In this document: positions 1 to 46,061 of the stretch, piece after piece | How the letters are laid out: each line of letters starts with the position of its first letter | Position numbering within the stretch: the stretch's first letter is position 1 | DNA from: a virus | Length of the DNA: 46,061 nt | Reading direction: 5' to 3' (one strand) | IMG/VR virus record: IMGVR_UViG_3300037245_001880 | Coordinates: 1 to 46,061 of that record | Notes under the pieces: model-generated | Databases searched by the model: none | Told to the model about the DNA's origin: nothing | What the model saw: the letters and a program-made list of their open reading frames with translations, nothing else | Position numbers and translations under genes: made by a program

Positions 1-127
1 CTACGTCACTAGCTACTTCAATAGATTCGGGGTGACGGGAATCGAACCCGTAACGCATAGATTACTATCGCTCTGAGCCATTGAGCTACACCCCTACTGC
101 ATTACTTAATGCCAAATAATCTTTTAA
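1..127. repeat. Terminal direct repeat, left copy
   Basis: Bases 1-127 are identical to 45935-46061. The length of exactly 127 is a common maximum k-mer size of short-read assemblers, so this most likely marks a contig closed into a circle rather than a biological terminal repeat. The repeat carries the tRNA-like element and the 3' end of the small gene at 102-374. The biological genome may still be circularly permuted or have other ends. Confidence 0.95.
27..95 (-). tRNA. tRNA-like element lacking a normal anticodon loop
   Basis: The minus strand folds as a tRNA. It has a six- to seven-base acceptor stem (GGGGUG with CACCCC; A95 opposite G28 is a mismatch), U8-A9, a four-pair D stem GCUC/GAGC with a nine-base loop, and a perfect T arm (ACGGG, loop UUCGAUU, CCCGU). 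The part between the D and T arms is only 17 bases where about 22 are needed. It forms AUAG/CUAU with a four-base UAAU loop and a GCGUU variable region. No seven-base anticodon loop exists, and CCA is not encoded. It may be a decayed tRNA gene, an old attachment-site remnant, or a functional tRNA mimic. It is repeated at 45961-46029 because of the terminal repeat. Confidence 0.7.
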
Positions 128-374
128 GAAAATTCAATACCCTCCCAGGTATACTGGTTACCAATTCGAATTGAGCTATAGGTAAATAAAATACACACCC
201 GTTTATTTTTAGTGAATCAACGGCAGCATGGAGAAAAGGAGATATAGTATATATTTTACCAAGTTTCAACCCTCCTACTCTACACCAGTTTTGACCACAC
301 CATCCTGGCACATTATCATTAGCATATCGGACTTTACTTCCGACCTTTAGTGTTTTGGCATCTTCAGTATTCAT
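102..374 (-). CDS. Small hypothetical protein, paralogue of the gene at 18139-18375
   Basis: This is a 90-residue protein of unknown function. Its N-terminal 70 residues align with the 78-residue product of 18139-18375: both begin MN, then AK-x2-KVG-x-KV-x-Y, a central G-x-N-x-C, YTIS, and end with LPI-x-QF. The pattern of short beta strands and turns suggests a small SH3- or KOW-like barrel, but I cannot prove it. A basic tail (FLKRLFGIK) is unique to this copy. It starts seven codons upstream of the AK motif, just after the stop of the 42-residue gene, and is transcribed with it from the promoter at 671-699. The tRNA-like element follows seven bases after its stop. Confidence 0.75.
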   Translation of the reverse strand: MNTEDAKTLKVGSKVRYANDNVPGWCGQNWCRVGGLKLGKIYTISPFLHAAVDSLKINGCVFYLPIAQFELVTSIPGRVLNFLKRLFGIK

Positions 375-376
375 AA

Positions 377-505
377 TTAACCCCTTCGTTTTTTAGTTCT
401 TTTTTGTCTTGCAAAGTCAAGCTCTTGTTTATGATTGTCTGGGTTCAACCCCTGTGCCTCTAACTGACGCTTCAGTTTTCTCGCTGGAAAGTTTTTGGGT
501 TTCAT
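377..505 (-). CDS. Small basic hypothetical protein (42 aa)
   Basis: The predicted product begins MKPKNFPARKLKRQL and ends in a lysine/arginine-rich tail (RQKRTKKRRG). It has no Cys or Trp and no recognised domain, and is probably nucleic-acid-binding by charge alone. The ATG at 505 overlaps the TGA of the upstream 46-residue gene (ATGA), which suggests translational coupling. The stop lies three bases before the start of the next gene. These overlaps on both sides are the main evidence that it is real. Confidence 0.6.
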   Translation of the reverse strand: MKPKNFPARKLKRQLEAQGLNPDNHKQELDFARQKRTKKRRG

Positions 506-642
506 CTTCTTTTACCTCTCTTTTTCATCAGAAACCCTGTCCCACCTTTGGGATTTTTCCCAATTTTAATGTCGTTGATCTTTTTACAATAGTTACTATC
601 TGCTATATCACCGTAATGGCTATCTGTATTATAATGGTTCAT
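502..642 (-). CDS. Small hypothetical protein (46 aa), first gene after promoter
   Basis: The product starts MNHYNTDSHYGDIADSN and ends with a basic stretch (MKKRGKRR). A good SD (AAGGAG) lies seven bases before the ATG at 642, and a strong promoter lies 30-60 bases upstream (671-699). The end overlaps the next ATG by four bases. Function is unknown. Together with its neighbour it accounts for the stretch between 375 and 645. Confidence 0.65.
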   Translation of the reverse strand: MNHYNTDSHYGDIADSNYCKKINDIKIGKNPKGGTGFLMKKRGKRR

Positions 643-670
643 ACTAATCTCCTTATTGTTTGGTTACTTA

Positions 671-699
671 ATTATAAACTAAACCCTAGCTTATGTCAA
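671..699 (-). promoter_or_regulatory. Sigma70-like promoter
   Basis: Minus strand: -35 TTGACA (694-699), a 17-base spacer, -10 TATAAT (671-676). Both boxes are perfect consensus. A seven-base A-tract followed by GC lies directly upstream of the -35 box, like an UP element. It would drive the three small genes at 102-642 and the tRNA-like element. Confidence 0.85.
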
Positions 700-710
700 G
701 CTTTTTTTAT

Positions 711-1031
711 TTATTCACGGAAAAACTCCTCTTCAGTACTGGGTGGTACTTCTATACTTGCGATTAAATCTATCATAAGAGGAAAGTAATTCTCTCGACA
801 CTCTGGTATTTGAAATGGGTGTCCCAGGTGCCAACAGGTCATGTCATCCACCCTAACGGGGCATCCAATACAACTATTACCTCTCTTGAAATATACCATA
901 CAATAGGAACACCCTGAGCCCTCAAATCGCTTCAATTCAGGTATATGGAATTCTATATTAAAAGCGGTGCCAACATCCCTGGCTCTTCTCCACTTTCTTA
1001 ATGCCCAGTATTTAGCTTCTCTCTCATTCAT
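711..1031 (-). CDS. Small Cys-cluster (zinc-binding-like) phage protein
   Basis: This 106-residue protein has an N-terminal helix with a W-A-x2-KW pattern, followed by C-S-Y-C, then C-x2-CPV and a final C before a GHP turn. That layout matches a widespread family of small phage proteins thought to bind one zinc ion; the function is not known. The same layout appears at 44679-45035 and, shortened, at 3677-3883. I chose the ATG at 1031 because AGGAG sits five bases before it; an upstream extension to 1079 would overlap the previous gene. It lies between two promoters in an early-type small-gene cluster. Confidence 0.75.
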   Translation of the reverse strand: MNEREAKYWALRKWRRARDVGTAFNIEFHIPELKRFEGSGCSYCMVYFKRGNSCIGCPVRVDDMTCWHLGHPFQIPECRENYFPLMIDLIASIEVPPSTEEEFFRE

Positions 1032-1033
1032 AA

Positions 1034-1270
1034 TTACTCCTGTTCTATTGTTATTTTGCCATGGAAAGGCACAAAACAATCCATATTAAAATTAGTATAA
1101 TGCTTCATTAGTTCGTGTGTGTTATAGTCAGGTGATTGTCCTAAAACTTGCCCCTGTTTGGGTTCGTAAAAAGCTACTATAAGCCCATCACTGTTATTAG
1201 TAATCATTATACATGGATACTCTATATTACTTTTTATTACCGCCCTATTTAGTACTGTTGAATTTATCAT
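1034..1270 (-). CDS. Hypothetical protein (78 aa)
   Basis: The product begins MINSTVLNRAVIKSN and is not recognised. It has a mixed alpha/beta look, two Cys residues and no membrane segment. It has a promoter directly upstream (1288-1315) and an SD-like GGAG before the ATG. It ends two bases before the Cys-cluster gene. This position downstream of the terminase and behind its own promoter fits an early accessory gene. Confidence 0.65.
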   Translation of the reverse strand: MINSTVLNRAVIKSNIEYPCIMITNNSDGLIVAFYEPKQGQVLGQSPDYNTHELMKHYTNFNMDCFVPFHGKITIEQE

Positions 1271-1287
1271 TATCTACTCCTACCCTA

Positions 1288-1315
1288 AGTATATACTACA
1301 TTCACAATAAGTCAA
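1288..1315 (-). promoter_or_regulatory. Sigma70-like promoter
   Basis: Minus strand: -35 TTGACT (1310-1315), 16-base spacer, -10 TATACT (1288-1293). It is preceded by a run of eight A and ATGC, the same upstream arrangement as the promoters at 10555 and 45053. It lies in the only gap between the large terminase and the small genes. Confidence 0.8.
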
Positions 1316-1324
1316 GCATTTTTT

Positions 1325-2617
1325 TTAAAACTGTTTATTTAAAATTCCGGCCATCATTGGCTTCTCTCCTGGTTCATTATCGATATCGTCAAACGAGCCG
1401 CCTTGTCTATTATAGAAACATAGTAAACAAGCATCGGCATAGTCTGGAGACTTAAAACCACGTTTCTTATAGTCTTCTTTAGCCTCTACACATCTTCTAC
1501 TCTGGTTATCTATCTTATAAAATCTAGACGTTAATTCCATTTTCAAACGATCATCACTAAGGAGTACTATCTTGTCTATCTGTTTGGCGAATTCAAACCA
1601 TTGTTCACTTATTGCATTTGGGTATTTATCGGGATTCTTTGCCCTCTGTCCGTTGTTGATAGGTATAGCTTTGTACTTATTCTCCGCCAGTATATCAGTT
1701 ACACCGCCACCTAATCCACTATCATCTATCTTAATTGGTATATCAAAATAATTAACATGCTTATTAGCGAATGCCATTAGCTGCCTTGCCGTCTCTGGAA
1801 TACTCTGCTTTTTGTACTCTTTAACGTCAATCACAGTTAACCCCTTACGCTTGAAGAACACGGTTTTATCAGCCCCATATCTAGCTATGTCGGCTCCAAT
1901 TTCTATACCACCCTCTGTGTTAGGAATTCTACCCATTGCGTGTGATACATCGATTCTAGACAGTATGGCCTTATCTGACTGTGCCATGGGTTCTCCACCG
2001 TATATATAGAGCCATGCTTCATAATCAGCCTCTTTTAGCTTCTGTGCCTCATATAGCTCCTCTTCTGGGCAGAATGGATTATCGTAGTAATTTATATTGA
2101 TTAGCTCGGTTGTTTTCTTGTCTGGGTTTTGACACAGCTTCTTGTATATCGGGTCAAGCTCTAAATATCTATTGAATGTATAGCACTGTTGACTTCCTGG
2201 CTTCCTAATTGTGGGCATCAGCATTGTTAGTGTGTCCTCTGTGAAGGACTCAGCTTCTTCTCCCCAAAACCAATCTATATCTTCAAGCCCCTTAATACGT
2301 GTTCTTGTTTCGAGCTTACTGCCACCCTTTAAGCCCATTGTGAAGATAGAACCACCTGAAGTATGGCTAATCTTTTTGTCTGTCACCTTAAACCCTGGTA
2401 TTTTTAGCTTTTCTATCGACCCCTCAATAAGTGCCTTAATATTTGAATCCAATAATGTGGCAATCTCTCTAGCACCTACACACTTGGCACCCTGTGAAGC
2501 CCTTAATACTGTCTTTCCAGATGCACCCCAAGACTTACCAGAATCACGTCCACCATATATTGGTATAAACCTCTTTTTAGTAAGGAATAGTGGACGTAGT
2601 TTTTCAGGGAACTCCAT
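1325..2617 (-). CDS. terL: Terminase large subunit (ATPase and nuclease)
   Basis: This motor protein pumps DNA into the prohead and cuts concatemers. It has 430 residues, a normal length. A Walker A motif GGRDSGKS lies at about residues 22-29, and a Walker B-like DWFWGEEAE at about 115-123. The C-terminal RNase H-like nuclease shows its acidic residues in GADIARYGADKT (about 242), DDSGLGGG (about 300) and PDYADACLL (near 400). The layout fits the PBSX/Terminase_3 type. The ATG overlaps the TAA of the small subunit by one base (TAATG), so the two are coupled. Unlike many phages, the portal is not next: the portal operon is about 4 kb further on through the circle junction, separated by small genes. 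Confidence 0.95.
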   Translation of the reverse strand: MEFPEKLRPLFLTKKRFIPIYGGRDSGKSWGASGKTVLRASQGAKCVGAREIATLLDSNIKALIEGSIEKLKIPGFKVTDKKISHTSGGSIFTMGLKGGSKLETRTRIKGLEDIDWFWGEEAESFTEDTLTMLMPTIRKPGSQQCYTFNRYLELDPIYKKLCQNPDKKTTELININYYDNPFCPEEELYEAQKLKEADYEAWLYIYGGEPMAQSDKAILSRIDVSHAMGRIPNTEGGIEIGADIARYGADKTVFFKRKGLTVIDVKEYKKQSIPETARQLMAFANKHVNYFDIPIKIDDSGLGGGVTDILAENKYKAIPINNGQRAKNPDKYPNAISEQWFEFAKQIDKIVLLSDDRLKMELTSRFYKIDNQSRRCVEAKEDYKKRGFKSPDYADACLLCFYNRQGGSFDDIDNEPGEKPMMAGILNKQF

Positions 2618-3081
2618 TATTTTTTGGCTTCCTTAAAACCTATTGTAATGTGACTACTGATTGGTTCACCATCTTCCCCCGTTATTTCTGTTTTATCAGT
2701 AAACATTGCCTTATACTTACCAAGTAATTCAAGGGCCTTTAATGCTCCATTCTCCTTAAATTGGTATTCACCTGATTCTTCCATTTTCTTAGTGCCGTGG
2801 TTATACTCCATAACTGGCTCATGTTGCATACAACGTTCTAACACCTCTTTTATACCATGTATTACTTTCTCTACGGTAACTAATTCCTTTTTATCGACTT
2901 TATCAATAAGAGTGGCTATATATTCGCCCAACTTAGCATCTCTTAGCAATCTACTACAATTAACATCTGCTGTTTCATTGCTTACTTTTGGATAAACTTC
3001 CTGGTATGCTTTCCTCTGGTTGAACTTATATTTAAGTAGAGCCTTACATACTAGCTTGTGTTTTTCGCTTATCTTAGCCAT
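2617..3081 (-). CDS. terS: Terminase small subunit
   Basis: This 154-residue protein is of the Terminase_2 type. The N-terminal half has helix-turn-helix features typical of the family: K-x2-VCKALLKYKFNQRKAYQEVYP, followed by SRLLRD and IA-x-LI. A central oligomerisation helix is followed by GALKALELLGKY and a C-terminal tail. It recognises the packaging site and regulates the large subunit. It is immediately upstream of terL with a one-base overlap, and its own ATG overlaps the stop of the 74-residue gene at 3081. Confidence 0.9.
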   Translation of the reverse strand: MAKISEKHKLVCKALLKYKFNQRKAYQEVYPKVSNETADVNCSRLLRDAKLGEYIATLIDKVDKKELVTVEKVIHGIKEVLERCMQHEPVMEYNHGTKKMEESGEYQFKENGALKALELLGKYKAMFTDKTEITGEDGEPISSHITIGFKEAKK

Positions 3082-3305
3082 TATTTATTACCTTCATTAA
3101 AATCATTATACAATTCATTTAATTCGTCATTTAAGGTAGAGATAGCACCCCTCATTTTATTTATTCTCTCTCTAAGCAATTTATCATTCATTGTCACTTT
3201 TAGTTTAGCTTTAATCATCTTATATGCCAATCCTGGTGATGCTGGGCGCATATTTGGAAATAACATTTTATAAATATCAATTATGGCATATTGTTCTGGT
3301 GTCAT
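3081..3305 (-). CDS. Hypothetical protein upstream of terS
   Basis: This 74-residue protein begins MTPEQYAIIDIYKMLF and is predicted mostly helical, with a C-terminal heptad-like stretch (INKMRGAISTLNDELNELYNDF) that could form a coiled coil. It overlaps terS and the upstream 41-residue gene by one base each (TAATG), so it is translated as part of the terminase operon. Function is unknown; a packaging accessory role is only a guess from position. Confidence 0.7.
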   Translation of the reverse strand: MTPEQYAIIDIYKMLFPNMRPASPGLAYKMIKAKLKVTMNDKLLRERINKMRGAISTLNDELNELYNDFNEGNK

Positions 3306-3430
3306 TATTCCTCTTTCCCTAACTCTTTTTTAGTCAACTTAGCTATAGTCTCATATAGCTCTACAATCCGCTCGGCTGTTTGTTCTGGTGTTTCACTCTT
3401 AACCACTTTTAAGGCTAGTTCTTTATCCAT
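3305..3430 (-). CDS. Small helical hypothetical protein (41 aa)
   Basis: The product begins MDKELALKVVKSETPEQ and ends KKELGKEE. It is highly charged and predicted to be helical. The ATG lies inside the 3' end of the preceding gene (overlap 3415-3430), and its TAA overlaps the next ATG. GAGG lies about six bases before the ATG. It belongs to the terminase operon by spacing; no family is recognised. Confidence 0.6.
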   Translation of the reverse strand: MDKELALKVVKSETPEQTAERIVELYETIAKLTKKELGKEE

Positions 3431-3633
3431 TTGGCACCTCTTAGTCTTTCTTCCGCTCTTTTCTCAAGTCTTAATAACCAATCATGTAAATTTATGATCT
3501 CCAACGGGCTATCATCATTATAGGGGTCTGCACTGTAATACCTTTCACCCAGAATTTCCAATGTATTGGAATTAACGGGGAAACAGTTGTGCATATAATC
3601 AACTACTTTAATCCTATTTATATATCTAGTCAT
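3415..3633 (-). CDS. Hypothetical protein (72 aa)
   Basis: The product begins MTRYINRIKVVDYMHN, has a central DWLLRLEKRAEERL helix and ends GAKWIKN. No domain is recognised. No convincing SD is seen before the ATG at 3633, so the start is less certain. The 43 bases upstream hold no promoter I can recognise. It overlaps the 41-residue gene by 16 bases. Confidence 0.55.
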   Translation of the reverse strand: MTRYINRIKVVDYMHNCFPVNSNTLEILGERYYSADPYNDDSPLEIINLHDWLLRLEKRAEERLRGAKWIKN

Positions 3634-3676
3634 GCCGTTAGTCCAGTAATGTGAGATATACTCTCTATAGGCTTAA

Positions 3677-3883
3677 TCATGGGGTTTCCTTATTTATTTT
3701 GATTTCGTGATAGTGTGAGTATGGATGACCTGCGTCTAAGACTCTTTTTGCTCTTTTCATTAAAACACCTCTATCTGCACATCCTCCCCACGTAACAGGG
3801 CATCCATGACATTCAAACATACACTCCCCGTTGTTTGACATTTCTTCCAATCTTTCTTTATAAGAATAGTCTGCATAATCCAT
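3677..3883 (-). CDS. Short Cys-cluster protein
   Basis: This 68-residue protein contains C-MFE-C-x2-CPV-x3-GGC and then GHPYSHYHE, a compact version of the Cys-cluster seen at 711-1031 and 44679-45035; it probably binds a metal ion. I chose the ATG at 3883 because AAGGAG lies six bases before it, inside the last codons of the YopX-like gene. An alternative start at 3901 would lack an SD. Function is unknown. Confidence 0.65.
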   Translation of the reverse strand: MDYADYSYKERLEEMSNNGECMFECHGCPVTWGGCADRGVLMKRAKRVLDAGHPYSHYHEIKINKETP

Positions 3884-3887
3884 CCTC

Positions 3888-4385
3888 TTACTCCTTATCA
3901 TATATTGTACCCACTATCTCCGATTTCGCCACGGTGGATGCTACTAGCCTTGTTTCACTGCCTACTCTATTTACGTCAGAATTGATTACTCTACCAAAAT
4001 ATAGGGCTTCTTTGCTATTCCAAAATACTTCATGTATGGTTGTATCCATTTTTCCGGTCTTTTTTCTACCCCAATCTGTTACTATTTCTGATACTGATTT
4101 AAGTAGACAGCCAGGATATACATGCTTTCCGTTCTTATCACTCATTCCTATATATTGGGCAACTGTTGAAGGGATGATTTTATGGCATACTACACTAACC
4201 ATAATTCCATTTGTAAAAAATGTTTCTATTGGTAAGTCTCTTTGTATTTCCTGAATAAACATATTTGAAAATACATCATTATTATCTGATGGAAATTTTA
4301 TTGCATTATCCGTTCTTATTATATTACCCTCTACCCATTCACCATTATCTGTTCGCTGACCTCTAAAAAGTATTTCTTTGCTCAT
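3888..4385 (-). CDS. YopX-like protein
   Basis: This 165-residue protein has the typical YopX start (SKEILFRGQRTDNGEWVEGNII), the middle HKIIPSTVAQYIGMSDKNGKHVYPG, and the C-terminal EIVGTIYD. The family is common in phages and plasmids of Gram-positive and other bacteria and folds as a small beta barrel; its function is unknown. The ATG overlaps the stop of the upstream membrane protein by four bases (ATGA), so the two form one operon behind the promoter at 4659-4687. Confidence 0.88.
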   Translation of the reverse strand: MSKEILFRGQRTDNGEWVEGNIIRTDNAIKFPSDNNDVFSNMFIQEIQRDLPIETFFTNGIMVSVVCHKIIPSTVAQYIGMSDKNGKHVYPGCLLKSVSEIVTDWGRKKTGKMDTTIHEVFWNSKEALYFGRVINSDVNRVGSETRLVASTVAKSEIVGTIYDKE

Positions 4386-4591
4386 TTATCAATCCTATTA
4401 AAAATTCGTCTCACAATATATGATCTGGCTATAGAAATTGCAGAGAAAATAACTGCTATTCCCATTCCGTCTAATACGTTAACATTATATCCAAAAAGTG
4501 GCAGCACTAAGAGGTTAGCTATCAACCCCACTAGATAGCCAATAACTACACTACACACAACTTCTTTAAGTGATTGTTTTCTAGTTTGCAT
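4382..4591 (-). CDS. Small membrane protein
   Basis: This 69-residue protein has two hydrophobic segments (VVCSVVIGYLVGLIANLLVL and a second around MGIAVIFSAISIA), with basic ends suggesting both termini are in the cytoplasm. No family is recognised. It is the first gene after the promoter at 4659-4687, and its leader is almost wholly occupied by a strong hairpin (4609-4649). An AGAGGA SD follows the hairpin. Regulation through that hairpin is plausible. Confidence 0.65.
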   Translation of the reverse strand: MQTRKQSLKEVVCSVVIGYLVGLIANLLVLPLFGYNVNVLDGMGIAVIFSAISIARSYIVRRIFNRIDK

Positions 4592-4608
4592 CGTTATCCT
4601 CTAGGTAT

Positions 4609-4649
4609 AGACCAAAGGGCACAGATTCCGCGGTGTGCCCAACTGGTCT
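4609..4649 (-). promoter_or_regulatory. Structured 5' leader hairpin
   Basis: The minus-strand leader between the promoter at 4659 and the ATG at 4591 forms a two-part stem. The outer AGACCA (4644-4649) pairs with UGGUCU (4609-4614); after a small internal loop, GGGCACA (4634-4640) pairs with UGUGCCC (4617-4623). The ten-base loop contains the palindrome CCGCGG, which could pair with a second molecule. It ends a few bases before the SD. It has no U-run, so it is not a classical terminator. Confidence 0.7.
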
Positions 4650-4655
4650 GCCATA

Positions 4656-4826
4656 TTAAGTATAGTTGACTTTTTGCTGTTTGTCAAGGTTTTTTTGCAC
4701 ATTTTCTCCCTCCACAGTTATCAAATCTCGGTCATAATCGTCGTGTAATTCTTTTAATTCATCATCCCATTGGCTTATAGAGTTGTTCTCTAGGATGGTA
4801 TCTTTAATTTCGATATGCTCTGTCAT
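4656..4826 (-). CDS. Hypothetical acidic protein (56 aa) carrying an embedded promoter
   Basis: The product begins MTEHIEIKDTILENN, is rich in Asp and Glu, and ends NVQKNLDKQQKVNYT. The ATG overlaps the stop of the ASCH gene (ATGA). The last 15 codons coincide with the promoter at 4659-4687, so the C-terminal residues are dictated by the -35 and -10 boxes. The preceding A-tract encodes NVQKN, as in the unrelated HNH gene at 7570. No function is recognised. Confidence 0.6.
   Translation of the reverse strand: MTEHIEIKDTILENNSISQWDDELKELHDDYDRDLITVEGENVQKNLDKQQKVNYT
4659..4687 (-). promoter_or_regulatory. Sigma70-like promoter inside the end of a gene
   Basis: Minus strand: -35 TTGACA (4682-4687), 17-base spacer, -10 TATACT (4659-4664). 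It is preceded by a seven-A tract. The 24 bases 4682-4705 match 7575-7598 with one difference, which suggests that a promoter cassette was copied. It drives the membrane protein at 4382 and the YopX-like gene. Confidence 0.85.
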
Positions 4827-5113
4827 AGCTTTCTCCCTAATTTTAATATAAAATATTTTTTACCTCTGACAGCACCCCAATCTTCAATTCCTGTGCCTAT
4901 ATCAATAAATTTTAATTCCCTTAAACATGTTGGACTATCGGAAGAGTAGCCGTTACGGAACAAAACCGCATCATAATGTTTGAAGTCCATCGCATCATAA
5001 TCGATAAATCTAGACACATAATAGTCTTTTATTTCTCGGTATTCTTCTGGTTTTTCACCGGATTCTATCATATCAAACCATTTCTTTTTAATGGTGAGGT
5101 TTAGTATTATCAT
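4823..5113 (-). CDS. ASCH-domain protein
   Basis: This 96-residue protein matches phage ASCH-fold proteins in its N-terminal pattern: LTIKKKWFDMIESGEKPEEYRE, then YDAVLFRNGY, and a C-terminal KKYFILKLG strand. ASCH domains are RNA-binding beta barrels related to PUA and are proposed to act in translation or RNA modification; the phage role is not established. The ATG overlaps the upstream 99-residue gene by four bases. Confidence 0.85.
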   Translation of the reverse strand: MIILNLTIKKKWFDMIESGEKPEEYREIKDYYVSRFIDYDAMDFKHYDAVLFRNGYSSDSPTCLRELKFIDIGTGIEDWGAVRGKKYFILKLGRKL

Positions 5114-5409
5114 TTTTTTACTCCAAAATTTTGTAACCCACTAAAAGAGTCTTTTAATTGTTTTATTGCTTTATTTGTTGTCATGTTGTGTTTTTTATTA
5201 TAGTTTTGTAAATCTCTCCCGAGCTGGCACAATTGCATTTTAAGTGTTAGTTTCTTCGGTTTAGAATTACCCAATAAACATTTTTTGGGATATACCAGAT
5301 TAAGAATAGTGCGAAAAAGTAAATTATATTTATATACTTCTCGCATTCTTCTTATCTCTCTGTATACATTCCGTTGTCTTAATCTATAGAAATTTGTTTT
5401 AATTATCAT
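5110..5409 (-). CDS. Basic hypothetical protein (99 aa)
   Basis: The product begins MIIKTNFYRLRQRNVYREIRR and is strongly basic throughout, with a second helix KLTLKMQLCQLGRDLQNYNKKH. No domain is recognised, but its charge suggests nucleic-acid contact. It has four-base overlaps with both neighbours, so its expression is coupled to the small membrane protein and the ASCH gene. Confidence 0.65.
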   Translation of the reverse strand: MIIKTNFYRLRQRNVYREIRRMREVYKYNLLFRTILNLVYPKKCLLGNSKPKKLTLKMQLCQLGRDLQNYNKKHNMTTNKAIKQLKDSFSGLQNFGVKK

Positions 5410-5543
5410 TTTTTCTTACAATATATTAGAATTACCCAATATAAAAGTTGAGTCAGTATTATACCAACGTTACCAGTTTTATCATATATTAAGAATGTTA
5501 ATATGGCTATAGATGCTGCTCTAATACAATTCCAGGTTTTCAT
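5406..5543 (-). CDS. Small membrane protein (45 aa)
   Basis: The product begins MKTWNCIRAASIAILTFLIY, has a second hydrophobic segment VGIILTQLLYWVILIY and ends CKKK. It therefore looks like a two-segment membrane hairpin. A GAGGA SD lies about six bases before the ATG. Both ends overlap neighbours by four bases (ATGA). It sits directly after the acetyltransferase gene. Function is unknown. Confidence 0.65.
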   Translation of the reverse strand: MKTWNCIRAASIAILTFLIYDKTGNVGIILTQLLYWVILIYCKKK

Positions 5544-6166
5544 TTTTTCCTCGCTGGTCTACCGCGTTTTTTGGGTGTTGTACTTTCTGCGAGGTCTTTA
5601 GTAATTTTTAATACATTTTCGTTAATGAGAATACGTCCACTTTCATCTGCTTTAACAAGTACTTTTATCGGCTCATTCACAGACTTTATCTTATTTTCGT
5701 GACAATCCCCCTTAATAATACCATTCTTTGTTTCACCGGCTTTAATATTGGCAAGTACTACACTCCCAGCACCAACTCTAGCACCTTTTCCAATTCTACA
5801 TGGTGCCACTATTACAACACCAGCACAGATTATTACGCCATGGCCAATATACGTTTTATCTGGTATAAATTCCCCTTTTTCTTCTCTTTCAACGATATCT
5901 CGCGGGTCATGGTGATTAGTAAATGTTACATTTGGGCCGATAAACACACCTTTGCCAATCACTACACCGTCAAATACGCTTACATTGTTCTGTATTCTGG
6001 TATCATCTCCTATAGTAGCAGTACGGGCAACATAACAAAAGGAACCTATCATAACATTTACCCCAATTTCTGCCCCCTTTACGATATGAGAATATCGATT
6101 TATAACCGCTCCATTCTCTAGACGCTTGATGTTTTGACCTGTAATAATTTCATACTCTGTTTGCAT
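5540..6166 (-). CDS. Hexapeptide-repeat sugar N-acetyltransferase with AT-hook-like tail
   Basis: This 208-residue protein folds mainly as a left-handed beta helix: repeated [IV]-G-x4 units run from about residue 28 to 150 (GAEIGVNVMIGSF, ATIGDD, VVIGKGVFIGPNVTFTNHHDPRD, CRIGKGARVGAGSVV). The NHHDPR segment is typical of WbpD/WlbB-like enzymes that acetylate the 3-amino group of UDP-2-acetamido-3-amino sugars. The last 40 residues are not part of the enzyme fold: SGRILINEN, also found in the gene at 6901, is followed by KKRGRPARKK, an AT-hook-like motif. Its start is four bases after the dehydrogenase gene, which suggests a shared pathway. The exact substrate is inferred from family. Confidence 0.85.
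   Translation of the reverse strand: MQTEYEIITGQNIKRLENGAVINRYSHIVKGAEIGVNVMIGSFCYVARTATIGDDTRIQNNVSVFDGVVIGKGVFIGPNVTFTNHHDPRDIVEREEKGEFIPDKTYIGHGVIICAGVVIVAPCRIGKGARVGAGSVVLANIKAGETKNGIIKGDCHENKIKSVNEPIKVLVKADESGRILINENVLKITKDLAESTTPKKRGRPARKK
5615..5641. repeat. 27-bp direct repeat, copy 1 (encodes SGRILINEN)
   Basis: Bases 5615-5641 match 7138-7164 at 26 of 27 positions. Both copies are read in the same frame and encode SGRILINEN in two otherwise unrelated proteins. The 1.5 kb between them holds the body of the acetyltransferase, the dehydrogenase and the 3' part of the gene at 6901. Confidence 0.85.
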
Positions 6167-6169
6167 TAT

Positions 6170-6904
6170 TTACCCCTTTGGTGTTTTGTGAAAATGTGTA
6201 ACACAGTAAAGTATTGTTCTTTCCCACGCTACGATAATTCTAGTAATTAGATTGTCTACCAGATGAATATTAGGTCGTAGACAATGCCCTCCTGGTAGTT
6301 CGTCAGTCATTTCATTAAACTGCGTTCTTCTCCAACCCCAGTGTTTTATCTCGATACCAGCATTGTAATTGTCTGTCCAGCGATGATATACGTTATTAAA
6401 ACTGAACCCTAATTTTTTGCATTGTCTAGAAAGTTCTTTATTATATATCAACTCCCAATACATGCGAGTAGTAGACATTATTTTGCTAAATTCTAGTTCA
6501 TCAGTATCTTCGTTCCAATACTCACAATTAAAATTAAACTCTTTTTTGACAACTGCGTATAAATCAAGAGAGCCGGCAAACATTTTACGATACAATTTAG
6601 AATTATTTTCAAAATCATCGCTATGCCTACCCAAAACAGGACTATATAAGCAATTGAATTTTTTAGATGTTCCTGGTTTTACGGTGGAATGTATCACCAT
6701 TATTTTTGGTTTAAATACCTCAACCGCTTTTATGATAGTCTTATCAAATTTTTTGCTATAAGGTATGCAGATATGCAAAATATCACAATCTACTTCGTTA
6801 TATTCCCATTCGCCAACATCAAACATGTCTGTATGGCTTTTAAGAGCATATTTAATAACGGAACCGACTTGGCCAGCCCCCAAAATACAGTTAATCATAC
6901 TCAT
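6170..6904 (-). CDS. UDP-sugar dehydrogenase-like protein (short form)
   Basis: This 244-residue protein has a Rossmann N-terminus with GAGQVG, then CDILHICIPYS and HSTVKPGTSK, all typical of UDP-glucose/GDP-mannose dehydrogenases. The central helical domain follows (ELEFSKIMSTTRMYWE, NKELSRQCKKLG). A GGHC motif near residue 211 matches the catalytic Cys region of the UDP-ManNAc dehydrogenase (WecC) type. The C-terminal UDP-binding domain of full-length enzymes (usually over 400 residues) is missing, so activity on a UDP sugar is uncertain. It lies next to the acetyltransferase and overlaps the upstream gene by four bases. Confidence 0.8.
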   Translation of the reverse strand: MSMINCILGAGQVGSVIKYALKSHTDMFDVGEWEYNEVDCDILHICIPYSKKFDKTIIKAVEVFKPKIMVIHSTVKPGTSKKFNCLYSPVLGRHSDDFENNSKLYRKMFAGSLDLYAVVKKEFNFNCEYWNEDTDELEFSKIMSTTRMYWELIYNKELSRQCKKLGFSFNNVYHRWTDNYNAGIEIKHWGWRRTQFNEMTDELPGGHCLRPNIHLVDNLITRIIVAWERTILYCVTHFHKTPKG

Positions 6905-7263
6905 ATAAAATAAGCCATAAATTCAAGAATAAACTCTGTGAGTAATTTAGTATTGTTTTCGTCTAAATTGCCCATAATGTACTCTGTATAGGTAAAATTT
7001 ATTATTTTGGCCTCTTTATTGTCGCCATAATGAACAATCCACCAATTATGAAAATCTTTCTGCCACTCAATATTACTATGGAATGTTTCTAGCCAACCAT
7101 ATTTGGGATTAGCCATTAACTCATGGGAACCAATCCGATTTTCGTTAATGAGAATACGACCACTATGAATGGCTTCTCTTGACTCTTGTATGGTCGTTTC
7201 TGGTCCAGCATAAAAAAATTTATTCTGGTCCTCATGGTATCTCTCTCTTGCTATTTTATTCAC
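6901..7263 (-). CDS. Hypothetical protein (120 aa), shares SGRILINEN with the acetyltransferase
   Basis: It starts at a GTG preceded by AGGGG at six bases. The product begins with MNKIARERYHEDQ and carries SGRILINEN at about residues 34-42, encoded by the 27-bp repeat. The C-terminal two thirds (WLETFHSNIEWQKDFHNWW, KLLTEFILEFMAYFI) are not recognised. It is the first gene of the sugar cassette and overlaps the dehydrogenase start (ATGA). It might be a chimera produced when the cassette entered; see the finding on the repeats. Confidence 0.65.
   Translation of the reverse strand: MNKIARERYHEDQNKFFYAGPETTIQESREAIHSGRILINENRIGSHELMANPKYGWLETFHSNIEWQKDFHNWWIVHYGDNKEAKIINFTYTEYIMGNLDENNTKLLTEFILEFMAYFI
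7138..7164. repeat. 27-bp direct repeat, copy 2
   Basis: Second copy of the repeat at 5615-5641, with one mismatch. It lies within codons 33-42 of the gene at 6901-7263 and encodes SGRILINEN in the same reading frame as copy 1. Confidence 0.85.
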
Positions 7264-7266
7264 TTT

Positions 7267-7512
7267 TTACCCCTTATTTAATTGTTTTTGACATACTACA
7301 TATTTTTTTGTATCCCTAATGTGACAATCACACTGGCTTTTACACCAAGTGCCGTTAACTGTCACAGATATATCACCGCGATTATTACAATTTGTACGAC
7401 CGCGGTTTTTATAACACACCCTACCACATTTATTGAAGCAGGTAAATAAAACTAAGAGGACCGCACGAGTGAGAGAGAAAATTGTCAATAAGGAGTGAAT
7501 AATTTTGCTCAT
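7267..7512 (-). CDS. Small Cys-rich protein with N-terminal membrane segment
   Basis: This 81-residue protein starts at the ATG at 7512, chosen because GGAGG lies five bases upstream. A hydrophobic segment (IIHSLLTIFSLTRAVLLVLF) could be a signal peptide or a membrane anchor. The rest has nine further Cys residues (FNKCGRVCY, TNCNN, WCKSQCDCH, VCQ), which suggests a disulphide-rich exported domain. It is the first gene after the promoter at 7552-7580. Function is unknown; superinfection or cell-envelope roles are only guesses. Confidence 0.65.
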   Translation of the reverse strand: MSKIIHSLLTIFSLTRAVLLVLFTCFNKCGRVCYKNRGRTNCNNRGDISVTVNGTWCKSQCDCHIRDTKKYVVCQKQLNKG

Positions 7513-7551
7513 GAAGTCCTCCAAGAAAGGATTTGATAACTATATACTTGT

Positions 7552-7580
7552 ATAATAATACAGTTATTGTTAAATGTCAA
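7552..7580 (-). promoter_or_regulatory. Sigma70-like promoter
   Basis: Minus strand: -35 TTGACA (7575-7580), 17-base spacer, -10 TATTAT (7552-7557). It is preceded by a seven-A tract. It overlaps the last four codons of the HNH gene. It drives the Cys-rich membrane protein and probably the sugar cassette downstream. Confidence 0.85.
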
Positions 7581-7863
7581 GGTTTTTTTGTACATTTTTT
7601 GTTATTTTTTCGACTAATTCCCTTATCAACTCTTCCTTAAATCCGAGGTCAACTCTGGCATTACAAGCGATAGAGCAACACGATGTCATATTTAAGGGGT
7701 GGTGTATGATCTCTTTGCCGTATTTGGATAGATTACATTTACTTTGCTTGATTCTGTGTCCTAATTGAGGGGTTCCGTATCTTGTTATAGCGTTGCCACA
7801 ATGACACTTGAATTTATCCCTTTTGAATATTTCTAGCCTTGATTCTTGCTGTTTAAAGTTCAT
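7570..7863 (-). CDS. HNH endonuclease-like protein
   Basis: This 97-residue protein has the small HNH layout: FKRDKFKCHCGN (first Cys pair), GHRI (first His), then HHPLNMTSCCSIACNA, which carries the N/H residues and the second Cys pair. The paired Cys groups probably bind a structural zinc. HNH proteins nick or cut DNA; in phages they act in packaging, replication or homing. The C-terminus ends NVQKNLDI, encoded by the A-tract and -35 region of the promoter at 7552. The start overlaps the upstream gene by 11 bases. Confidence 0.8.
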   Translation of the reverse strand: MNFKQQESRLEIFKRDKFKCHCGNAITRYGTPQLGHRIKQSKCNLSKYGKEIIHHPLNMTSCCSIACNARVDLGFKEELIRELVEKITKNVQKNLDI

Positions 7864-8131
7864 TTATATTCCTCGTTGGTTTGTTAATAATTCTAATCAA
7901 GGATGTGGGCGGTCCAGGAAGTCTATCTTCAATTTCCTTTACTTTGAACTCAATAAGGAATTTTGATATTTCATTAGTTTCCGTCATTGCCTTAAACGTG
8001 CTCACCATTCTACGTATTGTCCTCTTACAACTACACTGTAATATGCACATTAAATCCTCAACAGATTGCCACTCGTGATAGCATGACTCAAAGAATAGGT
8101 TATGTCTTTCACCGGTGGGTATGTTATTCAT
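7853..8131 (-). CDS. Putative helix-turn-helix protein (92 aa)
   Basis: Residues around 22-48 (SVEDLMCILQCSCKRTIRRMVSTFK) read as a helix-turn-helix of the type that starts many small regulators, with the turn at CSCKR. No second domain is seen. It sits between the methyltransferase and the HNH gene, overlapping both. It could regulate this cluster or bind DNA as a partner of the nuclease. Family assignment is tentative. Confidence 0.6.
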   Translation of the reverse strand: MNNIPTGERHNLFFESCYHEWQSVEDLMCILQCSCKRTIRRMVSTFKAMTETNEISKFLIEFKVKEIEDRLPGPPTSLIRIINKPTRNINEL

Positions 8132-8760
8132 TTTTTTACTCTGCTATCGGGATGCGCCCCTAATGTGGCATATTTATTTACGTCCATAATTTCCCATGTA
8201 GTCAGTCCATTATATGACATATCCCAACAATGCCAACCTGTTACCAAATTCCCCACGTGAAAACACCCATCTTCTCTGTAAGGAGTCCTATAATCAACTT
8301 GGCGGTTAAAGACATATATCTTTTTTAAATGCTTCCATACGCCCCGTTCATTGCGTTTAAATGCTCCATAAAAATTTGTTTTACCGATCAGATATATTTT
8401 TTGTGCCACCTCTTTGGAGTGCATAACCATATCGTCAAACTGAGAAAATGGAGGATTTGATATTATAGTTTCGTGTTTTCGGTTATATTTTAAAAAATCT
8501 TGTCTATTTTCACCATAATTCAAGTCAAACGATGTTCTTGTATGATACCATCTTTTATTGATATAACCAATATTGAAATGTTTCTTAATTTCATTCGATA
8601 AATTACCTTTACCACAAAAGGGTTCTAAGGTGTCACCATAATAATATCGCTGTTTGTTTTCAGCCTTGAATAACTCCCATAATAATGATATTGGTGTTCC
8701 GTAAAAATCACCCTTTGGGCGTTCTGATTCTGGCTTACGTGCTGTGTAATTTTTGCCCAT
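8128..8760 (-). CDS. DNA adenine methyltransferase-like protein
   Basis: This 210-residue protein has the two hallmark motifs of an amino-methyltransferase: a SAM-binding LEPFCGKGNLS at about residue 45 and a catalytic SNPPFS at about residue 97. The start FYGTP-x-SLLW is found in phage N6-adenine methyltransferases. I chose the ATG at 8760 because AGGG lies six bases upstream; the 14 extra residues of the longer reading overlap the VRR-NUC gene. It is downstream of a radical SAM protein and a VRR-NUC nuclease in one tight operon. It may protect or modify phage DNA; the target sequence is unknown. Confidence 0.78.
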   Translation of the reverse strand: MGKNYTARKPESERPKGDFYGTPISLLWELFKAENKQRYYYGDTLEPFCGKGNLSNEIKKHFNIGYINKRWYHTRTSFDLNYGENRQDFLKYNRKHETIISNPPFSQFDDMVMHSKEVAQKIYLIGKTNFYGAFKRNERGVWKHLKKIYVFNRQVDYRTPYREDGCFHVGNLVTGWHCWDMSYNGLTTWEIMDVNKYATLGAHPDSRVKK

Positions 8761-8762
8761 AA

Positions 8763-9122
8763 TTAACCCTGTATAATCTCTTGAAGTTTCAGCACTTTCC
8801 ACGCCTCAATGCTTCTAATGACGTAGAATGGGAAGCCGTTTTTACTTGCCCATCTCTTAAAATTTAGTTGTTCAAAAGTTAAGTCTTTACTCGGCATTTT
8901 TAGCTCTACAAATATAATACGCTGTCTGAATAGATAGATTTCATTATCTGGCCACGCTAGTTTTTTGCCGCCTATAGTGAATACGTTGGCTGTTCTATGG
9001 TACCCACCCATGCCCTTTTTACGGTGGTGGAATGGTATACCCATATTGATTAGGTCTGTATTGACGTACAGTTGAAGATCATCTTCTGTTTTAATTATTG
9101 TTGGTAATTTTTTTAGTTTCAT
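8763..9122 (-). CDS. VRR-NUC domain nuclease
   Basis: This 119-residue protein matches the VRR-NUC branch of the PD-(D/E)XK nucleases. The core is WPDNEIYL, then IIFVELKM (the E-x-K catalytic pair), SKDLTFEQLNFKRWASKNGFPFYVIRS. Stand-alone phage VRR-NUC proteins are structure-specific nucleases that resolve branched DNA; a basic N-terminal region (HHRKKGMGGYH) could contact DNA. It overlaps the stop of the radical SAM gene by four bases and ends two bases before the methyltransferase. Confidence 0.88.
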   Translation of the reverse strand: MKLKKLPTIIKTEDDLQLYVNTDLINMGIPFHHRKKGMGGYHRTANVFTIGGKKLAWPDNEIYLFRQRIIFVELKMPSKDLTFEQLNFKRWASKNGFPFYVIRSIEAWKVLKLQEIIQG

Positions 9123-9772
9123 TTATATATCCTTTTTAGGTTATCTTTTAAGAATACCTTTATTCCTGATGCTTTTAGTCTTGTTATTAGATAGTGTATT
9201 TTACTAGTGTCAGGTTCATTTAACTTATTATTACCACTATCGGCACCTATATTTATTTGATCTGGTTTTGCATCAATCAGAATTTCTGGAAAGTTTTCAG
9301 TAAAATCCATTATTGGCTCAATAGTTATCATTCTGTGATGGTCTTTAGGTATCATTTTAAATGCTTCTAGTCTATCAATTATACATGGTGCTTTACAATC
9401 TTCATAATCGATATCACTCTCAATAGTTACAATGAACGTAGTATGTTTTGGAAATTGGTAAAATAACATTCTATTAGGATTTTTAGTTTGAAATAGATAT
9501 TCGTTTTTTTTAAACTTTTTACAGTGATTGATAGTATTCCATATATAATCATTTGGTAAATCACTAGCGAATAAATCATTAGAAGAACCGACAAAGATAA
9601 AATTATTCTCACCTAAATCAGTCTTTAATTCTTTATTGTCGAACCTTACAGGGTTTAATTTACCCCATTTTTTCATATAACAATACCCGCAATCATGTGA
9701 ACATTCACCTTTTACTGTATTCCATGTATGCGTTACAAATCCGTACATATTTCCTTTTTGTTGATTAAGCAT
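9119..9772 (-). CDS. Radical SAM-like protein of the phage Gp37/Gp68 (DUF5131) family
   Basis: This 217-residue protein has the family start THTWNTVKGECSHDCGYCYMKKW. The three Cys residues are spaced C-x3-C-x2-C, as in radical SAM enzymes that bind a 4Fe-4S cluster. Later segments (FVGSSNDLFA, FQTKNPNRM, TIEPIMDF, QINIGADS) match this family. The substrate is unknown. I chose the ATG at 9772, with AAGGAG five bases before it, in place of the longer reading from 9979; those extra 69 codons simply cross the 84-residue gene in another frame. Confidence 0.82.
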   Translation of the reverse strand: MLNQQKGNMYGFVTHTWNTVKGECSHDCGYCYMKKWGKLNPVRFDNKELKTDLGENNFIFVGSSNDLFASDLPNDYIWNTINHCKKFKKNEYLFQTKNPNRMLFYQFPKHTTFIVTIESDIDYEDCKAPCIIDRLEAFKMIPKDHHRMITIEPIMDFTENFPEILIDAKPDQINIGADSGNNKLNEPDTSKIHYLITRLKASGIKVFLKDNLKRIYK

Positions 9773-10019
9773 ATAAGCTCCTTTTATGTTTCTCCGCTGC
9801 CTTAAAGGCTTCTCTATAGCTGCTATATTTTTTAGAATGTATAGTCCCACTTTCTCGCTCAACTGCATTACCAAAAGCGCGATATTTTTTGCGTGTTTTG
9901 GCATCCCAAAAAGTGTCCTTTTTATACAATCTAACACCGTCATAGTTAACTGCTTGATATTCTCCGCAATCTGATTCAAATAACTCTATATAGTGCACTA
10001 TTTTCTTACGAAAGATCAT
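9765..10019 (-). CDS. Basic hypothetical protein (84 aa)
   Basis: The product begins MIFRKKIVHYIELFESD and has a repeated Arg/Lys-Tyr character (WDAKTRKKYRAFGNA, HSKKYSSYREAFKAAEKHKRS). The C-terminal helix resembles AP2/integrase-type DNA-binding arms, but this is not a firm match. Its 3' end overlaps the radical SAM start by eight bases. The SD of the radical SAM gene lies within its last codons. Confidence 0.6.
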   Translation of the reverse strand: MIFRKKIVHYIELFESDCGEYQAVNYDGVRLYKKDTFWDAKTRKKYRAFGNAVERESGTIHSKKYSSYREAFKAAEKHKRSLYA

Positions 10020-10167
10020 TTTTGTATTCCTCTACTCTTGTTAATTTTTTAACCAAAATTCCATAAATCCAAACATAGTAACTTTCGGTAATTTCACCTC
10101 TATAATACTCAATAGTCAAGTTATCTAATCGATCTTTCAATATCTTATATACATCGTTCCACTTCAT
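10006..10167 (-). CDS. Hypothetical protein (53 aa)
   Basis: The product begins MKWNDVYKILKDRLDNLT and ends KKLTRVEEYKNDLS. It has aromatic residues in the middle (YYRGEITESYYVWIYG) and is probably one compact alpha/beta unit. It overlaps the start of the 84-residue gene by 14 bases. No clear SD is present, so the call rests on packing and coding length. Confidence 0.5.
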   Translation of the reverse strand: MKWNDVYKILKDRLDNLTIEYYRGEITESYYVWIYGILVKKLTRVEEYKNDLS

Positions 10168-10189
10168 TTTTATATATTTGATTTATCCA

Positions 10190-10537
10190 TTATTTAGTAT
10201 CATTTTTTTCCCGTTTAAACTCTATTACCCCGATGCTATCAAAAGAGCTACTGTATGGCCACGGCTCAATTTTGCAATTGTCAGGATTTTCACAACAATT
10301 TTCAGATGGGCACTCTTCATATTTACAGTAATTTTCAATTTTATCAGTCACAACATACTCACTTCTAGCAACTATCTTGGCTATATAATCACCACCATTA
10401 CATACGTCAGGTGAATATCCTTCGGTACCTGCATATTCTGAGTAATCGTCTCGTAGCCATTTTTCTGCATCTTCAAACGTCTCAAATGTCTCTGTCTCGC
10501 CCACTTCGCAATTATATGCTAAATATTTATCTTTCAT
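10190..10537 (-). CDS. Hypothetical acidic protein with Cys residues (115 aa)
   Basis: The product begins MKDKYLAYNCEVGETETF, continues with an EDAEKWLRDDYSEYAG helix, and has a cluster YCKYEECPSENCCENPDNC. The N-terminal half looks like a small alpha/beta domain of unknown function found in phages; the Cys cluster may bind metal. AGGAG lies about seven bases before the ATG, and the promoter at 10555-10582 is directly upstream, so it is the first gene of its transcript. Confidence 0.65.
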   Translation of the reverse strand: MKDKYLAYNCEVGETETFETFEDAEKWLRDDYSEYAGTEGYSPDVCNGGDYIAKIVARSEYVVTDKIENYCKYEECPSENCCENPDNCKIEPWPYSSSFDSIGVIEFKREKNDTK

Positions 10538-10554
10538 TATTTACTCCTACCTTA

Positions 10555-10582
10555 ATTATACAATGTACCACCCAAAAGTCAA
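10555..10582 (-). promoter_or_regulatory. Sigma70-like promoter
   Basis: Minus strand: -35 TTGACT (10577-10582), 16-base spacer, -10 TATAAT (10555-10560). An A-tract followed by TGC lies upstream of the -35 box. It overlaps the stop of the gene at 10579. It drives the 115-residue gene and the cluster down to about 7.6 kb. Confidence 0.85.
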
Positions 10583-10830
10583 GCATTTTTTATTTCTGGC
10601 CAAAATTCCGCACCATTACCATATCTCTGTAGCATCTTATTTATAAAATAATCGTTATCGTCGCAATCAATAGAGAATAGATAGTCAAGGTAATTACCTA
10701 ACCCGATAACTAGACTGATACACACGCGCATTTTATACTTAAGCATTATTTTATTAAAGGTGCTTTCATTATAATGTCTGTTTTTAACTATGATTTTCGT
10801 GTATTCTTCTATCATTTCACTCGTTTTCAT
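10579..10830 (-). CDS. Hypothetical protein (83 aa)
   Basis: The product begins MKTSEMIEEYTKIIVKN. It is predicted mostly helical, with a hydrophobic central helix (VCISLVIGLGNYLDYLFSI) that is more likely a buried core than a membrane segment. The end, NGAEFWPEIKNA, overlaps the promoter at 10555. It overlaps the upstream gene by 14 bases. No family is recognised. Confidence 0.6.
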   Translation of the reverse strand: MKTSEMIEEYTKIIVKNRHYNESTFNKIMLKYKMRVCISLVIGLGNYLDYLFSIDCDDNDYFINKMLQRYGNGAEFWPEIKNA

Positions 10831-11047
10831 TTTTACTCTCGGTTATCTCGTTTATTATCGTATCTATGCCACAATCTACATTATTAGAATCATTATATTT
10901 ACAACCAAAACAAGTATACATTCCATTACAATGCGATTCTATGTGTTTTATTAACCTATCTCTTTGTTCTTTAAATTTTCGTTTCTTTTTATTAGCCTTT
11001 TTAAATAGTCCATAAAATTTCCACGCTTCTTCTATAACATCAATCAT
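10817..11047 (-). CDS. Small basic protein with Cys cluster
   Basis: The product starts MIDVIEEAWKFYGLFKK, has a very basic middle (KKKRKFKEQRDRLIKH) and a Cys group C-x6-C-x2-C-x8-C, so it may bind zinc. The ATG at 11047 overlaps the helicase stop by eight bases. A GTG two codons upstream has a GGGGG six bases before it and is a credible alternative start. Function is unknown; it lies directly after the helicase. Confidence 0.6.
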   Translation of the reverse strand: MIDVIEEAWKFYGLFKKANKKKRKFKEQRDRLIKHIESHCNGMYTCFGCKYNDSNNVDCGIDTIINEITESKNENE

Positions 11048-12314
11048 CTTCACATTTAACCCCCGCAAACATTAAACGCCCACTAGTAGGCTCAAAATCT
11101 ACGTATCTGTACCCTGTCTGTCCAAACGTCACCTTGTTGAGATACGCAACTAGTCTGGTATATCCCTCAACCTCTGGCTGTGAGTTGTCCAGCGGGTCAT
11201 TAAGCGATATATTATGCCGTAAATTATTGGCTATATCACCGCTCCCTTTCTCGTCGCCCAACTCTAGATATCCGCTGCCTGTCATGATATTTTTGGGTAC
11301 CTGACTTAGTGCCATCATTGGTATATTATTCCGCTTATTCAGCCGTAACCATGTCTTGGTAAATTCCTTCAGCTTTTCATATTCCGACTGCTTGGCATAG
11401 CTTTCCTCGACTAACTGTGTATAGTCCAGACCTATAAAATCAATATCAGTCGTTCGGCATAGATTGTTAATATCAACCTCTAATTGCGGAGAGGTTCTTA
11501 ATTCATCGAATATAATAATGTTTTTAGTCACGTTTTCTATCGCTTTTTGAAATTTTTCGTTGGAGTATTTCTGTCTAATGAGCACATCTTTATCAATACC
11601 GGTCTTTATTGCCAATAATTTTAATGCCACTAGGTCTTTATTGTCCTCAAAAGAGAACCAGGCACTACGTTTTCCCAGATCGTCAAGGTGTGATAGTAGA
11701 TTAAGTGCCATTGTGGTTTTATAATGCGCTGGTTTGGCAGTAATACCCATATACTGTGGATATATAAAGCTACCGTAGATTACTTTTAGTTTTTCGTCGG
11801 TTATCTCAATGATTCGTTTGAATAGATCGGACTTTTCCCCTTTTTTATGAAGCTCGGCTATATTTTTAAGTATATCCTTATAATATGCCATGTCCGGTGT
11901 CTTTTTAGACTTTAGTATTTCTTCAGCAGCTTTCAACACCCCCTCTTTCTTAATTTCCATCGTGGTTTTAGGGTCTACAAAAGTACTGTTCATTTTACCA
12001 AAAACACCGTTAAAGTACGCCTCTTCCAGGAGAACCGGTATATTTATCCCACCGCCCATTATATCCATCTTCACAATATCGTGTGCATGTGCTATGGTCA
12101 TTTCTTTTATTCTATCATTCCAGGGCTGCCGGTTAACGCAGTTTTTCACGGTGTCTGGAGATATAGGCACATTATAAACATACAGCTCATAGACAGCCTC
12201 GTATAGCTTCTTATTAAGTCCGGTAAAGTATGTAACTAATTCAGGTTTTATATACTCATACCGTTTTTTGCTGATAATGTTAAATAGTGCTATATCTTGA
12301 ATATCCACTAGCAC
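11040..12314 (-). CDS. DnaB-like replicative helicase
   Basis: This 424-residue protein has an N-terminal helical domain (DnaB N-like, to about 160) and a RecA-type C-terminal domain. The Walker A region reads AKPAHYKTTMALNLL, where the usual G before K is Tyr. Walker B is FIGLDYTQL. Later motifs include ALSQVP and GSGDIANNLRH, as in DnaB family members. It unwinds DNA at the replication fork. It lies directly after the methyltransferase (overlap seven bases) and two genes after the initiator-like protein, which could load it. Confidence 0.88.
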   Translation of the reverse strand: MLVDIQDIALFNIISKKRYEYIKPELVTYFTGLNKKLYEAVYELYVYNVPISPDTVKNCVNRQPWNDRIKEMTIAHAHDIVKMDIMGGGINIPVLLEEAYFNGVFGKMNSTFVDPKTTMEIKKEGVLKAAEEILKSKKTPDMAYYKDILKNIAELHKKGEKSDLFKRIIEITDEKLKVIYGSFIYPQYMGITAKPAHYKTTMALNLLSHLDDLGKRSAWFSFEDNKDLVALKLLAIKTGIDKDVLIRQKYSNEKFQKAIENVTKNIIIFDELRTSPQLEVDINNLCRTTDIDFIGLDYTQLVEESYAKQSEYEKLKEFTKTWLRLNKRNNIPMMALSQVPKNIMTGSGYLELGDEKGSGDIANNLRHNISLNDPLDNSQPEVEGYTRLVAYLNKVTFGQTGYRYVDFEPTSGRLMFAGVKCEDD

Positions 12315-12949
12315 ATCCTTAGTTGTGATGTATGATTATCGAATCGTTTTTTTGCTGCTTCATAGTAATCTTTGTCAAGTTCGCACCAATCAAGATCAAA
12401 ACCCATATCGTGGCAAGCTATACAGATTGAACCACTGCCACCATGAGTATCTAGTATTTTATCACCATCCTTTGCGTAGTTTTTTAATAACCATTTATAT
12501 AGTTCTACTGGTTTTTCTGTTGGATGAATTCTCTGTATTTTTTCCCATCCTTTTTCTTTCCAAAACCCAGACCATAGAAACTTAAATCCGTCTATACGAT
12601 TGTAAAAAGACTGATAAGCTAATTCAATCATAGAAAATGGACTTTTTTCATCTCCTTTTATCCATGCAATTCTACCACCAGATAAATTATATTTATAATA
12701 ATTAGCACCCCATATTATTTGGTTTTTTGAAACCCTAAATAGTTCCTTAAAATATTTTTCATCTGGTACATCCCACGTGGCACTTAAATCCTTATAATTT
12801 CCAATATCAGTCTTTTTTTTTGTACCCTTATAATAATCTTTCTTTTGTGGTCCGTCAAAATAAGGAGGGTCTACAATAGCTAAATTGAAAAAATTATCTG
12901 GTATTATTGCCATAAACTTCATACAATCTATGTTAATCATTCGTATCAT
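12308..12949 (-). CDS. DNA methyltransferase, beta-class type
   Basis: This 213-residue protein has the catalytic motif IVDPPY at about residue 25, and later HPTEKPVELYKWLL, then the SAM-binding ILDTHGGSGSICIA, with the C-terminal ELDKDYYEAA. The order (catalytic motif before SAM motif) is that of beta-class N6-adenine or N4-cytosine methyltransferases. There is no partner restriction gene, so it is a solitary phage enzyme, probably for protection against host restriction or to mark replication. It sits between the replication initiator and the helicase. Confidence 0.9.
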   Translation of the reverse strand: MIRMINIDCMKFMAIIPDNFFNLAIVDPPYFDGPQKKDYYKGTKKKTDIGNYKDLSATWDVPDEKYFKELFRVSKNQIIWGANYYKYNLSGGRIAWIKGDEKSPFSMIELAYQSFYNRIDGFKFLWSGFWKEKGWEKIQRIHPTEKPVELYKWLLKNYAKDGDKILDTHGGSGSICIACHDMGFDLDWCELDKDYYEAAKKRFDNHTSQLRMC

Positions 12950-13770
12950 TATATCAATCCCTCGCCCTTCATTAGATCGCGTATAGAGCCTTTTATCTGG
13001 TGTCTGGTAAGGTTATACCTTTTTATTAGTTCGGATGCCTGTGCGTGTAGTTCTGGGGCAATGTGGGCAGATTGTAGCTCTTGATAATACTTTCCTTTCT
13101 CTTGTTTTTGTATCATGATGCTTTTGATAGCTTGCTGGAAATATTTCAGCGTTAATCCCTGACTTAGGCAGAATGTATCAGCGGTATTCATGTATCGCAC
13201 TAGGTATGATTTAATGTAATTCAATGGCATCATTTTAATAATATTTTTTATAGACTTGCCCTCTACTCCGTCAAAAACAGGCTTTTGAGAGAATCTCTTT
13301 TCGTACAGTTTGAAATATAAGTCTCTTAGAATAATAAAATCAGAGTTGCCCGATTCTTTAGAATCCTCTTTACTGTTATCTTTTACTTTGTTATCTTTTA
13401 ATAGGTTCAATTTTTGAACTTCTCCGGGTTCAATTTTTGAACTTTCGGGGGTGGTTAAAATATTGAACTTGTCACTTTTAGGCTCATTCCAATTGACTTC
13501 ATAAGAGTTAATTGCATTCTTTTTCCCAGATAAAGTGATAGAATCCTTTTGTAACAGCCCCTTAATTGCTGTATGGACTGTAGGTTTTGCCATCTTTGTT
13601 TTGAGTACTAGGTATTTTAACGCATATAGCTTATTTGGCTTATCATAACCAAGATTTTTACGTATCATAAATGCTAATATTTTAAACTCAGCGGGTGTAT
13701 ATTTATCAATATTATCTAGTACACAGTTGGGAAACTTGGTCCAATTCTCCAGAGGTATATCTATACTCAA
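12949..13770 (-). CDS. Replication initiator-like protein with winged-helix domain
   Basis: This 273-residue protein starts with a domain (about 1-95) typical of phage replisome organisers: WTKFPNCVLDNIDKYTPAEFKILAFMIRKN, TKMAKPTVHTAIKGLL, a winged helix-turn-helix. A charged linker (about 100-145) is encoded by iteron-like repeats at 13375-13449. The C-terminal half (NIIKMMPLNYIKSYLV, LKYFQQAIKSIM) resembles helical loader domains. By position with DnaB-like helicase it probably opens the origin and recruits the helicase, like lambda O. Confidence 0.75.
   Translation of the reverse strand: MSIDIPLENWTKFPNCVLDNIDKYTPAEFKILAFMIRKNLGYDKPNKLYALKYLVLKTKMAKPTVHTAIKGLLQKDSITLSGKKNAINSYEVNWNEPKSDKFNILTTPESSKIEPGEVQKLNLLKDNKVKDNSKEDSKESGNSDFIILRDLYFKLYEKRFSQKPVFDGVEGKSIKNIIKMMPLNYIKSYLVRYMNTADTFCLSQGLTLKYFQQAIKSIMIQKQEKGKYYQELQSAHIAPELHAQASELIKRYNLTRHQIKGSIRDLMKGEGLI
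13375..13449. repeat. Iteron-like tandem repeats, putative replication origin
   Basis: Two 23-bp direct repeats in tandem (13404-13426 and 13427-13449) each contain the palindrome gttcaatttttgaac, and a partial third (ttgaactt) follows at 13463-13470. Beside them is a pair of AT-rich repeats (gttatctttta) at 13375-13385 and 13390-13400, 15 bp apart. Repeats in the linker-coding part of an initiator gene, next to AT-rich repeats, recall the lambda ori inside gene O. This is by arrangement only. Confidence 0.6.
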
Positions 13771-14066
13771 TTTAACTTCTCCTGCACGCTATACTCATAC
13801 ATGAATGTTTCGTCTTGCTGCCTATCAGGTTTTAGGGAAGTAGTGAGTTTAACGCCCTTATAAATGCACGTTGGTACCTCTCCACCGTGAGCCATAACAC
13901 CATGGATAACGCTCTGAACCATGATAATAATATGATAGTCCTTTAAAATATCACCATATTTATATTTTTGGTTTTCGGTGGAGTATTTGCGGTTTAATTC
14001 CCGTATTCTATTGTCTGATACCGTTTCCATTATTTTTTTTAATAATAAATATTTTTCTCTGTTCAT
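13767..14066 (-). CDS. Hypothetical protein upstream of the initiator (99 aa)
   Basis: The ATG at 14066 is chosen because GGAGG lies four to five bases before it. The product starts MNREKYLLLKKIMETV, then YHIIIMVQSVIHGVMAHGGEVPTCIYKGVKL. No domain is recognised. It overlaps the initiator ATG by four bases and the upstream stop by four bases, so all are cotranslated. A role in replication is suggested by location only. Confidence 0.65.
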   Translation of the reverse strand: MNREKYLLLKKIMETVSDNRIRELNRKYSTENQKYKYGDILKDYHIIIMVQSVIHGVMAHGGEVPTCIYKGVKLTTSLKPDRQQDETFMYEYSVQEKLN

Positions 14067-14269
14067 TTTTCCTCCAAAATCCCTGTTACTTCCGTCATGG
14101 ATTCCTCCCAACCAAGCTGGGCACCGTCTCTCTTTTCCTGGGATTCCTCAACATCCATAATTTTCTCCATGGGTATTGGCGAATAGAAATAGTTTTTTAT
14201 TCTAGTTTCTCGGTTTTTGTAAAAGTTAATTTTTTTTTCAAGTTTGTCAATTTGCTCTATTGGTGTCAT
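14063..14269 (-). CDS. Hypothetical coiled-coil protein (68 aa)
   Basis: The start at 14269 has GGAG six bases upstream. The product begins MTPIEQIDKLEKKINFYKN, a clear heptad-like helix, and ends EVTGILEEK. It could oligomerise. It has a four-base overlap with the next gene and starts one base after the stop of the zinc-ribbon protein. Function unknown. Confidence 0.6.
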   Translation of the reverse strand: MTPIEQIDKLEKKINFYKNRETRIKNYFYSPIPMEKIMDVEESQEKRDGAQLGWEESMTEVTGILEEK

Positions 14270-14270
14270 G

Positions 14271-14708
14271 TTATGCTCCTGTTTCACGTTGTTTTAATAC
14301 TAAAAATAATTCTAAATGTACAGACAATAATTCACCAAATTTTTCCGGCAATACAAGTGTCCATTTGTCCTCTTTCGCACCTTCCCATTTACCAATATTG
14401 AATAAATCACCCTCTTGTAATATATCGTTATTCTCGCCATCCCTATAATAATCTGTGTTTGGCTCTACGATATCACAATATGCATACCTCTCTCGGGTAG
14501 TCCGATATGCCGGTACGGTTGTGCTAATCTCGTCTAGTGCCTTAGCATAGCATCTGGGGCAATATCCGTGGGTAATATGCATCTTCTCAGGACGGTATAA
14601 TATAGGCTGTCTGTTCCATACTCCGTTTTGCTGTCTGATGGCATGGCATACACAGCACTGATGTATCAATTCTTTGGGGTTGACGTTTTGTTCAAATTCG
14701 GTGTTCAT
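14271..14708 (-). CDS. Zinc-binding protein with response-regulator-tail motif
   Basis: This 145-residue protein contains LIHQCCVCHAIRQQNGVWN and later HGYCPRCYAKAL. The C-x2-C...I-x9-W...HG-x-CP-x-C layout is found at the C-terminus of many bacterial PAS and response-regulator proteins, where it is thought to bind zinc. Here it stands at the N-terminus of a phage protein with a different, unrecognised C-terminal half (GDLFNIGKWEGAKEDKWTLVLPEKFGELL). It may mimic or contact host signalling proteins, but this is speculation. It overlaps the upstream gene by 17 bases. Confidence 0.65.
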   Translation of the reverse strand: MNTEFEQNVNPKELIHQCCVCHAIRQQNGVWNRQPILYRPEKMHITHGYCPRCYAKALDEISTTVPAYRTTRERYAYCDIVEPNTDYYRDGENNDILQEGDLFNIGKWEGAKEDKWTLVLPEKFGELLSVHLELFLVLKQRETGA

Positions 14709-14979
14709 AATTTACTCCTTTTTTATTTTTTTCTTCCCTTTCCATAAAGTCAGCCATGTCTCCCATCTGTTCAACAATGTGTTTTTCGTCTTCTTTTTGA
14801 CCCTCTATAACAGCACCTTTCATTCTAAGACATTTTTTACAAGTAACAATATCCCAAATATCTGTGGTGTGCTCTTCCAATACTTCCTCGCCAACACACC
14901 CACAAAGAGTTTCGTCACAACAAAAAAGTGGTGATTCATAATCTCCACAGTTCGTTATAAATCCGTAATGTTCTTTCAT
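14692..14979 (-). CDS. Cys-rich hypothetical protein (95 aa)
   Basis: The product begins MKEHYGFITNCGDYES, then LFCCDETLCGCVG and VTCKKCLRMKG, and ends with a charged helix. The two Cys pairs suggest a zinc knuckle. AGGAG lies about six bases before the ATG. Its 3' end encodes the SD for the next gene. Function is unknown. Confidence 0.6.
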   Translation of the reverse strand: MKEHYGFITNCGDYESPLFCCDETLCGCVGEEVLEEHTTDIWDIVTCKKCLRMKGAVIEGQKEDEKHIVEQMGDMADFMEREEKNKKGVNYEHRI

Positions 14980-14993
14980 GATTAACTCCTTAA

Positions 14994-15134
14994 TTAGTTA
15001 TATACATCAATTTTACACTCTATATCCTTACTATCATGAACCACGCAATAGAGTAAAGCTGATATAAGGGTAACGCGTTCGACTATATCTAAAATGGTAC
15101 CTGTTAACCTATCAATACAAATAATTTTATACAT
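14994..15134 (-). CDS. Hypothetical protein (46 aa), first gene after promoter
   Basis: The product begins MYKIICIDRLTGTILDIV and ends KIDVYN; it reads as a single small alpha/beta unit. AAGGAG lies eight bases before the ATG, and the promoter at 15154-15182 is just upstream. It accounts for the space between 14980 and 15150. Not recognised. Confidence 0.6.
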   Translation of the reverse strand: MYKIICIDRLTGTILDIVERVTLISALLYCVVHDSKDIECKIDVYN

Positions 15135-15153
15135 TATTTAACTCCTTATATAA

Positions 15154-15182
15154 ATACTACTACACATAGCGGGAAAATGCAA
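15154..15182 (-). promoter_or_regulatory. Sigma70-like promoter
   Basis: Minus strand: -35 TTGCAT (15177-15182), 17-base spacer, -10 TAGTAT (15154-15159). It is preceded by the same seven-A tract followed by GC as the promoters at 671 and 18406. It drives the replication gene cluster. The boxes are less perfect than in the others. Confidence 0.65.
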
Positions 15183-15205
15183 GCTTTTTTTACACATTTA
15201 TTTTT

Positions 15206-15682
15206 TTATTGCAAAGTGTTTTCATTACCCTTCCAATGAGCAAACCACTTGTCAAAATCGTCATTATACCAGAACCAAGCGTATATAATAACCTTATCGA
15301 ATATTTCTTGGTGTAAATCTTGGGTACATGCTGGGAAAGATAGGCTTTGTATCACATATTTCCGCAGTAACATTGTCTTGGTTTCTCCATTTTCAGAATA
15401 GAATATTTTACTATCCTGTTTTTCTACATAGCCGATATTACTTTTAATATCATCAATAAAACCCTGCCTACACTTAAATATTTTGCCATAATTAAGATAT
15501 AGGTGTGTAAAATACGACTGTAGGCATCTGTGTTGCTGAATACTACGATCTTTAGCGAGTAACTGTTCTAATTTCTCGATTTGACTTATAACACCCTCTT
15601 TGGTATTTTGGGAGTTTTTGGCAAATTTCTCCAGCTTTTTAAGGTTGCCCATAAAGAGAGGAATTAACGTATCGTCTCTCAC
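15206..15682 (-). CDS. Hypothetical protein of the recombination cluster (158 aa)
   Basis: It starts at a GTG that overlaps the TGA of the zinc-ribbon gene (GTGA). It is mostly helical: MGNLKKLEKFAKN, QIEKLEQLLAKD, then HRCLQSYFTHLYLNYGKIF and a Trp-rich end (YAWFWYNDDFDKWFAHW). The HR-x3-SYF helix resembles phage recombination-associated proteins such as NinB or DUF1367, but the match is not strong. It follows the SSB-like gene. Confidence 0.6.
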   Translation of the reverse strand: MRDDTLIPLFMGNLKKLEKFAKNSQNTKEGVISQIEKLEQLLAKDRSIQQHRCLQSYFTHLYLNYGKIFKCRQGFIDDIKSNIGYVEKQDSKIFYSENGETKTMLLRKYVIQSLSFPACTQDLHQEIFDKVIIYAWFWYNDDFDKWFAHWKGNENTLQ

Positions 15683-15798
15683 TTTTTAGTATCTAATGGT
15701 GTATAGTTTATATCATCTTTACTTTTTATGCAAGCCTTACAAGGTTCTTGTTGACTCTCTGTTGATTGGTGCTTACATCCCCTGCAAATGACTTTCAT
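15679..15798 (-). CDS. Mini zinc-ribbon protein (39 aa)
   Basis: The product begins MKVICRGCKHQSTE and continues PCKACIKSK. The two C-x2-C pairs 14 residues apart make a minimal zinc ribbon. Its ATG overlaps the stop of the SSB-like gene (ATGA), and its TGA overlaps the next GTG, so all three are coupled. Function unknown, perhaps with the SSB-like protein. Confidence 0.65.
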   Translation of the reverse strand: MKVICRGCKHQSTESQQEPCKACIKSKDDINYTPLDTKK

Positions 15799-16163
15799 GT
15801 GAAGGGTTCCTCTTCCGTGGGTTCGCTATTTAAGTGGTTCCCTATAAGAGCTTCATCTGTTAAATCATCCCAACTAAAATTATCTTCACCTTGTTGTGGA
15901 TCTTCTAGTTGTCCCGTTTGCTGTGGTGCTGATGATGGGGCACTCTGTTGATTATTTGGCTTCCATGTGTCAACCTCGATATAATGAGTATTGCCGTCTC
16001 TGTCAGGGGTTTTGCGGGAACAAACTTTAAGTTTAATATACCTTTTACCATTGGTACTAGATTTAATATACTCTTGTGGTATATCTTCAAAACAAATATT
16101 TATACCAATCTGTCCATATTGCCCAAACGCCTTACCACTTCCACAAAATATTTTATCAGCCAT
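15795..16163 (-). CDS. ssb: Single-stranded DNA-binding-like protein
   Basis: This 122-residue protein has a beta-rich N-terminal domain (GSGKAFGQYGQIGINICFEDI, RYIKLKVCSRKTPDRDGNTHYIEVD) resembling phage SSB-like OB folds, then a Gln/Pro linker and a strongly acidic C-terminal tail ending EEEPFT. Such tails recruit partner proteins in SSBs. It is one base after the ERF annealing gene and in the same operon as the nuclease, so it most likely protects single strands during recombination. It is not a canonical SSB sequence. Confidence 0.72.
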   Translation of the reverse strand: MADKIFCGSGKAFGQYGQIGINICFEDIPQEYIKSSTNGKRYIKLKVCSRKTPDRDGNTHYIEVDTWKPNNQQSAPSSAPQQTGQLEDPQQGEDNFSWDDLTDEALIGNHLNSEPTEEEPFT

Positions 16164-16789
16164 TATTTATCTCCTTTTTGTTGTGCTTTTATTATAGCAG
16201 TTAGCTTTTTACAAGCATCAATTAGTTGCTCTATTGTACACCCTTGTACACCCTTAATCCACGTTTCCCACTCTGGTATTTTAACCGTCATTGTGTTATA
16301 AATACTTAGAACCTTAGTGATACCTGTTTGGCGTTTCTTCTCTATAGCATTAGTTAGTTTTGCCTGTTCTTGCCCAGTTGGTTTAGAGGAAGTGTTTGTT
16401 TTTTCTTCAGTTGGTGGTCTAGTATCATCGTCTTTTGTGTCGTCAATGGCAAATAGTCCGTTAAGTGCATATTTTCTCGCATAGCTAGAAGTACTCCCTG
16501 TAAGCTGTGCAGCCTGCATCCCCTTTTGTTCGTTAGCTTCTTTAGCTATCCCATCAACAGTGACATATTTTTCCTCATTATTTGTTATTGTTGCTTTAGC
16601 AATAATATAATTATAATTACCAATATTAACGATGCTATCCGTTATTGTTAATAAACAATCAAGCTCTTTTAGTAGTGGTTTTACACCCTCTAGTATATCC
16701 TCACAGCTACGATAATTAAATTTTCCGTGATTATTAAATTGATTCTTTGGTGCTTTTAACCTTTCTTGTATTATGATTAACTCTTTCAT
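16163..16789 (-). CDS. erf: ERF-family single-strand annealing protein
   Basis: This 208-residue protein matches the ERF superfamily: an N-terminal APKNQFNNHGKFNYRSCEDIL, then the hallmark GMQAAQLTGSTSSYARKYALNGLFAI, and a short acidic DDTKDDD. ERF proteins form rings that anneal complementary strands and promote phage recombination or end-joining. The C-terminal third is a variable linker and helix (about 145-208), possibly to contact SSB. It lies between the nuclease and the SSB-like gene, a classic two-component recombination set. Confidence 0.93.
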   Translation of the reverse strand: MKELIIIQERLKAPKNQFNNHGKFNYRSCEDILEGVKPLLKELDCLLTITDSIVNIGNYNYIIAKATITNNEEKYVTVDGIAKEANEQKGMQAAQLTGSTSSYARKYALNGLFAIDDTKDDDTRPPTEEKTNTSSKPTGQEQAKLTNAIEKKRQTGITKVLSIYNTMTVKIPEWETWIKGVQGCTIEQLIDACKKLTAIIKAQQKGDK

Positions 16790-16790
16790 A

Positions 16791-17675
16791 TTATTCTCCT
16801 TTTACCATATCGCGTTCTAAGCAATATTGATTACAAAATTGATTACAGTCACAGTAATCTTCACAACGTCTCGCTATTGACTCCCTAGTCTCTATAAAGT
16901 GGGTCTTATCGGCTAACCCCTTATCTTCCATATAGGTTTCTGCTTCAAGTTTAGTACTTAATACCCTTGCGGCTTTTTTAGCACCTTTTTTCATTACTGC
17001 AAATTTTTCTGGGTCTTTCCATCGCTCATAATCTGTACAAAGTGGAAGCTCATAGTCTGGAGTATCTTTGTGTGATTCGTGTTTTTCAACGCTATCAGTT
17101 ATATACTTTTCCTGTTCTTCAGGTGTCCATAGTCTAATTGGCACGGTCACTATCTGTGATTGTGGGTATTCTCGGTCGTATTTAGATTTTGATTTCTGCC
17201 AATCTCTGAGTATTGCTACAATTTGCAATCTACCGACCTTAAAACCGTATTTTCCAAAGAGAAAAGCATAGGTATTTAGTTGTTTTTCCCACTCAATTAT
17301 AGACGAACCATAGACAATTGACCATGCAGATGTAACTTTATAGTCATCAATTCCATAGATGTTGTCGCCTATTTGGGATAGTAGATCAGATGCACCAGAT
17401 AACTTTTTACCGAGTATATCTACCTCCATATAGGCCTCACTTAGTTGATTAGTGCCAGTTCCTTTTTCAATAATAGCATGAACGGATGTACCAAGTAACG
17501 CCCAAATTCTGCTTTGTGCATCTATTACTATTTCTTTATCGTGACGTTTGGTAAGTTGCATCATTCTGGGAGATTTATATAATCCGCTTGCGGAATAGTC
17601 ACCCATTTTATGGTCATCTTTTTTAATGGCATTGTATATAGGCTCTGGTAAATTATGGTTATTAGTTATTTTCAT
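16791..17675 (-). CDS. PD-(D/E)XK exonuclease with C-terminal Cys cluster
   Basis: This 294-residue protein has the core of RecB/Cas4-type nucleases: GTSVHAIIEKG (motif with His), LSGASDLL, and GIDDYKVT, which carries the D-x-K catalytic residues. The middle region GRLQIVAILRDW is a typical strand. Four Cys residues (CEDYCDCNQFCNQYC) close to the C-terminus could bind a 4Fe-4S cluster or zinc. As the partner of ERF and SSB it would resect DNA ends. The start has GAGGA about seven bases before the ATG. Confidence 0.88.
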   Translation of the reverse strand: MKITNNHNLPEPIYNAIKKDDHKMGDYSASGLYKSPRMMQLTKRHDKEIVIDAQSRIWALLGTSVHAIIEKGTGTNQLSEAYMEVDILGKKLSGASDLLSQIGDNIYGIDDYKVTSAWSIVYGSSIIEWEKQLNTYAFLFGKYGFKVGRLQIVAILRDWQKSKSKYDREYPQSQIVTVPIRLWTPEEQEKYITDSVEKHESHKDTPDYELPLCTDYERWKDPEKFAVMKKGAKKAARVLSTKLEAETYMEDKGLADKTHFIETRESIARRCEDYCDCNQFCNQYCLERDMVKGE

Positions 17676-17838
17676 CTGGTTTTCCTCTTCTTTTGAATAT
17701 TCTTATATTTGGTGCTTTAATTGCAAGTAGACGTAGACTATCATTGTGAAATTCCGCTATATCTATTTTACACAACTTCACCACAGTATTAAGCTCTTTT
17801 TGCGTTGTCAGTATTCTGGTTCTTCTTGGCATTACCAT
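17662..17838 (-). CDS. Basic hypothetical protein (58 aa)
   Basis: The product begins MVMPRRTRILTTQKELN and ends RIFKRRGKPDENN. It is strongly basic and helical in the middle (VVKLCKIDIAEFHND). AGAGG lies about six bases before the ATG. It overlaps the previous gene by 50 bases and the nuclease start by 14. It may contact DNA; no family is recognised. Confidence 0.6.
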   Translation of the reverse strand: MVMPRRTRILTTQKELNTVVKLCKIDIAEFHNDSLRLLAIKAPNIRIFKRRGKPDENN

Positions 17839-17983
17839 TTATTTCCTCTCTTTGGATGTTTAGTGATACTAAAATATCTTTGCATTCTTCTATTTCCTCA
17901 TGGGAATGTGTTAAATATTTTTCCTTAAGGTGTATGAGGTGTGACTCAAATAATTTAATGAGTGTTTCGACTGATTTCAGCAC
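17789..17983 (-). CDS. Helical hypothetical protein (64 aa)
   Basis: I chose a GTG at 17983, preceded by GGAG six bases before it; a TTG six codons further upstream lacks an SD. The product is one long charged helix (KSVETLIKLFESHLIHLKEKYL, HEEIEECKDILVSL), a likely coiled coil, with a Lys/Asn-rich end. It overlaps the previous and following genes. Function unknown. Confidence 0.55.
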   Translation of the reverse strand: MLKSVETLIKLFESHLIHLKEKYLTHSHEEIEECKDILVSLNIQREEINGNAKKNQNTDNAKRA

Positions 17984-18149
17984 TGTTTTCTCCGTTTTCA
18001 AAACATTTCATTTTGATACTTGCCTGGGCTATTCCGTCTTCGAGCATGGCATTTATAACTTTTTCGGTTGTCCAGTTTAGACTGTCTGCTATTTTTTCTA
18101 ACTTTCCGAATTTTTCATGCTCTATATTTAGATGAATTTTAATGAACAT
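17955..18149 (-). CDS. Hypothetical protein (64 aa)
   Basis: The start at 18149 lies in the 3' end of the preceding gene (overlap 11 bases), without a clear SD, so translation is probably coupled. The product begins MFIKIHLNIEHEKFGKLE and has a helix WTTEKVINAMLEDGIAQA. A strand followed by two helices could be a ribbon-helix-helix repressor, but this is weak. Confidence 0.5.
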   Translation of the reverse strand: MFIKIHLNIEHEKFGKLEKIADSLNWTTEKVINAMLEDGIAQASIKMKCFENGENSAEISRNTH

Positions 18150-18375
18150 GTGAAAATTGTTCAATTGGCAGGGCATAGCTACAATCATCTTCTTTAAGCG
18201 AGATAAAAGCCCATTTTGCTTTTAGATCAAACCATGAAATTGTATACTCATTACCAATTATCAATTTGGCAAAATCATCACCACAATAATTAGCACCTAC
18301 CCCCAGGGGTTCTTTTTCATTATCGTATATTACTTTATCACCGACTTTGATTGACTTTGCTTCGTATAAGTTCAT
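18139..18375 (-). CDS. Small hypothetical protein, paralogue of the gene at 102-374
   Basis: This 78-residue protein shares with the gene at 102-374 the start MN-x3-AK-x2-KVG-x-KV-x-Y, the central G-x-N-x-C, GN/GK-x-YTIS and the end LPI-x-QF. It is the first gene after the promoter at 18406-18434, as its paralogue lies in another promoter-led cluster. The fold may be a small beta barrel. Function unknown. Confidence 0.7.
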   Translation of the reverse strand: MNLYEAKSIKVGDKVIYDNEKEPLGVGANYCGDDFAKLIIGNEYTISWFDLKAKWAFISLKEDDCSYALPIEQFSHVH

Positions 18376-18405
18376 GTTTGTTTCCTTATTGTTTTAGTTA
18401 TATAT

Positions 18406-18434
18406 ATCTTAATACATTTTTATGAATAATACAA
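18406..18434 (-). promoter_or_regulatory. Sigma70-like promoter (weaker)
   Basis: Minus strand: -35 TTGTAT (18429-18434), 17-base spacer, -10 TAAGAT (18406-18411). It is preceded by a seven-A tract followed by GC. It separates the lysis genes from the recombination cluster and probably starts the transcript of the latter. Confidence 0.6.
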
Positions 18435-18451
18435 GCTTTTTTTATAAAAAA

Positions 18452-18802
18452 CTAATGTATTATTATTCTTATTGAAATTATCAACCCTAAACTAGTAAAT
18501 ACGCCAATTTTTTTCCAGAATTCAGCTTGTTTTTTAAGTTTAATATTATCGTATTCTAAATTATATATTTTTGAATCTGTGTAAGTTGGTAAAAAATATT
18601 CACCAAAAAGCATAAACATTGCATATCCCTGGTCTTTATCTTTGAACCATAAACCACCCTTATAGAAGCACCACTCTATCGGCTTCTCATAGACTATATT
18701 ATAGGTATTTGTACTTATATTAGTCTGGAGGCTCGCACTCGGTTCCAAACTTAGCAAGGTTGTTACGCTTAGTATCATCATTAACAGGTATAATTTTTTC
18801 AA
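18452..18802 (-). CDS. Membrane or exported protein of the lysis region
   Basis: This 116-residue protein starts at TTG, with GGAG seven bases before it inside the upstream gene. It begins KKLYLLMMILSVTTLLSL (signal peptide or membrane segment) and ends with a second hydrophobic segment (IGVFTSLGLIISIRIIIH). The central part has Trp/Tyr and no Cys suitable for a lipobox. The overlap with the gene at 18720 (83 bases) recalls nested lysis pairs, so a spanin-like role is possible but unproven. Confidence 0.6.
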   Translation of the reverse strand: MKKLYLLMMILSVTTLLSLEPSASLQTNISTNTYNIVYEKPIEWCFYKGGLWFKDKDQGYAMFMLFGEYFLPTYTDSKIYNLEYDNIKLKKQAEFWKKIGVFTSLGLIISIRIIIH

Positions 18803-18905
18803 GTTGTTTCTCCATTGTTATTGTTATTTTTTTTGTTTTCTTCTTTATTCTACCAATAATAACCCCTATTGTCAAGGATATTATTATAATTATGAAATAT
18901 TTCAT
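18720..18905 (-). CDS. Small single-span membrane protein
   Basis: This 61-residue protein begins MKYFIIIIISLTIGVIIG, an N-terminal membrane segment, followed by basic residues (RIKKKTKKI) and a soluble tail. It overlaps the downstream TTG-started gene by 83 bases and the upstream membrane gene by four. Its size and topology recall a short inner-membrane spanin, but it lacks the long coiled coil usual for that family. Confidence 0.6.
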   Translation of the reverse strand: MKYFIIIIISLTIGVIIGRIKKKTKKITITMEKQLEKIIPVNDDTKRNNLAKFGTECEPPD

Positions 18906-19111
18906 TTTTTAATCTCGGCTATCTGTCTGGGTATATCAAGCCCCAATAAGCCACCACCAAGAATAATTAGGCTAGTAGAAGCTGTAGATGCCAGTATAGG
19001 GTCTTTTATATCGAGAAAAATGGCTAATACAAACAACCCCGCTTTCATTGCTATTCCTAATCCCAGGGATATTGCACCCCATTTCCGTTTGGATATTTTT
19101 TCTTTAATCAT
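18902..19111 (-). CDS. Holin-like membrane protein (69 aa)
   Basis: The ATG at 19111 has GGAG six bases before it and overlaps the stop of the upstream gene (ATGA). The product has a basic start MIKEKISKRKWGAISL, then two hydrophobic segments (GLGIAMKAGLFVLAIF and STSLIILGGGLLGL). Two short membrane segments with a charged N-terminus, next to an endolysin gene, are typical of holins, though no family match is certain. Confidence 0.65.
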   Translation of the reverse strand: MIKEKISKRKWGAISLGLGIAMKAGLFVLAIFLDIKDPILASTASTSLIILGGGLLGLDIPRQIAEIKK

Positions 19112-19476
19112 ATTGTTCTCCAGAATGCCCCAACTATTGCCCCGATCAAAAGGGGAATGAAACATATTTTATTTATATTATAAATCTTCCTACTGAATTT
19201 AATCTTAGTAACACTCATAGTTATTAACCAAGCCATATAATGTACAGTAAATATTATAAAAAATGGGACATTATATACTAAAATTTCACTCTGAAAATGT
19301 CCGATAAATACCGTACCTACCATATAGGGAACGTATGGAGCATTTTTATACCAATGACGGAAAATAGTTGTTATGAATTTCCACTTCGGGTCTTCTTTTT
19401 TGCGATTTTTCCACAACATAATTAGGTCATAGATAACAATAATACTGAATGCTATAATAATAAATATAGTCGTCAT
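19108..19476 (-). CDS. Multi-span membrane protein of the lysis region
   Basis: This 122-residue protein has about four hydrophobic segments (MTTIFIIIAFSIIVIYDLIM; YVPYMVGTVFIGHF; VPFFIIFTVHYMAWLIT; ICFIPLLIGAIVGAF), separated by basic loops. It is overlapped by the holin-like gene and by the 72-residue gene. It could be a second holin or an antiholin. No family is recognised. Confidence 0.6.
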   Translation of the reverse strand: MTTIFIIIAFSIIVIYDLIMLWKNRKKEDPKWKFITTIFRHWYKNAPYVPYMVGTVFIGHFQSEILVYNVPFFIIFTVHYMAWLITMSVTKIKFSRKIYNINKICFIPLLIGAIVGAFWRTI

Positions 19477-19691
19477 TTTAGTATCGCTATAGCTGCCAAA
19501 GCTGTGTTAATGAGAATTGCACAGGTGACAAGTATATTTTTGACTATAGATGGCTTTTTATTGATTGTAACTATATCATTTTTATTGATCGTAACTTGTG
19601 CCACAATACCTATACCATTCTTTGTGGGGTTTAGTATATCGAGTACTAAATCAATCTTTTTATTCATTTCCCTTAACATTTCATCTTCCAT
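19473..19691 (-). CDS. Small protein with C-terminal membrane segment
   Basis: This 72-residue protein has a helical start (MEDEMLREMNKKIDLVLDIL), a polar middle and a C-terminal hydrophobic segment (IVKNILVTCAILINTALAAIAIL). This tail-anchored layout occurs in phage holin-associated proteins (XhlA-like). It starts ten bases after the endolysin-like gene, so it probably takes part in lysis. Confidence 0.65.
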   Translation of the reverse strand: MEDEMLREMNKKIDLVLDILNPTKNGIGIVAQVTINKNDIVTINKKPSIVKNILVTCAILINTALAAIAILK

Positions 19692-19701
19692 TAGTTACTC
19701 C

Positions 19702-20133
19702 TTAGTTATAGACAACTTGTAAGTGTATATGTCCCGCATTTTGCTTTTTAGATACATCGTGGTATTTGGCTGTTACTATATATGTCCTGGTCGAGTCGTA
19801 GGTTATCATATTTAATAATTTTACTAGACGTACCGCCATTCCTTTAGGCATATCATTGGTTCTGATATCAACCCCCCGCCAATCCTGGTGAACAGAATAC
19901 CATGGCTTTTTTTTATATCTCTTGACCGTATCGGGGTTAATGTGATTTAAGTAGATTTTATCCTGTTCTTTTTGTAACCTAAATATATCAGTAATTGTCA
20001 ACTCACTATATTTCGGGTATTCAAAAGATATCCACATCATAGCCCATTCCAAGATTTTACCAAGCTTTAAATCTAGGTTCCCGCTTTCTGCTTCCTTGCG
20101 TATTCTAGATGTTTTGTAAACTAATTGAATCAT
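19702..20133 (-). CDS. M15-like peptidase, putative endolysin
   Basis: This 143-residue protein has the metal-binding layout of M15 peptidoglycan peptidases: SVHQDWRGVDIR (His and Asp ligands) and GHIHLQVVY near the C-terminus (His ligands). Such enzymes cut peptide crosslinks in peptidoglycan. Lack of a signal peptide fits export by a holin. It is followed by membrane proteins of holin type, which supports a lysis role. The length is short, consistent with a single catalytic domain with no wall-binding domain. Confidence 0.78.
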   Translation of the reverse strand: MIQLVYKTSRIRKEAESGNLDLKLGKILEWAMMWISFEYPKYSELTITDIFRLQKEQDKIYLNHINPDTVKRYKKKPWYSVHQDWRGVDIRTNDMPKGMAVRLVKLLNMITYDSTRTYIVTAKYHDVSKKQNAGHIHLQVVYN

Positions 20134-20143
20134 AATTTTTCTC

Positions 20144-20527
20144 CTAATTTTTACTAAATATTACAGAAAACGAAACCCAAGTATTATTAGCGGGGGGTTG
20201 AATCACAACACTACCATTCAAATGAATGTCCACTCTCCCTTGTGCATCATTACTTATAGTATCACAAATATATCTTTTAGTAGGTCTATATCCTGTTGGT
20301 AAAGCGAACGCTGTAGAGCTTATACTACCGCCTCTAATCATAAAACGTACTTCAATATTGCCATTTGGCGCCGACCTATATTGTGCCGGTATTTCTGTTG
20401 TATTGAAATTTACCCAACTATTTAAAAATGGTGGCTCCCCTGTAGTACCAATAGTATGCCACACCGTACCATTTCTGAGTACATTTAATTCATGGATAAT
20501 ATCTAGTGGGTCTTTCCCCTTAATCAT
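20144..20527 (-). CDS. Tail-tip or fibre-tip protein
   Basis: This 127-residue protein has a pattern seen in the C-terminal domains of siphophage tail fibres and receptor-binding proteins: NSWVNFNTTEIPAQYR, EVRFMIRGGSI, ALPTGYRPTKRYI, HLNGSVVIQP and NTWVSFSVIF. The LP-x-GYRP turn is the hallmark. It overlaps the hub-like protein by four bases and precedes the endolysin. It is probably displayed at the tail tip and may bind the host surface. Confidence 0.72.
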   Translation of the reverse strand: MIKGKDPLDIIHELNVLRNGTVWHTIGTTGEPPFLNSWVNFNTTEIPAQYRSAPNGNIEVRFMIRGGSISSTAFALPTGYRPTKRYICDTISNDAQGRVDIHLNGSVVIQPPANNTWVSFSVIFSKN

Positions 20528-21618
20528 ACTTGTACCTCGATTGCAACCAATTTAACACTGTTATCATTATAATTTATCTCTGTCCTGAATAATTCGAACA
20601 CTTTTTTATCCCAACTTTCGGCACCAAATGTAATAGTGAAATATGTCTCTAAATCTATCCAATTTTCATTTGTTCCCTTTAACGAAAAGTTAATTAACCA
20701 CGGGGCGCGGGGTTCTGTACCAACATTGATATGAGTACGGTTAATATAACATTCTCCAACATATTGAGCACCTACAAGAGATGTATAATATATCTGTGAA
20801 TCAATACCCGCACTTGTAAACCCCGGTAGGTCATGCTCTCCGAAATATTCCTCGCTTTTACTCACAGAGCCTATATTATTAGTATCTGTTATGGGTGTAC
20901 CGGCATCACCACTATAATATATCTGAAATTGGTTTATTATCTCGCTCTCTGTATCTGTAACAAATGGCCTCGTTTTTAGCTCTTTTTCTTTGATATTAAC
21001 CTTCACACCGCCAGCAAACACAGTCCAGTGCTTGAAAAATACTTTCCCGAAACTAGTAAAAGCATCTGCACACCCAAATTCAGCCAATTTCTCTATTGCT
21101 GCCATAACCGTTACGGAGTCTTCCTCTGTTATATTTACTCTAACATAACAGCTATTGGTATCTAGTACGTCAATTGATCTTTGCATTGATGCCGTATCGT
21201 AATCTATCCCGTATGTATCCATTATATTTTGTGCTGCTGTAGCAGGGGTTTCGTCTGCACTACTAGAATATATTATTTTTTGGTTCCACTTTTTGTGGAG
21301 CTTTGATATAGTGATAATTTTGGCCGTTCCCGATTCGTGATCTCGTGTGATATTTCGTATAATACCGTCCCATATGAGGTCGCCATCTGAATTATAGATT
21401 TTTAGTGACTTATAACGCCATTTAATGTCCTTAAAATAGCTATCCGGATTATCTACCGAGTAAAAATTCTTATAATTTTTAACAGTCAATGAGAATTCCG
21501 AGTTTATGAGTTTATCCCTGGAAAAGGTTTTTTCCTCGACTACGTTTATTATCTTGTCTACATGCCCCGCTGCAAATATATCGAAGTCATCTAATATTAT
21601 AATTTTGGGGTCAGCCAT
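20524..21618 (-). CDS. Tail hub/baseplate-like protein
   Basis: This 364-residue protein has features of the siphophage hub or tail-associated protein: an N-terminal MADPKIIILDDFDIF, repeated NSEFSLTVKNYKNFYS and DGIIRNITRDHESGTAKIITIS strands and a later AAQNIMDTYGIDYD domain like gpD/gp27-type hubs. It overlaps the beta-helix gene by one base and precedes the tip protein. It probably joins tail tube and fibre, but I cannot show a precise family. Confidence 0.65.
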   Translation of the reverse strand: MADPKIIILDDFDIFAAGHVDKIINVVEEKTFSRDKLINSEFSLTVKNYKNFYSVDNPDSYFKDIKWRYKSLKIYNSDGDLIWDGIIRNITRDHESGTAKIITISKLHKKWNQKIIYSSSADETPATAAQNIMDTYGIDYDTASMQRSIDVLDTNSCYVRVNITEEDSVTVMAAIEKLAEFGCADAFTSFGKVFFKHWTVFAGGVKVNIKEKELKTRPFVTDTESEIINQFQIYYSGDAGTPITDTNNIGSVSKSEEYFGEHDLPGFTSAGIDSQIYYTSLVGAQYVGECYINRTHINVGTEPRAPWLINFSLKGTNENWIDLETYFTITFGAESWDKKVFELFRTEINYNDNSVKLVAIEVQV

Positions 21619-24600
21619 TAGATTTCCTCCAAATACATTTTAAAACCGGTTTTCCACTCGTTTTTTTGAAAGAAGAATCTTGGTTGTCCATATCTCATAT
21701 CTGGGCTTAATACGTGGCATTCTATAAAGCGTACAACCCAGTCATAGGTACCATCTATTAGTTCGCTGTCATCATCTTCGAGGGTTAAAATAGTATCGTC
21801 GTTCTCTAATATTTTGAAATACTTCTCAATACTCCAATCTATACTAGATACTGTTGCTATCGTATCATTGGGGTCTGATAGTGTTAAAACAGTTGATGTA
21901 TTGCTAACAATAAAATAATAATAACCATTATAAGGAAAAGAATATCCTATCCATTCGTCGATAGTCCACCCTGCCCCCGCTACTGTTAATGTCTTGGCTA
22001 TATTTAAATTACCGTTGCCCGTATTATTATCAAACTTAACACCAGCGTGGTAGCCCCTCAGTTCATCCTCTACGAGACTTTTGGCACTGTCCGTTATAGT
22101 CTTACCAGTTTGGTCTGTTATAGCCCCTGTGCCGCTGTCTATCTGTTGTGTAGGTAATGGGTTGAATCTTACTATTACTCCATCGTCTGATCTGGACTTA
22201 TCGGCACGCTGATATAGGCTGTTAAAAAACTCTACTTTGAGTCTATCGGTATCGTCTGTATATTGACCAGTAGGCCAGCTTAAGTCAAATCCTCGTCTAC
22301 GCCCCTTACTCCAATTCCACTGGGTTCCGGTGCCACTGTTAAAGCTTTTATTGCCTTTTGAGTTAATGAGGTACTTTACTACCCTAGGGTTATATGTAAA
22401 CGTGTGTTTTTTCCAAAAGTCAGAACCTATGGTTCTCGCGATGGCATATACCCCCACATCTCCACCATCACTTGCTGAATCTTTACACGCTGAATTATAA
22501 CTATCTCCCCTTTCTGTAGTTTTAATATTAAAATTTTCACTTCCTACATTTGTATTTACAAATAATGGGTTATTAGTAAAATTTGTAGGTGAGCTTACAT
22601 CTACTAGGATGCTAACACCATCAGTAATACAGCAATATGTAATATTGGTTAGCACTTCGGAATAAATACCATTTATATTATTATTGTGAAAAATAGAATT
22701 TACAATTATAAGACTTGAAGAATCAAAGCCCAAATACAAGCCATATTTATTATTATAAAAATTATTATTAGAAAACGTACTAATGGTATGGTTAGAATAA
22801 ACACCACTAATAGTATTATTATAAAAATTATTTTCGCTTACAATATTTCCTCCATATTTTAAAATTAGTCCCTCACCATTATTATGTATTAAATTATTAT
22901 TGATAATCGCATCAAGGTCTATATTATTGTCGTATAAATCAACCGCCATGCCTTGATTATCATAAATATTACACCACTTAATATTAGTTCCTGTATGATT
23001 TACTGTGTCTAAAATATAAATAGAATTATTATATTGTTCCTGTGCGTCTATTTTAACACCGTTTATTACTACGTCCGATGCATCAATCTCTATAATTCTA
23101 AGGTTTGCCCCCATATTATCAAGTGCTAAATCAGCTCTATAACAAGGACTATCCTCTGAAATACCTAACTGAAATGGTGATGTATCTTTACAAAATTGCG
23201 GGTCTGTTGTTATATTTGTGCCTCCTGCTGTCCATCCACTATTAGTACCATAATTACTATTAGTTATTACTGGAGCTGCTGCACCTGTACCAGTATCAAA
23301 CAAGTCAAAAAGACTACTACTATAAATAATATTATTTTTATATGTTCCATTATCTGTCGCAGTAGCGTTAATTTCTGAATATATGCCGTAACCATTATTA
23401 TAAACAGTATTATTTGCTACTGTTCCACTATAAGTTATTCCTACCGATATAGTTAAATAGACGCCATTTCCAAGACAGTTAAATATCTTATTATTGGTTA
23501 TACTTATTGAATTTGCAGATGTACAGTTAATATTTATTCCATTTCCACTAATATTCTTAATTATGTTTTTTTCTACTGTCATTGAATTTGGAGCTGTTAA
23601 CCACATTCCACCTATACAGTTTATTATTAAATTATTATTTATTGTACTTCCGTTATTGTTTATTACCTGTAATCCAGCGACACTATTATTAGAGTTTTCA
23701 AAGGTATTATCAGAAATTGTTCCCGGATAATTTCCTATTCCTATATCTAAGCAACTATCTGTTGAACCTCTCCTATCAATAGTCCAGCCATGAACATCTA
23801 TATTAGCATTTTGTATACTTATTCCTTGAAACATTTTAGGAGTATAACCATATTCAGGCTCGAATATAAACGGTTGTGTCGGGTTTAAGGCTTCATTAAA
23901 AACACCACCTATCACGGTAGCACCATTTCCACCATAAATAAGATTATATGATTTACCCTCTGCTGCTGGCCGAGCCACAGCAATAGTTAAATATGGATTC
24001 TGCCACGTCCCCCCCCCCGCTCCGTTGACGCCATTTTCATTAAAGAAAACGGCATTAAGATTTTGGTGTACTTGTGATATTTCTCTTGTAACTCTAGCAC
24101 CTACACCCCTTGTGAACGTTGGCGATTGTCCGGCAGATGAATATATACTAATCCCCGCTTTCCCCTGTACTTGTTTTTCGTCATAATTTTCAGAGTCAAG
24201 CGTTTCAATTCCATCGTCATGACTGGCTGCTACTGCTGCATAGGCTGCCGCTTGCGTAAAATAAGGAAGCGTATTATCTCCCAATACAGGAGTGTGTCTT
24301 ATTCCCCCATGCCTCATGGAAGGATCATAATAGGTGCTTCCTGTATCAGACATATAATATGTTCTTGAATTTCCATCAGTTATTATCTCTGCTAAGAATA
24401 GTGTTGTAATTGCACCACGTACGGGAAATGTTATTACAAGTGATGGGTCAACTGTTATGTCTCCTCCATTAGCCTTAATTACAATATACACACCCTGTGC
24501 TGTTACCGTCCCCCCAGGGGTGTGCCCCGCGCCTTGATTTGTTAATAATAATGTTCCATCAAGAGCATATACTTTGGTTTCTTGATTTATGTCTTTTGTT

Positions 24601-24815
24601 GCTGAAAATATAGAGTCACAACCGATAACAGATAATTGCTTTCCAAACTTCCTAACATATGCTATATCTCCAGCTGGGGTTGGTACCACTCTTAATGGGG
24701 TATCGTCCGGATATAATGACAGAAAATCCGCATCTGTACCGACTTGGTTAGTGGGGGTATTATTATAATTAGTCTGGTGTAAATAATTTAAGTTTATCTT
24801 TTCATTGGTAGTCAT
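21618..24815 (-). CDS. Large parallel beta-helix tail protein (tail spike-like)
   Basis: This 1065-residue protein has an N-terminal tail region (about 1-200) and two right-handed parallel beta-helix blocks, rich in Asn and Ile/Val ladders (about 270-560 and 580-800). Each closes with a similar DP/NP-x-F segment (TTDPQF, TNNPLF). The C-terminal 240 residues (about 820-1065; for example KYLINSKGNKSF, RGFDLSWPTG, GYSFPYNGYYYF) look like a separate tail-attachment domain. Parallel beta helices in phages often bind or depolymerise polysaccharide. It sits between the tape measure and the hub. Its Asn-rich coding shows as many AAT codons. Confidence 0.78.
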   Translation of the reverse strand: MTTNEKINLNYLHQTNYNNTPTNQVGTDADFLSLYPDDTPLRVVPTPAGDIAYVRKFGKQLSVIGCDSIFSATKDINQETKVYALDGTLLLTNQGAGHTPGGTVTAQGVYIVIKANGGDITVDPSLVITFPVRGAITTLFLAEIITDGNSRTYYMSDTGSTYYDPSMRHGGIRHTPVLGDNTLPYFTQAAAYAAVAASHDDGIETLDSENYDEKQVQGKAGISIYSSAGQSPTFTRGVGARVTREISQVHQNLNAVFFNENGVNGAGGGTWQNPYLTIAVARPAAEGKSYNLIYGGNGATVIGGVFNEALNPTQPFIFEPEYGYTPKMFQGISIQNANIDVHGWTIDRRGSTDSCLDIGIGNYPGTISDNTFENSNNSVAGLQVINNNGSTINNNLIINCIGGMWLTAPNSMTVEKNIIKNISGNGININCTSANSISITNNKIFNCLGNGVYLTISVGITYSGTVANNTVYNNGYGIYSEINATATDNGTYKNNIIYSSSLFDLFDTGTGAAAPVITNSNYGTNSGWTAGGTNITTDPQFCKDTSPFQLGISEDSPCYRADLALDNMGANLRIIEIDASDVVINGVKIDAQEQYNNSIYILDTVNHTGTNIKWCNIYDNQGMAVDLYDNNIDLDAIINNNLIHNNGEGLILKYGGNIVSENNFYNNTISGVYSNHTISTFSNNNFYNNKYGLYLGFDSSSLIIVNSIFHNNNINGIYSEVLTNITYCCITDGVSILVDVSSPTNFTNNPLFVNTNVGSENFNIKTTERGDSYNSACKDSASDGGDVGVYAIARTIGSDFWKKHTFTYNPRVVKYLINSKGNKSFNSGTGTQWNWSKGRRRGFDLSWPTGQYTDDTDRLKVEFFNSLYQRADKSRSDDGVIVRFNPLPTQQIDSGTGAITDQTGKTITDSAKSLVEDELRGYHAGVKFDNNTGNGNLNIAKTLTVAGAGWTIDEWIGYSFPYNGYYYFIVSNTSTVLTLSDPNDTIATVSSIDWSIEKYFKILENDDTILTLEDDDSELIDGTYDWVVRFIECHVLSPDMRYGQPRFFFQKNEWKTGFKMYLEEI

Positions 24816-24816
24816 A

Positions 24817-26943
24817 TTACGCCCTCTTAGCTGTTCTAATTCCGAATTCTTTCATCTGGTTGCCAAATTGTTCGGGATTCTCCGCATTTACAATAAGGTT
24901 TTCAATATAGAATACGTTCTTTGCCCCGCCCTCTTCGTCTTCCTCTGGTGATATTTTTACTCTCTCTTTTCCAGATGGGTTATCTCCTACTGTTATTGTC
25001 TCTTTTCCATCTGTTACAAAATCTGCACCATGCGGGGCTGCTAAATCGGCTACGCTTGGTATAGGTGTACTGATTATTTTTGCAATTGACACAGCTCCAG
25101 CAGCCCCAACCAATACGGATAGGGGTATATTTGGCAAAGATTTCACGACCGCTGCGGCCGTATCTATTATAGCGGATGCAATACTTGCCGCTTTTTCAAA
25201 ATGCATCATTTTTATTATTTTTTTAGCCTGTTTATTTTTTGCTTCCGTATCGGCAGAATCCATAGAATCGAGTTTGTTTTTCTCAATTCCGACTAAATCT
25301 GATGCTATTGAATTAAATAAAGCTAAATATTGTTTTACTGATTTTGTTCTCTCTTCCCATGCTTTTTTGGCTGCGATAGCCATCTCTTTTTGTTGCTTAT
25401 CCCAAATTCTTTTTATATCATCTGCTGCTGATTGGTTGTCATTAACTATTATGTCCATTCCATCAATTGTAGCCGCACCTTGTGCATTCATCATTTCTTG
25501 GTATCTTTCCTGTACCGATTTAAAGCCATTTGTTAATATATCCTTATTTTCCTCCCAATATAAAGACATTGCCTCGAATCCCTCTTGTGCTTTACTACCT
25601 ACCTTTGTTAATACGGGTAATAATGTTTCGGAGATAGAATTACTGGCACCTGTCACATTAGATACTATTTTATTTTTGAGATTGGAGAAGAATGTGCCAA
25701 CTTTGTTAACTTTCTCCATGACTGCTTCTAGTTTATCACCAAAATGCTCTTGTATGAATTCCCCGATAACTCTAAAACCATCTGTTATCAACTTAATTAC
25801 TTTTAAAAAAGGAGAGGCTAACTCAATTACTAGTTCTTTGAATATTTTAAAATATACCTGTATTTGGGTAACCCCGTTTTTTATGGCATCAACAACATCA
25901 TTAAACCGATCAATTACCCCTTCTTTAAACGCTGCCTTATTATCATTGGCGAAATTCATGATCGTATCTTTAAGCACTAATATTGCTTTTACTACTTTGA
26001 ATATTGCTGTCCAAGCTGCCTTACCGAAGAAAATAAACGGCCGTACTATTGTTCCTATTATTTCCTTTACTAGTGTTAAATAGAAGAACATGCCTTTTAA
26101 AAATTTATTTGTTGCTTCTAATCCCTCTGCTGTTCTAATCCACTTTTTAAATCCCACTACTGTTGGTTGTATTGCACCATTTATTTCTTGTCCAATAACC
26201 GTAGCAACGTCTTGACCCCATGCGGCAATCGTTTTAAAGCTATTTGCCAATGAATCTTGTGTTCTTATATAGTCACCCTGTGCATCACTAGTATCTGCTA
26301 TTGTTTTTTGAAGGATTAGTGTTGCCTTTTCTTGGGTTGTCATTGCCTTTAATGATTTTTTAATACCCTGTTCAAGTGCGAAATTCTTTAATGCTGCCTC
26401 ATTGATATCAACACCGTACTTTTTCATAGGAATTTTTATGCCGGTAATGGCTCCGGTTAAATCTTTTAATGCCTGTTCTGTGGTAATGCCCATGCCCTGG
26501 TTGAATGATGCTAAGTCTCTTGCTAATATAACCAATTCTCCCGACATTCCGGTAGCTGCTTTACGCGCAAAACCCATTGGTACAAGAAAATCCTGTACTG
26601 TGCCAAGAAATTCCGTGGCTGCTTTGGCAGATAATCCATAAGATTCCACCAATTCTTTTCGCATCTCATTTGCTTGTATACTATTATTACGAAATACAGT
26701 ACCGAACTTAGCATTAGCCTCTTCTAAATCTGAGGCCAACATTATGACTTTTTTAAACGCTTGTGCTACTACACCTGTCATAACCGCAGCTACGGCCATA
26801 TATGCACCTTTTAATCCTGGGTTGGCAGATAATGACGTTTTTTTAGTCTGATTTTCTGTTTTTTTAAGTGCTGCATTAGTCTTCTTTAATGCCTTTTCAA
26901 CACTGACGCTATCGCCTTTAATCTTAATAATTAAATCGGCCAT
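24817..26943 (-). CDS. Tail tape measure protein
   Basis: This 708-residue protein has the hallmarks of a tape measure: long helical stretches with heptads (LKKTNAALKKTENQTKK), a membrane-like segment early (AAVAVMTGVVAQAF), several amphipathic segments (KWIRTAEGLEATNKFLKG; IIGTIVRPFIFFGKAAW) and an Ala-rich late segment (IIDTAAAVVKSLPNIP). By the usual 1.5 angstrom per residue it implies a tail of roughly 100 nm. It starts directly after the frameshift chaperone gene. Confidence 0.9.
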   Translation of the reverse strand: MADLIIKIKGDSVSVEKALKKTNAALKKTENQTKKTSLSANPGLKGAYMAVAAVMTGVVAQAFKKVIMLASDLEEANAKFGTVFRNNSIQANEMRKELVESYGLSAKAATEFLGTVQDFLVPMGFARKAATGMSGELVILARDLASFNQGMGITTEQALKDLTGAITGIKIPMKKYGVDINEAALKNFALEQGIKKSLKAMTTQEKATLILQKTIADTSDAQGDYIRTQDSLANSFKTIAAWGQDVATVIGQEINGAIQPTVVGFKKWIRTAEGLEATNKFLKGMFFYLTLVKEIIGTIVRPFIFFGKAAWTAIFKVVKAILVLKDTIMNFANDNKAAFKEGVIDRFNDVVDAIKNGVTQIQVYFKIFKELVIELASPFLKVIKLITDGFRVIGEFIQEHFGDKLEAVMEKVNKVGTFFSNLKNKIVSNVTGASNSISETLLPVLTKVGSKAQEGFEAMSLYWEENKDILTNGFKSVQERYQEMMNAQGAATIDGMDIIVNDNQSAADDIKRIWDKQQKEMAIAAKKAWEERTKSVKQYLALFNSIASDLVGIEKNKLDSMDSADTEAKNKQAKKIIKMMHFEKAASIASAIIDTAAAVVKSLPNIPLSVLVGAAGAVSIAKIISTPIPSVADLAAPHGADFVTDGKETITVGDNPSGKERVKISPEEDEEGGAKNVFYIENLIVNAENPEQFGNQMKEFGIRTAKRA

Positions 26944-26944
26944 T

Positions 26945-27079
26945 TTAACCCTTCATTTTATTTATCGCTGCCTGTGCGGCTCTCCTTGTATTTTTTTTGT
27001 TTTCGTTTCTGACGTCATCATTCATGGATTCTATGCAGATGTTTTTAAAGTACATCGGTGCTTGGGTTAAGAATTCCAT
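26945..27079 (-). CDS. Tail assembly chaperone, downstream frame (44 aa alone)
   Basis: This reading frame is fused to the chaperone gene by a predicted -1 frameshift (see 26945-27468). It also has its own ATG at 27079, with GGAGG seven bases before it, so it might be made separately. The product begins MEFLTQAPMYFKNICIE and ends with a basic helix (TRRAAQAAINKMKG). It ends one base before the tape measure ATG. Confidence 0.7.
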   Translation of the reverse strand: MEFLTQAPMYFKNICIESMNDDVRNENKKNTRRAAQAAINKMKG

Positions 27080-27468
27080 ACTCACGCCTCCGTTAAAGTG
27101 TTTTACTATGCCTAAATACTCTTTTGTGAGTTTTTTTTTTCCTCGTCTACAACGTTTATATACTCATTCAGGAAGACGAATATTTCATTAGCACTTTTAA
27201 TGCCCAGTTGGTTAACAAATTTCTCTACTTTCCGTTTGTTATTTATTGGTGATAAAATGCCAATAATTACGTCTTTCATTATTCTAAACATTCCTTTTTG
27301 GTTGTCTAGGTTATCGGCATCTTTGCCCATTTTGGCAATTTTAGCATATTGGTCTAATAGTGATTCTGGTATATCTGCCTCTACCCAGAATTTAACATCT
27401 ATTGGTATAAGCCCCAGTATTTTGGTTTCTCCAAAAGTAACAAGTTCTCTTTTTATTTTAAAGTTCAT
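26945..27468 (-). CDS. Predicted frameshift product of the tail assembly chaperone (about 174 aa)
   Basis: The upstream gene ends GAA AAA AAA AAC on a run of ten A (27131-27140 on the plus strand). A -1 slip at A AAA AAA continues as K-L-T-K-E-Y-L-G-I-V-K-H-F-N and joins the 44-residue frame with no stop, giving about 174 residues. Siphophages make their tail chaperones this way (lambda gpG/gpGT). Its position directly before the tape measure gene is the usual one. The efficiency cannot be read from sequence. Confidence 0.8.
27112..27468 (-). CDS. Tail assembly chaperone, short form
   Basis: This 118-residue protein begins MNFKIKRELVTFGETKILG, has a helical core (ESLLDQYAKIAKMGKD, FRIMKDVIIGIL, VEKFVNQLGIK) and ends EEKKNSQKSI. 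It lies in the position of lambda gpG, before the tape measure, and its end carries a ten-A slippery run. AGGA lies about eight bases before the ATG. It probably binds the tape measure during tail assembly. Confidence 0.75.
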   Translation of the reverse strand: MNFKIKRELVTFGETKILGLIPIDVKFWVEADIPESLLDQYAKIAKMGKDADNLDNQKGMFRIMKDVIIGILSPINNKRKVEKFVNQLGIKSANEIFVFLNEYINVVDEEKKNSQKSI

Positions 27469-27477
27469 AATATGTTC

Positions 27478-27564
27478 CTAGTTTGTTTTGCTTGTGGGTT
27501 TATCATAACCAATGCTATTAATTGTTAATACTTGTATAGGGTTTAAATATATTTGCGGGGTCAT
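27478..27564 (-). CDS. Possible small peptide gene (28 aa)
   Basis: The reading frame begins MTPQIYLNPIQVLTINS and ends at a TAG shortly before the chaperone. Its ATG overlaps the stop of the preceding gene (ATGA), and it fills the gap between two tail genes. No SD of its own is seen. It may be a real coupled small gene or only a spacer. Confidence 0.4.
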   Translation of the reverse strand: MTPQIYLNPIQVLTINSIGYDKPTSKTN

Positions 27565-27935
27565 AGTTTATCCCTTACTAAGTCTTTTATTTGCTTCGGT
27601 GTTTTCCCTGTCAAGTCTGCAACTACTAAAGCAAGTGCTTTAAGTCGTGCCTCTGCTTTTGTAATATCCTTTGCATTTTCCTCAGCTAATATCATGGCAT
27701 CCTCTTTAGATTTAACATCGGCTTGAATCTCCGTAGCTGTACGGTTGACTTTCTTACCTGACTTGATTTTATAAAGATATATATCTTGCTCGTTTGTGAT
27801 AGGCTCGTGATACATTCTATCGTTATGAGTGCCTATCTCTACCCATCCTTCACCGATAGCAAAGTCTTTAGTCTTGATGTCTACTACTACATTGACTTCA
27901 TTAGTTTTGGCATATAGTTTAATTTCGTTTTCCAT
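27561..27935 (-). CDS. Fibre-associated hypothetical protein (124 aa)
   Basis: The start at 27935 is chosen because GGAG lies six bases before it; a longer reading overlaps the fibre gene end. The product begins MENEIKLYAKTNEVNVVV and has a long charged helix (SKEDAMILAEENAKDITKAEARLKAL). The pattern strand domain plus helical tail is typical of tail fibre assembly proteins (DUF4376-like), and it follows a fibre gene. I infer a chaperone role. Confidence 0.6.
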   Translation of the reverse strand: MENEIKLYAKTNEVNVVVDIKTKDFAIGEGWVEIGTHNDRMYHEPITNEQDIYLYKIKSGKKVNRTATEIQADVKSKEDAMILAEENAKDITKAEARLKALALVVADLTGKTPKQIKDLVRDKL

Positions 27936-27948
27936 TGTGTTCTCCATT

Positions 27949-28968
27949 TTAGTATCCAGCATCCAGTATTATAGTGTCACCATTTTTTAACGAAGCTTGA
28001 CCAGCACTACCATTTGCAGTAGCTGCCGTTGTTGCTCTACCCTGAAAATTATAAATAGTAGTTTCAACTACATCTGAGGCGGTTGATGCCTTTAATACAG
28101 TTAATACAGTTATATCAAATGCTGTAGCACTTGATACTATGGGAGTAGGTGGTCGTATCATTGGCACAGGATGTGGAACGGTAAAAAAACACTGCGTAGT
28201 AAAATAATAATTACATGTATTCATTGGTGTTCTTGAAGGTGCATTATTTCCATCTAATATCCAGCAATAAGCTTGAACTTTTAGAAGAGTACCTAAAATG
28301 TCTTCATTTTGCTTTATCCATTCAGGAACTATATTTGCAGGCAGATTTGTAGGGGTGTCAATTACTCTAAAATATTCTACTGTCACATTAGCAGACGTGC
28401 CCTTGAAAACACATTGTATTAGAGATTGTCCAGTAGCATACAAAGCAACAGGAACGTCAACTCTAACCCATCCACCAGTTAATTTTGATGGAGTAGTATC
28501 TACAATCGTTGTGCTGCCTAGAGTAATATTTAATGACGATAACGAGCCCGAATCAAGAGTATAATACATCATATACGAGCATGATAATTCACTTAATATA
28601 TTGCCGTGAATAATTTCCTTGAATCCATCACCTGTAGTTCCAATACCAACTATTTCAAGAGCATTTTTTTTAGAGCTAAAAGAAGAAACTACAGCGTTAA
28701 ATGTGGCGGAGTTTCTTATAGTCTTAATCATATCGAAAGTGTAGATATCGTTACTTATTGTAGTAGTAAATCCACGCTGATTTATATCGAACCCACCATT
28801 AAGAGCTAAGTTATTAAAGCCGTTAGGTTGTTCTTTAAAAATTATGCTCTCTTTTATCCCTTTTGTTTTGCCATCGCCACCTGTATCCAAATCTTCACTA
28901 TCCGAAATAAGTATTATATCATCATCAGCCAGCGTGTTTTTGGGTGGGTATCCTTCAAATTTAGCCAT
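27949..28968 (-). CDS. Tail fibre-like protein with carbohydrate-binding fold
   Basis: This 339-residue protein has the typical early motif NLALNGGFDINQRG (about 52-65) of phage fibres with a carbohydrate-binding-like beta sandwich. The N-terminal 45 residues (FEGYPPKNTLADDDIILISD) form a virion attachment region. Beta strands follow (SCSYMMYYTLDSG, GGWVRVDVPVALYA). Its position after the tail tube genes is unusual for a fibre. It may be attached along the tail or at the tip. Confidence 0.7.
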   Translation of the reverse strand: MAKFEGYPPKNTLADDDIILISDSEDLDTGGDGKTKGIKESIIFKEQPNGFNNLALNGGFDINQRGFTTTISNDIYTFDMIKTIRNSATFNAVVSSFSSKKNALEIVGIGTTGDGFKEIIHGNILSELSCSYMMYYTLDSGSLSSLNITLGSTTIVDTTPSKLTGGWVRVDVPVALYATGQSLIQCVFKGTSANVTVEYFRVIDTPTNLPANIVPEWIKQNEDILGTLLKVQAYCWILDGNNAPSRTPMNTCNYYFTTQCFFTVPHPVPMIRPPTPIVSSATAFDITVLTVLKASTASDVVETTIYNFQGRATTAATANGSAGQASLKNGDTIILDAGY

Positions 28969-29990
28969 TAGTAGACCCCCTGTATTATTTGCCCATTATT
29001 GTCTTGTATAAGATCGTCTTCATTATCCTGGATACCATCCTCATTTAATGAATTTTGACAAGTAATAGTCATTAACTCAGTTGTACCCTGCTTCATTGCC
29101 ACACCGGCTACTGTCTCGGTCACTGTAGAACCGTTGGGATTGAGTATGATACCTGTTATAGGTTCCCACATTAAATACGGAATATTTATTTTTAATTGGC
29201 GGGTAGTTGTTAATATCTGCAAGCAATCAATTTCTAATGCACCGGTTGCAATTCCCTCTTGTGGGGTTGTACTCGCATTATAATTTATCTTTTTAAATCG
29301 TGTAAAATTTGTAGTATTTAACTCGGCAGAGCATGATACTGAATAATTGAAGTCTGGTAAATCTTCTAGTTTATATTGATCGTCCCTTAAGCCACCCCCA
29401 CTATTAACATTTATTTTTATTTCGAATGATTTTATATTATTATCTATGGTTGTATCAATTTTAAATCTGCCCTGGCCATCATAAAACATAATGGGTTCTG
29501 CCGTGTCAATTACCGGAGAAAGTGCCGAGGTTCTGATTATCGCAGTTAATCCCTGTCCATCTACGGATATTTTAAGCGGTGTTCCAGCTTCTCCGCTTAT
29601 GGTTAAATTCTCTATTTTACAATCAGTCAGTCTCTGAGATACTGTTGCTGTTAGCATACGTTCCATTGTAAGCCACGCACGCTCATTCCTTGTAATAGTG
29701 TGGGTATATGGGTCATTTGTTCCTGAAAGTGTGTCTGTGCCTAGTATATATGCCGATAAATAGCTAATTATGTCTGGTCTGGCATTTACACTGAAGGAGA
29801 AAGCTTCTCTATGTTCCATTTTGATATTATCTAGATGGTATTCGTTATCTCCTCCACTTTTTAGGTTGTTAATCTGCATATTAGTAGAAAACCCATCATC
29901 CAGGTATGCTATAGCTATATTGGGTGTTGCTGTAGACCCTTTACTGGCCTGTTTGCCTAGCATAATATATCCCTGGTTTGATGGTATCAT
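28968..29990 (-). CDS. Tail tube protein, second copy
   Basis: This 340-residue protein is clearly related to the gene at 29999. Shared features include the start IPSNQGYI, GGD-x2-Y, NARPDI/ARPIES, WLT-x-ERML, EAGTPLK/EAGQPVK, and YNA-[AS]-TTP. It fits the long-tailed phage tube protein family (Phage_tube_2 type). It carries an extra acidic tail with a small repeat (IQDNEDDLIQDNNGQIIQG). It could form part of the tube, or the end or surface of the tail. Confidence 0.78.
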   Translation of the reverse strand: MIPSNQGYIMLGKQASKGSTATPNIAIAYLDDGFSTNMQINNLKSGGDNEYHLDNIKMEHREAFSFSVNARPDIISYLSAYILGTDTLSGTNDPYTHTITRNERAWLTMERMLTATVSQRLTDCKIENLTISGEAGTPLKISVDGQGLTAIIRTSALSPVIDTAEPIMFYDGQGRFKIDTTIDNNIKSFEIKINVNSGGGLRDDQYKLEDLPDFNYSVSCSAELNTTNFTRFKKINYNASTTPQEGIATGALEIDCLQILTTTRQLKINIPYLMWEPITGIILNPNGSTVTETVAGVAMKQGTTELMTITCQNSLNEDGIQDNEDDLIQDNNGQIIQGVY

Positions 29991-29998
29991 TTAATTTT

Positions 29999-31003
29999 CT
30001 ATAAAGGCATACTCGTAGCTACGGTGTTGTATGATAACACAGTAACAAGTGCGGTGGTTGCCTGTTTAAATCCCATCCCGGCCATTGTCAATTCCATAGT
30101 TGCTACTTCAGCATTAAGAGGAATTTGGATAGGTGTTAGTCTTACTTTTGGTACAGATACTTGCAATCGTCTCTCACTGATACCAGTACCACTTTTAAGA
30201 TTTATAATGACGTTGCCATCACTAAATGAACTCGAAGGAGTGGTGGCAGCATTATAATTAGCCTTGGCATATAGTTGATAATCGGTATAATTTAGACCAA
30301 TTGTAACCTCTGCTTCAAATCTATGGTTGATAATATCGTGTCGTGTTAATGCTACTGTTTGATTTTCTTCGTCATTTATTGCACGTAACGAGATATTAAA
30401 TGACTTAATATCGAAATTTGAAGTTGAGGATTGATTAACCATATATGTACCAGAATAGAAACTAAACGGGTTGCCTGTTTCATATGTTGGTGAGCTTTCT
30501 GTGGTGATTAGTTTTAAATAAAGACCTGTTCCTTCAACGGTTAATTTAACGGGTTGTCCTGCTTCAGCTTCCATACTGATAGCTGATAACTTAACACCAG
30601 AAAATTGTTCAACCTTACTATTTGTAGAACTAACCAACATACGCTCTACCGTTAGCCATGGTTGAACAGGTGTGGTTACTGCAAACTCTTTAGGTACGAT
30701 TGTGTGATGAAAAGGTGTAGTAGTTAAATTACTTGGTGTATCACTGCCAAGTAAGGCAGCAAATAGGTTGGTAGACTCGATGGGCCTTGCATAACAACTA
30801 AAATTTACCGGTGCTGTATAAATAGTTTTTACGCTTGATTTATCATATTGTCCATCTCCTCCCTCTCGTAATGTTTGAGCTTCAAATGTTGGTCCACTTT
30901 CATCTGATAAATATTTGATGAAATTCTGTGGTACTACTGCTGTGGTCTTGGCTGTTCCTTGGCTGCCTATTCCGATATAGCCCTGGTTCGATGGAAAATA
31001 CAT
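29999..31003 (-). CDS. Tail tube protein, first copy
   Basis: This 334-residue protein begins MYFPSNQGYIGIGSQG, with GGDGQYD, FSCYARPIES and PWLTVERMLVSS. It is the paralogue of the gene at 28968 and has the features of a tube-forming protein: beta-rich, few charged helices, no Cys cluster. It follows two small linker-type genes in the usual position between the tail terminator and the chaperones. One of the two copies is likely to be the main tube protein. Confidence 0.8.
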   Translation of the reverse strand: MYFPSNQGYIGIGSQGTAKTTAVVPQNFIKYLSDESGPTFEAQTLREGGDGQYDKSSVKTIYTAPVNFSCYARPIESTNLFAALLGSDTPSNLTTTPFHHTIVPKEFAVTTPVQPWLTVERMLVSSTNSKVEQFSGVKLSAISMEAEAGQPVKLTVEGTGLYLKLITTESSPTYETGNPFSFYSGTYMVNQSSTSNFDIKSFNISLRAINDEENQTVALTRHDIINHRFEAEVTIGLNYTDYQLYAKANYNAATTPSSSFSDGNVIINLKSGTGISERRLQVSVPKVRLTPIQIPLNAEVATMELTMAGMGFKQATTALVTVLSYNTVATSMPL

Positions 31004-31323
31004 TATTTGTTCCCTCCTTTTTTAATAGGTTTTTTAATAGGTTTTTTAATAGGTTTTTTAATAGGTTTTTTAATAGGTTTTTTGGTCTCTTTTTTAATAA
31101 TTTCTTCAACAATTTCATGTGTTGTTTTTAGTTTATCTTGTTGTACTGTTTTTAGTTTATCATGCTCAACTTCTGGCTCTTCGTAAGAAGGTTCAAAATC
31201 GTTATCATTTAACGCGGCTTCCTCACTGAGTAAACTTGTAACTTCGCCTGTCAGTATTAAACTACCATCATAGAGCCTAATTTCATCTATACCAATATAC
31301 TTGGCGCCCTTATACTTTTTCAT
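31003..31323 (-). CDS. Small protein with Lys-Lys-Pro-Ile repeats
   Basis: This 106-residue protein starts with a domain (YIGIDEIRLYDGSLILTGEV) similar to that of the gene at 31310, continues with an acidic middle (EEPEVEHDK) and ends in five KKPI repeats (encoded at 31024-31083), a basic rod-like tail. Its function is unknown. It may decorate or link the tail. It overlaps the tube gene start by one base. Confidence 0.7.
   Translation of the reverse strand: MKKYKGAKYIGIDEIRLYDGSLILTGEVTSLLSEEAALNDNDFEPSYEEPEVEHDKLKTVQQDKLKTTHEIVEEIIKKETKKPIKKPIKKPIKKPIKKPIKKGGNK
31024..31083. repeat. Five tandem 12-bp repeats (KKPI)
   Basis: The plus strand has five exact copies of aataggtttttt in tandem; on the minus strand they encode Lys-Lys-Pro-Ile. 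Perfect identity, including codon choice, suggests recent slippage. Copy number is likely to vary between relatives. Confidence 0.95.
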
Positions 31324-31492
31324 TAGTTTTACCCTCTACCTTTTTACTGACTTCAGTAACTTGCTTTTTAACAGGCTTAAATTGTTTCCTGTTTTTAGCT
31401 TCTTTATCAGACATTTCCTGTATAATGTCACCAGTTTTAATAACTCTGCCCTTAAAAGTTATGTCTCCAATTCCTAAATATTCGCCAGCCAT
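31310..31492 (-). CDS. Small tail-region protein (60 aa)
   Basis: The ATG at 31492 has GAGGGGG seven bases before it; an upstream in-frame TTG is less likely. The product begins MAGEYLGIGDITFKGRVI, with TGDIIQEMSDKEA, and aligns with the start of the 106-residue gene next to it. The C-terminus is basic (KPVKKQVTEVSKKVEGK). It lies between the tail terminator-like gene and the tube genes. Function unknown. Confidence 0.65.
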   Translation of the reverse strand: MAGEYLGIGDITFKGRVIKTGDIIQEMSDKEAKNRKQFKPVKKQVTEVSKKVEGKTNEKV

Positions 31493-31503
31493 GTGGTACC
31501 CCC

Positions 31504-31989
31504 TCAACTGAATGTGCCATGATGTTTAACAGTGATATTCAGCCAAACTTCTTGTTTGAATGTATTACCATCTGTCATCATTGGCGTGTAGTTTGCGCTA
31601 TTGGTTTGTATTCCTATTACTTGATCGCTGATAGTGCGATTATCTATGATTATTTTTTCAATTGCTCTTGTAAATCGATATGATCGCTTGGCACACTCTG
31701 AAGTATCACCATATTTAGAAACATTGTGGACCTTAATAATAATATGATGGTCCTTTTCATCCCAATTACCACCAGGAATTATCGTATCGCTTGTATTGGG
31801 CACGAACTGGATAAAAGGAAAACCTGCTATAGCATCTATTTCGCTATCAATATAATTCTTTGCCACGGGGGCTTCTAATACCACATTGTCCGCTTTTTCG
31901 GTATTGATAACCGTTAATGCTGCCGGTAATTCTGTCTCTATAAGTGTATGAACTATATCGAGTGTTTCTTCTATGTATTTAAAAGACAT
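31504..31989 (-). CDS. Tail terminator/completion-like protein
   Basis: This 161-residue protein begins MSFKYIEETLDIVHTLIE and has the alternating alpha/beta pattern of phage tail completion proteins (FIQFVPNTSDTIIPGG, HHIIIKVHNVSKYGDTSE, YRFTRAIEKIIID). It lies after the gpG-like gene and before the tube genes, where lambda gpU-type terminators are found. I infer that it caps the tail. Its ATG overlaps the gpG-like stop by one base. Confidence 0.65.
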   Translation of the reverse strand: MSFKYIEETLDIVHTLIETELPAALTVINTEKADNVVLEAPVAKNYIDSEIDAIAGFPFIQFVPNTSDTIIPGGNWDEKDHHIIIKVHNVSKYGDTSECAKRSYRFTRAIEKIIIDNRTISDQVIGIQTNSANYTPMMTDGNTFKQEVWLNITVKHHGTFS

Positions 31990-32477
31990 TATTTAACCTT
32001 CCCAATCATAGTATCAAGATATGTACTCATGATTTTTCTCATTCTATTAGCTTCAGACTTCAATATACTTATTAACGGACGGGGTGGTAATCGGCTTTGT
32101 TCTTTTCCTCCCCCGCGTTCTTTGGTACCAAAATGCTGGGCCAATGCATATTTTATTTTAGTCCCTAATGTTACTTCTCTTTTACTTGGGTTGTATATCG
32201 TTCCTGTAGTCATAGAAGTAAGTGTCTTTTTTAGGTCTCCACTTCTCACCATTATTGGCTTACCAGGATAATGTTTGGCTTTCCATGCTGCATATCCTGG
32301 GCTTAATGGTCGCCATCTTCCTTTATTTGAAGTTTCAAATCTCTTTTTTTCGATACGGTAAAATTCATCTCTTATAGCCGGCCACACTGGCATAAGGTTC
32401 GCAAATCCTCTTCGTAATTTAATTATACCATTCTTGATCTTGGCCATGCCCTTAAGTTCATACTTAATTTTAGTCAT
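31989..32477 (-). CDS. Virion morphogenesis protein (Mu gpG / phage tail S-like)
   Basis: This 162-residue protein matches the Mu-type virion morphogenesis family: PVWPAIRDEFYRIEKKRFET, KGRWRPLSPGYAAWKAKHYPGKPIMVRSGDLKKTLTS, and late FGTKERGGG and LPPRPL. Such proteins act at the head-tail joint. Its presence supports the Mu-like head assembly type. It overlaps the epimerase gene end by eight bases. Confidence 0.9.
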   Translation of the reverse strand: MTKIKYELKGMAKIKNGIIKLRRGFANLMPVWPAIRDEFYRIEKKRFETSNKGRWRPLSPGYAAWKAKHYPGKPIMVRSGDLKKTLTSMTTGTIYNPSKREVTLGTKIKYALAQHFGTKERGGGKEQSRLPPRPLISILKSEANRMRKIMSTYLDTMIGKVK

Positions 32478-33474
32478 TTATTACATCCACAATATTCTTT
32501 GCAGCGTTGCCATTGCCATATGGGAGGGTTCTTATAGCACATAATTCAGTCTTAATATTAAAACATATTTTATCTTTATCTATCGGAGTTAATCTATTGG
32601 CACCGCATTCTACACTTTCCACCCACTCTGTTTCGTCTCTTAGTGTGATACATGGTACATTTAGCATATGGGCTTCTTTCTGAAGTCCTCCGCTATCAGT
32701 AATAATTTTACAGGCATTAGCAGCGAGACCCATCATTTCCATATATCCCACCGGTTCGATAAACTCAACATTTGGGTGTATATCAAATTTTATTAGATTA
32801 TGCATAGTTCTGGGATGACAAGGAAAAATGATTTTTTTATCTAATTCATTGAGGGCCGAAACTATAATATTTAGATTCTCTTTATTATCGACATTAACTG
32901 GGCGGTGAAGAGTAAGAAGGTAGTAATCATCATAAGTTTTTACGAATTTATCCCTATTCTTTTTTATTAGATCGTACATTGTGTCTCCACAAAAATATGT
33001 ATTATCCCTTTTACCTTCAGATATTAAATTATTAAAAGCATGTAGTGTTGGGCATATTAACACATCTGCTATTTTGTCAGTTATAATACGGTTTATTTCT
33101 TCAGACATATCCATATTATTAGACCTTAAGCCCGCTTCAATATGTACCAATTTAATATTACACATCTTTGCCGCGAGCGCACCGGCTAGAGTACTGTTTG
33201 TGTCACCATATACAATAATACAATCCGGTTTTTCTATTATCATAATATTACACAAAGGAGTAAGCATTTTTGCCACTTGATTTGCATTACTACCACCGTT
33301 GATATCAAGATTATAGTCTGGCTTCCTAATATCAAGATCGTCAAAAAATACATCACTCATGTTTTTGTCATAGTGCTGCCCAGTATGAACTAATACGTCA
33401 TTTGTAAGCAATTTTAGCACCGGTGATGCTTTTATAAATTGTGGTCTGGCTCCCAAAATAGTTAGTGTCTTCAC
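32470..33474 (-). CDS. UDP-N-acetylglucosamine 2-epimerase (non-hydrolysing)
   Basis: This 334-residue protein is a clear member of the WecB/WbpI family. Motifs: GARPQFIKASPVL (about 8-20), LVHTGQHYDKNMSDVFF (about 29-45), YGDTNSTLAGALAA, HIEAGLRSNNMDMSEEINR and TLHRPVNVDN, followed by DSGGLQKEAHML and GNGNAA at the end. It converts UDP-GlcNAc to UDP-ManNAc or a related pair. The enzyme is complete, with its conserved substrate residues. It is inserted in the late operon between head-tail genes, overlapping both neighbours. A sugar dehydrogenase (6170), an acetyltransferase (5540) and a glycosyltransferase (35090) are also in the genome. Confidence 0.93.
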   Translation of the reverse strand: MKTLTILGARPQFIKASPVLKLLTNDVLVHTGQHYDKNMSDVFFDDLDIRKPDYNLDINGGSNANQVAKMLTPLCNIMIIEKPDCIIVYGDTNSTLAGALAAKMCNIKLVHIEAGLRSNNMDMSEEINRIITDKIADVLICPTLHAFNNLISEGKRDNTYFCGDTMYDLIKKNRDKFVKTYDDYYLLTLHRPVNVDNKENLNIIVSALNELDKKIIFPCHPRTMHNLIKFDIHPNVEFIEPVGYMEMMGLAANACKIITDSGGLQKEAHMLNVPCITLRDETEWVESVECGANRLTPIDKDKICFNIKTELCAIRTLPYGNGNAAKNIVDVIND

Positions 33475-33929
33475 CAGTCGTCCTCCTCTCTATTAAATGG
33501 CTCATTCTCTCTCTGGGTTGAAATATCGCTATACTCTAAACTATCCATAGATGCCCCGCTGGTACCGTCTATAACTCCTATTAGAATACTGGGGTTATCT
33601 TCAATAGCCATCATGGCTTTTTCATACGCTTTACAGAGTATTTCCGCATGGTTTGACTCATTTTTATTACCACCCATGAAAGTGGCATTTTCAGTAATAC
33701 ACGCGGCTTTCATACTTGCTAATTTATTCACATATAAGTACGCTGCATGAGTTGGACTTGTGGTGATTGGTACTGTAATACCCACGGCAGCAAACCGGCT
33801 ATTCATCTCACCCGTGACAGATGGAATATAATAGCTGGTTATTTGTATTAGTTTTGGTGTACTAGTAGTATCATAGGTTCGGTGTGCGTTTAAAGCACGA
33901 ATGTGTCCAATAGTAGCATATTCCGACAT
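33471..33929 (-). CDS. Head-tail connector-like protein
   Basis: This 152-residue protein begins MSEYATIGHIRALNAHRTYD. It is mainly helical: IQITSYYIPSVTGEMNSRFAAV, THAAYLYVNKLASMKAACI, NHAEILCKAYEKAMMAIED, with an acidic end. Size, helix content and position after the head genes fit a gp6-like adaptor that joins the portal. AAGGA lies just before the start. The epimerase overlaps its end by four bases. Confidence 0.6.
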   Translation of the reverse strand: MSEYATIGHIRALNAHRTYDTTSTPKLIQITSYYIPSVTGEMNSRFAAVGITVPITTSPTHAAYLYVNKLASMKAACITENATFMGGNKNESNHAEILCKAYEKAMMAIEDNPSILIGVIDGTSGASMDSLEYSDISTQRENEPFNREEDDW

Positions 33930-33933
33930 GGTT

Positions 33934-34104
33934 TTATTCCTTACTATTATTTACTCTATAGCCAAAAAGATTAAGTATATAAAACATTCCTAAATCTTTG
34001 CCGTTTTTGTCCGTTAGTTCTAAGTAACCATCTGTTGTGTCATGTTCGAAACATTCTATAGTTACTATATTTCCATCAGTACAATATATTGTTATTGTTT
34101 CCAT
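33934..34104 (-). CDS. Small hypothetical protein (56 aa)
   Basis: The ATG at 34104 follows directly on the TAG of the upstream gene. The product begins METITIYCTDGNIVTIEC and ends FGYRVNNSKE. It reads as a small beta-rich unit. It is in the inserted block that includes the glycosyltransferase and methyltransferase. Function unknown. Confidence 0.6.
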   Translation of the reverse strand: METITIYCTDGNIVTIECFEHDTTDGYLELTDKNGKDLGMFYILNLFGYRVNNSKE

Positions 34105-34365
34105 CTAAACGACCCTCTCATAAGTTTTTTCAAAAATGTCTGGCTTACATGGATAAAACTCTCCATTTATACCTTTAATAATATAATCACCGACTGATGC
34201 AGTCATAATACCCTCTAAAGTTGGTATCTCAATCTTAATGGGAGAGATTGACCAATTAGAAATATCTGCACCAAGGTCTATTAGTCCAGATTTAATCCAT
34301 GTGTCTTGTTCTTCATCTCTAAACAAAATTGCATCAATAACAACTGGTTTTTTTCTGTATTTCAT
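34105..34365 (-). CDS. Common phage protein of the PGDYI/EFYPCKPDIF type
   Basis: This 86-residue protein begins MKYRKKPVVIDAILF and ends with GDYIIKGINGEFYPCKPDIFEKTYE, a pattern seen in many phages of diverse hosts. Function is unknown. The ATG at 34365 has GGAG seven bases before it and overlaps the stop of the methyltransferase (ATGA). It is a small ubiquitous phage gene and supports the view that the block was formed in phages. Confidence 0.85.
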   Translation of the reverse strand: MKYRKKPVVIDAILFRDEEQDTWIKSGLIDLGADISNWSISPIKIEIPTLEGIMTASVGDYIIKGINGEFYPCKPDIFEKTYERVV

Positions 34366-35087
34366 TTTATCACTCCACAAATTACTATGTATTGCTCGAA
34401 TTTTTCAACCGTTTTAAACTTCATTAACCGGCCATATTTTTTGGTAACAGAATCAATGCTATATTCTCTTACATGAGTAACATCTTGTCTCTCTTTCTCG
34501 AAAGGCACTGTGGCATAGACAGTACAGCCCTTGGGTAGTTTATCCAGTAATTCGATATCACCATCAATGTGTTCTAATACTTCAGTTATTATGGCAACTT
34601 CACAACCGGCATAATCATAATCATAGATATCTACTATTTCAAATTCAATCGCTGGGTACAATCTACGCGCATGAAAGAGGATGGCTAGTTTAGAGAAGTC
34701 TATCCCTTTTATATCCCTAGATACATTAAAATAGAGCATATCAGAGAACCAACCAACACCGCAACCGATATCAATAAACTTTTTATTCATCTCTTTATTT
34801 TCTACCATCATTTTAATTAAGTGTATTGCGAGGTTTTGATAACACCCCCAATTATAACCGTACTTGTAACGTAGACTATAGATATCGGCTCCGAATTCTT
34901 TTATTATTCTCTCGCTCTCTCGCTCCTGATCTTCCTCAATTTTTATTATATTTTTTTTGGTTTTTCTAATTTCGTCTTGTGAATTAGTTATATTTTTTAC
35001 AATTTCTAATGTTTTAATATCTTCCAATTCTCCTACTGCTTCAATATATTCCTCTTTCTCTTTTACATTCATTTTTGTTTCTTCCAC
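34362..35087 (-). CDS. SAM-dependent methyltransferase (small-molecule or sugar type)
   Basis: This 241-residue protein starts at a GTG preceded by AGGAG. Its N-terminal 65 residues form a charged coiled-coil-like helix (RKTKKNIIKIEEDQERESERII). The methyltransferase domain follows: FIDIGCGVGWFSDML (SAM site), GIDFSKLAILFHARR, EVAIITEVLEHIDGDIELLDKL. It lacks the NPPY motif, so it is not an adenine DNA methyltransferase; it fits class I enzymes acting on small molecules, sugars or proteins. It lies just after the glycosyltransferase, so its substrate might be a glycan. Confidence 0.82.
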   Translation of the reverse strand: MEETKMNVKEKEEYIEAVGELEDIKTLEIVKNITNSQDEIRKTKKNIIKIEEDQERESERIIKEFGADIYSLRYKYGYNWGCYQNLAIHLIKMMVENKEMNKKFIDIGCGVGWFSDMLYFNVSRDIKGIDFSKLAILFHARRLYPAIEFEIVDIYDYDYAGCEVAIITEVLEHIDGDIELLDKLPKGCTVYATVPFEKERQDVTHVREYSIDSVTKKYGRLMKFKTVEKFEQYIVICGVIK

Positions 35088-35089
35088 GG

Positions 35090-36163
35090 TTAGACTCCTA
35101 TCTCGTCAAACGCTATTTTTAGTTGATTTTCCATTGTATATTTGTACCTTTTATTAAGTACATTCTTTTTGCAATTGGCCCAAAATTTAGCATCATGCCA
35201 GGGTACCTTATCAAGATTTTCTATACCTTGGACGCTTACACCAAATCCGTGTTTTACCACCCAATCACCAGCGGCTTTCGCATTGAGGCATATAATAGGT
35301 AATCCAGCAGCTATTGAGTCAAGCAACTTATTAGGGAAGCACATCTGTATTTCCGGACAATCCACATTACTGCCAACAAAGGCATAGTCATAGCGGGTGT
35401 ACTGATCTATAGCCGCGTACATTCTCATAGTGCCGTATGTACAGGCTCCAGCGAGTGTGTAAGGCATTAAATTAGCATTAGGTGTGGTATTGTATAGGTG
35501 ACTCGCTATACCTAGCTCTGTGAACTTCTGGAAGAGGGGTACACAGTCTCGATAATGTAGTTTACTGTTCATCTCTGGCACATTCACTTGACCGCAATAC
35601 AGAATACCATTTACGTGAGGTAGAGACTGTAGAGGAAAATACATTTCAGGGGCACATGAGTATGTTACTTTGATCTTGTTTTTACCCTTAATGGCAGGGT
35701 ATTTATCTTCAATTAGTTTGACATAATCGATAGTTGGTACAAATATAACCTCGCTTTTTTCTATAGCGTTCTTCTCTTGCGCGTTCATTTCTGGATTATC
35801 TTCATATCCTGGGTGGAGTGTGGGTAAGTCATGACAATCGTGCCACACCTGCCTATCTCTTTTTACGCTTGGTTCATTGGCAAGTTCGGCCATCAAGTCA
35901 GGCTCATTATGGCACCATATAATATCGGCATCACTATCACGCATGGCTTTTTCTAATTGGCTGGGTGTTTCCCAGATTTTAACATGATTAAATATATGGG
36001 CGGCCTGTAATTCAGTTACCAGACTAAATCCACCGGCTTTCGTTACAAGCTCTAGCTCATAACCTAGATTATAAGCAGCTACAGCCATTTTAATATTTCT
36101 TAAGCAGCAGAACCATGTTGCAATTAGTATTTTGGGTTTAGTATTCGTTTTAGTATTTGTCAT
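35090..36163 (-). CDS. Glycosyltransferase, GT-B fold (GT4-like)
   Basis: This 357-residue protein has the two-domain GT-B layout. The N-terminal part has KILIATWFCCLRNIKMAVAAYNLGYE and DADIIWCHNEPDLMA; the C-terminal sugar-nucleotide part has FPNKLLDSIAAGLPIICLNA, KHGFGV. The PNK-x3-S-x-AAGLP motif is typical of GT4 enzymes, which transfer a sugar from a nucleotide donor. No signal or membrane segment. It may glycosylate a virion protein or host surface glycan; position in the late operon favours the former. It overlaps the upstream gene by four bases. Confidence 0.85.
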   Translation of the reverse strand: MTNTKTNTKPKILIATWFCCLRNIKMAVAAYNLGYELELVTKAGGFSLVTELQAAHIFNHVKIWETPSQLEKAMRDSDADIIWCHNEPDLMAELANEPSVKRDRQVWHDCHDLPTLHPGYEDNPEMNAQEKNAIEKSEVIFVPTIDYVKLIEDKYPAIKGKNKIKVTYSCAPEMYFPLQSLPHVNGILYCGQVNVPEMNSKLHYRDCVPLFQKFTELGIASHLYNTTPNANLMPYTLAGACTYGTMRMYAAIDQYTRYDYAFVGSNVDCPEIQMCFPNKLLDSIAAGLPIICLNAKAAGDWVVKHGFGVSVQGIENLDKVPWHDAKFWANCKKNVLNKRYKYTMENQLKIAFDEIGV

Positions 36164-36717
36164 GCTGGCATTCCTTCCATAATCTGTGCCACAGTGGGAA
36201 TTCTGATAAATCTAGCGTCGTGTTTAATAAAATGGCGATCAATTGTTTTATTATCGATACCTACTTTAACCGTTTTTATATTCATTTTTATGAGTGGTAG
36301 GTTGCGATATTTACCGCCCACTAGGCACCGTACACCATAACCCAATCCGGCTAGTTCTGGCTCTACCTTTTTACAGTTGCTGCAATAAACCGTCTCTATA
36401 CCATTCCAACGAGTAATTTTGACATAATTGTGGTCGTGCAGTAGGCACCCGAGTTTTCTAATCAGTTTGTAAAAGAATATCATTGCTTTCTTGGCTACTC
36501 TTTTGAATTTTCTAACATATGTGCACGCGAGGATAAATGGGTATTCTGTATATGGGTTAAGTTTTCTGTCTTCTGTAAGTAACTTGTTTATCTCTGGTGA
36601 TACTATGATTTTTGGCAATGCTCGAGGACTATTAGCTTTTTTAATACAATCCTTTTGAAATTGTAAAATGTCCTTAATCGGATTAGATTTATTTTTCCAT
36701 CGTTTTCTGATATTCAT
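36160..36717 (-). CDS. DUF1660-like protein with zinc ribbon
   Basis: This 185-residue protein is very basic at the start (RKRWKNKSNPIKDI). It has the motif KLGCLLHDHNY-x12-YCSNCKK, which fits the DUF1660 family pattern of a Cys/His pair followed by a C-x2-C pair. The C-terminal 60 residues (NLPLIKMNIKTVKVGIDN) are unrecognised. Probably a zinc-binding phage protein. It overlaps the neighbours at both ends by four bases. Confidence 0.65.
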   Translation of the reverse strand: MNIRKRWKNKSNPIKDILQFQKDCIKKANSPRALPKIIVSPEINKLLTEDRKLNPYTEYPFILACTYVRKFKRVAKKAMIFFYKLIRKLGCLLHDHNYVKITRWNGIETVYCSNCKKVEPELAGLGYGVRCLVGGKYRNLPLIKMNIKTVKVGIDNKTIDRHFIKHDARFIRIPTVAQIMEGMPA

Positions 36718-36947
36718 CTTGTTTCCTTTTTGGTTAGCGAGTCTCTGAAGGTGTCTACTGCGTCAAAGAACGTATCTTTATCGAAAACAATATATTTTCC
36801 TTTGATATTTTTACAGTCTATGCAGATTTTCCCTTGGTACTCTTTGATAGAATCGACAATCAGTGGCAACTTGTAACTAGTCGCATTATGTCCAATAATA
36901 ACAAAGTCGATTTTGTTATTTATTAGCTCAATTGTTTTATCGTTCAT
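36714..36947 (-). CDS. Hypothetical protein (77 aa), first gene of the inserted block
   Basis: The product begins MNDKTIELINNKIDFVIIG and ends DTFRDSLTKKETR. It has an alternating alpha/beta pattern (IDFVIIGHNAT, KGKYIVFDKDTFFDAVD). No family is recognised. It is seven bases from the -10 box of the promoter at 36955, so the transcript is nearly leaderless, with no SD that I can recognise. Confidence 0.6.
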   Translation of the reverse strand: MNDKTIELINNKIDFVIIGHNATSYKLPLIVDSIKEYQGKICIDCKNIKGKYIVFDKDTFFDAVDTFRDSLTKKETR

Positions 36948-36954
36948 GTTTCTT

Positions 36955-36983
36955 ATTATAATCCATTTTTAGTCATTTGTCAA
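36955..36983 (-). promoter_or_regulatory. Sigma70-like promoter within the late operon
   Basis: Minus strand: perfect -35 TTGACA (36978-36983), 17-base spacer, -10 TATAAT (36955-36960). It gives the block with the glycosyltransferase, methyltransferase and epimerase its own start of transcription. The -10 box is only a few bases from the ATG at 36947. Confidence 0.85.
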
Positions 36984-36995
36984 GGTCTTCTACTA

Positions 36996-37355
36996 TTATT
37001 TGGCAAAAACTTCCGCTTTTACATTAAATTTAATATAAGAGGTAGTTGTTATGGGGTTCATTCTAATTCTTATTGAATTGGCAAAATTAGAAACATTGGT
37101 CAACTTAGCATTTGCTGTTGTAGTCATATCGGGGTGTAATGTTGCATACTGTACCCAATTAGTTGTATCTACTCTTGTATCAAGATATACGGCTGGTGCA
37201 ACTGTGCTATTTACTATAACGCTTGTGACGAAAACACCTGTCATGTGTCCTGTAACGTCAATTGCATCACCTAATATAGATGTGGATAAATGAGTAGCGG
37301 CTAGGGCGTTTTCGAATAGTGTAATAGGCTTTGTTTTAATAAATGGTACTGACAT
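36996..37355 (-). CDS. Virion-associated protein, paralogue of the next gene
   Basis: This 119-residue protein aligns with the gene at 37407: both share ST/TT-S-[IL]-LG-[DE]-AI-[DE]-V, TTTAN-x2-[LY]-T-x-V-[ST]-NF, and [IR]-x3-P-x-TTTS. It is beta-rich, as expected for a head decoration or an Ig-like surface protein. It directly follows the capsid genes. AGGAG lies about eight bases before the ATG. Which virion site it occupies is not known. Confidence 0.7.
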   Translation of the reverse strand: MSVPFIKTKPITLFENALAATHLSTSILGDAIDVTGHMTGVFVTSVIVNSTVAPAVYLDTRVDTTNWVQYATLHPDMTTTANAKLTNVSNFANSIRIRMNPITTTSYIKFNVKAEVFAK

Positions 37356-37376
37356 TTTAATACTCCTGGTAATGAA

Positions 37377-37392
37377 GGGGGCGAACGCCCCC
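37377..37392 (-). promoter_or_regulatory. Strong intergenic hairpin
   Basis: GGGGGC (37377-37382) pairs with GCCCCC (37387-37392) around a four-base loop. It lies between two paralogous virion genes in the head operon. The minus-strand transcript has no U-run after the stem, so it is more likely to protect or process mRNA, or give partial termination, than to act as a standard terminator. Confidence 0.65.
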
Positions 37393-37406
37393 GATCACTT
37401 ATTATT

Positions 37407-37775
37407 TTATCTTTTTAGTACTGCTTTCACAGTATAGGCTACTACCGATGTAGTAGTGCTGGGAAATAACCCCACACGTATAGTATCACCAAAATTAGTG
37501 ACTGAAGTATATGTGCTATTAGCAGTTGTAGTAATATCAGCATCAAGCGTGATACTATTACCCCAAGTTGTGCCACCATCAGGGCTTACTTGCATATATA
37601 GGCCATGGGCACCAGACGTATTAGCTGTAACATTACAAATAACAGCCATTTCAAAAAAATCACCGACTTCTATAGCTTCACCAAGTAATGAGGTAGTTAA
37701 TGTAACAGTGGTTGATGCCTGAGTTTGTAATGTTAGGCGGTCTGTTCTATATTCTCTAGTTTCGACATTAAACAT
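37407..37775 (-). CDS. Virion-associated protein (122 aa), paralogue of the gene at 36996
   Basis: The product begins MFNVETREYRTDRLTLQ, then TVTLTTSLLGEAIEV and MQVSPDGGTTWGN, and ends VAYTVKAVLKR. All beta strands, no Cys cluster; typical for capsid-surface or fibre-like proteins. It is ten bases after the capsid gene. The pair with 36996 arose by duplication. Confidence 0.72.
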   Translation of the reverse strand: MFNVETREYRTDRLTLQTQASTTVTLTTSLLGEAIEVGDFFEMAVICNVTANTSGAHGLYMQVSPDGGTTWGNSITLDADITTTANSTYTSVTNFGDTIRVGLFPSTTTSVVAYTVKAVLKR

Positions 37776-37785
37776 TGCACACCCC

Positions 37786-38727
37786 CTAGCTTATTACAGT
37801 GGTTAGTAAGTATCCACAATCAACAGCGCAAACTTTTTGCACTTCATTAACTGTAGTACGTGCTATTTCACTATCTGTTTGATCTTCACGATATGTTTTA
37901 GCTTGTAGGCCATTTACCTGGATGTTATAACCAACAGACGGGCGCATAATGCCAGGAGTCTTGTTGATGTATCCCATAAATACCTTTTTAGACATCATGT
38001 CCGCCAGAGTTACATCCTGTCCCTCTTCCGCTGTATTATAAAGAGATTGAGAAATAAGTAGCTCTTCCATCTCAAATAATCGTTTAAGAAGGTCGATAGT
38101 TACGATAGTATCGGTAGTAGTTTTAATACGCGCTTTAATGTCTGAGTGTTCTTTGATTTTTAGCCAAACATCATACGGTAGTACCATCTTATTTGGTATA
38201 CGCCCGCAAGCCTTACGGATAACTTCCTTGTATTGGTCAACAATCCCAACAGGGTCAGAATTATTATTGTCCCATCTATCGCCAACAGCGAGTGCAGCGG
38301 TTTGGGATGACCATACGGTTGAATCAGTAATTGCACTAATAACGCGGTTTTCACGTCTTAATAGTATAACCTGTGCAGCAGACTCGGCCGCTGTTCGTCT
38401 TGGGTTATATGGTTTCAGTGCGTTTGCCTGTACTCGATCGTCTACAGCTATTTCCCATCCGTCTTGGATAGTTTGATAGGTGTCTGTTCCAATAAATAGT
38501 TGACCACGGCCATACTTAGTTCCAGGCGCGCGCTCTGTTTTATTGGGAAGTGTGAAGAACCCTTTACTATCCTTAAAGGTGTAAAAGGTGCCAGATTCAC
38601 CGCTTGGTGCGGCAATTGATGGAAACAACTTATCAGCTATAAAGCCATCTGTCTCCTGTGAATACTGTATAACGAATTGTGTTAACAGTGGGTCTACTGG
38701 GTGTACGTTTTTCTTTCCTAATGCCAT
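37786..38727 (-). CDS. Major capsid protein
   Basis: This 313-residue protein begins MALGKKNVHPVDPLLTQFVI and has FIADKLFPSIAAPSGESGTFYTF, an extended region (ERAPGTKYGRGQLFIGT) and later GRIPNKMVLPYDVWLKIKEHSDIKARI and VFMGYINKTPG. The pattern is that of Mu-like and related phage capsid proteins with an HK97-type fold. Position downstream of protease/scaffold and decoration gene is classic. AGGAG lies before the ATG. Confidence 0.88.
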   Translation of the reverse strand: MALGKKNVHPVDPLLTQFVIQYSQETDGFIADKLFPSIAAPSGESGTFYTFKDSKGFFTLPNKTERAPGTKYGRGQLFIGTDTYQTIQDGWEIAVDDRVQANALKPYNPRRTAAESAAQVILLRRENRVISAITDSTVWSSQTAALAVGDRWDNNNSDPVGIVDQYKEVIRKACGRIPNKMVLPYDVWLKIKEHSDIKARIKTTTDTIVTIDLLKRLFEMEELLISQSLYNTAEEGQDVTLADMMSKKVFMGYINKTPGIMRPSVGYNIQVNGLQAKTYREDQTDSEIARTTVNEVQKVCAVDCGYLLTTVIS

Positions 38728-38738
38728 GATAATGCTCC

Positions 38739-39164
38739 TTATGCTTCGATTATTCTACGAGGTGCAATAAGCTGAACGGACACAATGTCCGATGCGGCAT
38801 ATGTTTGCCCGTTAGATATGGCAGCCGCAATGCTGCTTGTAGATGTAAGTACAATACCGTTACTAGAGGCATTCGCACCAATAAAAATTGATGTAGTGTC
38901 TAGTTTTAGGGTTGTATATGCTGTAGATGCCATTTTAAGGCGAGTAATCCCACCAGCACTACATAAGGCAATCTTACCAGTGTCATTTGGGTTGATGGCC
39001 TCTTGTGTCACACCATAGGCACCTAGTCCCTTAGTGGCGATTGTATCGACTGAACCCTCAGTAGTAGACAATTTACAAAAAGTAAATGCCGGTAGAGTAG
39101 TTGTTGCCGCGTTTGTCATAGTTATGGGACATAATCCCATTGAAAATGCTTTGCTCATATTCAT
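38739..39164 (-). CDS. Head decoration protein (DUF2190-like)
   Basis: This 141-residue protein has the pattern of small Ala/Thr-rich beta proteins of the DUF2190 type: TLPAFTFCKLSTTEGSVDTIA, GLGAYGVTQEAINPNDTGKIALCSAGG and NGQTYAASDIVSVQLI. Such proteins stabilise the capsid shell. It lies between the protease/scaffold and the capsid gene, where decoration genes are usual. AGGAG lies just before the ATG. Confidence 0.82.
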   Translation of the reverse strand: MNMSKAFSMGLCPITMTNAATTTLPAFTFCKLSTTEGSVDTIATKGLGAYGVTQEAINPNDTGKIALCSAGGITRLKMASTAYTTLKLDTTSIFIGANASSNGIVLTSTSSIAAAISNGQTYAASDIVSVQLIAPRRIIEA

Positions 39165-39170
39165 ATCCTC

Positions 39171-39761
39171 CTATAATTGATACTTGGCTGTGTATGCTTC
39201 AGCTAGCTTTGAGTTTTCGGCACAAACTAATGTGACAGCTTCATCAAAAGTGCATTTTGATTCTGCCATTTTTTTGTTGGCCTCAACTACCATCTGAGTT
39301 CCAGGGTCATCGGAAAGATTTTGCTCTTCACCTTTGCCAGCACTACCCTTCTCGTCCAGGTCGACGATTTTAGACATTTTTAAGAGGTCTTCTTTAACGT
39401 TCACGGGGTCTGCCATGTAGCGTTTTTCATAATATTCCTTGTCCTTGGGTAGCAATTTACCATCGGTAATCGCTTTGTTAATGGCCTCATCTCTGTCTCT
39501 CTCATTGAGTTTGACTTCGAGGTCTCCCACTTTTTTATTGGAATCTTCCAATTTCTTGGCCACTTCCGTATCTGTCAAGGTTTTCTTGCTATTTTCCTTG
39601 TCTGCGAGTTCTTTGGCTTTCTTTGCTTCAGCTTCAATTTTTGTAACTTTCTCACCCAATCCCTTATTGGAAGTAAGAAGCTCGTCAATCTTGGCTAAAA
39701 TAGAATCCTCAGAGGCATCGGCAGATAGGCCGAATTTTTCAACTAATTTTTCATTTTCCAC
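39171..39761 (-). CDS. Nested scaffold protein from an internal start (predicted)
   Basis: Within the protease gene, AGGAG followed eight bases later by an in-frame GTG (codon 291) would start a 196-residue protein. It begins V-E-N-E-K-L-VEKFGLSADAS, is mostly coiled coil (DEAINKAITDG, KKLEDSNKKVGDLEVKL, LEKF-type heptads), and ends at the same stop. Nested scaffolds made from internal starts are known in Mu (gpI/gpZ) and other phages. The scaffold guides capsid assembly and is cleaved by the protease. Confidence 0.7.
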   Translation of the reverse strand: MENEKLVEKFGLSADASEDSILAKIDELLTSNKGLGEKVTKIEAEAKKAKELADKENSKKTLTDTEVAKKLEDSNKKVGDLEVKLNERDRDEAINKAITDGKLLPKDKEYYEKRYMADPVNVKEDLLKMSKIVDLDEKGSAGKGEEQNLSDDPGTQMVVEANKKMAESKCTFDEAVTLVCAENSKLAEAYTAKYQL

Positions 39762-40631
39762 TGTATGTGCTCCTAATTTTTTATTTGGTAACTTCTTAAC
39801 GCTCTTGGGTGTCTGCCTACCTTGAATATTATCAGCCTTTGGGCCTACTTTCTCGGGGCTACCTTTAATTGTTAATTCGGATAATTTGTATTCTGCCATT
39901 CCTCTATTATCGAGTACTGCTGTTTCGTCTATGATAGAGGGCATGGTCTTAAGAAACGGGATATTGGTTGCAGCACCACCCCGTAAAACATTTTTAAACT
40001 CTTTTTGTGTCTCTGGGTCTTTATATGAACCCCATGAAGGAGAAAAATAACGGTAAGTCCTTTTTGATAATATACTTTGCCCTAATTCTGTATAATCCGG
40101 TTTAATATAGAGTCCCAAACCTGGGCGAATAAAGGGAGAAGAATCAAACCATGCGAGGGATTTATTTTCATCATGCTGCATATCCATGAAGGGCTTCACA
40201 TGTAGGACATTTGCCTGGTAATTATCAATTATCTCATTAAAAAAATTATTGTCAAACGTCATCTTTCCGTACGATGGATGCTCGAATTCTCCAAACGGAA
40301 AAAGCATGATATCTTCTTTGGGTTCTGCTCCATTGTCTGTTAATTGTAGACCGTCTGTCCATATATTCATTGTTCCCATTTTACATTTATTCCTTATATT
40401 TTTACTACCTCGTCTTCCATGACTTCTACCATGTTTTTTTGCATGTTCCTCTTTAGTAAGCGGCTCCATATTACCTGGACTATTGTCCACATTATTACCA
40501 TTTTTATGATGTATCTCTTTACCCTCTATGGCTTTTTCACCAAATACTTCCTTTGCCTTGGCTCTAGTTCGGGCTCGTATGGCTCTTTCTTCAGACTCAA
40601 CGGCAAGTGGGGTTCCTTTAGGTAATGGCAT
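39171..40631 (-). CDS. HNH motif fused to capsid protease and scaffold
   Basis: This 486-residue protein has three parts. Residues about 1-85 carry an HNH nuclease signature (EIHHKNGNNVDNSPGNM and LTKEEHAKKH). Residues about 88-275 match Mu gpI-type protease: NIWTDGLQL, HVKPFMDMQHDENKSLAW (catalytic His) and YRYFSPSW (catalytic Ser). Residues about 290-486 form the scaffold. A methionine at 85, preceded by AAGGA, could start the protease alone. The HNH part resembles a mobile nuclease fused in frame with the head gene. AAGGA lies before the first ATG. An assembly error could also join two genes, so the fusion needs checking. Confidence 0.85.
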   Translation of the reverse strand: MPLPKGTPLAVESEERAIRARTRAKAKEVFGEKAIEGKEIHHKNGNNVDNSPGNMEPLTKEEHAKKHGRSHGRRGSKNIRNKCKMGTMNIWTDGLQLTDNGAEPKEDIMLFPFGEFEHPSYGKMTFDNNFFNEIIDNYQANVLHVKPFMDMQHDENKSLAWFDSSPFIRPGLGLYIKPDYTELGQSILSKRTYRYFSPSWGSYKDPETQKEFKNVLRGGAATNIPFLKTMPSIIDETAVLDNRGMAEYKLSELTIKGSPEKVGPKADNIQGRQTPKSVKKLPNKKLGAHTVENEKLVEKFGLSADASEDSILAKIDELLTSNKGLGEKVTKIEAEAKKAKELADKENSKKTLTDTEVAKKLEDSNKKVGDLEVKLNERDRDEAINKAITDGKLLPKDKEYYEKRYMADPVNVKEDLLKMSKIVDLDEKGSAGKGEEQNLSDDPGTQMVVEANKKMAESKCTFDEAVTLVCAENSKLAEAYTAKYQL

Positions 40632-40642
40632 ACTGATATTCC

Positions 40643-41470
40643 TTAATCATCTAGACTATTATCACGTAATATAAGGTCATAACCACCGACTGAATCAATT
40701 ATTTTACTGGCGGTTGTAACTAATATTCTAATATCTGTTTTTTCTGGAATAATACCGGCTGGTATACCATATTCATATTGCCAATGCGAGTTACCTATAT
40801 TGATTAACCCCATTTGTCCCTTAGTCTGCCATGCTCCATTTACTCCATTATTCGACCTTGCTTGCCACTGGAAGGTAGCATCTACACCATTTTTATCATT
40901 ATGCATCATACCTACATATCCCTTGACAAATAAAGCACTTTTACCGTGAGGGACAGTGTACATGGCCTGTTGTGTTTGTCCATCATTGGCTCGTATAAAG
41001 GCTCCTACAGTTGTGGCAGCTTGTATTCTCATAGAAATATTACCGATATTCGTTTCATAACTTCCAGCGGTTACGGCTGCTGCCCTGTTCATCCTCTTAT
41101 ATGTATTAGTAAGTGTAACGGGGGTAGTACCATTCATTGTTGCTATCTCGGTTATCGGGTCTAAATTATTATCTAAACCCTCCACATAAACAGTCCTTGC
41201 ACCAATACCCGCGCCAGTATCTCCACCACTTGCGCTTAGAATTTCCATAGTTTTAGCAACGGTTGGGTAAAACTTATATGCACCTAAACCAGACCAAACG
41301 CCTATACCGCCAGTAGATGCCGTGAGTGGATTATGACCAAATTTATTAACTGCGGAATACCCTGGCACAAGACCAAATGCAACCTCCATAAAGAAATATG
41401 AACTAAATAAACCACTGCTATCTGTTAACCGGATATTTGTATCTTCACCTTTAATTCGTACCTTGTTCAC
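40643..41470 (-). CDS. Structural protein of unknown site (275 aa)
   Basis: This protein has a pattern seen in virion proteins of diverse phages: SSYFFMEVAFGLVPGYSAVNKFGHNP, GVWSGLGAYKFYPTVAKTMEILSASGGD, and GARTVYVEGLDNNLDPITEIATMNGTTPV, followed by a C-terminal beta domain (GIPAGIIPEKTDIRILVT). It lies between the portal and protease genes. It is probably on the head surface or at the neck. Proteomics of particles would place it. Confidence 0.72.
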   Translation of the reverse strand: MNKVRIKGEDTNIRLTDSSGLFSSYFFMEVAFGLVPGYSAVNKFGHNPLTASTGGIGVWSGLGAYKFYPTVAKTMEILSASGGDTGAGIGARTVYVEGLDNNLDPITEIATMNGTTPVTLTNTYKRMNRAAAVTAGSYETNIGNISMRIQAATTVGAFIRANDGQTQQAMYTVPHGKSALFVKGYVGMMHNDKNGVDATFQWQARSNNGVNGAWQTKGQMGLINIGNSHWQYEYGIPAGIIPEKTDIRILVTTASKIIDSVGGYDLILRDNSLDD

Positions 41471-41483
41471 TTTTTACCCCTTT

Positions 41484-43721
41484 TTAACCTACGTTTCCCA
41501 TCATTTCAACATCCCTAATTTTGTAAATATTAACACATCGACATTTGCCGCCGCCCGCGCATGTCGGGTTTGGTGTTTGAAAGTCTGGGTTATCTATTGC
41601 GTGTTCTACCCCATCTTTAGGGGAACACTGGTTACATGTCCCATGATCTAATACCGCACTATATACCGCAAATTCTATTTGATCTGTATAAGTACCCGCC
41701 TGTACTTCTCTACCCAGCCCATATGCCTTATTAGTACTTGCACTTGCAATATTGGCTATATCCCTATTACCTGTGGTCATAATCGAATCATAGATAGAAT
41801 TTGATTTTTGGGTATCTGTAGTAAGTGATGGGTCTAAATTATATAGAGCAAATAACCCAAGTCCTAGTGTTTTATTACTTATGGCAGTTGAATCGGCTTT
41901 AGATTTATCATTTAAGTAATCCAACACCTCTTCACTATCGCTAAATTCATCATTATCTAATAACTCCGGCTCCGTTAATTCTTTATTTTTAGAGACCATT
42001 TTCTGCATTTCTATTTCTTCTCTAAGATGACGTTTTCCCTTATTCATCTGTCTTTTTTGCTCTTTAAATAACCGTTCTGCTAATTTCTCCACATAAGGCA
42101 TTTTGATCTGGTCGGCTGTTTTAACAAGTAATTCGGTGGAGAGGAATCTGGCTTGCTGGTCCTTAATCTTTAATACTTGTTTAGTGAATTTGTCTACTCC
42201 GCTATCTAGAGTAGCTTCTATTTCATCAAGGTCGCATAATTGTTCTTCGTATTCTGTTAGCTTTCTACGGTGTTTATACTCTTTCAGCTTTTTAACATCG
42301 TCATGAATAGTGGCACCCTTATCATCGTCTGTATCTTCTTTGGGTATCTCTTTTTTCTGCCCCTTCGTTGGCTCTTTCCCTTCATCCTCTCCAGGTAGTT
42401 GTGCGCCGGCCTGAGCTTGTATCTCTTTTTTCAGCTTCTCTCGCTCTGCTATGATTTCGTCAGTGAGTTTGGGTAATCCCGCTGTCTCACGTAATAATTG
42501 CTCTATTGGATTATCACGAGTAAATGCATTATTTAACCCCATTTTAGCTAATGATTCCATCCACTTGGCACCATTTAAAATTATTCTATTACTCTTTAAT
42601 CTGGGATATTCTTTTACATTCCAATTCATATCTACGAGCTGTTTAATGACGAATCGGTTCATTATCTCTGAAAAGTATTCACCAATTGCATTTAATGATA
42701 CAGCGAATAATTCTTCAAAAGACTCGCCTAGTGAACGGCTGCCAGAATCGCTCGTACCGAGGTTTATAAACTGTGCCAGTATGTTTTTACTAATCTCTTC
42801 GTTATGATGTTTGATAGAGCCTATAATTGCCTCATTACCCCCAGATTTTTCAAACATTTCCATTTTCCACTCATTGGGGAGGTGCATATAGGCTTGTTCG
42901 CGAGAGTGAAGATTTTTGAGTATGGTACTGACTCGTTTTTTATCTCCTTCGTTTGCAGATGGTGACTCGGTTACTACAGGAAAACCAGATGCCCACCGAT
43001 CGTGCCCGATTGCATCAATTTTATAGAGCTTATCTTTAATATACCAATGTTTATATGCAGACCTTAAAACGCTTATGCCCTCGAAGTTATTACCCTCTTG
43101 GTCATTAGTAAACATCACCAGTTTTTCTCGCCATATATCAATATAATCGTAATTGCTACTATCACCCTTTTGGACAAATTGTTGCACACCAGAGAAATTG
43201 TCATCTTTGTCGGTATACCAACGGTAAATGGTACTCTGTTTTCTAGGTGCAAGCTTAGACAACATGATTTTATTGTCGTCTGTTACTTTGAATACTTTCT
43301 CAAATATAGAATATCCGAAAGGTAAATATCCCAAAGCCTGTCGTAGGAAGTCATCCCATGTAATACTCATTTCCCTGAAGAGGTTTTTCTGGATGCGTTC
43401 GGCAATCTCTTTATCTTCAGGTTTATCGCTGGCTGGTTCAATAAACCACGTCGCTTGCCTTATTGGTAGCATTATCGCATAGAGTGTGCCGTGTATCTGG
43501 GCATCGTTCCTACGCATCTTATCATAGATAGATATTGCATTAAGTCCGGTTAGTTCTGGTAGATATTCATCATTAGTAATGAACCCAGAGAAAAATTCTG
43601 TACCGGTTGCACCATATGTGCGGAACGGAGATTGTTTACGGGGTTTATTATCGAATACACCGGCAGAGTTTAGTTGATAGATACCGGAAGAGGTTGGCTT
43701 GGAGTAACCATTTAAATTCAA
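41484..43721 (-). CDS. Portal protein fused to a MuF-type head protein
   Basis: This 745-residue protein has a DUF935 (Mu gp29-like) portal in residues about 50-470: ISIYDKMRRNDAQIHGTLYA, FLRQALGYLPFGYSIFEKVF, WYTDKDDNFSGVQQF, LVMFTNDQEGNNFEGISVLR. A charged linker follows (about 430-490). The C-terminal part (about 490-745) is MuF (Mu gp30-like), with the Cys cluster CNQC-x3-DG...C-x4-KCRCVN. In Mu these are separate proteins. It starts at a TTG with no clear SD, close to the promoter at 43779. The late head operon begins here. Confidence 0.9.
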   Translation of the reverse strand: MNLNGYSKPTSSGIYQLNSAGVFDNKPRKQSPFRTYGATGTEFFSGFITNDEYLPELTGLNAISIYDKMRRNDAQIHGTLYAIMLPIRQATWFIEPASDKPEDKEIAERIQKNLFREMSITWDDFLRQALGYLPFGYSIFEKVFKVTDDNKIMLSKLAPRKQSTIYRWYTDKDDNFSGVQQFVQKGDSSNYDYIDIWREKLVMFTNDQEGNNFEGISVLRSAYKHWYIKDKLYKIDAIGHDRWASGFPVVTESPSANEGDKKRVSTILKNLHSREQAYMHLPNEWKMEMFEKSGGNEAIIGSIKHHNEEISKNILAQFINLGTSDSGSRSLGESFEELFAVSLNAIGEYFSEIMNRFVIKQLVDMNWNVKEYPRLKSNRIILNGAKWMESLAKMGLNNAFTRDNPIEQLLRETAGLPKLTDEIIAEREKLKKEIQAQAGAQLPGEDEGKEPTKGQKKEIPKEDTDDDKGATIHDDVKKLKEYKHRRKLTEYEEQLCDLDEIEATLDSGVDKFTKQVLKIKDQQARFLSTELLVKTADQIKMPYVEKLAERLFKEQKRQMNKGKRHLREEIEMQKMVSKNKELTEPELLDNDEFSDSEEVLDYLNDKSKADSTAISNKTLGLGLFALYNLDPSLTTDTQKSNSIYDSIMTTGNRDIANIASASTNKAYGLGREVQAGTYTDQIEFAVYSAVLDHGTCNQCSPKDGVEHAIDNPDFQTPNPTCAGGGKCRCVNIYKIRDVEMMGNVG

Positions 43722-43778
43722 ATTATTAAGATGTTTACTAATTTATGGTCGCCCCACAACAGAAGTATACATACCTAC

Positions 43779-43807
43779 AGTATAGTTGATTTTTGGTCAA
43801 ATGTCAA
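43779..43807 (-). promoter_or_regulatory. Sigma70-like promoter of the late head operon
   Basis: Minus strand: -35 TTGACA (43802-43807), 17-base spacer, -10 TATACT (43779-43784). It is directly upstream of the portal gene, with a leader of about 50 bases, and overlaps the last codons of the gene at 43804. With a near-consensus sequence it should be read by host polymerase. It probably drives the long structural operon. Confidence 0.85.
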
Positions 43808-44055
43808 GGAATATCTGCAACTTTTTGTTTTATTAAAGATTTAATAGCTTTATAGGTCATTATTATATCTTCGTGCTGTAAAAGCCCATTACCATCAGTA
43901 TCAAGATATTCTATAACTTCATCAAGTGGCGGTAAATTATAATTTTTATCTTTTTTTTGAGATACATAATAATCATAACTAACTGTTGGAAGATAGCAAA
44001 TAGGGCATATCTCCTTATTAGTCACACCGGTATTACATTTTAAACATTTTCTCAT
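43804..44055 (-). CDS. Cys-pair hypothetical protein (83 aa)
   Basis: The product begins MRKCLKCNTGVTNKEICPICYLP, a zinc ribbon with two C-x2-C pairs, and continues DYDDYYVSQKKDKNYNLPPLDEVIEYLDTDGNGLLQHEDI. The last part has DTDGNGLLQHED, which is a good EF-hand calcium loop. A zinc ribbon followed by an EF-hand-like loop in a phage protein is unusual. Function unknown. Confidence 0.65.
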   Translation of the reverse strand: MRKCLKCNTGVTNKEICPICYLPTVSYDYYVSQKKDKNYNLPPLDEVIEYLDTDGNGLLQHEDIIMTYKAIKSLIKQKVADIP

Positions 44056-44064
44056 TTTATCTCC

Positions 44065-44265
44065 TCACAAAAACGTTATTTCATCTCTATAAAACCATTC
44101 TTCATACATTATCTTATCTTCGACATATCGTATATAATACTCTGCGCCCATTCTAGATATTTTTATCTTTAGAATTTTGCCCTCTCTACCCTTAATAAAA
44201 TCAAATGATACCCATGTCATGAGCTGGTCTCTCAATGCTTTGTCTTCGTTTTTCAATTCAGACAT
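44065..44265 (-). CDS. Hypothetical protein (66 aa)
   Basis: The product begins MSELKNEDKALRDQLMTW and ends YEEWFYRDEITFL. Mixed charged residues, strands around GREGKILKIKISRMGAEYYIRYVED. It overlaps the upstream gene by eight bases. It looks like a small beta domain with no known family. Confidence 0.55.
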   Translation of the reverse strand: MSELKNEDKALRDQLMTWVSFDFIKGREGKILKIKISRMGAEYYIRYVEDKIMYEEWFYRDEITFL

Positions 44266-44521
44266 TGTTATTATCCATTGTTATATTTCCTGTAACTAGC
44301 GGTGACATACAATACGGTAATCTGATATCAAATGAATTTGGAATATAATGTTGTTCTACCTCACTATACGTCTTAAGAACATATCCCTTATGAAACGAAA
44401 TACAACAACAACTAATACACCTACCCTTAATACATGGGCATATTAGGCTCTCCATTTTCTTATTTTCTTTTAATAGTGCGTCATTAGCTAAATCTTCAGT
44501 TTTAAATCTTGTTTCACACAT
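44258..44521 (-). CDS. Cys-rich hypothetical protein (87 aa)
   Basis: The product begins MCETRFKTEDLANDALLK and has a tight Cys cluster (LICPCIKGRCISCCCISFHKG) that could bind metal. The C-terminal half (QHYIPNSFDIRLPYCMSP) is unrecognised. The start lies 17 bases after the preceding stop, with AGGAG about eight bases before the ATG. Function unknown. Confidence 0.6.
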   Translation of the reverse strand: MCETRFKTEDLANDALLKENKKMESLICPCIKGRCISCCCISFHKGYVLKTYSEVEQHYIPNSFDIRLPYCMSPLVTGNITMDNNNV

Positions 44522-44538
44522 TACTGACTCCTATCCAG

Positions 44539-44679
44539 TTACCAAGTTACTACAATCGTTAATATTGCTACACAAATATAATATATAGTCTTCCTCCAAT
44601 CTCCAGAAGGAATATAGCCTACAGCAGCTAATAGGTTGATTATTACTATTACTAAAGGGAATATCTTTGCTTTATCCAT
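44539..44679 (-). CDS. Small membrane protein (46 aa)
   Basis: The product begins MDKAKIFPLVIVIINLLAA, with a short turn (GYIPSGDWRK) and a second hydrophobic segment (YYICVAILTIVVTW): a two-segment membrane hairpin. It overlaps the upstream stop by one base (TAATG). Small membrane proteins in early phage clusters often act on host functions; none is identified here. Confidence 0.65.
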   Translation of the reverse strand: MDKAKIFPLVIVIINLLAAVGYIPSGDWRKTIYYICVAILTIVVTW

Positions 44680-45035
44680 TATTTGTCTGAATCATATACG
44701 CAACGATCTATAATAAAGTCGAGTATATCAGATGCACACGCCATAGCTCTATCACTTTTAACTAAGTCGGAATTAGCATTATCATAAAACCCCAAATGAA
44801 TTATTTTGATGTATTTTTTCCAAATGCCGTTTATACATCTATCATCTGCCTTTGAACAGTGGTCGTATCCATAAGTTAACGGACAATTTTTACAAGCGTT
44901 ATAATAAGAACTATAATAATTACAATATGAACAACTACGAACATCTCTATCTCTGGGCATTATACCCATAGATAGACCCATCCATTTATTCAATGCACTT
45001 TGGAACACTTTGCTTGGTACTTCTTTAATTTTCAT
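44679..45035 (-). CDS. Cys-cluster (zinc-binding-like) phage protein
   Basis: This 118-residue protein shares the layout of the gene at 711-1031: CSYCNYY-x5-ACKNCPL-x6-C. A helix with W precedes it, and a C-terminal helix ends with DFIIDRC. I chose the third of three possible start codons (ATG at 45035), six bases after AAGGAG. It is the first gene after the promoter at 45053-45080. Function unknown. Confidence 0.7.
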   Translation of the reverse strand: MKIKEVPSKVFQSALNKWMGLSMGIMPRDRDVRSCSYCNYYSSYYNACKNCPLTYGYDHCSKADDRCINGIWKKYIKIIHLGFYDNANSDLVKSDRAMACASDILDFIIDRCVYDSDK

Positions 45036-45052
45036 CATCAACTCCTTACTTA

Positions 45053-45080
45053 ATTATATACCATATTCTCTAAAAGTCAA
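45053..45080 (-). promoter_or_regulatory. Sigma70-like promoter
   Basis: Minus strand: -35 TTGACT (45075-45080), 16-base spacer, -10 TATAAT (45053-45058). It is preceded by A-tract and TGC, almost identical over 20 bases to the promoter at 10555. It drives the small-gene cluster 44-45 kb. Confidence 0.85.
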
Positions 45081-45133
45081 GCATTTTTTATTAACAGCAT
45101 TAACGTGACAATAACATAAATATGTTAGCATTA

Positions 45134-45802
45134 CTATTTACCATTTAACCGCATTGGTATTGCTTGTGGATACCAACCGTCCTTTATAACCAGACAACCT
45201 AGTATGGGTTTTTGAGCAAACTCTTTCCCGTATGCAAATGCTCTTTTTTTTACATCTATTCCGCAACCACAATCTGCGCCAAAAATTCTATCTTTTTTCG
45301 AAGCGGTATACTTAACCCCAAACTGTCCGTGTAGATGGCCAATTACTACACTCATTCTCTCTTTTATTGCCCCGTTTAATGCTGCTGTTACTCCGGAACC
45401 CCTTTGGTGTGTATATAATACATCATCTATAATGTGCTCTAATTGCCAATCCCATCCAGGAGTATCCCATAGTTTTGCGTAATTTCTTATCCATTCAAAT
45501 GGTAGGCCACATGTCATGGCTTTCCTAAATGGTAGTTTGTCATGATTCCCCTCACAAACCTTTGCGTTGGGAAATGCTACTACCCATTTTCTTATTTTTC
45601 GTCGTGCAATTCTTAACTCATCACCGGGACTATATAAATTAGGGTCATGCTCATGATATGATATTGCGTGATTATCAGCTATATCACCCAAAAATACGGC
45701 CTGTGTACACCTAAACCGCCTATATACATCTTTGCAAAATCTCAAATATCTATGATGGGTATACGGTTCGTGTAGATCACCTATTCCAAGAATTGTTGCC
45801 AT
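45134..45802 (-). CDS. Calcineurin-like metallophosphatase
   Basis: This 222-residue protein has all metal-binding motifs of the family in order: GDLHEP (about 8-13), GDIADNH (about 39-45), GNHDKLPF (about 90), HQRGSG and GHLHGQFG (about 155). These bind two metal ions. Substrates in this family include nucleotides, cyclic nucleotides, nucleic acid ends and phosphoproteins, so the target cannot be told. An AGGAG SD precedes the ATG. It lies between the tRNA-like element and the Cys-cluster gene. Confidence 0.92.
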   Translation of the reverse strand: MATILGIGDLHEPYTHHRYLRFCKDVYRRFRCTQAVFLGDIADNHAISYHEHDPNLYSPGDELRIARRKIRKWVVAFPNAKVCEGNHDKLPFRKAMTCGLPFEWIRNYAKLWDTPGWDWQLEHIIDDVLYTHQRGSGVTAALNGAIKERMSVVIGHLHGQFGVKYTASKKDRIFGADCGCGIDVKKRAFAYGKEFAQKPILGCLVIKDGWYPQAIPMRLNGK

Positions 45803-45934
45803 ATTGTACTCCTATTAAATCGTTCAATCACTTAACTATAATGCACAGCCAGAACCTTGACACGCTCCGAACACACTATAATTAGTACCGGCAAGACTGA
45901 GACAAACCGTAGGTACTATTTCCCATTAACATCA
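45803..45934 (-). promoter_or_regulatory. Intergenic region with hairpin, no gene seen
   Basis: This 132-base stretch upstream of the metallophosphatase has no reading frame I can support. A seven-base stem (TAGTACC at 45883-45889 with GGTACTA at 45912-45918) encloses 22 bases. A TATAGT box on the minus strand near 45838 could be the -10 of a weak promoter for the metallophosphatase, but no good -35 is seen. On the plus strand TTGACA (45857) and TATAAT (45877) are only 14 bases apart. Confidence 0.45.
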
Positions 45935-46061
45935 CTACGTCACTAGCTACTTCAATAGATTCGGGGTGACGGGAATCGAACCCGTAACGCATAGATTACT
46001 ATCGCTCTGAGCCATTGAGCTACACCCCTACTGCATTACTTAATGCCAAATAATCTTTTAA
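45935..46061. repeat. Terminal direct repeat, right copy
   Basis: Identical to bases 1-127. It holds a second view of the tRNA-like element (45961-46029, minus strand) and the start of the overlap with the small gene of 102-374. It should be removed once when the circle is closed. Confidence 0.95.

Follow-up and report, generated by a model that had tools for sequence, protein, structure and literature searches.

The sequence analysed here (the window) is a stretch of 46,061 nucleotides from an uncultured phage, IMG/VR record IMGVR_UViG_3300037245_001880 (positions 1 to 46,061), whose 127-bp terminal repeat indicates that the genome is complete. Five of its genes, all open frames on the minus strand, belong to families of sugar-nucleotide synthesis and transfer (Table 1): a 2-epimerase, a glycosyltransferase, and a methyltransferase among the head-tail genes, and a left-handed beta-helix (LbH) acetyltransferase and a short dehydrogenase elsewhere, the two groups being separated by ~26 kb on the linear map and by ~16 kb around the circle. 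An earlier note on this DNA had located all five correctly and had set the epimerase between head-tail joining genes, and indeed its start overlaps the upstream connector-like ORF by 4 bases and its end overlaps the downstream tail completion gene by 8 bases. Such overlapping starts and stops within the head-tail block imply late co-expression of the cassette genes. The interval 32470-36163, described in that note as one of sugar-nucleotide and glycosyl-transfer genes, does contain them but also includes two non-sugar genes (33471..33929 and 34105..34380), the second without a counterpart at the same place in two sister contigs; the ORF beside the glycosyltransferase (36160..36717) has no match there. 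A DNA search of INPHARED with the window found no relative, a single-protein capsid scan gave no matches, and a portal protein scan of genome contigs was empty, so that no relative in a host or prophage came to light.

Table 1. Features of the window discussed in the text
Feature	Position	Strand	Remarks
LbH N-acetyltransferase, WlbB/WbpD-like, predicted for a 3-amino UDP-sugar	5540..6166	-	
Short UDP-sugar 6-dehydrogenase-like protein, GGHC	6170..6904	-	NAD domain and central helical domain
Large protein with a right-handed beta-helix, probably a tail spike or fibre	21618..24815	-	
Tail protein, PHROG 290	29999..31003	-	Candidate glycan acceptor
Tail completion / Neck1 protein	31989..32477	-	Phage_tail_S E 2e-8; PHROG 26 'tail completion or Neck1' 1.6e-13
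2-epimerase, WbpI/WlbD-like, predicted substrate UDP-GlcNAc3NAcA	32470..33474	-	GTG start; overlaps both neighbours
Conserved ORF between methyltransferase and epimerase, probably head-tail connector	33471..33929	-	Tentative identity, from position only
Small ORF between methyltransferase and connector-like ORF	34105..34380	-	PHROG 419
Methyltransferase, class I, SAM-dependent; may O-methylate a sugar (putative target)	34362..35087	-	
GT4-like soluble glycosyltransferase	35090..36163	-	77% conserved in sisters
ORF without assigned function, between ORF 36714 and glycosyltransferase	36160..36717	-	
Major head protein	37786..38727	-	Candidate glycan acceptor

The epimerase matches PF02350 (E 1.8e-92) and, over the full length of the profile, TIGR00236 (wecB; 270.5 bits, cut-off 210), and it retains all of the family's catalytic residues (K17, D98, E120, E132, and H208 in Thermus numbering). 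It had been called a UDP-GlcNAc 2-epimerase; the family assignment stands, but the substrate is probably a different one. Three positions are discriminating: UDP-GlcNAc 2-epimerases carry Leu/Met, His/Gln, and Arg (M/H/R in E. coli WecB, L/Q/R in the M. jannaschii UDP-GlcNAc enzyme), and UDP-GlcNAc3NAcA 2-epimerases carry Ala, Tyr, and Trp. The phage enzyme has Ala18, Tyr96, and Trp307, along with Gln14, the same residues as the T. thermophilus UDP-GlcNAc3NAcA enzyme, to which it is identical at 21 of 22 ligand positions. Where WecB proper has Arg at the C3'-OH contact and Leu/Met and His/Gln on the C6' side, we find Trp, Ala, and Tyr, and the four residues together are those of the WbpI/WlbD type. 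The overall score is almost equal against the M. jannaschii UDP-GlcNAc enzyme (280.8 vs 275.8 bits). Judged by its pocket, the epimerase probably acts on UDP-GlcNAc3NAcA rather than UDP-GlcNAc. In an INPHARED protein search, the epimerase matches 19 records with 29-34% identity; many of these are short, unannotated, or bacterial-looking. The Aphanizomenon 'phage' Yong-DA, in which an epimerase adjoins a DegT gene, was dropped as a precedent: it carries ParA/ParB and a polysaccharide export gene and is possibly a plasmid.

The LbH enzyme, which had been rightly named an acetyltransferase (Hexapep, E 7.7e-22), has WlbB as its nearest solved relative by sequence (3mqg, E 7.2e-18), followed by 7s43 (2.3e-16), with the remaining LbH enzymes scoring weaker than either. 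By this comparison it is closest to the enzyme of the step preceding the epimerase in the ManNAc3NAcA pathway; the epimerase and the LbH enzyme thus indicate the same pathway independently. The dehydrogenase, likewise named earlier and noted for its GGHC motif, is placed in the superfamily of UDP-sugar dehydrogenases both by a profile alignment with E. coli WecC, in which GGHC is aligned, and by fold: 229 residues align with Cj1441 (Z 17, 2.9 A), and its STV, ExxK, and GGHC coincide with the catalytic Thr, Lys, and GGxC cysteine. Its Pfam match to PF03721 is below threshold and an INPHARED protein search found no relatives. The protein stops at a point corresponding to residue about 275-300 of WecC/Ugd and has no C-terminal (third), UDP-binding domain; its 26 phage homologs are similarly short. 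In addition, the SPE/CPE-type motif, CPE in WecC, is mostly SPV, SPI, or SPA in the phage family, replacing the catalytic glutamate. The absent domain and the mostly substituted glutamate make dehydrogenase activity uncertain.

These features bear on the route proposed in the earlier note, from UDP-GlcNAc through UDP-ManNAc to UDP-ManNAcA, as by WecB and WecC, followed by transfer to virion or host. Such a route would require no host enzymes beyond a supply of UDP-GlcNAc, and the wecB profile score above cut-off, the WecC alignment including GGHC, and the appearance of the P. horikoshii UDP-ManNAc dehydrogenase among the best structural matches of the phage protein are all consistent with it. 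However, the epimerase agrees with the UDP-GlcNAc3NAcA enzyme, and not with WecB, at each of the three substrate-determining positions, a WlbB-like acetyltransferase would be left without a role, and the UDP-sugar-binding domain of the dehydrogenase is absent. The pocket residues keep this route from being our first choice, and we regard it as improbable; they and the WlbB-nearest acetyltransferase make UDP-ManNAc3NAcA, not UDP-ManNAcA, the likely product. In the ManNAc3NAcA route, it is the dehydrogenase that takes the first step, with UDP-GlcNAc instead of UDP-ManNAc as its substrate.

The window copy of the glycosyltransferase has only sub-threshold Pfam matches (PF13439, E 0.02), but an ortholog in a sister contig (77% identical) matches PF13439 (E 9.8e-6) and PF13579 (E 4.4e-4), below the curated cut-offs, and by these matches the GT4-like label given earlier is probably right; a PF13692 match lies C-terminal, at the expected place. 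An AF2 model from three sequences has a pLDDT of 39 and was set aside, and an hhalign comparison with a GT4 alignment from other phages was uninformative (Neff 1.2). No relatives appeared in an INPHARED protein search, and viral and genome-contig scans yielded either the two sisters alone or no further relatives. The methyltransferase, as also proposed, is a class I SAM enzyme (E about 3.5e-5), 62-66% identical in the sister contigs, and its homologs adjoin an epimerase or dehydrogenase in four other phage contigs (L004, L037, L038, and L040). The glycosyltransferase could instead decorate a hypermodified base of the phage DNA, since DNA-decorating phage glycosyltransferases are known (cited in PMC12619734), but we think this very improbable: Pfam found no thymidylate-synthase-like, hydroxymethylase, or other base-hypermodification family, the cassette genes lie in the head-tail block and not among replication genes, and such a purpose would not usually call for a dedicated 2-epimerase and 3-N-acetyltransferase.

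The earlier note had suggested checking related phages for co-occurrence. Both sister contigs preserve the glycosyltransferase-methyltransferase-epimerase block in the same order, with 53-82% identity; the dehydrogenase and acetyltransferase, too, are present in one of them. The glycosyltransferase is among the most conserved genes in this comparison, on par with the best-conserved large tail gene, and divergence is dominated by third codon positions in every cassette gene (p3 0.53-0.57 vs p2 0.13-0.24). The set makes up no full pathway, as might be expected of passenger or degraded host-derived genes without a phage function, but intact frames with third-position divergence, synteny kept at such low identity, and the retained ligand residues of the epimerase already contradict this explanation, to which we give hardly any weight.

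Similar sets, larger or smaller, are found by sequence in other uncultured phages. Of the epimerases on 14 phage contigs, seven have Trp307, and six of these are accompanied by a homolog of the LbH acetyltransferase, against none of the seven without Trp307 (one-sided Fisher 0.0023, or 0.024 after near-duplicates are collapsed, with few independent lineages behind the association). One contig, L008, has candidates for all five pathway steps and glycosyltransferases in a single run, and L010, L012, L015, L023, and L024 have several of the steps. In the complete window genome, neither WbpB (Gfo/Idh) nor WbpE (DegT) is present, so the route would depend on the host; gene clusters of other phages do include these two steps.

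Enzyme families, substrate-pocket residues, synteny, and conservation can be read from these sequences; from them we infer the real substrates, the host contribution, the acceptor, and the methylation target. We tentatively favor, with somewhat less than even confidence, a trimmed cassette for UDP-2,3-diacetamido-2,3-dideoxy-mannuronic acid (UDP-ManNAc3NAcA) with transfer genes, in which the host supplies two steps and the virion is glycosylated late. The short dehydrogenase would help to form the 6-carboxylate first, on UDP-GlcNAc (WbpA-like, the weakest link), the host would provide C3 oxidation and amination (the WbpB and WbpE steps), the LbH enzyme would N-acetylate the 3-amine (WbpD/WlbB-like), and the epimerase would invert C2 (WbpI-like), yielding UDP-ManNAc3NAcA or a closely related compound. 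Transfer of this sugar would fall to the GT4-like enzyme, and the methyltransferase may cap it.

Most likely, the cassette either coats the phage particle or alters the host surface; the earlier note had named both for a set of sugar-nucleotide and transfer genes in the late operon, and both are serious targets. The same ManNAc3NAcA-type cassette could alter host O-antigen or capsule late, blocking superinfection or re-adsorption to debris. ManNAc3NAcA does occur in Gram-negative O-antigens (PMC10622841), a host making it would also provide the WbpB and WbpE steps, and nucleotide-sugar genes of groundwater phages have been interpreted in this way (PMC12911398). However, Pfam revealed no membrane-bound Gtr-type (GtrA/GtrB/Gtr(type)) protein, flippase, or lipid-carrier transferase in the block, the glycosyltransferase, methyltransferase, and epimerase have no strong hydrophobic segment, and a surface change would have little time to act late in lysis; no integrase was found, making lysogenic conversion unlikely. 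We consider this host-surface role unlikely, though worth taking seriously, and favor a virion protein as acceptor because the three enzymes are soluble, embedded in and overlapping head-tail genes, and made at the same time as their products.

More broadly, and rather doubtfully, uncultured phages may own a UDP-ManNAc3NAcA pathway, ranging from complete (L008) to trimmed and host-dependent (the window), that decorates virions with a di-N-acetylated, possibly methylated uronic acid by way of short dehydrogenases of unusual domain architecture. If so, phages would produce and transfer a rare acidic sugar of bacterial surfaces through a pathway known until now from bacterial O-antigens, virion glycosylation would extend past the mycobacteriophages for which it is demonstrated, and there would be a reason why phages retain sugar-nucleotide genes inside head-tail operons. 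Not all PF02350/wecB matches in phages would then be UDP-GlcNAc epimerases, and three residues would discriminate them.

The earlier note knew of no such set reported together. This seems to hold for the ManNAc3NAcA pathway, as nothing direct on a phage 2-epimerase or on ManNAc3NAcA in phages was found in the limited open-access literature, but not for nucleotide-sugar genes, short UDP-glucose dehydrogenases, or virion glycosylation, which are known in phages. Groundwater phages, likewise uncultured, carry the O-antigen nucleotide-sugar genes galE, rmlB, rmlD, manA, gmd, and rmd, with no 2-epimerase/3-N-acetyl pathway named there (PMC12911398). Short 'UDP-glucose dehydrogenases' of Microbacterium phage Fireman and Campylobacter phage F379 (BFVD; 256-262 aa), known by annotation only, are similar in fold and length to the window protein at 12-13% identity. 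In mycobacteriophages (Che8 gp110, Corndog gp38, and Myrna), phage-encoded glycosyltransferases are again expected to modify capsid or tail proteins, and the glycan has been shown experimentally (Freeman et al. 2023, cited in PMC12363180), whereas in the window phage it is predicted from the genes; no mention of dedicated sugar-nucleotide enzymes of the ManNAc3NAcA pathway was found there for the mycobacteriophages. E. coli WecB/WecC, which convert UDP-GlcNAc to UDP-ManNAcA, have two protein superfamilies in common with the phage, but the phage epimerase differs at all three substrate-determining positions and the acetyltransferase has no place there. The closest likeness is to the UDP-ManNAc3NAcA pathway of P. 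aeruginosa (WbpA-B-E-D-I), Bordetella (Wlb), and the T. thermophilus HB27 homologs: the phage shares a WbpI-like epimerase with the same pocket residues, a WbpD/WlbB-like LbH acetyltransferase, and, at the first step, a relative of the UDP-sugar dehydrogenases, and it differs in having neither WbpB nor WbpE, a dehydrogenase without the C-terminal domain, and its genes at two places in the genome.

The epimerase encoded among the head-tail genes is full length and, as the earlier note held, belongs to the UDP-GlcNAc 2-epimerase family (PF02350, E 1.8e-92; TIGR00236 above cut-off), but its substrate pocket is of another type. Thoden et al. 2023 (PMC10622841) compared the Thermus thermophilus UDP-GlcNAc3NAcA 2-epimerase with UDP-GlcNAc enzymes: in the Thermus enzyme, a conserved arginine is replaced by Trp307, leucine or methionine by Ala18, and histidine or glutamine by Tyr96. 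The window and sister epimerases have alanine, tyrosine, and tryptophan, plus Gln14; the same four positions are methionine, histidine, arginine, and glutamate in E. coli WecB, and the M. jannaschii UDP-GlcNAc enzyme has leucine, glutamine, and arginine at the three substrate positions. The window protein equals the Thermus enzyme, its top solved-structure match, at 21 of 22 checked ligand or catalytic positions. Because M. jannaschii WecB is a close second by overall score, the argument for UDP-GlcNAc3NAcA rests on residues rather than score. In five other phage epimerases (L006, L007, L009, L013, and L014), Ala18 and Tyr96 are present but arginine or histidine occupies the Trp307 position, a mixed pocket whose substrate is not readable from known enzymes.

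The left-handed beta-helix acetyltransferase (LbH) has WlbB as its best solved relative (3mqg, E 7e-18). In the Wlb/Wbp pathway, the N-acetyltransferase WlbB yields the substrate of the UDP-GlcNAc3NAcA 2-epimerase, and LbH would thus be a second enzyme pointing to the same pathway. Its co-occurrence with Trp307 is an independent check on this assignment: whole-contig searches found an LbH homolog in 6 of 7 phage epimerase contigs with Trp307 versus 0 of 7 without, counts that are partly non-independent and become 4 of 5 versus 0 of 5 when near-duplicates are collapsed. The adjoining short dehydrogenase, which together with LbH precedes the terminase genes by a few kb, is a relative of UDP-sugar dehydrogenases and a candidate for their activity. 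Pfam gave no match for the window protein itself and, for a homolog in the phage contig L008, a central UDP-glucose dehydrogenase domain just under cut-off (E 3.5e-5); the family profile matches WecC (96.6%, E 6e-10) with GGHC aligned on GGHC. From end to end, an AF2 model (pLDDT 91.7) resembles UDP-sugar dehydrogenases (Foldseek E 1.7e-10; Z 17, 2.9 A, 229 residues), with the related beta-hydroxyacid dehydrogenases close behind (Z ~15). The usual glutamate is replaced, and the protein ends at the expected start of the C-terminal UDP-binding domain, as do similarly short relatives in ~25 other phage contigs.

The window comprises the complete genome of a single phage, with an exact 127-bp terminal repeat and a 100% identical IMG/VR contig (L052, 12.4 kb) spanning its end-to-end join; no DNA-level relative was found among named phages. 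Among the minus-strand genes are those for the two terminase subunits, the portal, the head protease, the major head protein, a tail-completion protein, other tail proteins, the tape measure, and one large beta-helix protein; neither an integrase nor a base-hypermodification family was found in the genome. ARAGORN made no call for the tRNA-like gene in the terminal repeat, which may be a non-decoding element since its anticodon arm is apparently shortened, with a 4-nt loop.

Cassette genes and other features of the window and of contig L008
Feature	Position (strand)	Remark
Epimerase	32470-33474 (-)	
Methyltransferase (MT)	34362-35087 (-)	
GT4-like glycosyltransferase (GT)	35090-36163 (-)	
LbH acetyltransferase	5540-6166 (-)	
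Short dehydrogenase	6170-6904 (-)	
tRNA-like gene, terminal repeat	27-95 and 45961-46029 (-)	one gene; Rfam 48.2 bits
Head maturation protease ORF	39171-40631 (-)	N-terminal HNH endonuclease-like domain, residues 28-78; sister's ORF ~100 residues shorter
DUF5131 / radical-SAM-like protein	9119-9979 (-)	early region
Two DNA methyltransferase-like genes	12308-12949 and 8128-8802 (-)	early region; possibly anti-restriction
Small ORF	31003-31323 (-)	C-terminal KKPI repeat; directly before tail protein 29999
GT2-methyltransferase protein	L008:6858-9041	N-terminal GT2 domain, C-terminal methyltransferase

The placement described in the earlier note was borne out. The epimerase gene overlaps the preceding gene by 4 bases and the following tail-completion gene by 8, and is therefore probably translated with the head-tail block; MT and GT lie upstream, the latter barely detected by Pfam in the window copy but matching Glyco_transf_4 (E 9.8e-6) in a sister ortholog (77% identical). 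Conserved co-occurrence in related phages, proposed there as a check, was found: the order from GT through MT, the connector, and the epimerase to tail completion is preserved in both sister contigs (L002 and L003; 53-82% protein identity), L003 also has adjacent dehydrogenase (61%) and LbH (66%) genes before terminase, and a third, shorter relative (L053) has LbH (59%) before portal. Every cassette gene, like the capsid and tail genes, diverges mostly at third codon positions, and GT (77%) is more conserved than capsid (66%), a pattern indicating that the cassette genes are kept for a function.

We consider a ManNAc3NAcA-type pathway likely. UDP-ManNAc3NAcA, or a close 3-acetamido relative, would be made with host assistance, moved by the GT4-like enzyme onto a virion protein during assembly, and possibly methylated by MT. 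DegT aminotransferase and Gfo/Idh oxidase genes are both absent from the complete genome, so, judged by gene content, either the host must supply two steps or the sugar must differ. The choice of the virion is the softest part of this explanation: given the pathway, it is somewhat favored over the main rival, modification of the host surface, and host-assisted synthesis with transfer to a virion protein, taken whole, accordingly has slightly less than an even chance.

Larger sets occur in other phages. Ahead of a virion structural gene, L008 has ~10 kb encoding a short dehydrogenase, two LbH proteins, a DegT aminotransferase, a Gfo/Idh oxidoreductase, and a WbpI-like epimerase (Trp307 present, but leucine and phenylalanine where the Thermus enzyme has alanine and tyrosine), a set with candidates for each of the five WbpA-B-E-D-I steps, together with a GT4, a GT2, and a GT2-methyltransferase fusion. 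The fusion, the fused counterpart of the window's adjacent but separate GT and MT genes, has homologs in L010, L012, and L015, and several L008-type genes recur in these contigs and in L023 and L024. In a descriptive survey of 23 contigs, the genes found near the short dehydrogenase included some for sugar epimerases/dehydratases and DegT enzymes as well as for GTs and methyltransferases. The earlier note knew of no such set reported together, and for a ManNAc3NAcA set in phages we likewise found no report in an open-access library. Virion glycosylation is established in mycobacteriophages (PMC12363180, citing Freeman et al. 2023), groundwater phages are reported to carry nucleotide-sugar genes (PMC12911398), and databases already contain short UDP-glucose dehydrogenases from phages.

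Follow-up and report, generated by a model that had tools for sequence, protein, structure and literature searches.

A probably acquired HNH nuclease gene reads in frame into a Mu-like capsid protease in one phage lineage

We found that an HNH nuclease domain, a Mu-gpI-like protease, and a scaffold are encoded by a single open reading frame (ORF) on the minus strand of a 46,061-nucleotide viral sequence (IMG/VR record IMGVR_UViG_3300037245_001880, positions 1 to 46,061; this whole stretch is hereafter called the window). The ORF listing and translation showed 486 codons without a stop, at 39171-40631, starting from the ATG at 40631, and the parts were assigned from the ORF call, Pfam, and PHROGs. 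We consider it probable that a selfish HNH nuclease gene was acquired upstream of the protease and that its frame continues into a protease with a start of its own. What appears to be new is a homing-type HNH gene in frame with a capsid protease, in one lineage only, with both parts belonging to known families.

The N-terminal part matched the Pfam profile HNH_3 (PF13392) at residues 30-64 (40440-40544, minus strand; E 5.4e-6), with 26.4 bits, slightly above the cut-off of 24.8, and this core scored 30.7 bits in a genome-level profile search. Its H-N-H residues were intact and the motifs HHKNGN and LTKEEHAKKH were present, bearing out the HNH pattern that the initial annotation had read here. 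Downstream, residues 108-438 (39318-40310, minus strand) matched Mu-like_Pro (PF10123; E 1.2e-26, 94.5 bits against a cut-off of 25.2) over positions 1-302 of the 330-position model, and this domain was also supported by alignment and by AlphaFold. An alignment of 17 rows, 16 of them proteases, showed that His153 was invariant and that Ser197, Thr222, Asn223, and Pro225 were near-invariant. A separate five-row alignment that included the RR1-B and RDJL6 proteins was misaligned, and those two were dropped. The profile match, His153, Ser197, and the open frame agree with the earlier proposal that a Mu-gpI-like protease with its His and Ser follows the HNH part without a stop.

The PHROGs matches in the ORF fell into two sets, HNH families as far as residue ~82 (phrog_7545, E 1.7e-9) and then families of head maturation proteases beginning at residue 98 (phrog_328, E 5.1e-22). 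A weak match to phrog_4590 (E 0.015) aligned residues 14-82 with positions 27-96 of the 100-position profile, which places the end of the HNH part close to that profile's C-terminus. Searches of Pfam and PHROGs found no model credibly spanning both the HNH part and the protease; phrog_59 had coordinates that cover both, but its E of 0.009 was judged not credible. The two parts belong to distinct Pfam and PHROG families, and the join lies where it had first been placed, at codons 84-88 (40382-40368).

A second contig, IMGVR_UViG_3300043172_000465 (12441 bases), was base-identical to the window over its full length (12.4 kb) and spanned the window ends. Because this second IMG/VR contig is base-identical, the open frame is not the fault of a single assembly, though the two assemblies may share reads. 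Along the whole of residues 1-120, from the HNH part across the join into the protease, codon statistics favoured the frame of the ORF over both alternatives. The window carries a direct 127-base repeat at its ends (1-127 and 45935-46061), which the second contig bridges, making this a circular or terminally redundant genome of ~45.9 kb. Rfam, but not ARAGORN, identified a tRNA within this repeat (RF00005, 48 bits).

The genes around the ORF lie on the minus strand and comprise a portal protein with a C-terminal MuF-like region (41484-43721, by Pfam), a 275-aa structural gene immediately upstream of the HNH part (40643-41470, phrog_8198), a putative decoration (cement) protein (38739-39164), assigned from the loci of relatives and a weak Phage_cement_2 match, and the major capsid protein (37786-38727, phrog_1005). 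The order portal, protease, (decoration), major capsid is that expected for PF10123 proteases. Relatives of the 275-aa gene occur in cyanophages, some of them annotated as tail fibre. Downstream of the capsid gene are two small paralogous neighbours (36996-37355 and 37407-37775), both retained in locus L126, and the structural region also holds a pair of adjoining genes (34362-36163), one methyltransferase-like and the other, of 357 aa, glycosyltransferase-like in sequence but lacking a Pfam match.

Using the portal as a query, we found 40 loci in viral contigs. The closest protease-bearing relatives, L125 and L126, have a portal 65% identical and a protease 60% identical to those of the window. 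Neither carries an HNH at this place, where the portal is followed by a 267-aa gene and then directly by the protease. Their protease starts with MNIINQWHEGL (MNIINQWHEGLTLADNNAEPK), the equivalent of Met88 in the window. In the distant relative L144, a free-standing 127-codon HNH_3 ORF (E 9.4e-13) lies between the MuF and protease genes. At one site, an HNH is therefore joined in the window, absent from L125 and L126, and free-standing in L144, these relatives being distant. The gap between portal and protease genes ranged from -21 to 3684 nt among relatives, and the interval is a variable cargo site. The phrog_8198 relative in L124 precedes a 497-aa gene, and the 267-aa gene that L126 has in that place is unrelated. 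The MuF protein adjoining the free-standing HNH gene (L144:2173-3669) has an apparent intein-like insertion (weak Intein_splicing match, E 0.008), which ends in VVSNC.

Among 194 protease ORFs (153 distinct) drawn from viral contigs, genome contigs, and two 398-genome surveys, and scanned with a motif pattern that misses degenerate HNH motifs, an in-frame HNH occurred only in the window sequence and its copies. Because some other protease ORFs carry different extensions, such as a DUF6582-like one in L172, N-terminal additions do occur in Mu-like protease ORFs, and no other nuclease was seen in these sequences. Mu-like protease domains were also present in ~850-codon frames of three bacterial genomes (G496:C4:28823-29434, G516:C114:1217-1984, and G690:C15:20200-20892). 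With the whole protein as query, tblastn against GenBank phages returned nothing at 1e-5 and, at E up to 10, distant matches only, mostly Mu-like proteases. Pattern scans with the HNH part alone or the protease part alone recovered the identical contig only. In 398 genomes from the phylum of the host of L039 and in all plasmids, no 84-aa homologue of the HNH part was found, only distant HNH cores. A search of the literature found no described case of an HNH joined to a head protease.

Two possible starts were then compared by their ribosome-binding sites, all on the minus strand. The HNH part comprises residues 1-84 (40380-40631), as delimited by Pfam, PHROGs, and AlphaFold, and Met85 is the first methionine past it; start-site analysis and comparison with L126 suggest that a protease-scaffold made from Met85 would have 402 aa (39171-40379). 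The Shine-Dalgarno site for Met1, TAAGGA at 40640-40645, overlaps the TAA with which the upstream 275-aa gene ends, and an identical TAAGGA for Met85 lies in the tail of the HNH part at 40391-40396, 11 nt before the ATG at 40379. The calculated duplex energies were -6.2 for Met85 and -6.1 for Met1, with spacings to the ATG of 11 and 8 nt, respectively, and the Met85 site was one of the three best among the 114 internal in-frame ATGs. Met88 (40370), three codons further, has a weak site (-3.3). The sequence TAAGGAATA is present at both junctions; this repeat may be a duplicated intergenic site or simply the overlap of stop and Shine-Dalgarno site. The GC3 of the HNH part was 0.23, compared with 0.33-0.37 in the protease, portal, and capsid genes, a weak difference (binomial P ~0.01, uncorrected for multiple comparisons, with the neighbouring 275-aa gene also low at 0.28) and a weak sign of foreign origin.

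We also modelled the protein with AlphaFold. The whole-protein model showed a confident protease domain at residues ~100-235, for which the 34 best PDB fold matches were all herpesvirus proteases (assemblins), with weak E values (0.025-0.9), and a herpes-assemblin-like fold is predicted for the protease. The linker at residues 67-99 had a pLDDT below 50 and is predicted to be disordered. The HNH part was poorly modelled in the whole protein because it has few relatives. When it was modelled alone together with one relative, the mean pLDDT was 74, with a helix at 8-30, beta strands at 39-42 and 55-58, and an alpha helix at 60-67, a predicted beta-beta-alpha HNH core at 39-67. A fold search with this model gave weak matches only, the top three being HNH proteins, and a two-sequence profile built from the HNH parts of the window and L144 found I-HmuI in the PDB (1u3e, E 8e-4).

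These findings are best explained by a small HNH gene of homing or intergenic type that would have been inserted in front of the capsid protease gene, after the structural gene that follows the portal. The 3' end of the HNH gene retains a ribosome-binding site, and with no stop before the protease start in this lineage, the two genes read as one ORF. The working protease-scaffold would come mostly from internal initiation at Met85 (or Met88), while translation from Met1 would yield some HNH-protease-scaffold fusion. The HNH, carried on a disordered linker, could be cut off the fusion by the protease. Among the origins first put forward, a homing-type element that lost its stop fits best, given that the relative with 60% protease identity has no HNH, L144 has a free-standing one, the protease start is kept, and the profile matches I-HmuI. 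We infer the internal initiation, the homing-type origin, and any products in the virion.

Several features of known phages are in line with such an insertion. Phage homing-endonuclease genes commonly adjoin capsid and terminase genes and often contain frameshifts or variable stops (PMC10448857); several such genes in T4 overlap adjacent ORFs (PMC2988022), and in-frame internal starts are known in the Mu-like protease/scaffold family, in KS10 (PMC2628397). Counting against it, the frame continues unbroken across the join in both assemblies, so that fused product is expected at some level; the 11-nt spacing at Met85 is on the long side and the site at Met88 is weak; and the HNH part has no recognisable extra DNA-binding domain, which leaves its homing putative. 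The age of the insertion is uncertain because the closest relative is only 60% identical. An intron-borne HNH was not supported by any Rfam intron match, and an intein was rejected, the HNH being at the N-terminus without an upstream N-extein.

The ORF could alternatively encode a functional HNH-protease-scaffold polyprotein, as the initial annotation also suggested, which we consider unlikely. The scaffold part would bring the fusion into the procapsid, self-cleavage by the protease would free the HNH, and the nuclease would either work inside the head, for instance during packaging, or be injected along with the DNA to attack the host or competing phages. The continuous frame in two assemblies, the intact HNH residues and predicted beta-beta-alpha core, and a disordered linker suited to cleavage are all compatible with a polyprotein, and effector-domain fusions are known for the head proteins MuF and portal (PMC5576092, PMC5512222). 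The carriers described in the relevant sections of these two papers are MuF and portal proteins, not the Mu-like protease. Further against a polyprotein, the architecture is confined to a single lineage among the 153 distinct protease ORFs, the protease on its own still has a good internal start, and the closest relative works without an HNH. A packaged nuclease would moreover require translation from Met1, not internal initiation, as the main route.

Slightly less probable, in our judgement, is that the two genes lie in separate frames and that the join looks open through a sequencing or assembly indel or a mixed population. The candidate places are an A7 run in the HNH helix (40434-40440, minus strand; codons GCA AAA AAA CAT), at which an indel or slippage would put the two parts in different frames, and an A5 run upstream of the join (40399-40403). 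A one-base change in these short runs would bring in the stops that cluster in the remaining two frames shortly before Met85 (40383-40407, minus strand), with TAA at 40396 in one frame and TAG at 40407 and TAA at 40404, 40389, and 40383 in the other. The cluster falls where one would look for the end of a separate HNH gene, and it also counts for the acquired-gene reading; the relatives do have separate genes. The second contig, identical over 12.4 kb, argues against such an error, with the same reservation about shared reads, as does the rarity with which short-read assemblers miscall A runs as short as A5-A7.

Marginally less probable again is a decaying, non-functional HNH remnant whose ORF is open by chance and of which only the protease from Met85 or Met88 is used, since the intact HNH residues and fold core and the good Met1 ribosome site leave no visible degradation to set against the shortness of an HNH without an extra DNA-binding domain, its sporadic presence among relatives, and the frameshifts and variable stops frequent in phage homing-endonuclease genes (PMC10448857).

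The preferred reading, an acquired HNH gene running into a protease with its own start, bears on how such elements persist. Should the ORF reflect read-through alone, it shows how a selfish HNH gene may lodge beside an essential head gene and do it no harm, since that gene retains a start of its own. Should the fusion be produced and packaged, it would represent a new means of bringing an enzyme into a phage head, with the protease/scaffold as carrier in place of MuF or portal.

The protease resembles the Mu-like prophage I protease (PF10123; phrog_328; Mu I/Z, BcepMu, and KS10 gp28/gp29) in its conserved His and Ser, its predicted assemblin-like fold, its in-frame scaffold tail, and its place upstream of the decoration and major capsid genes, and differs from the other inspected PF10123 members in the HNH joined upstream in frame. 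The HNH part shares its core with free-standing phage HNH_3 proteins (PF13392), one of which, in L144, occupies the same place between the MuF and protease genes; unlike those genes, which end at their own stop, it continues in frame into the protease. By profile (E 8e-4), the HNH core is also like that of I-HmuI (PDB 1u3e) and the T4 Mob-type HNH homing endonucleases, the genes of the latter being intergenic cassettes that use upstream transcription, several of them overlapping adjacent ORFs. In contrast to these, the window HNH has neither a group I intron nor a recognised extra DNA-binding domain, and its homing is putative. An extra enzymatic domain on a head-associated protein would also recall the MuF polymorphic toxins and polyvalent proteins, whose carriers, in the sections cited above, are MuF or portal. 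In the window, as read from the open frame, the putative cargo would instead sit at the N-terminus of the protease.
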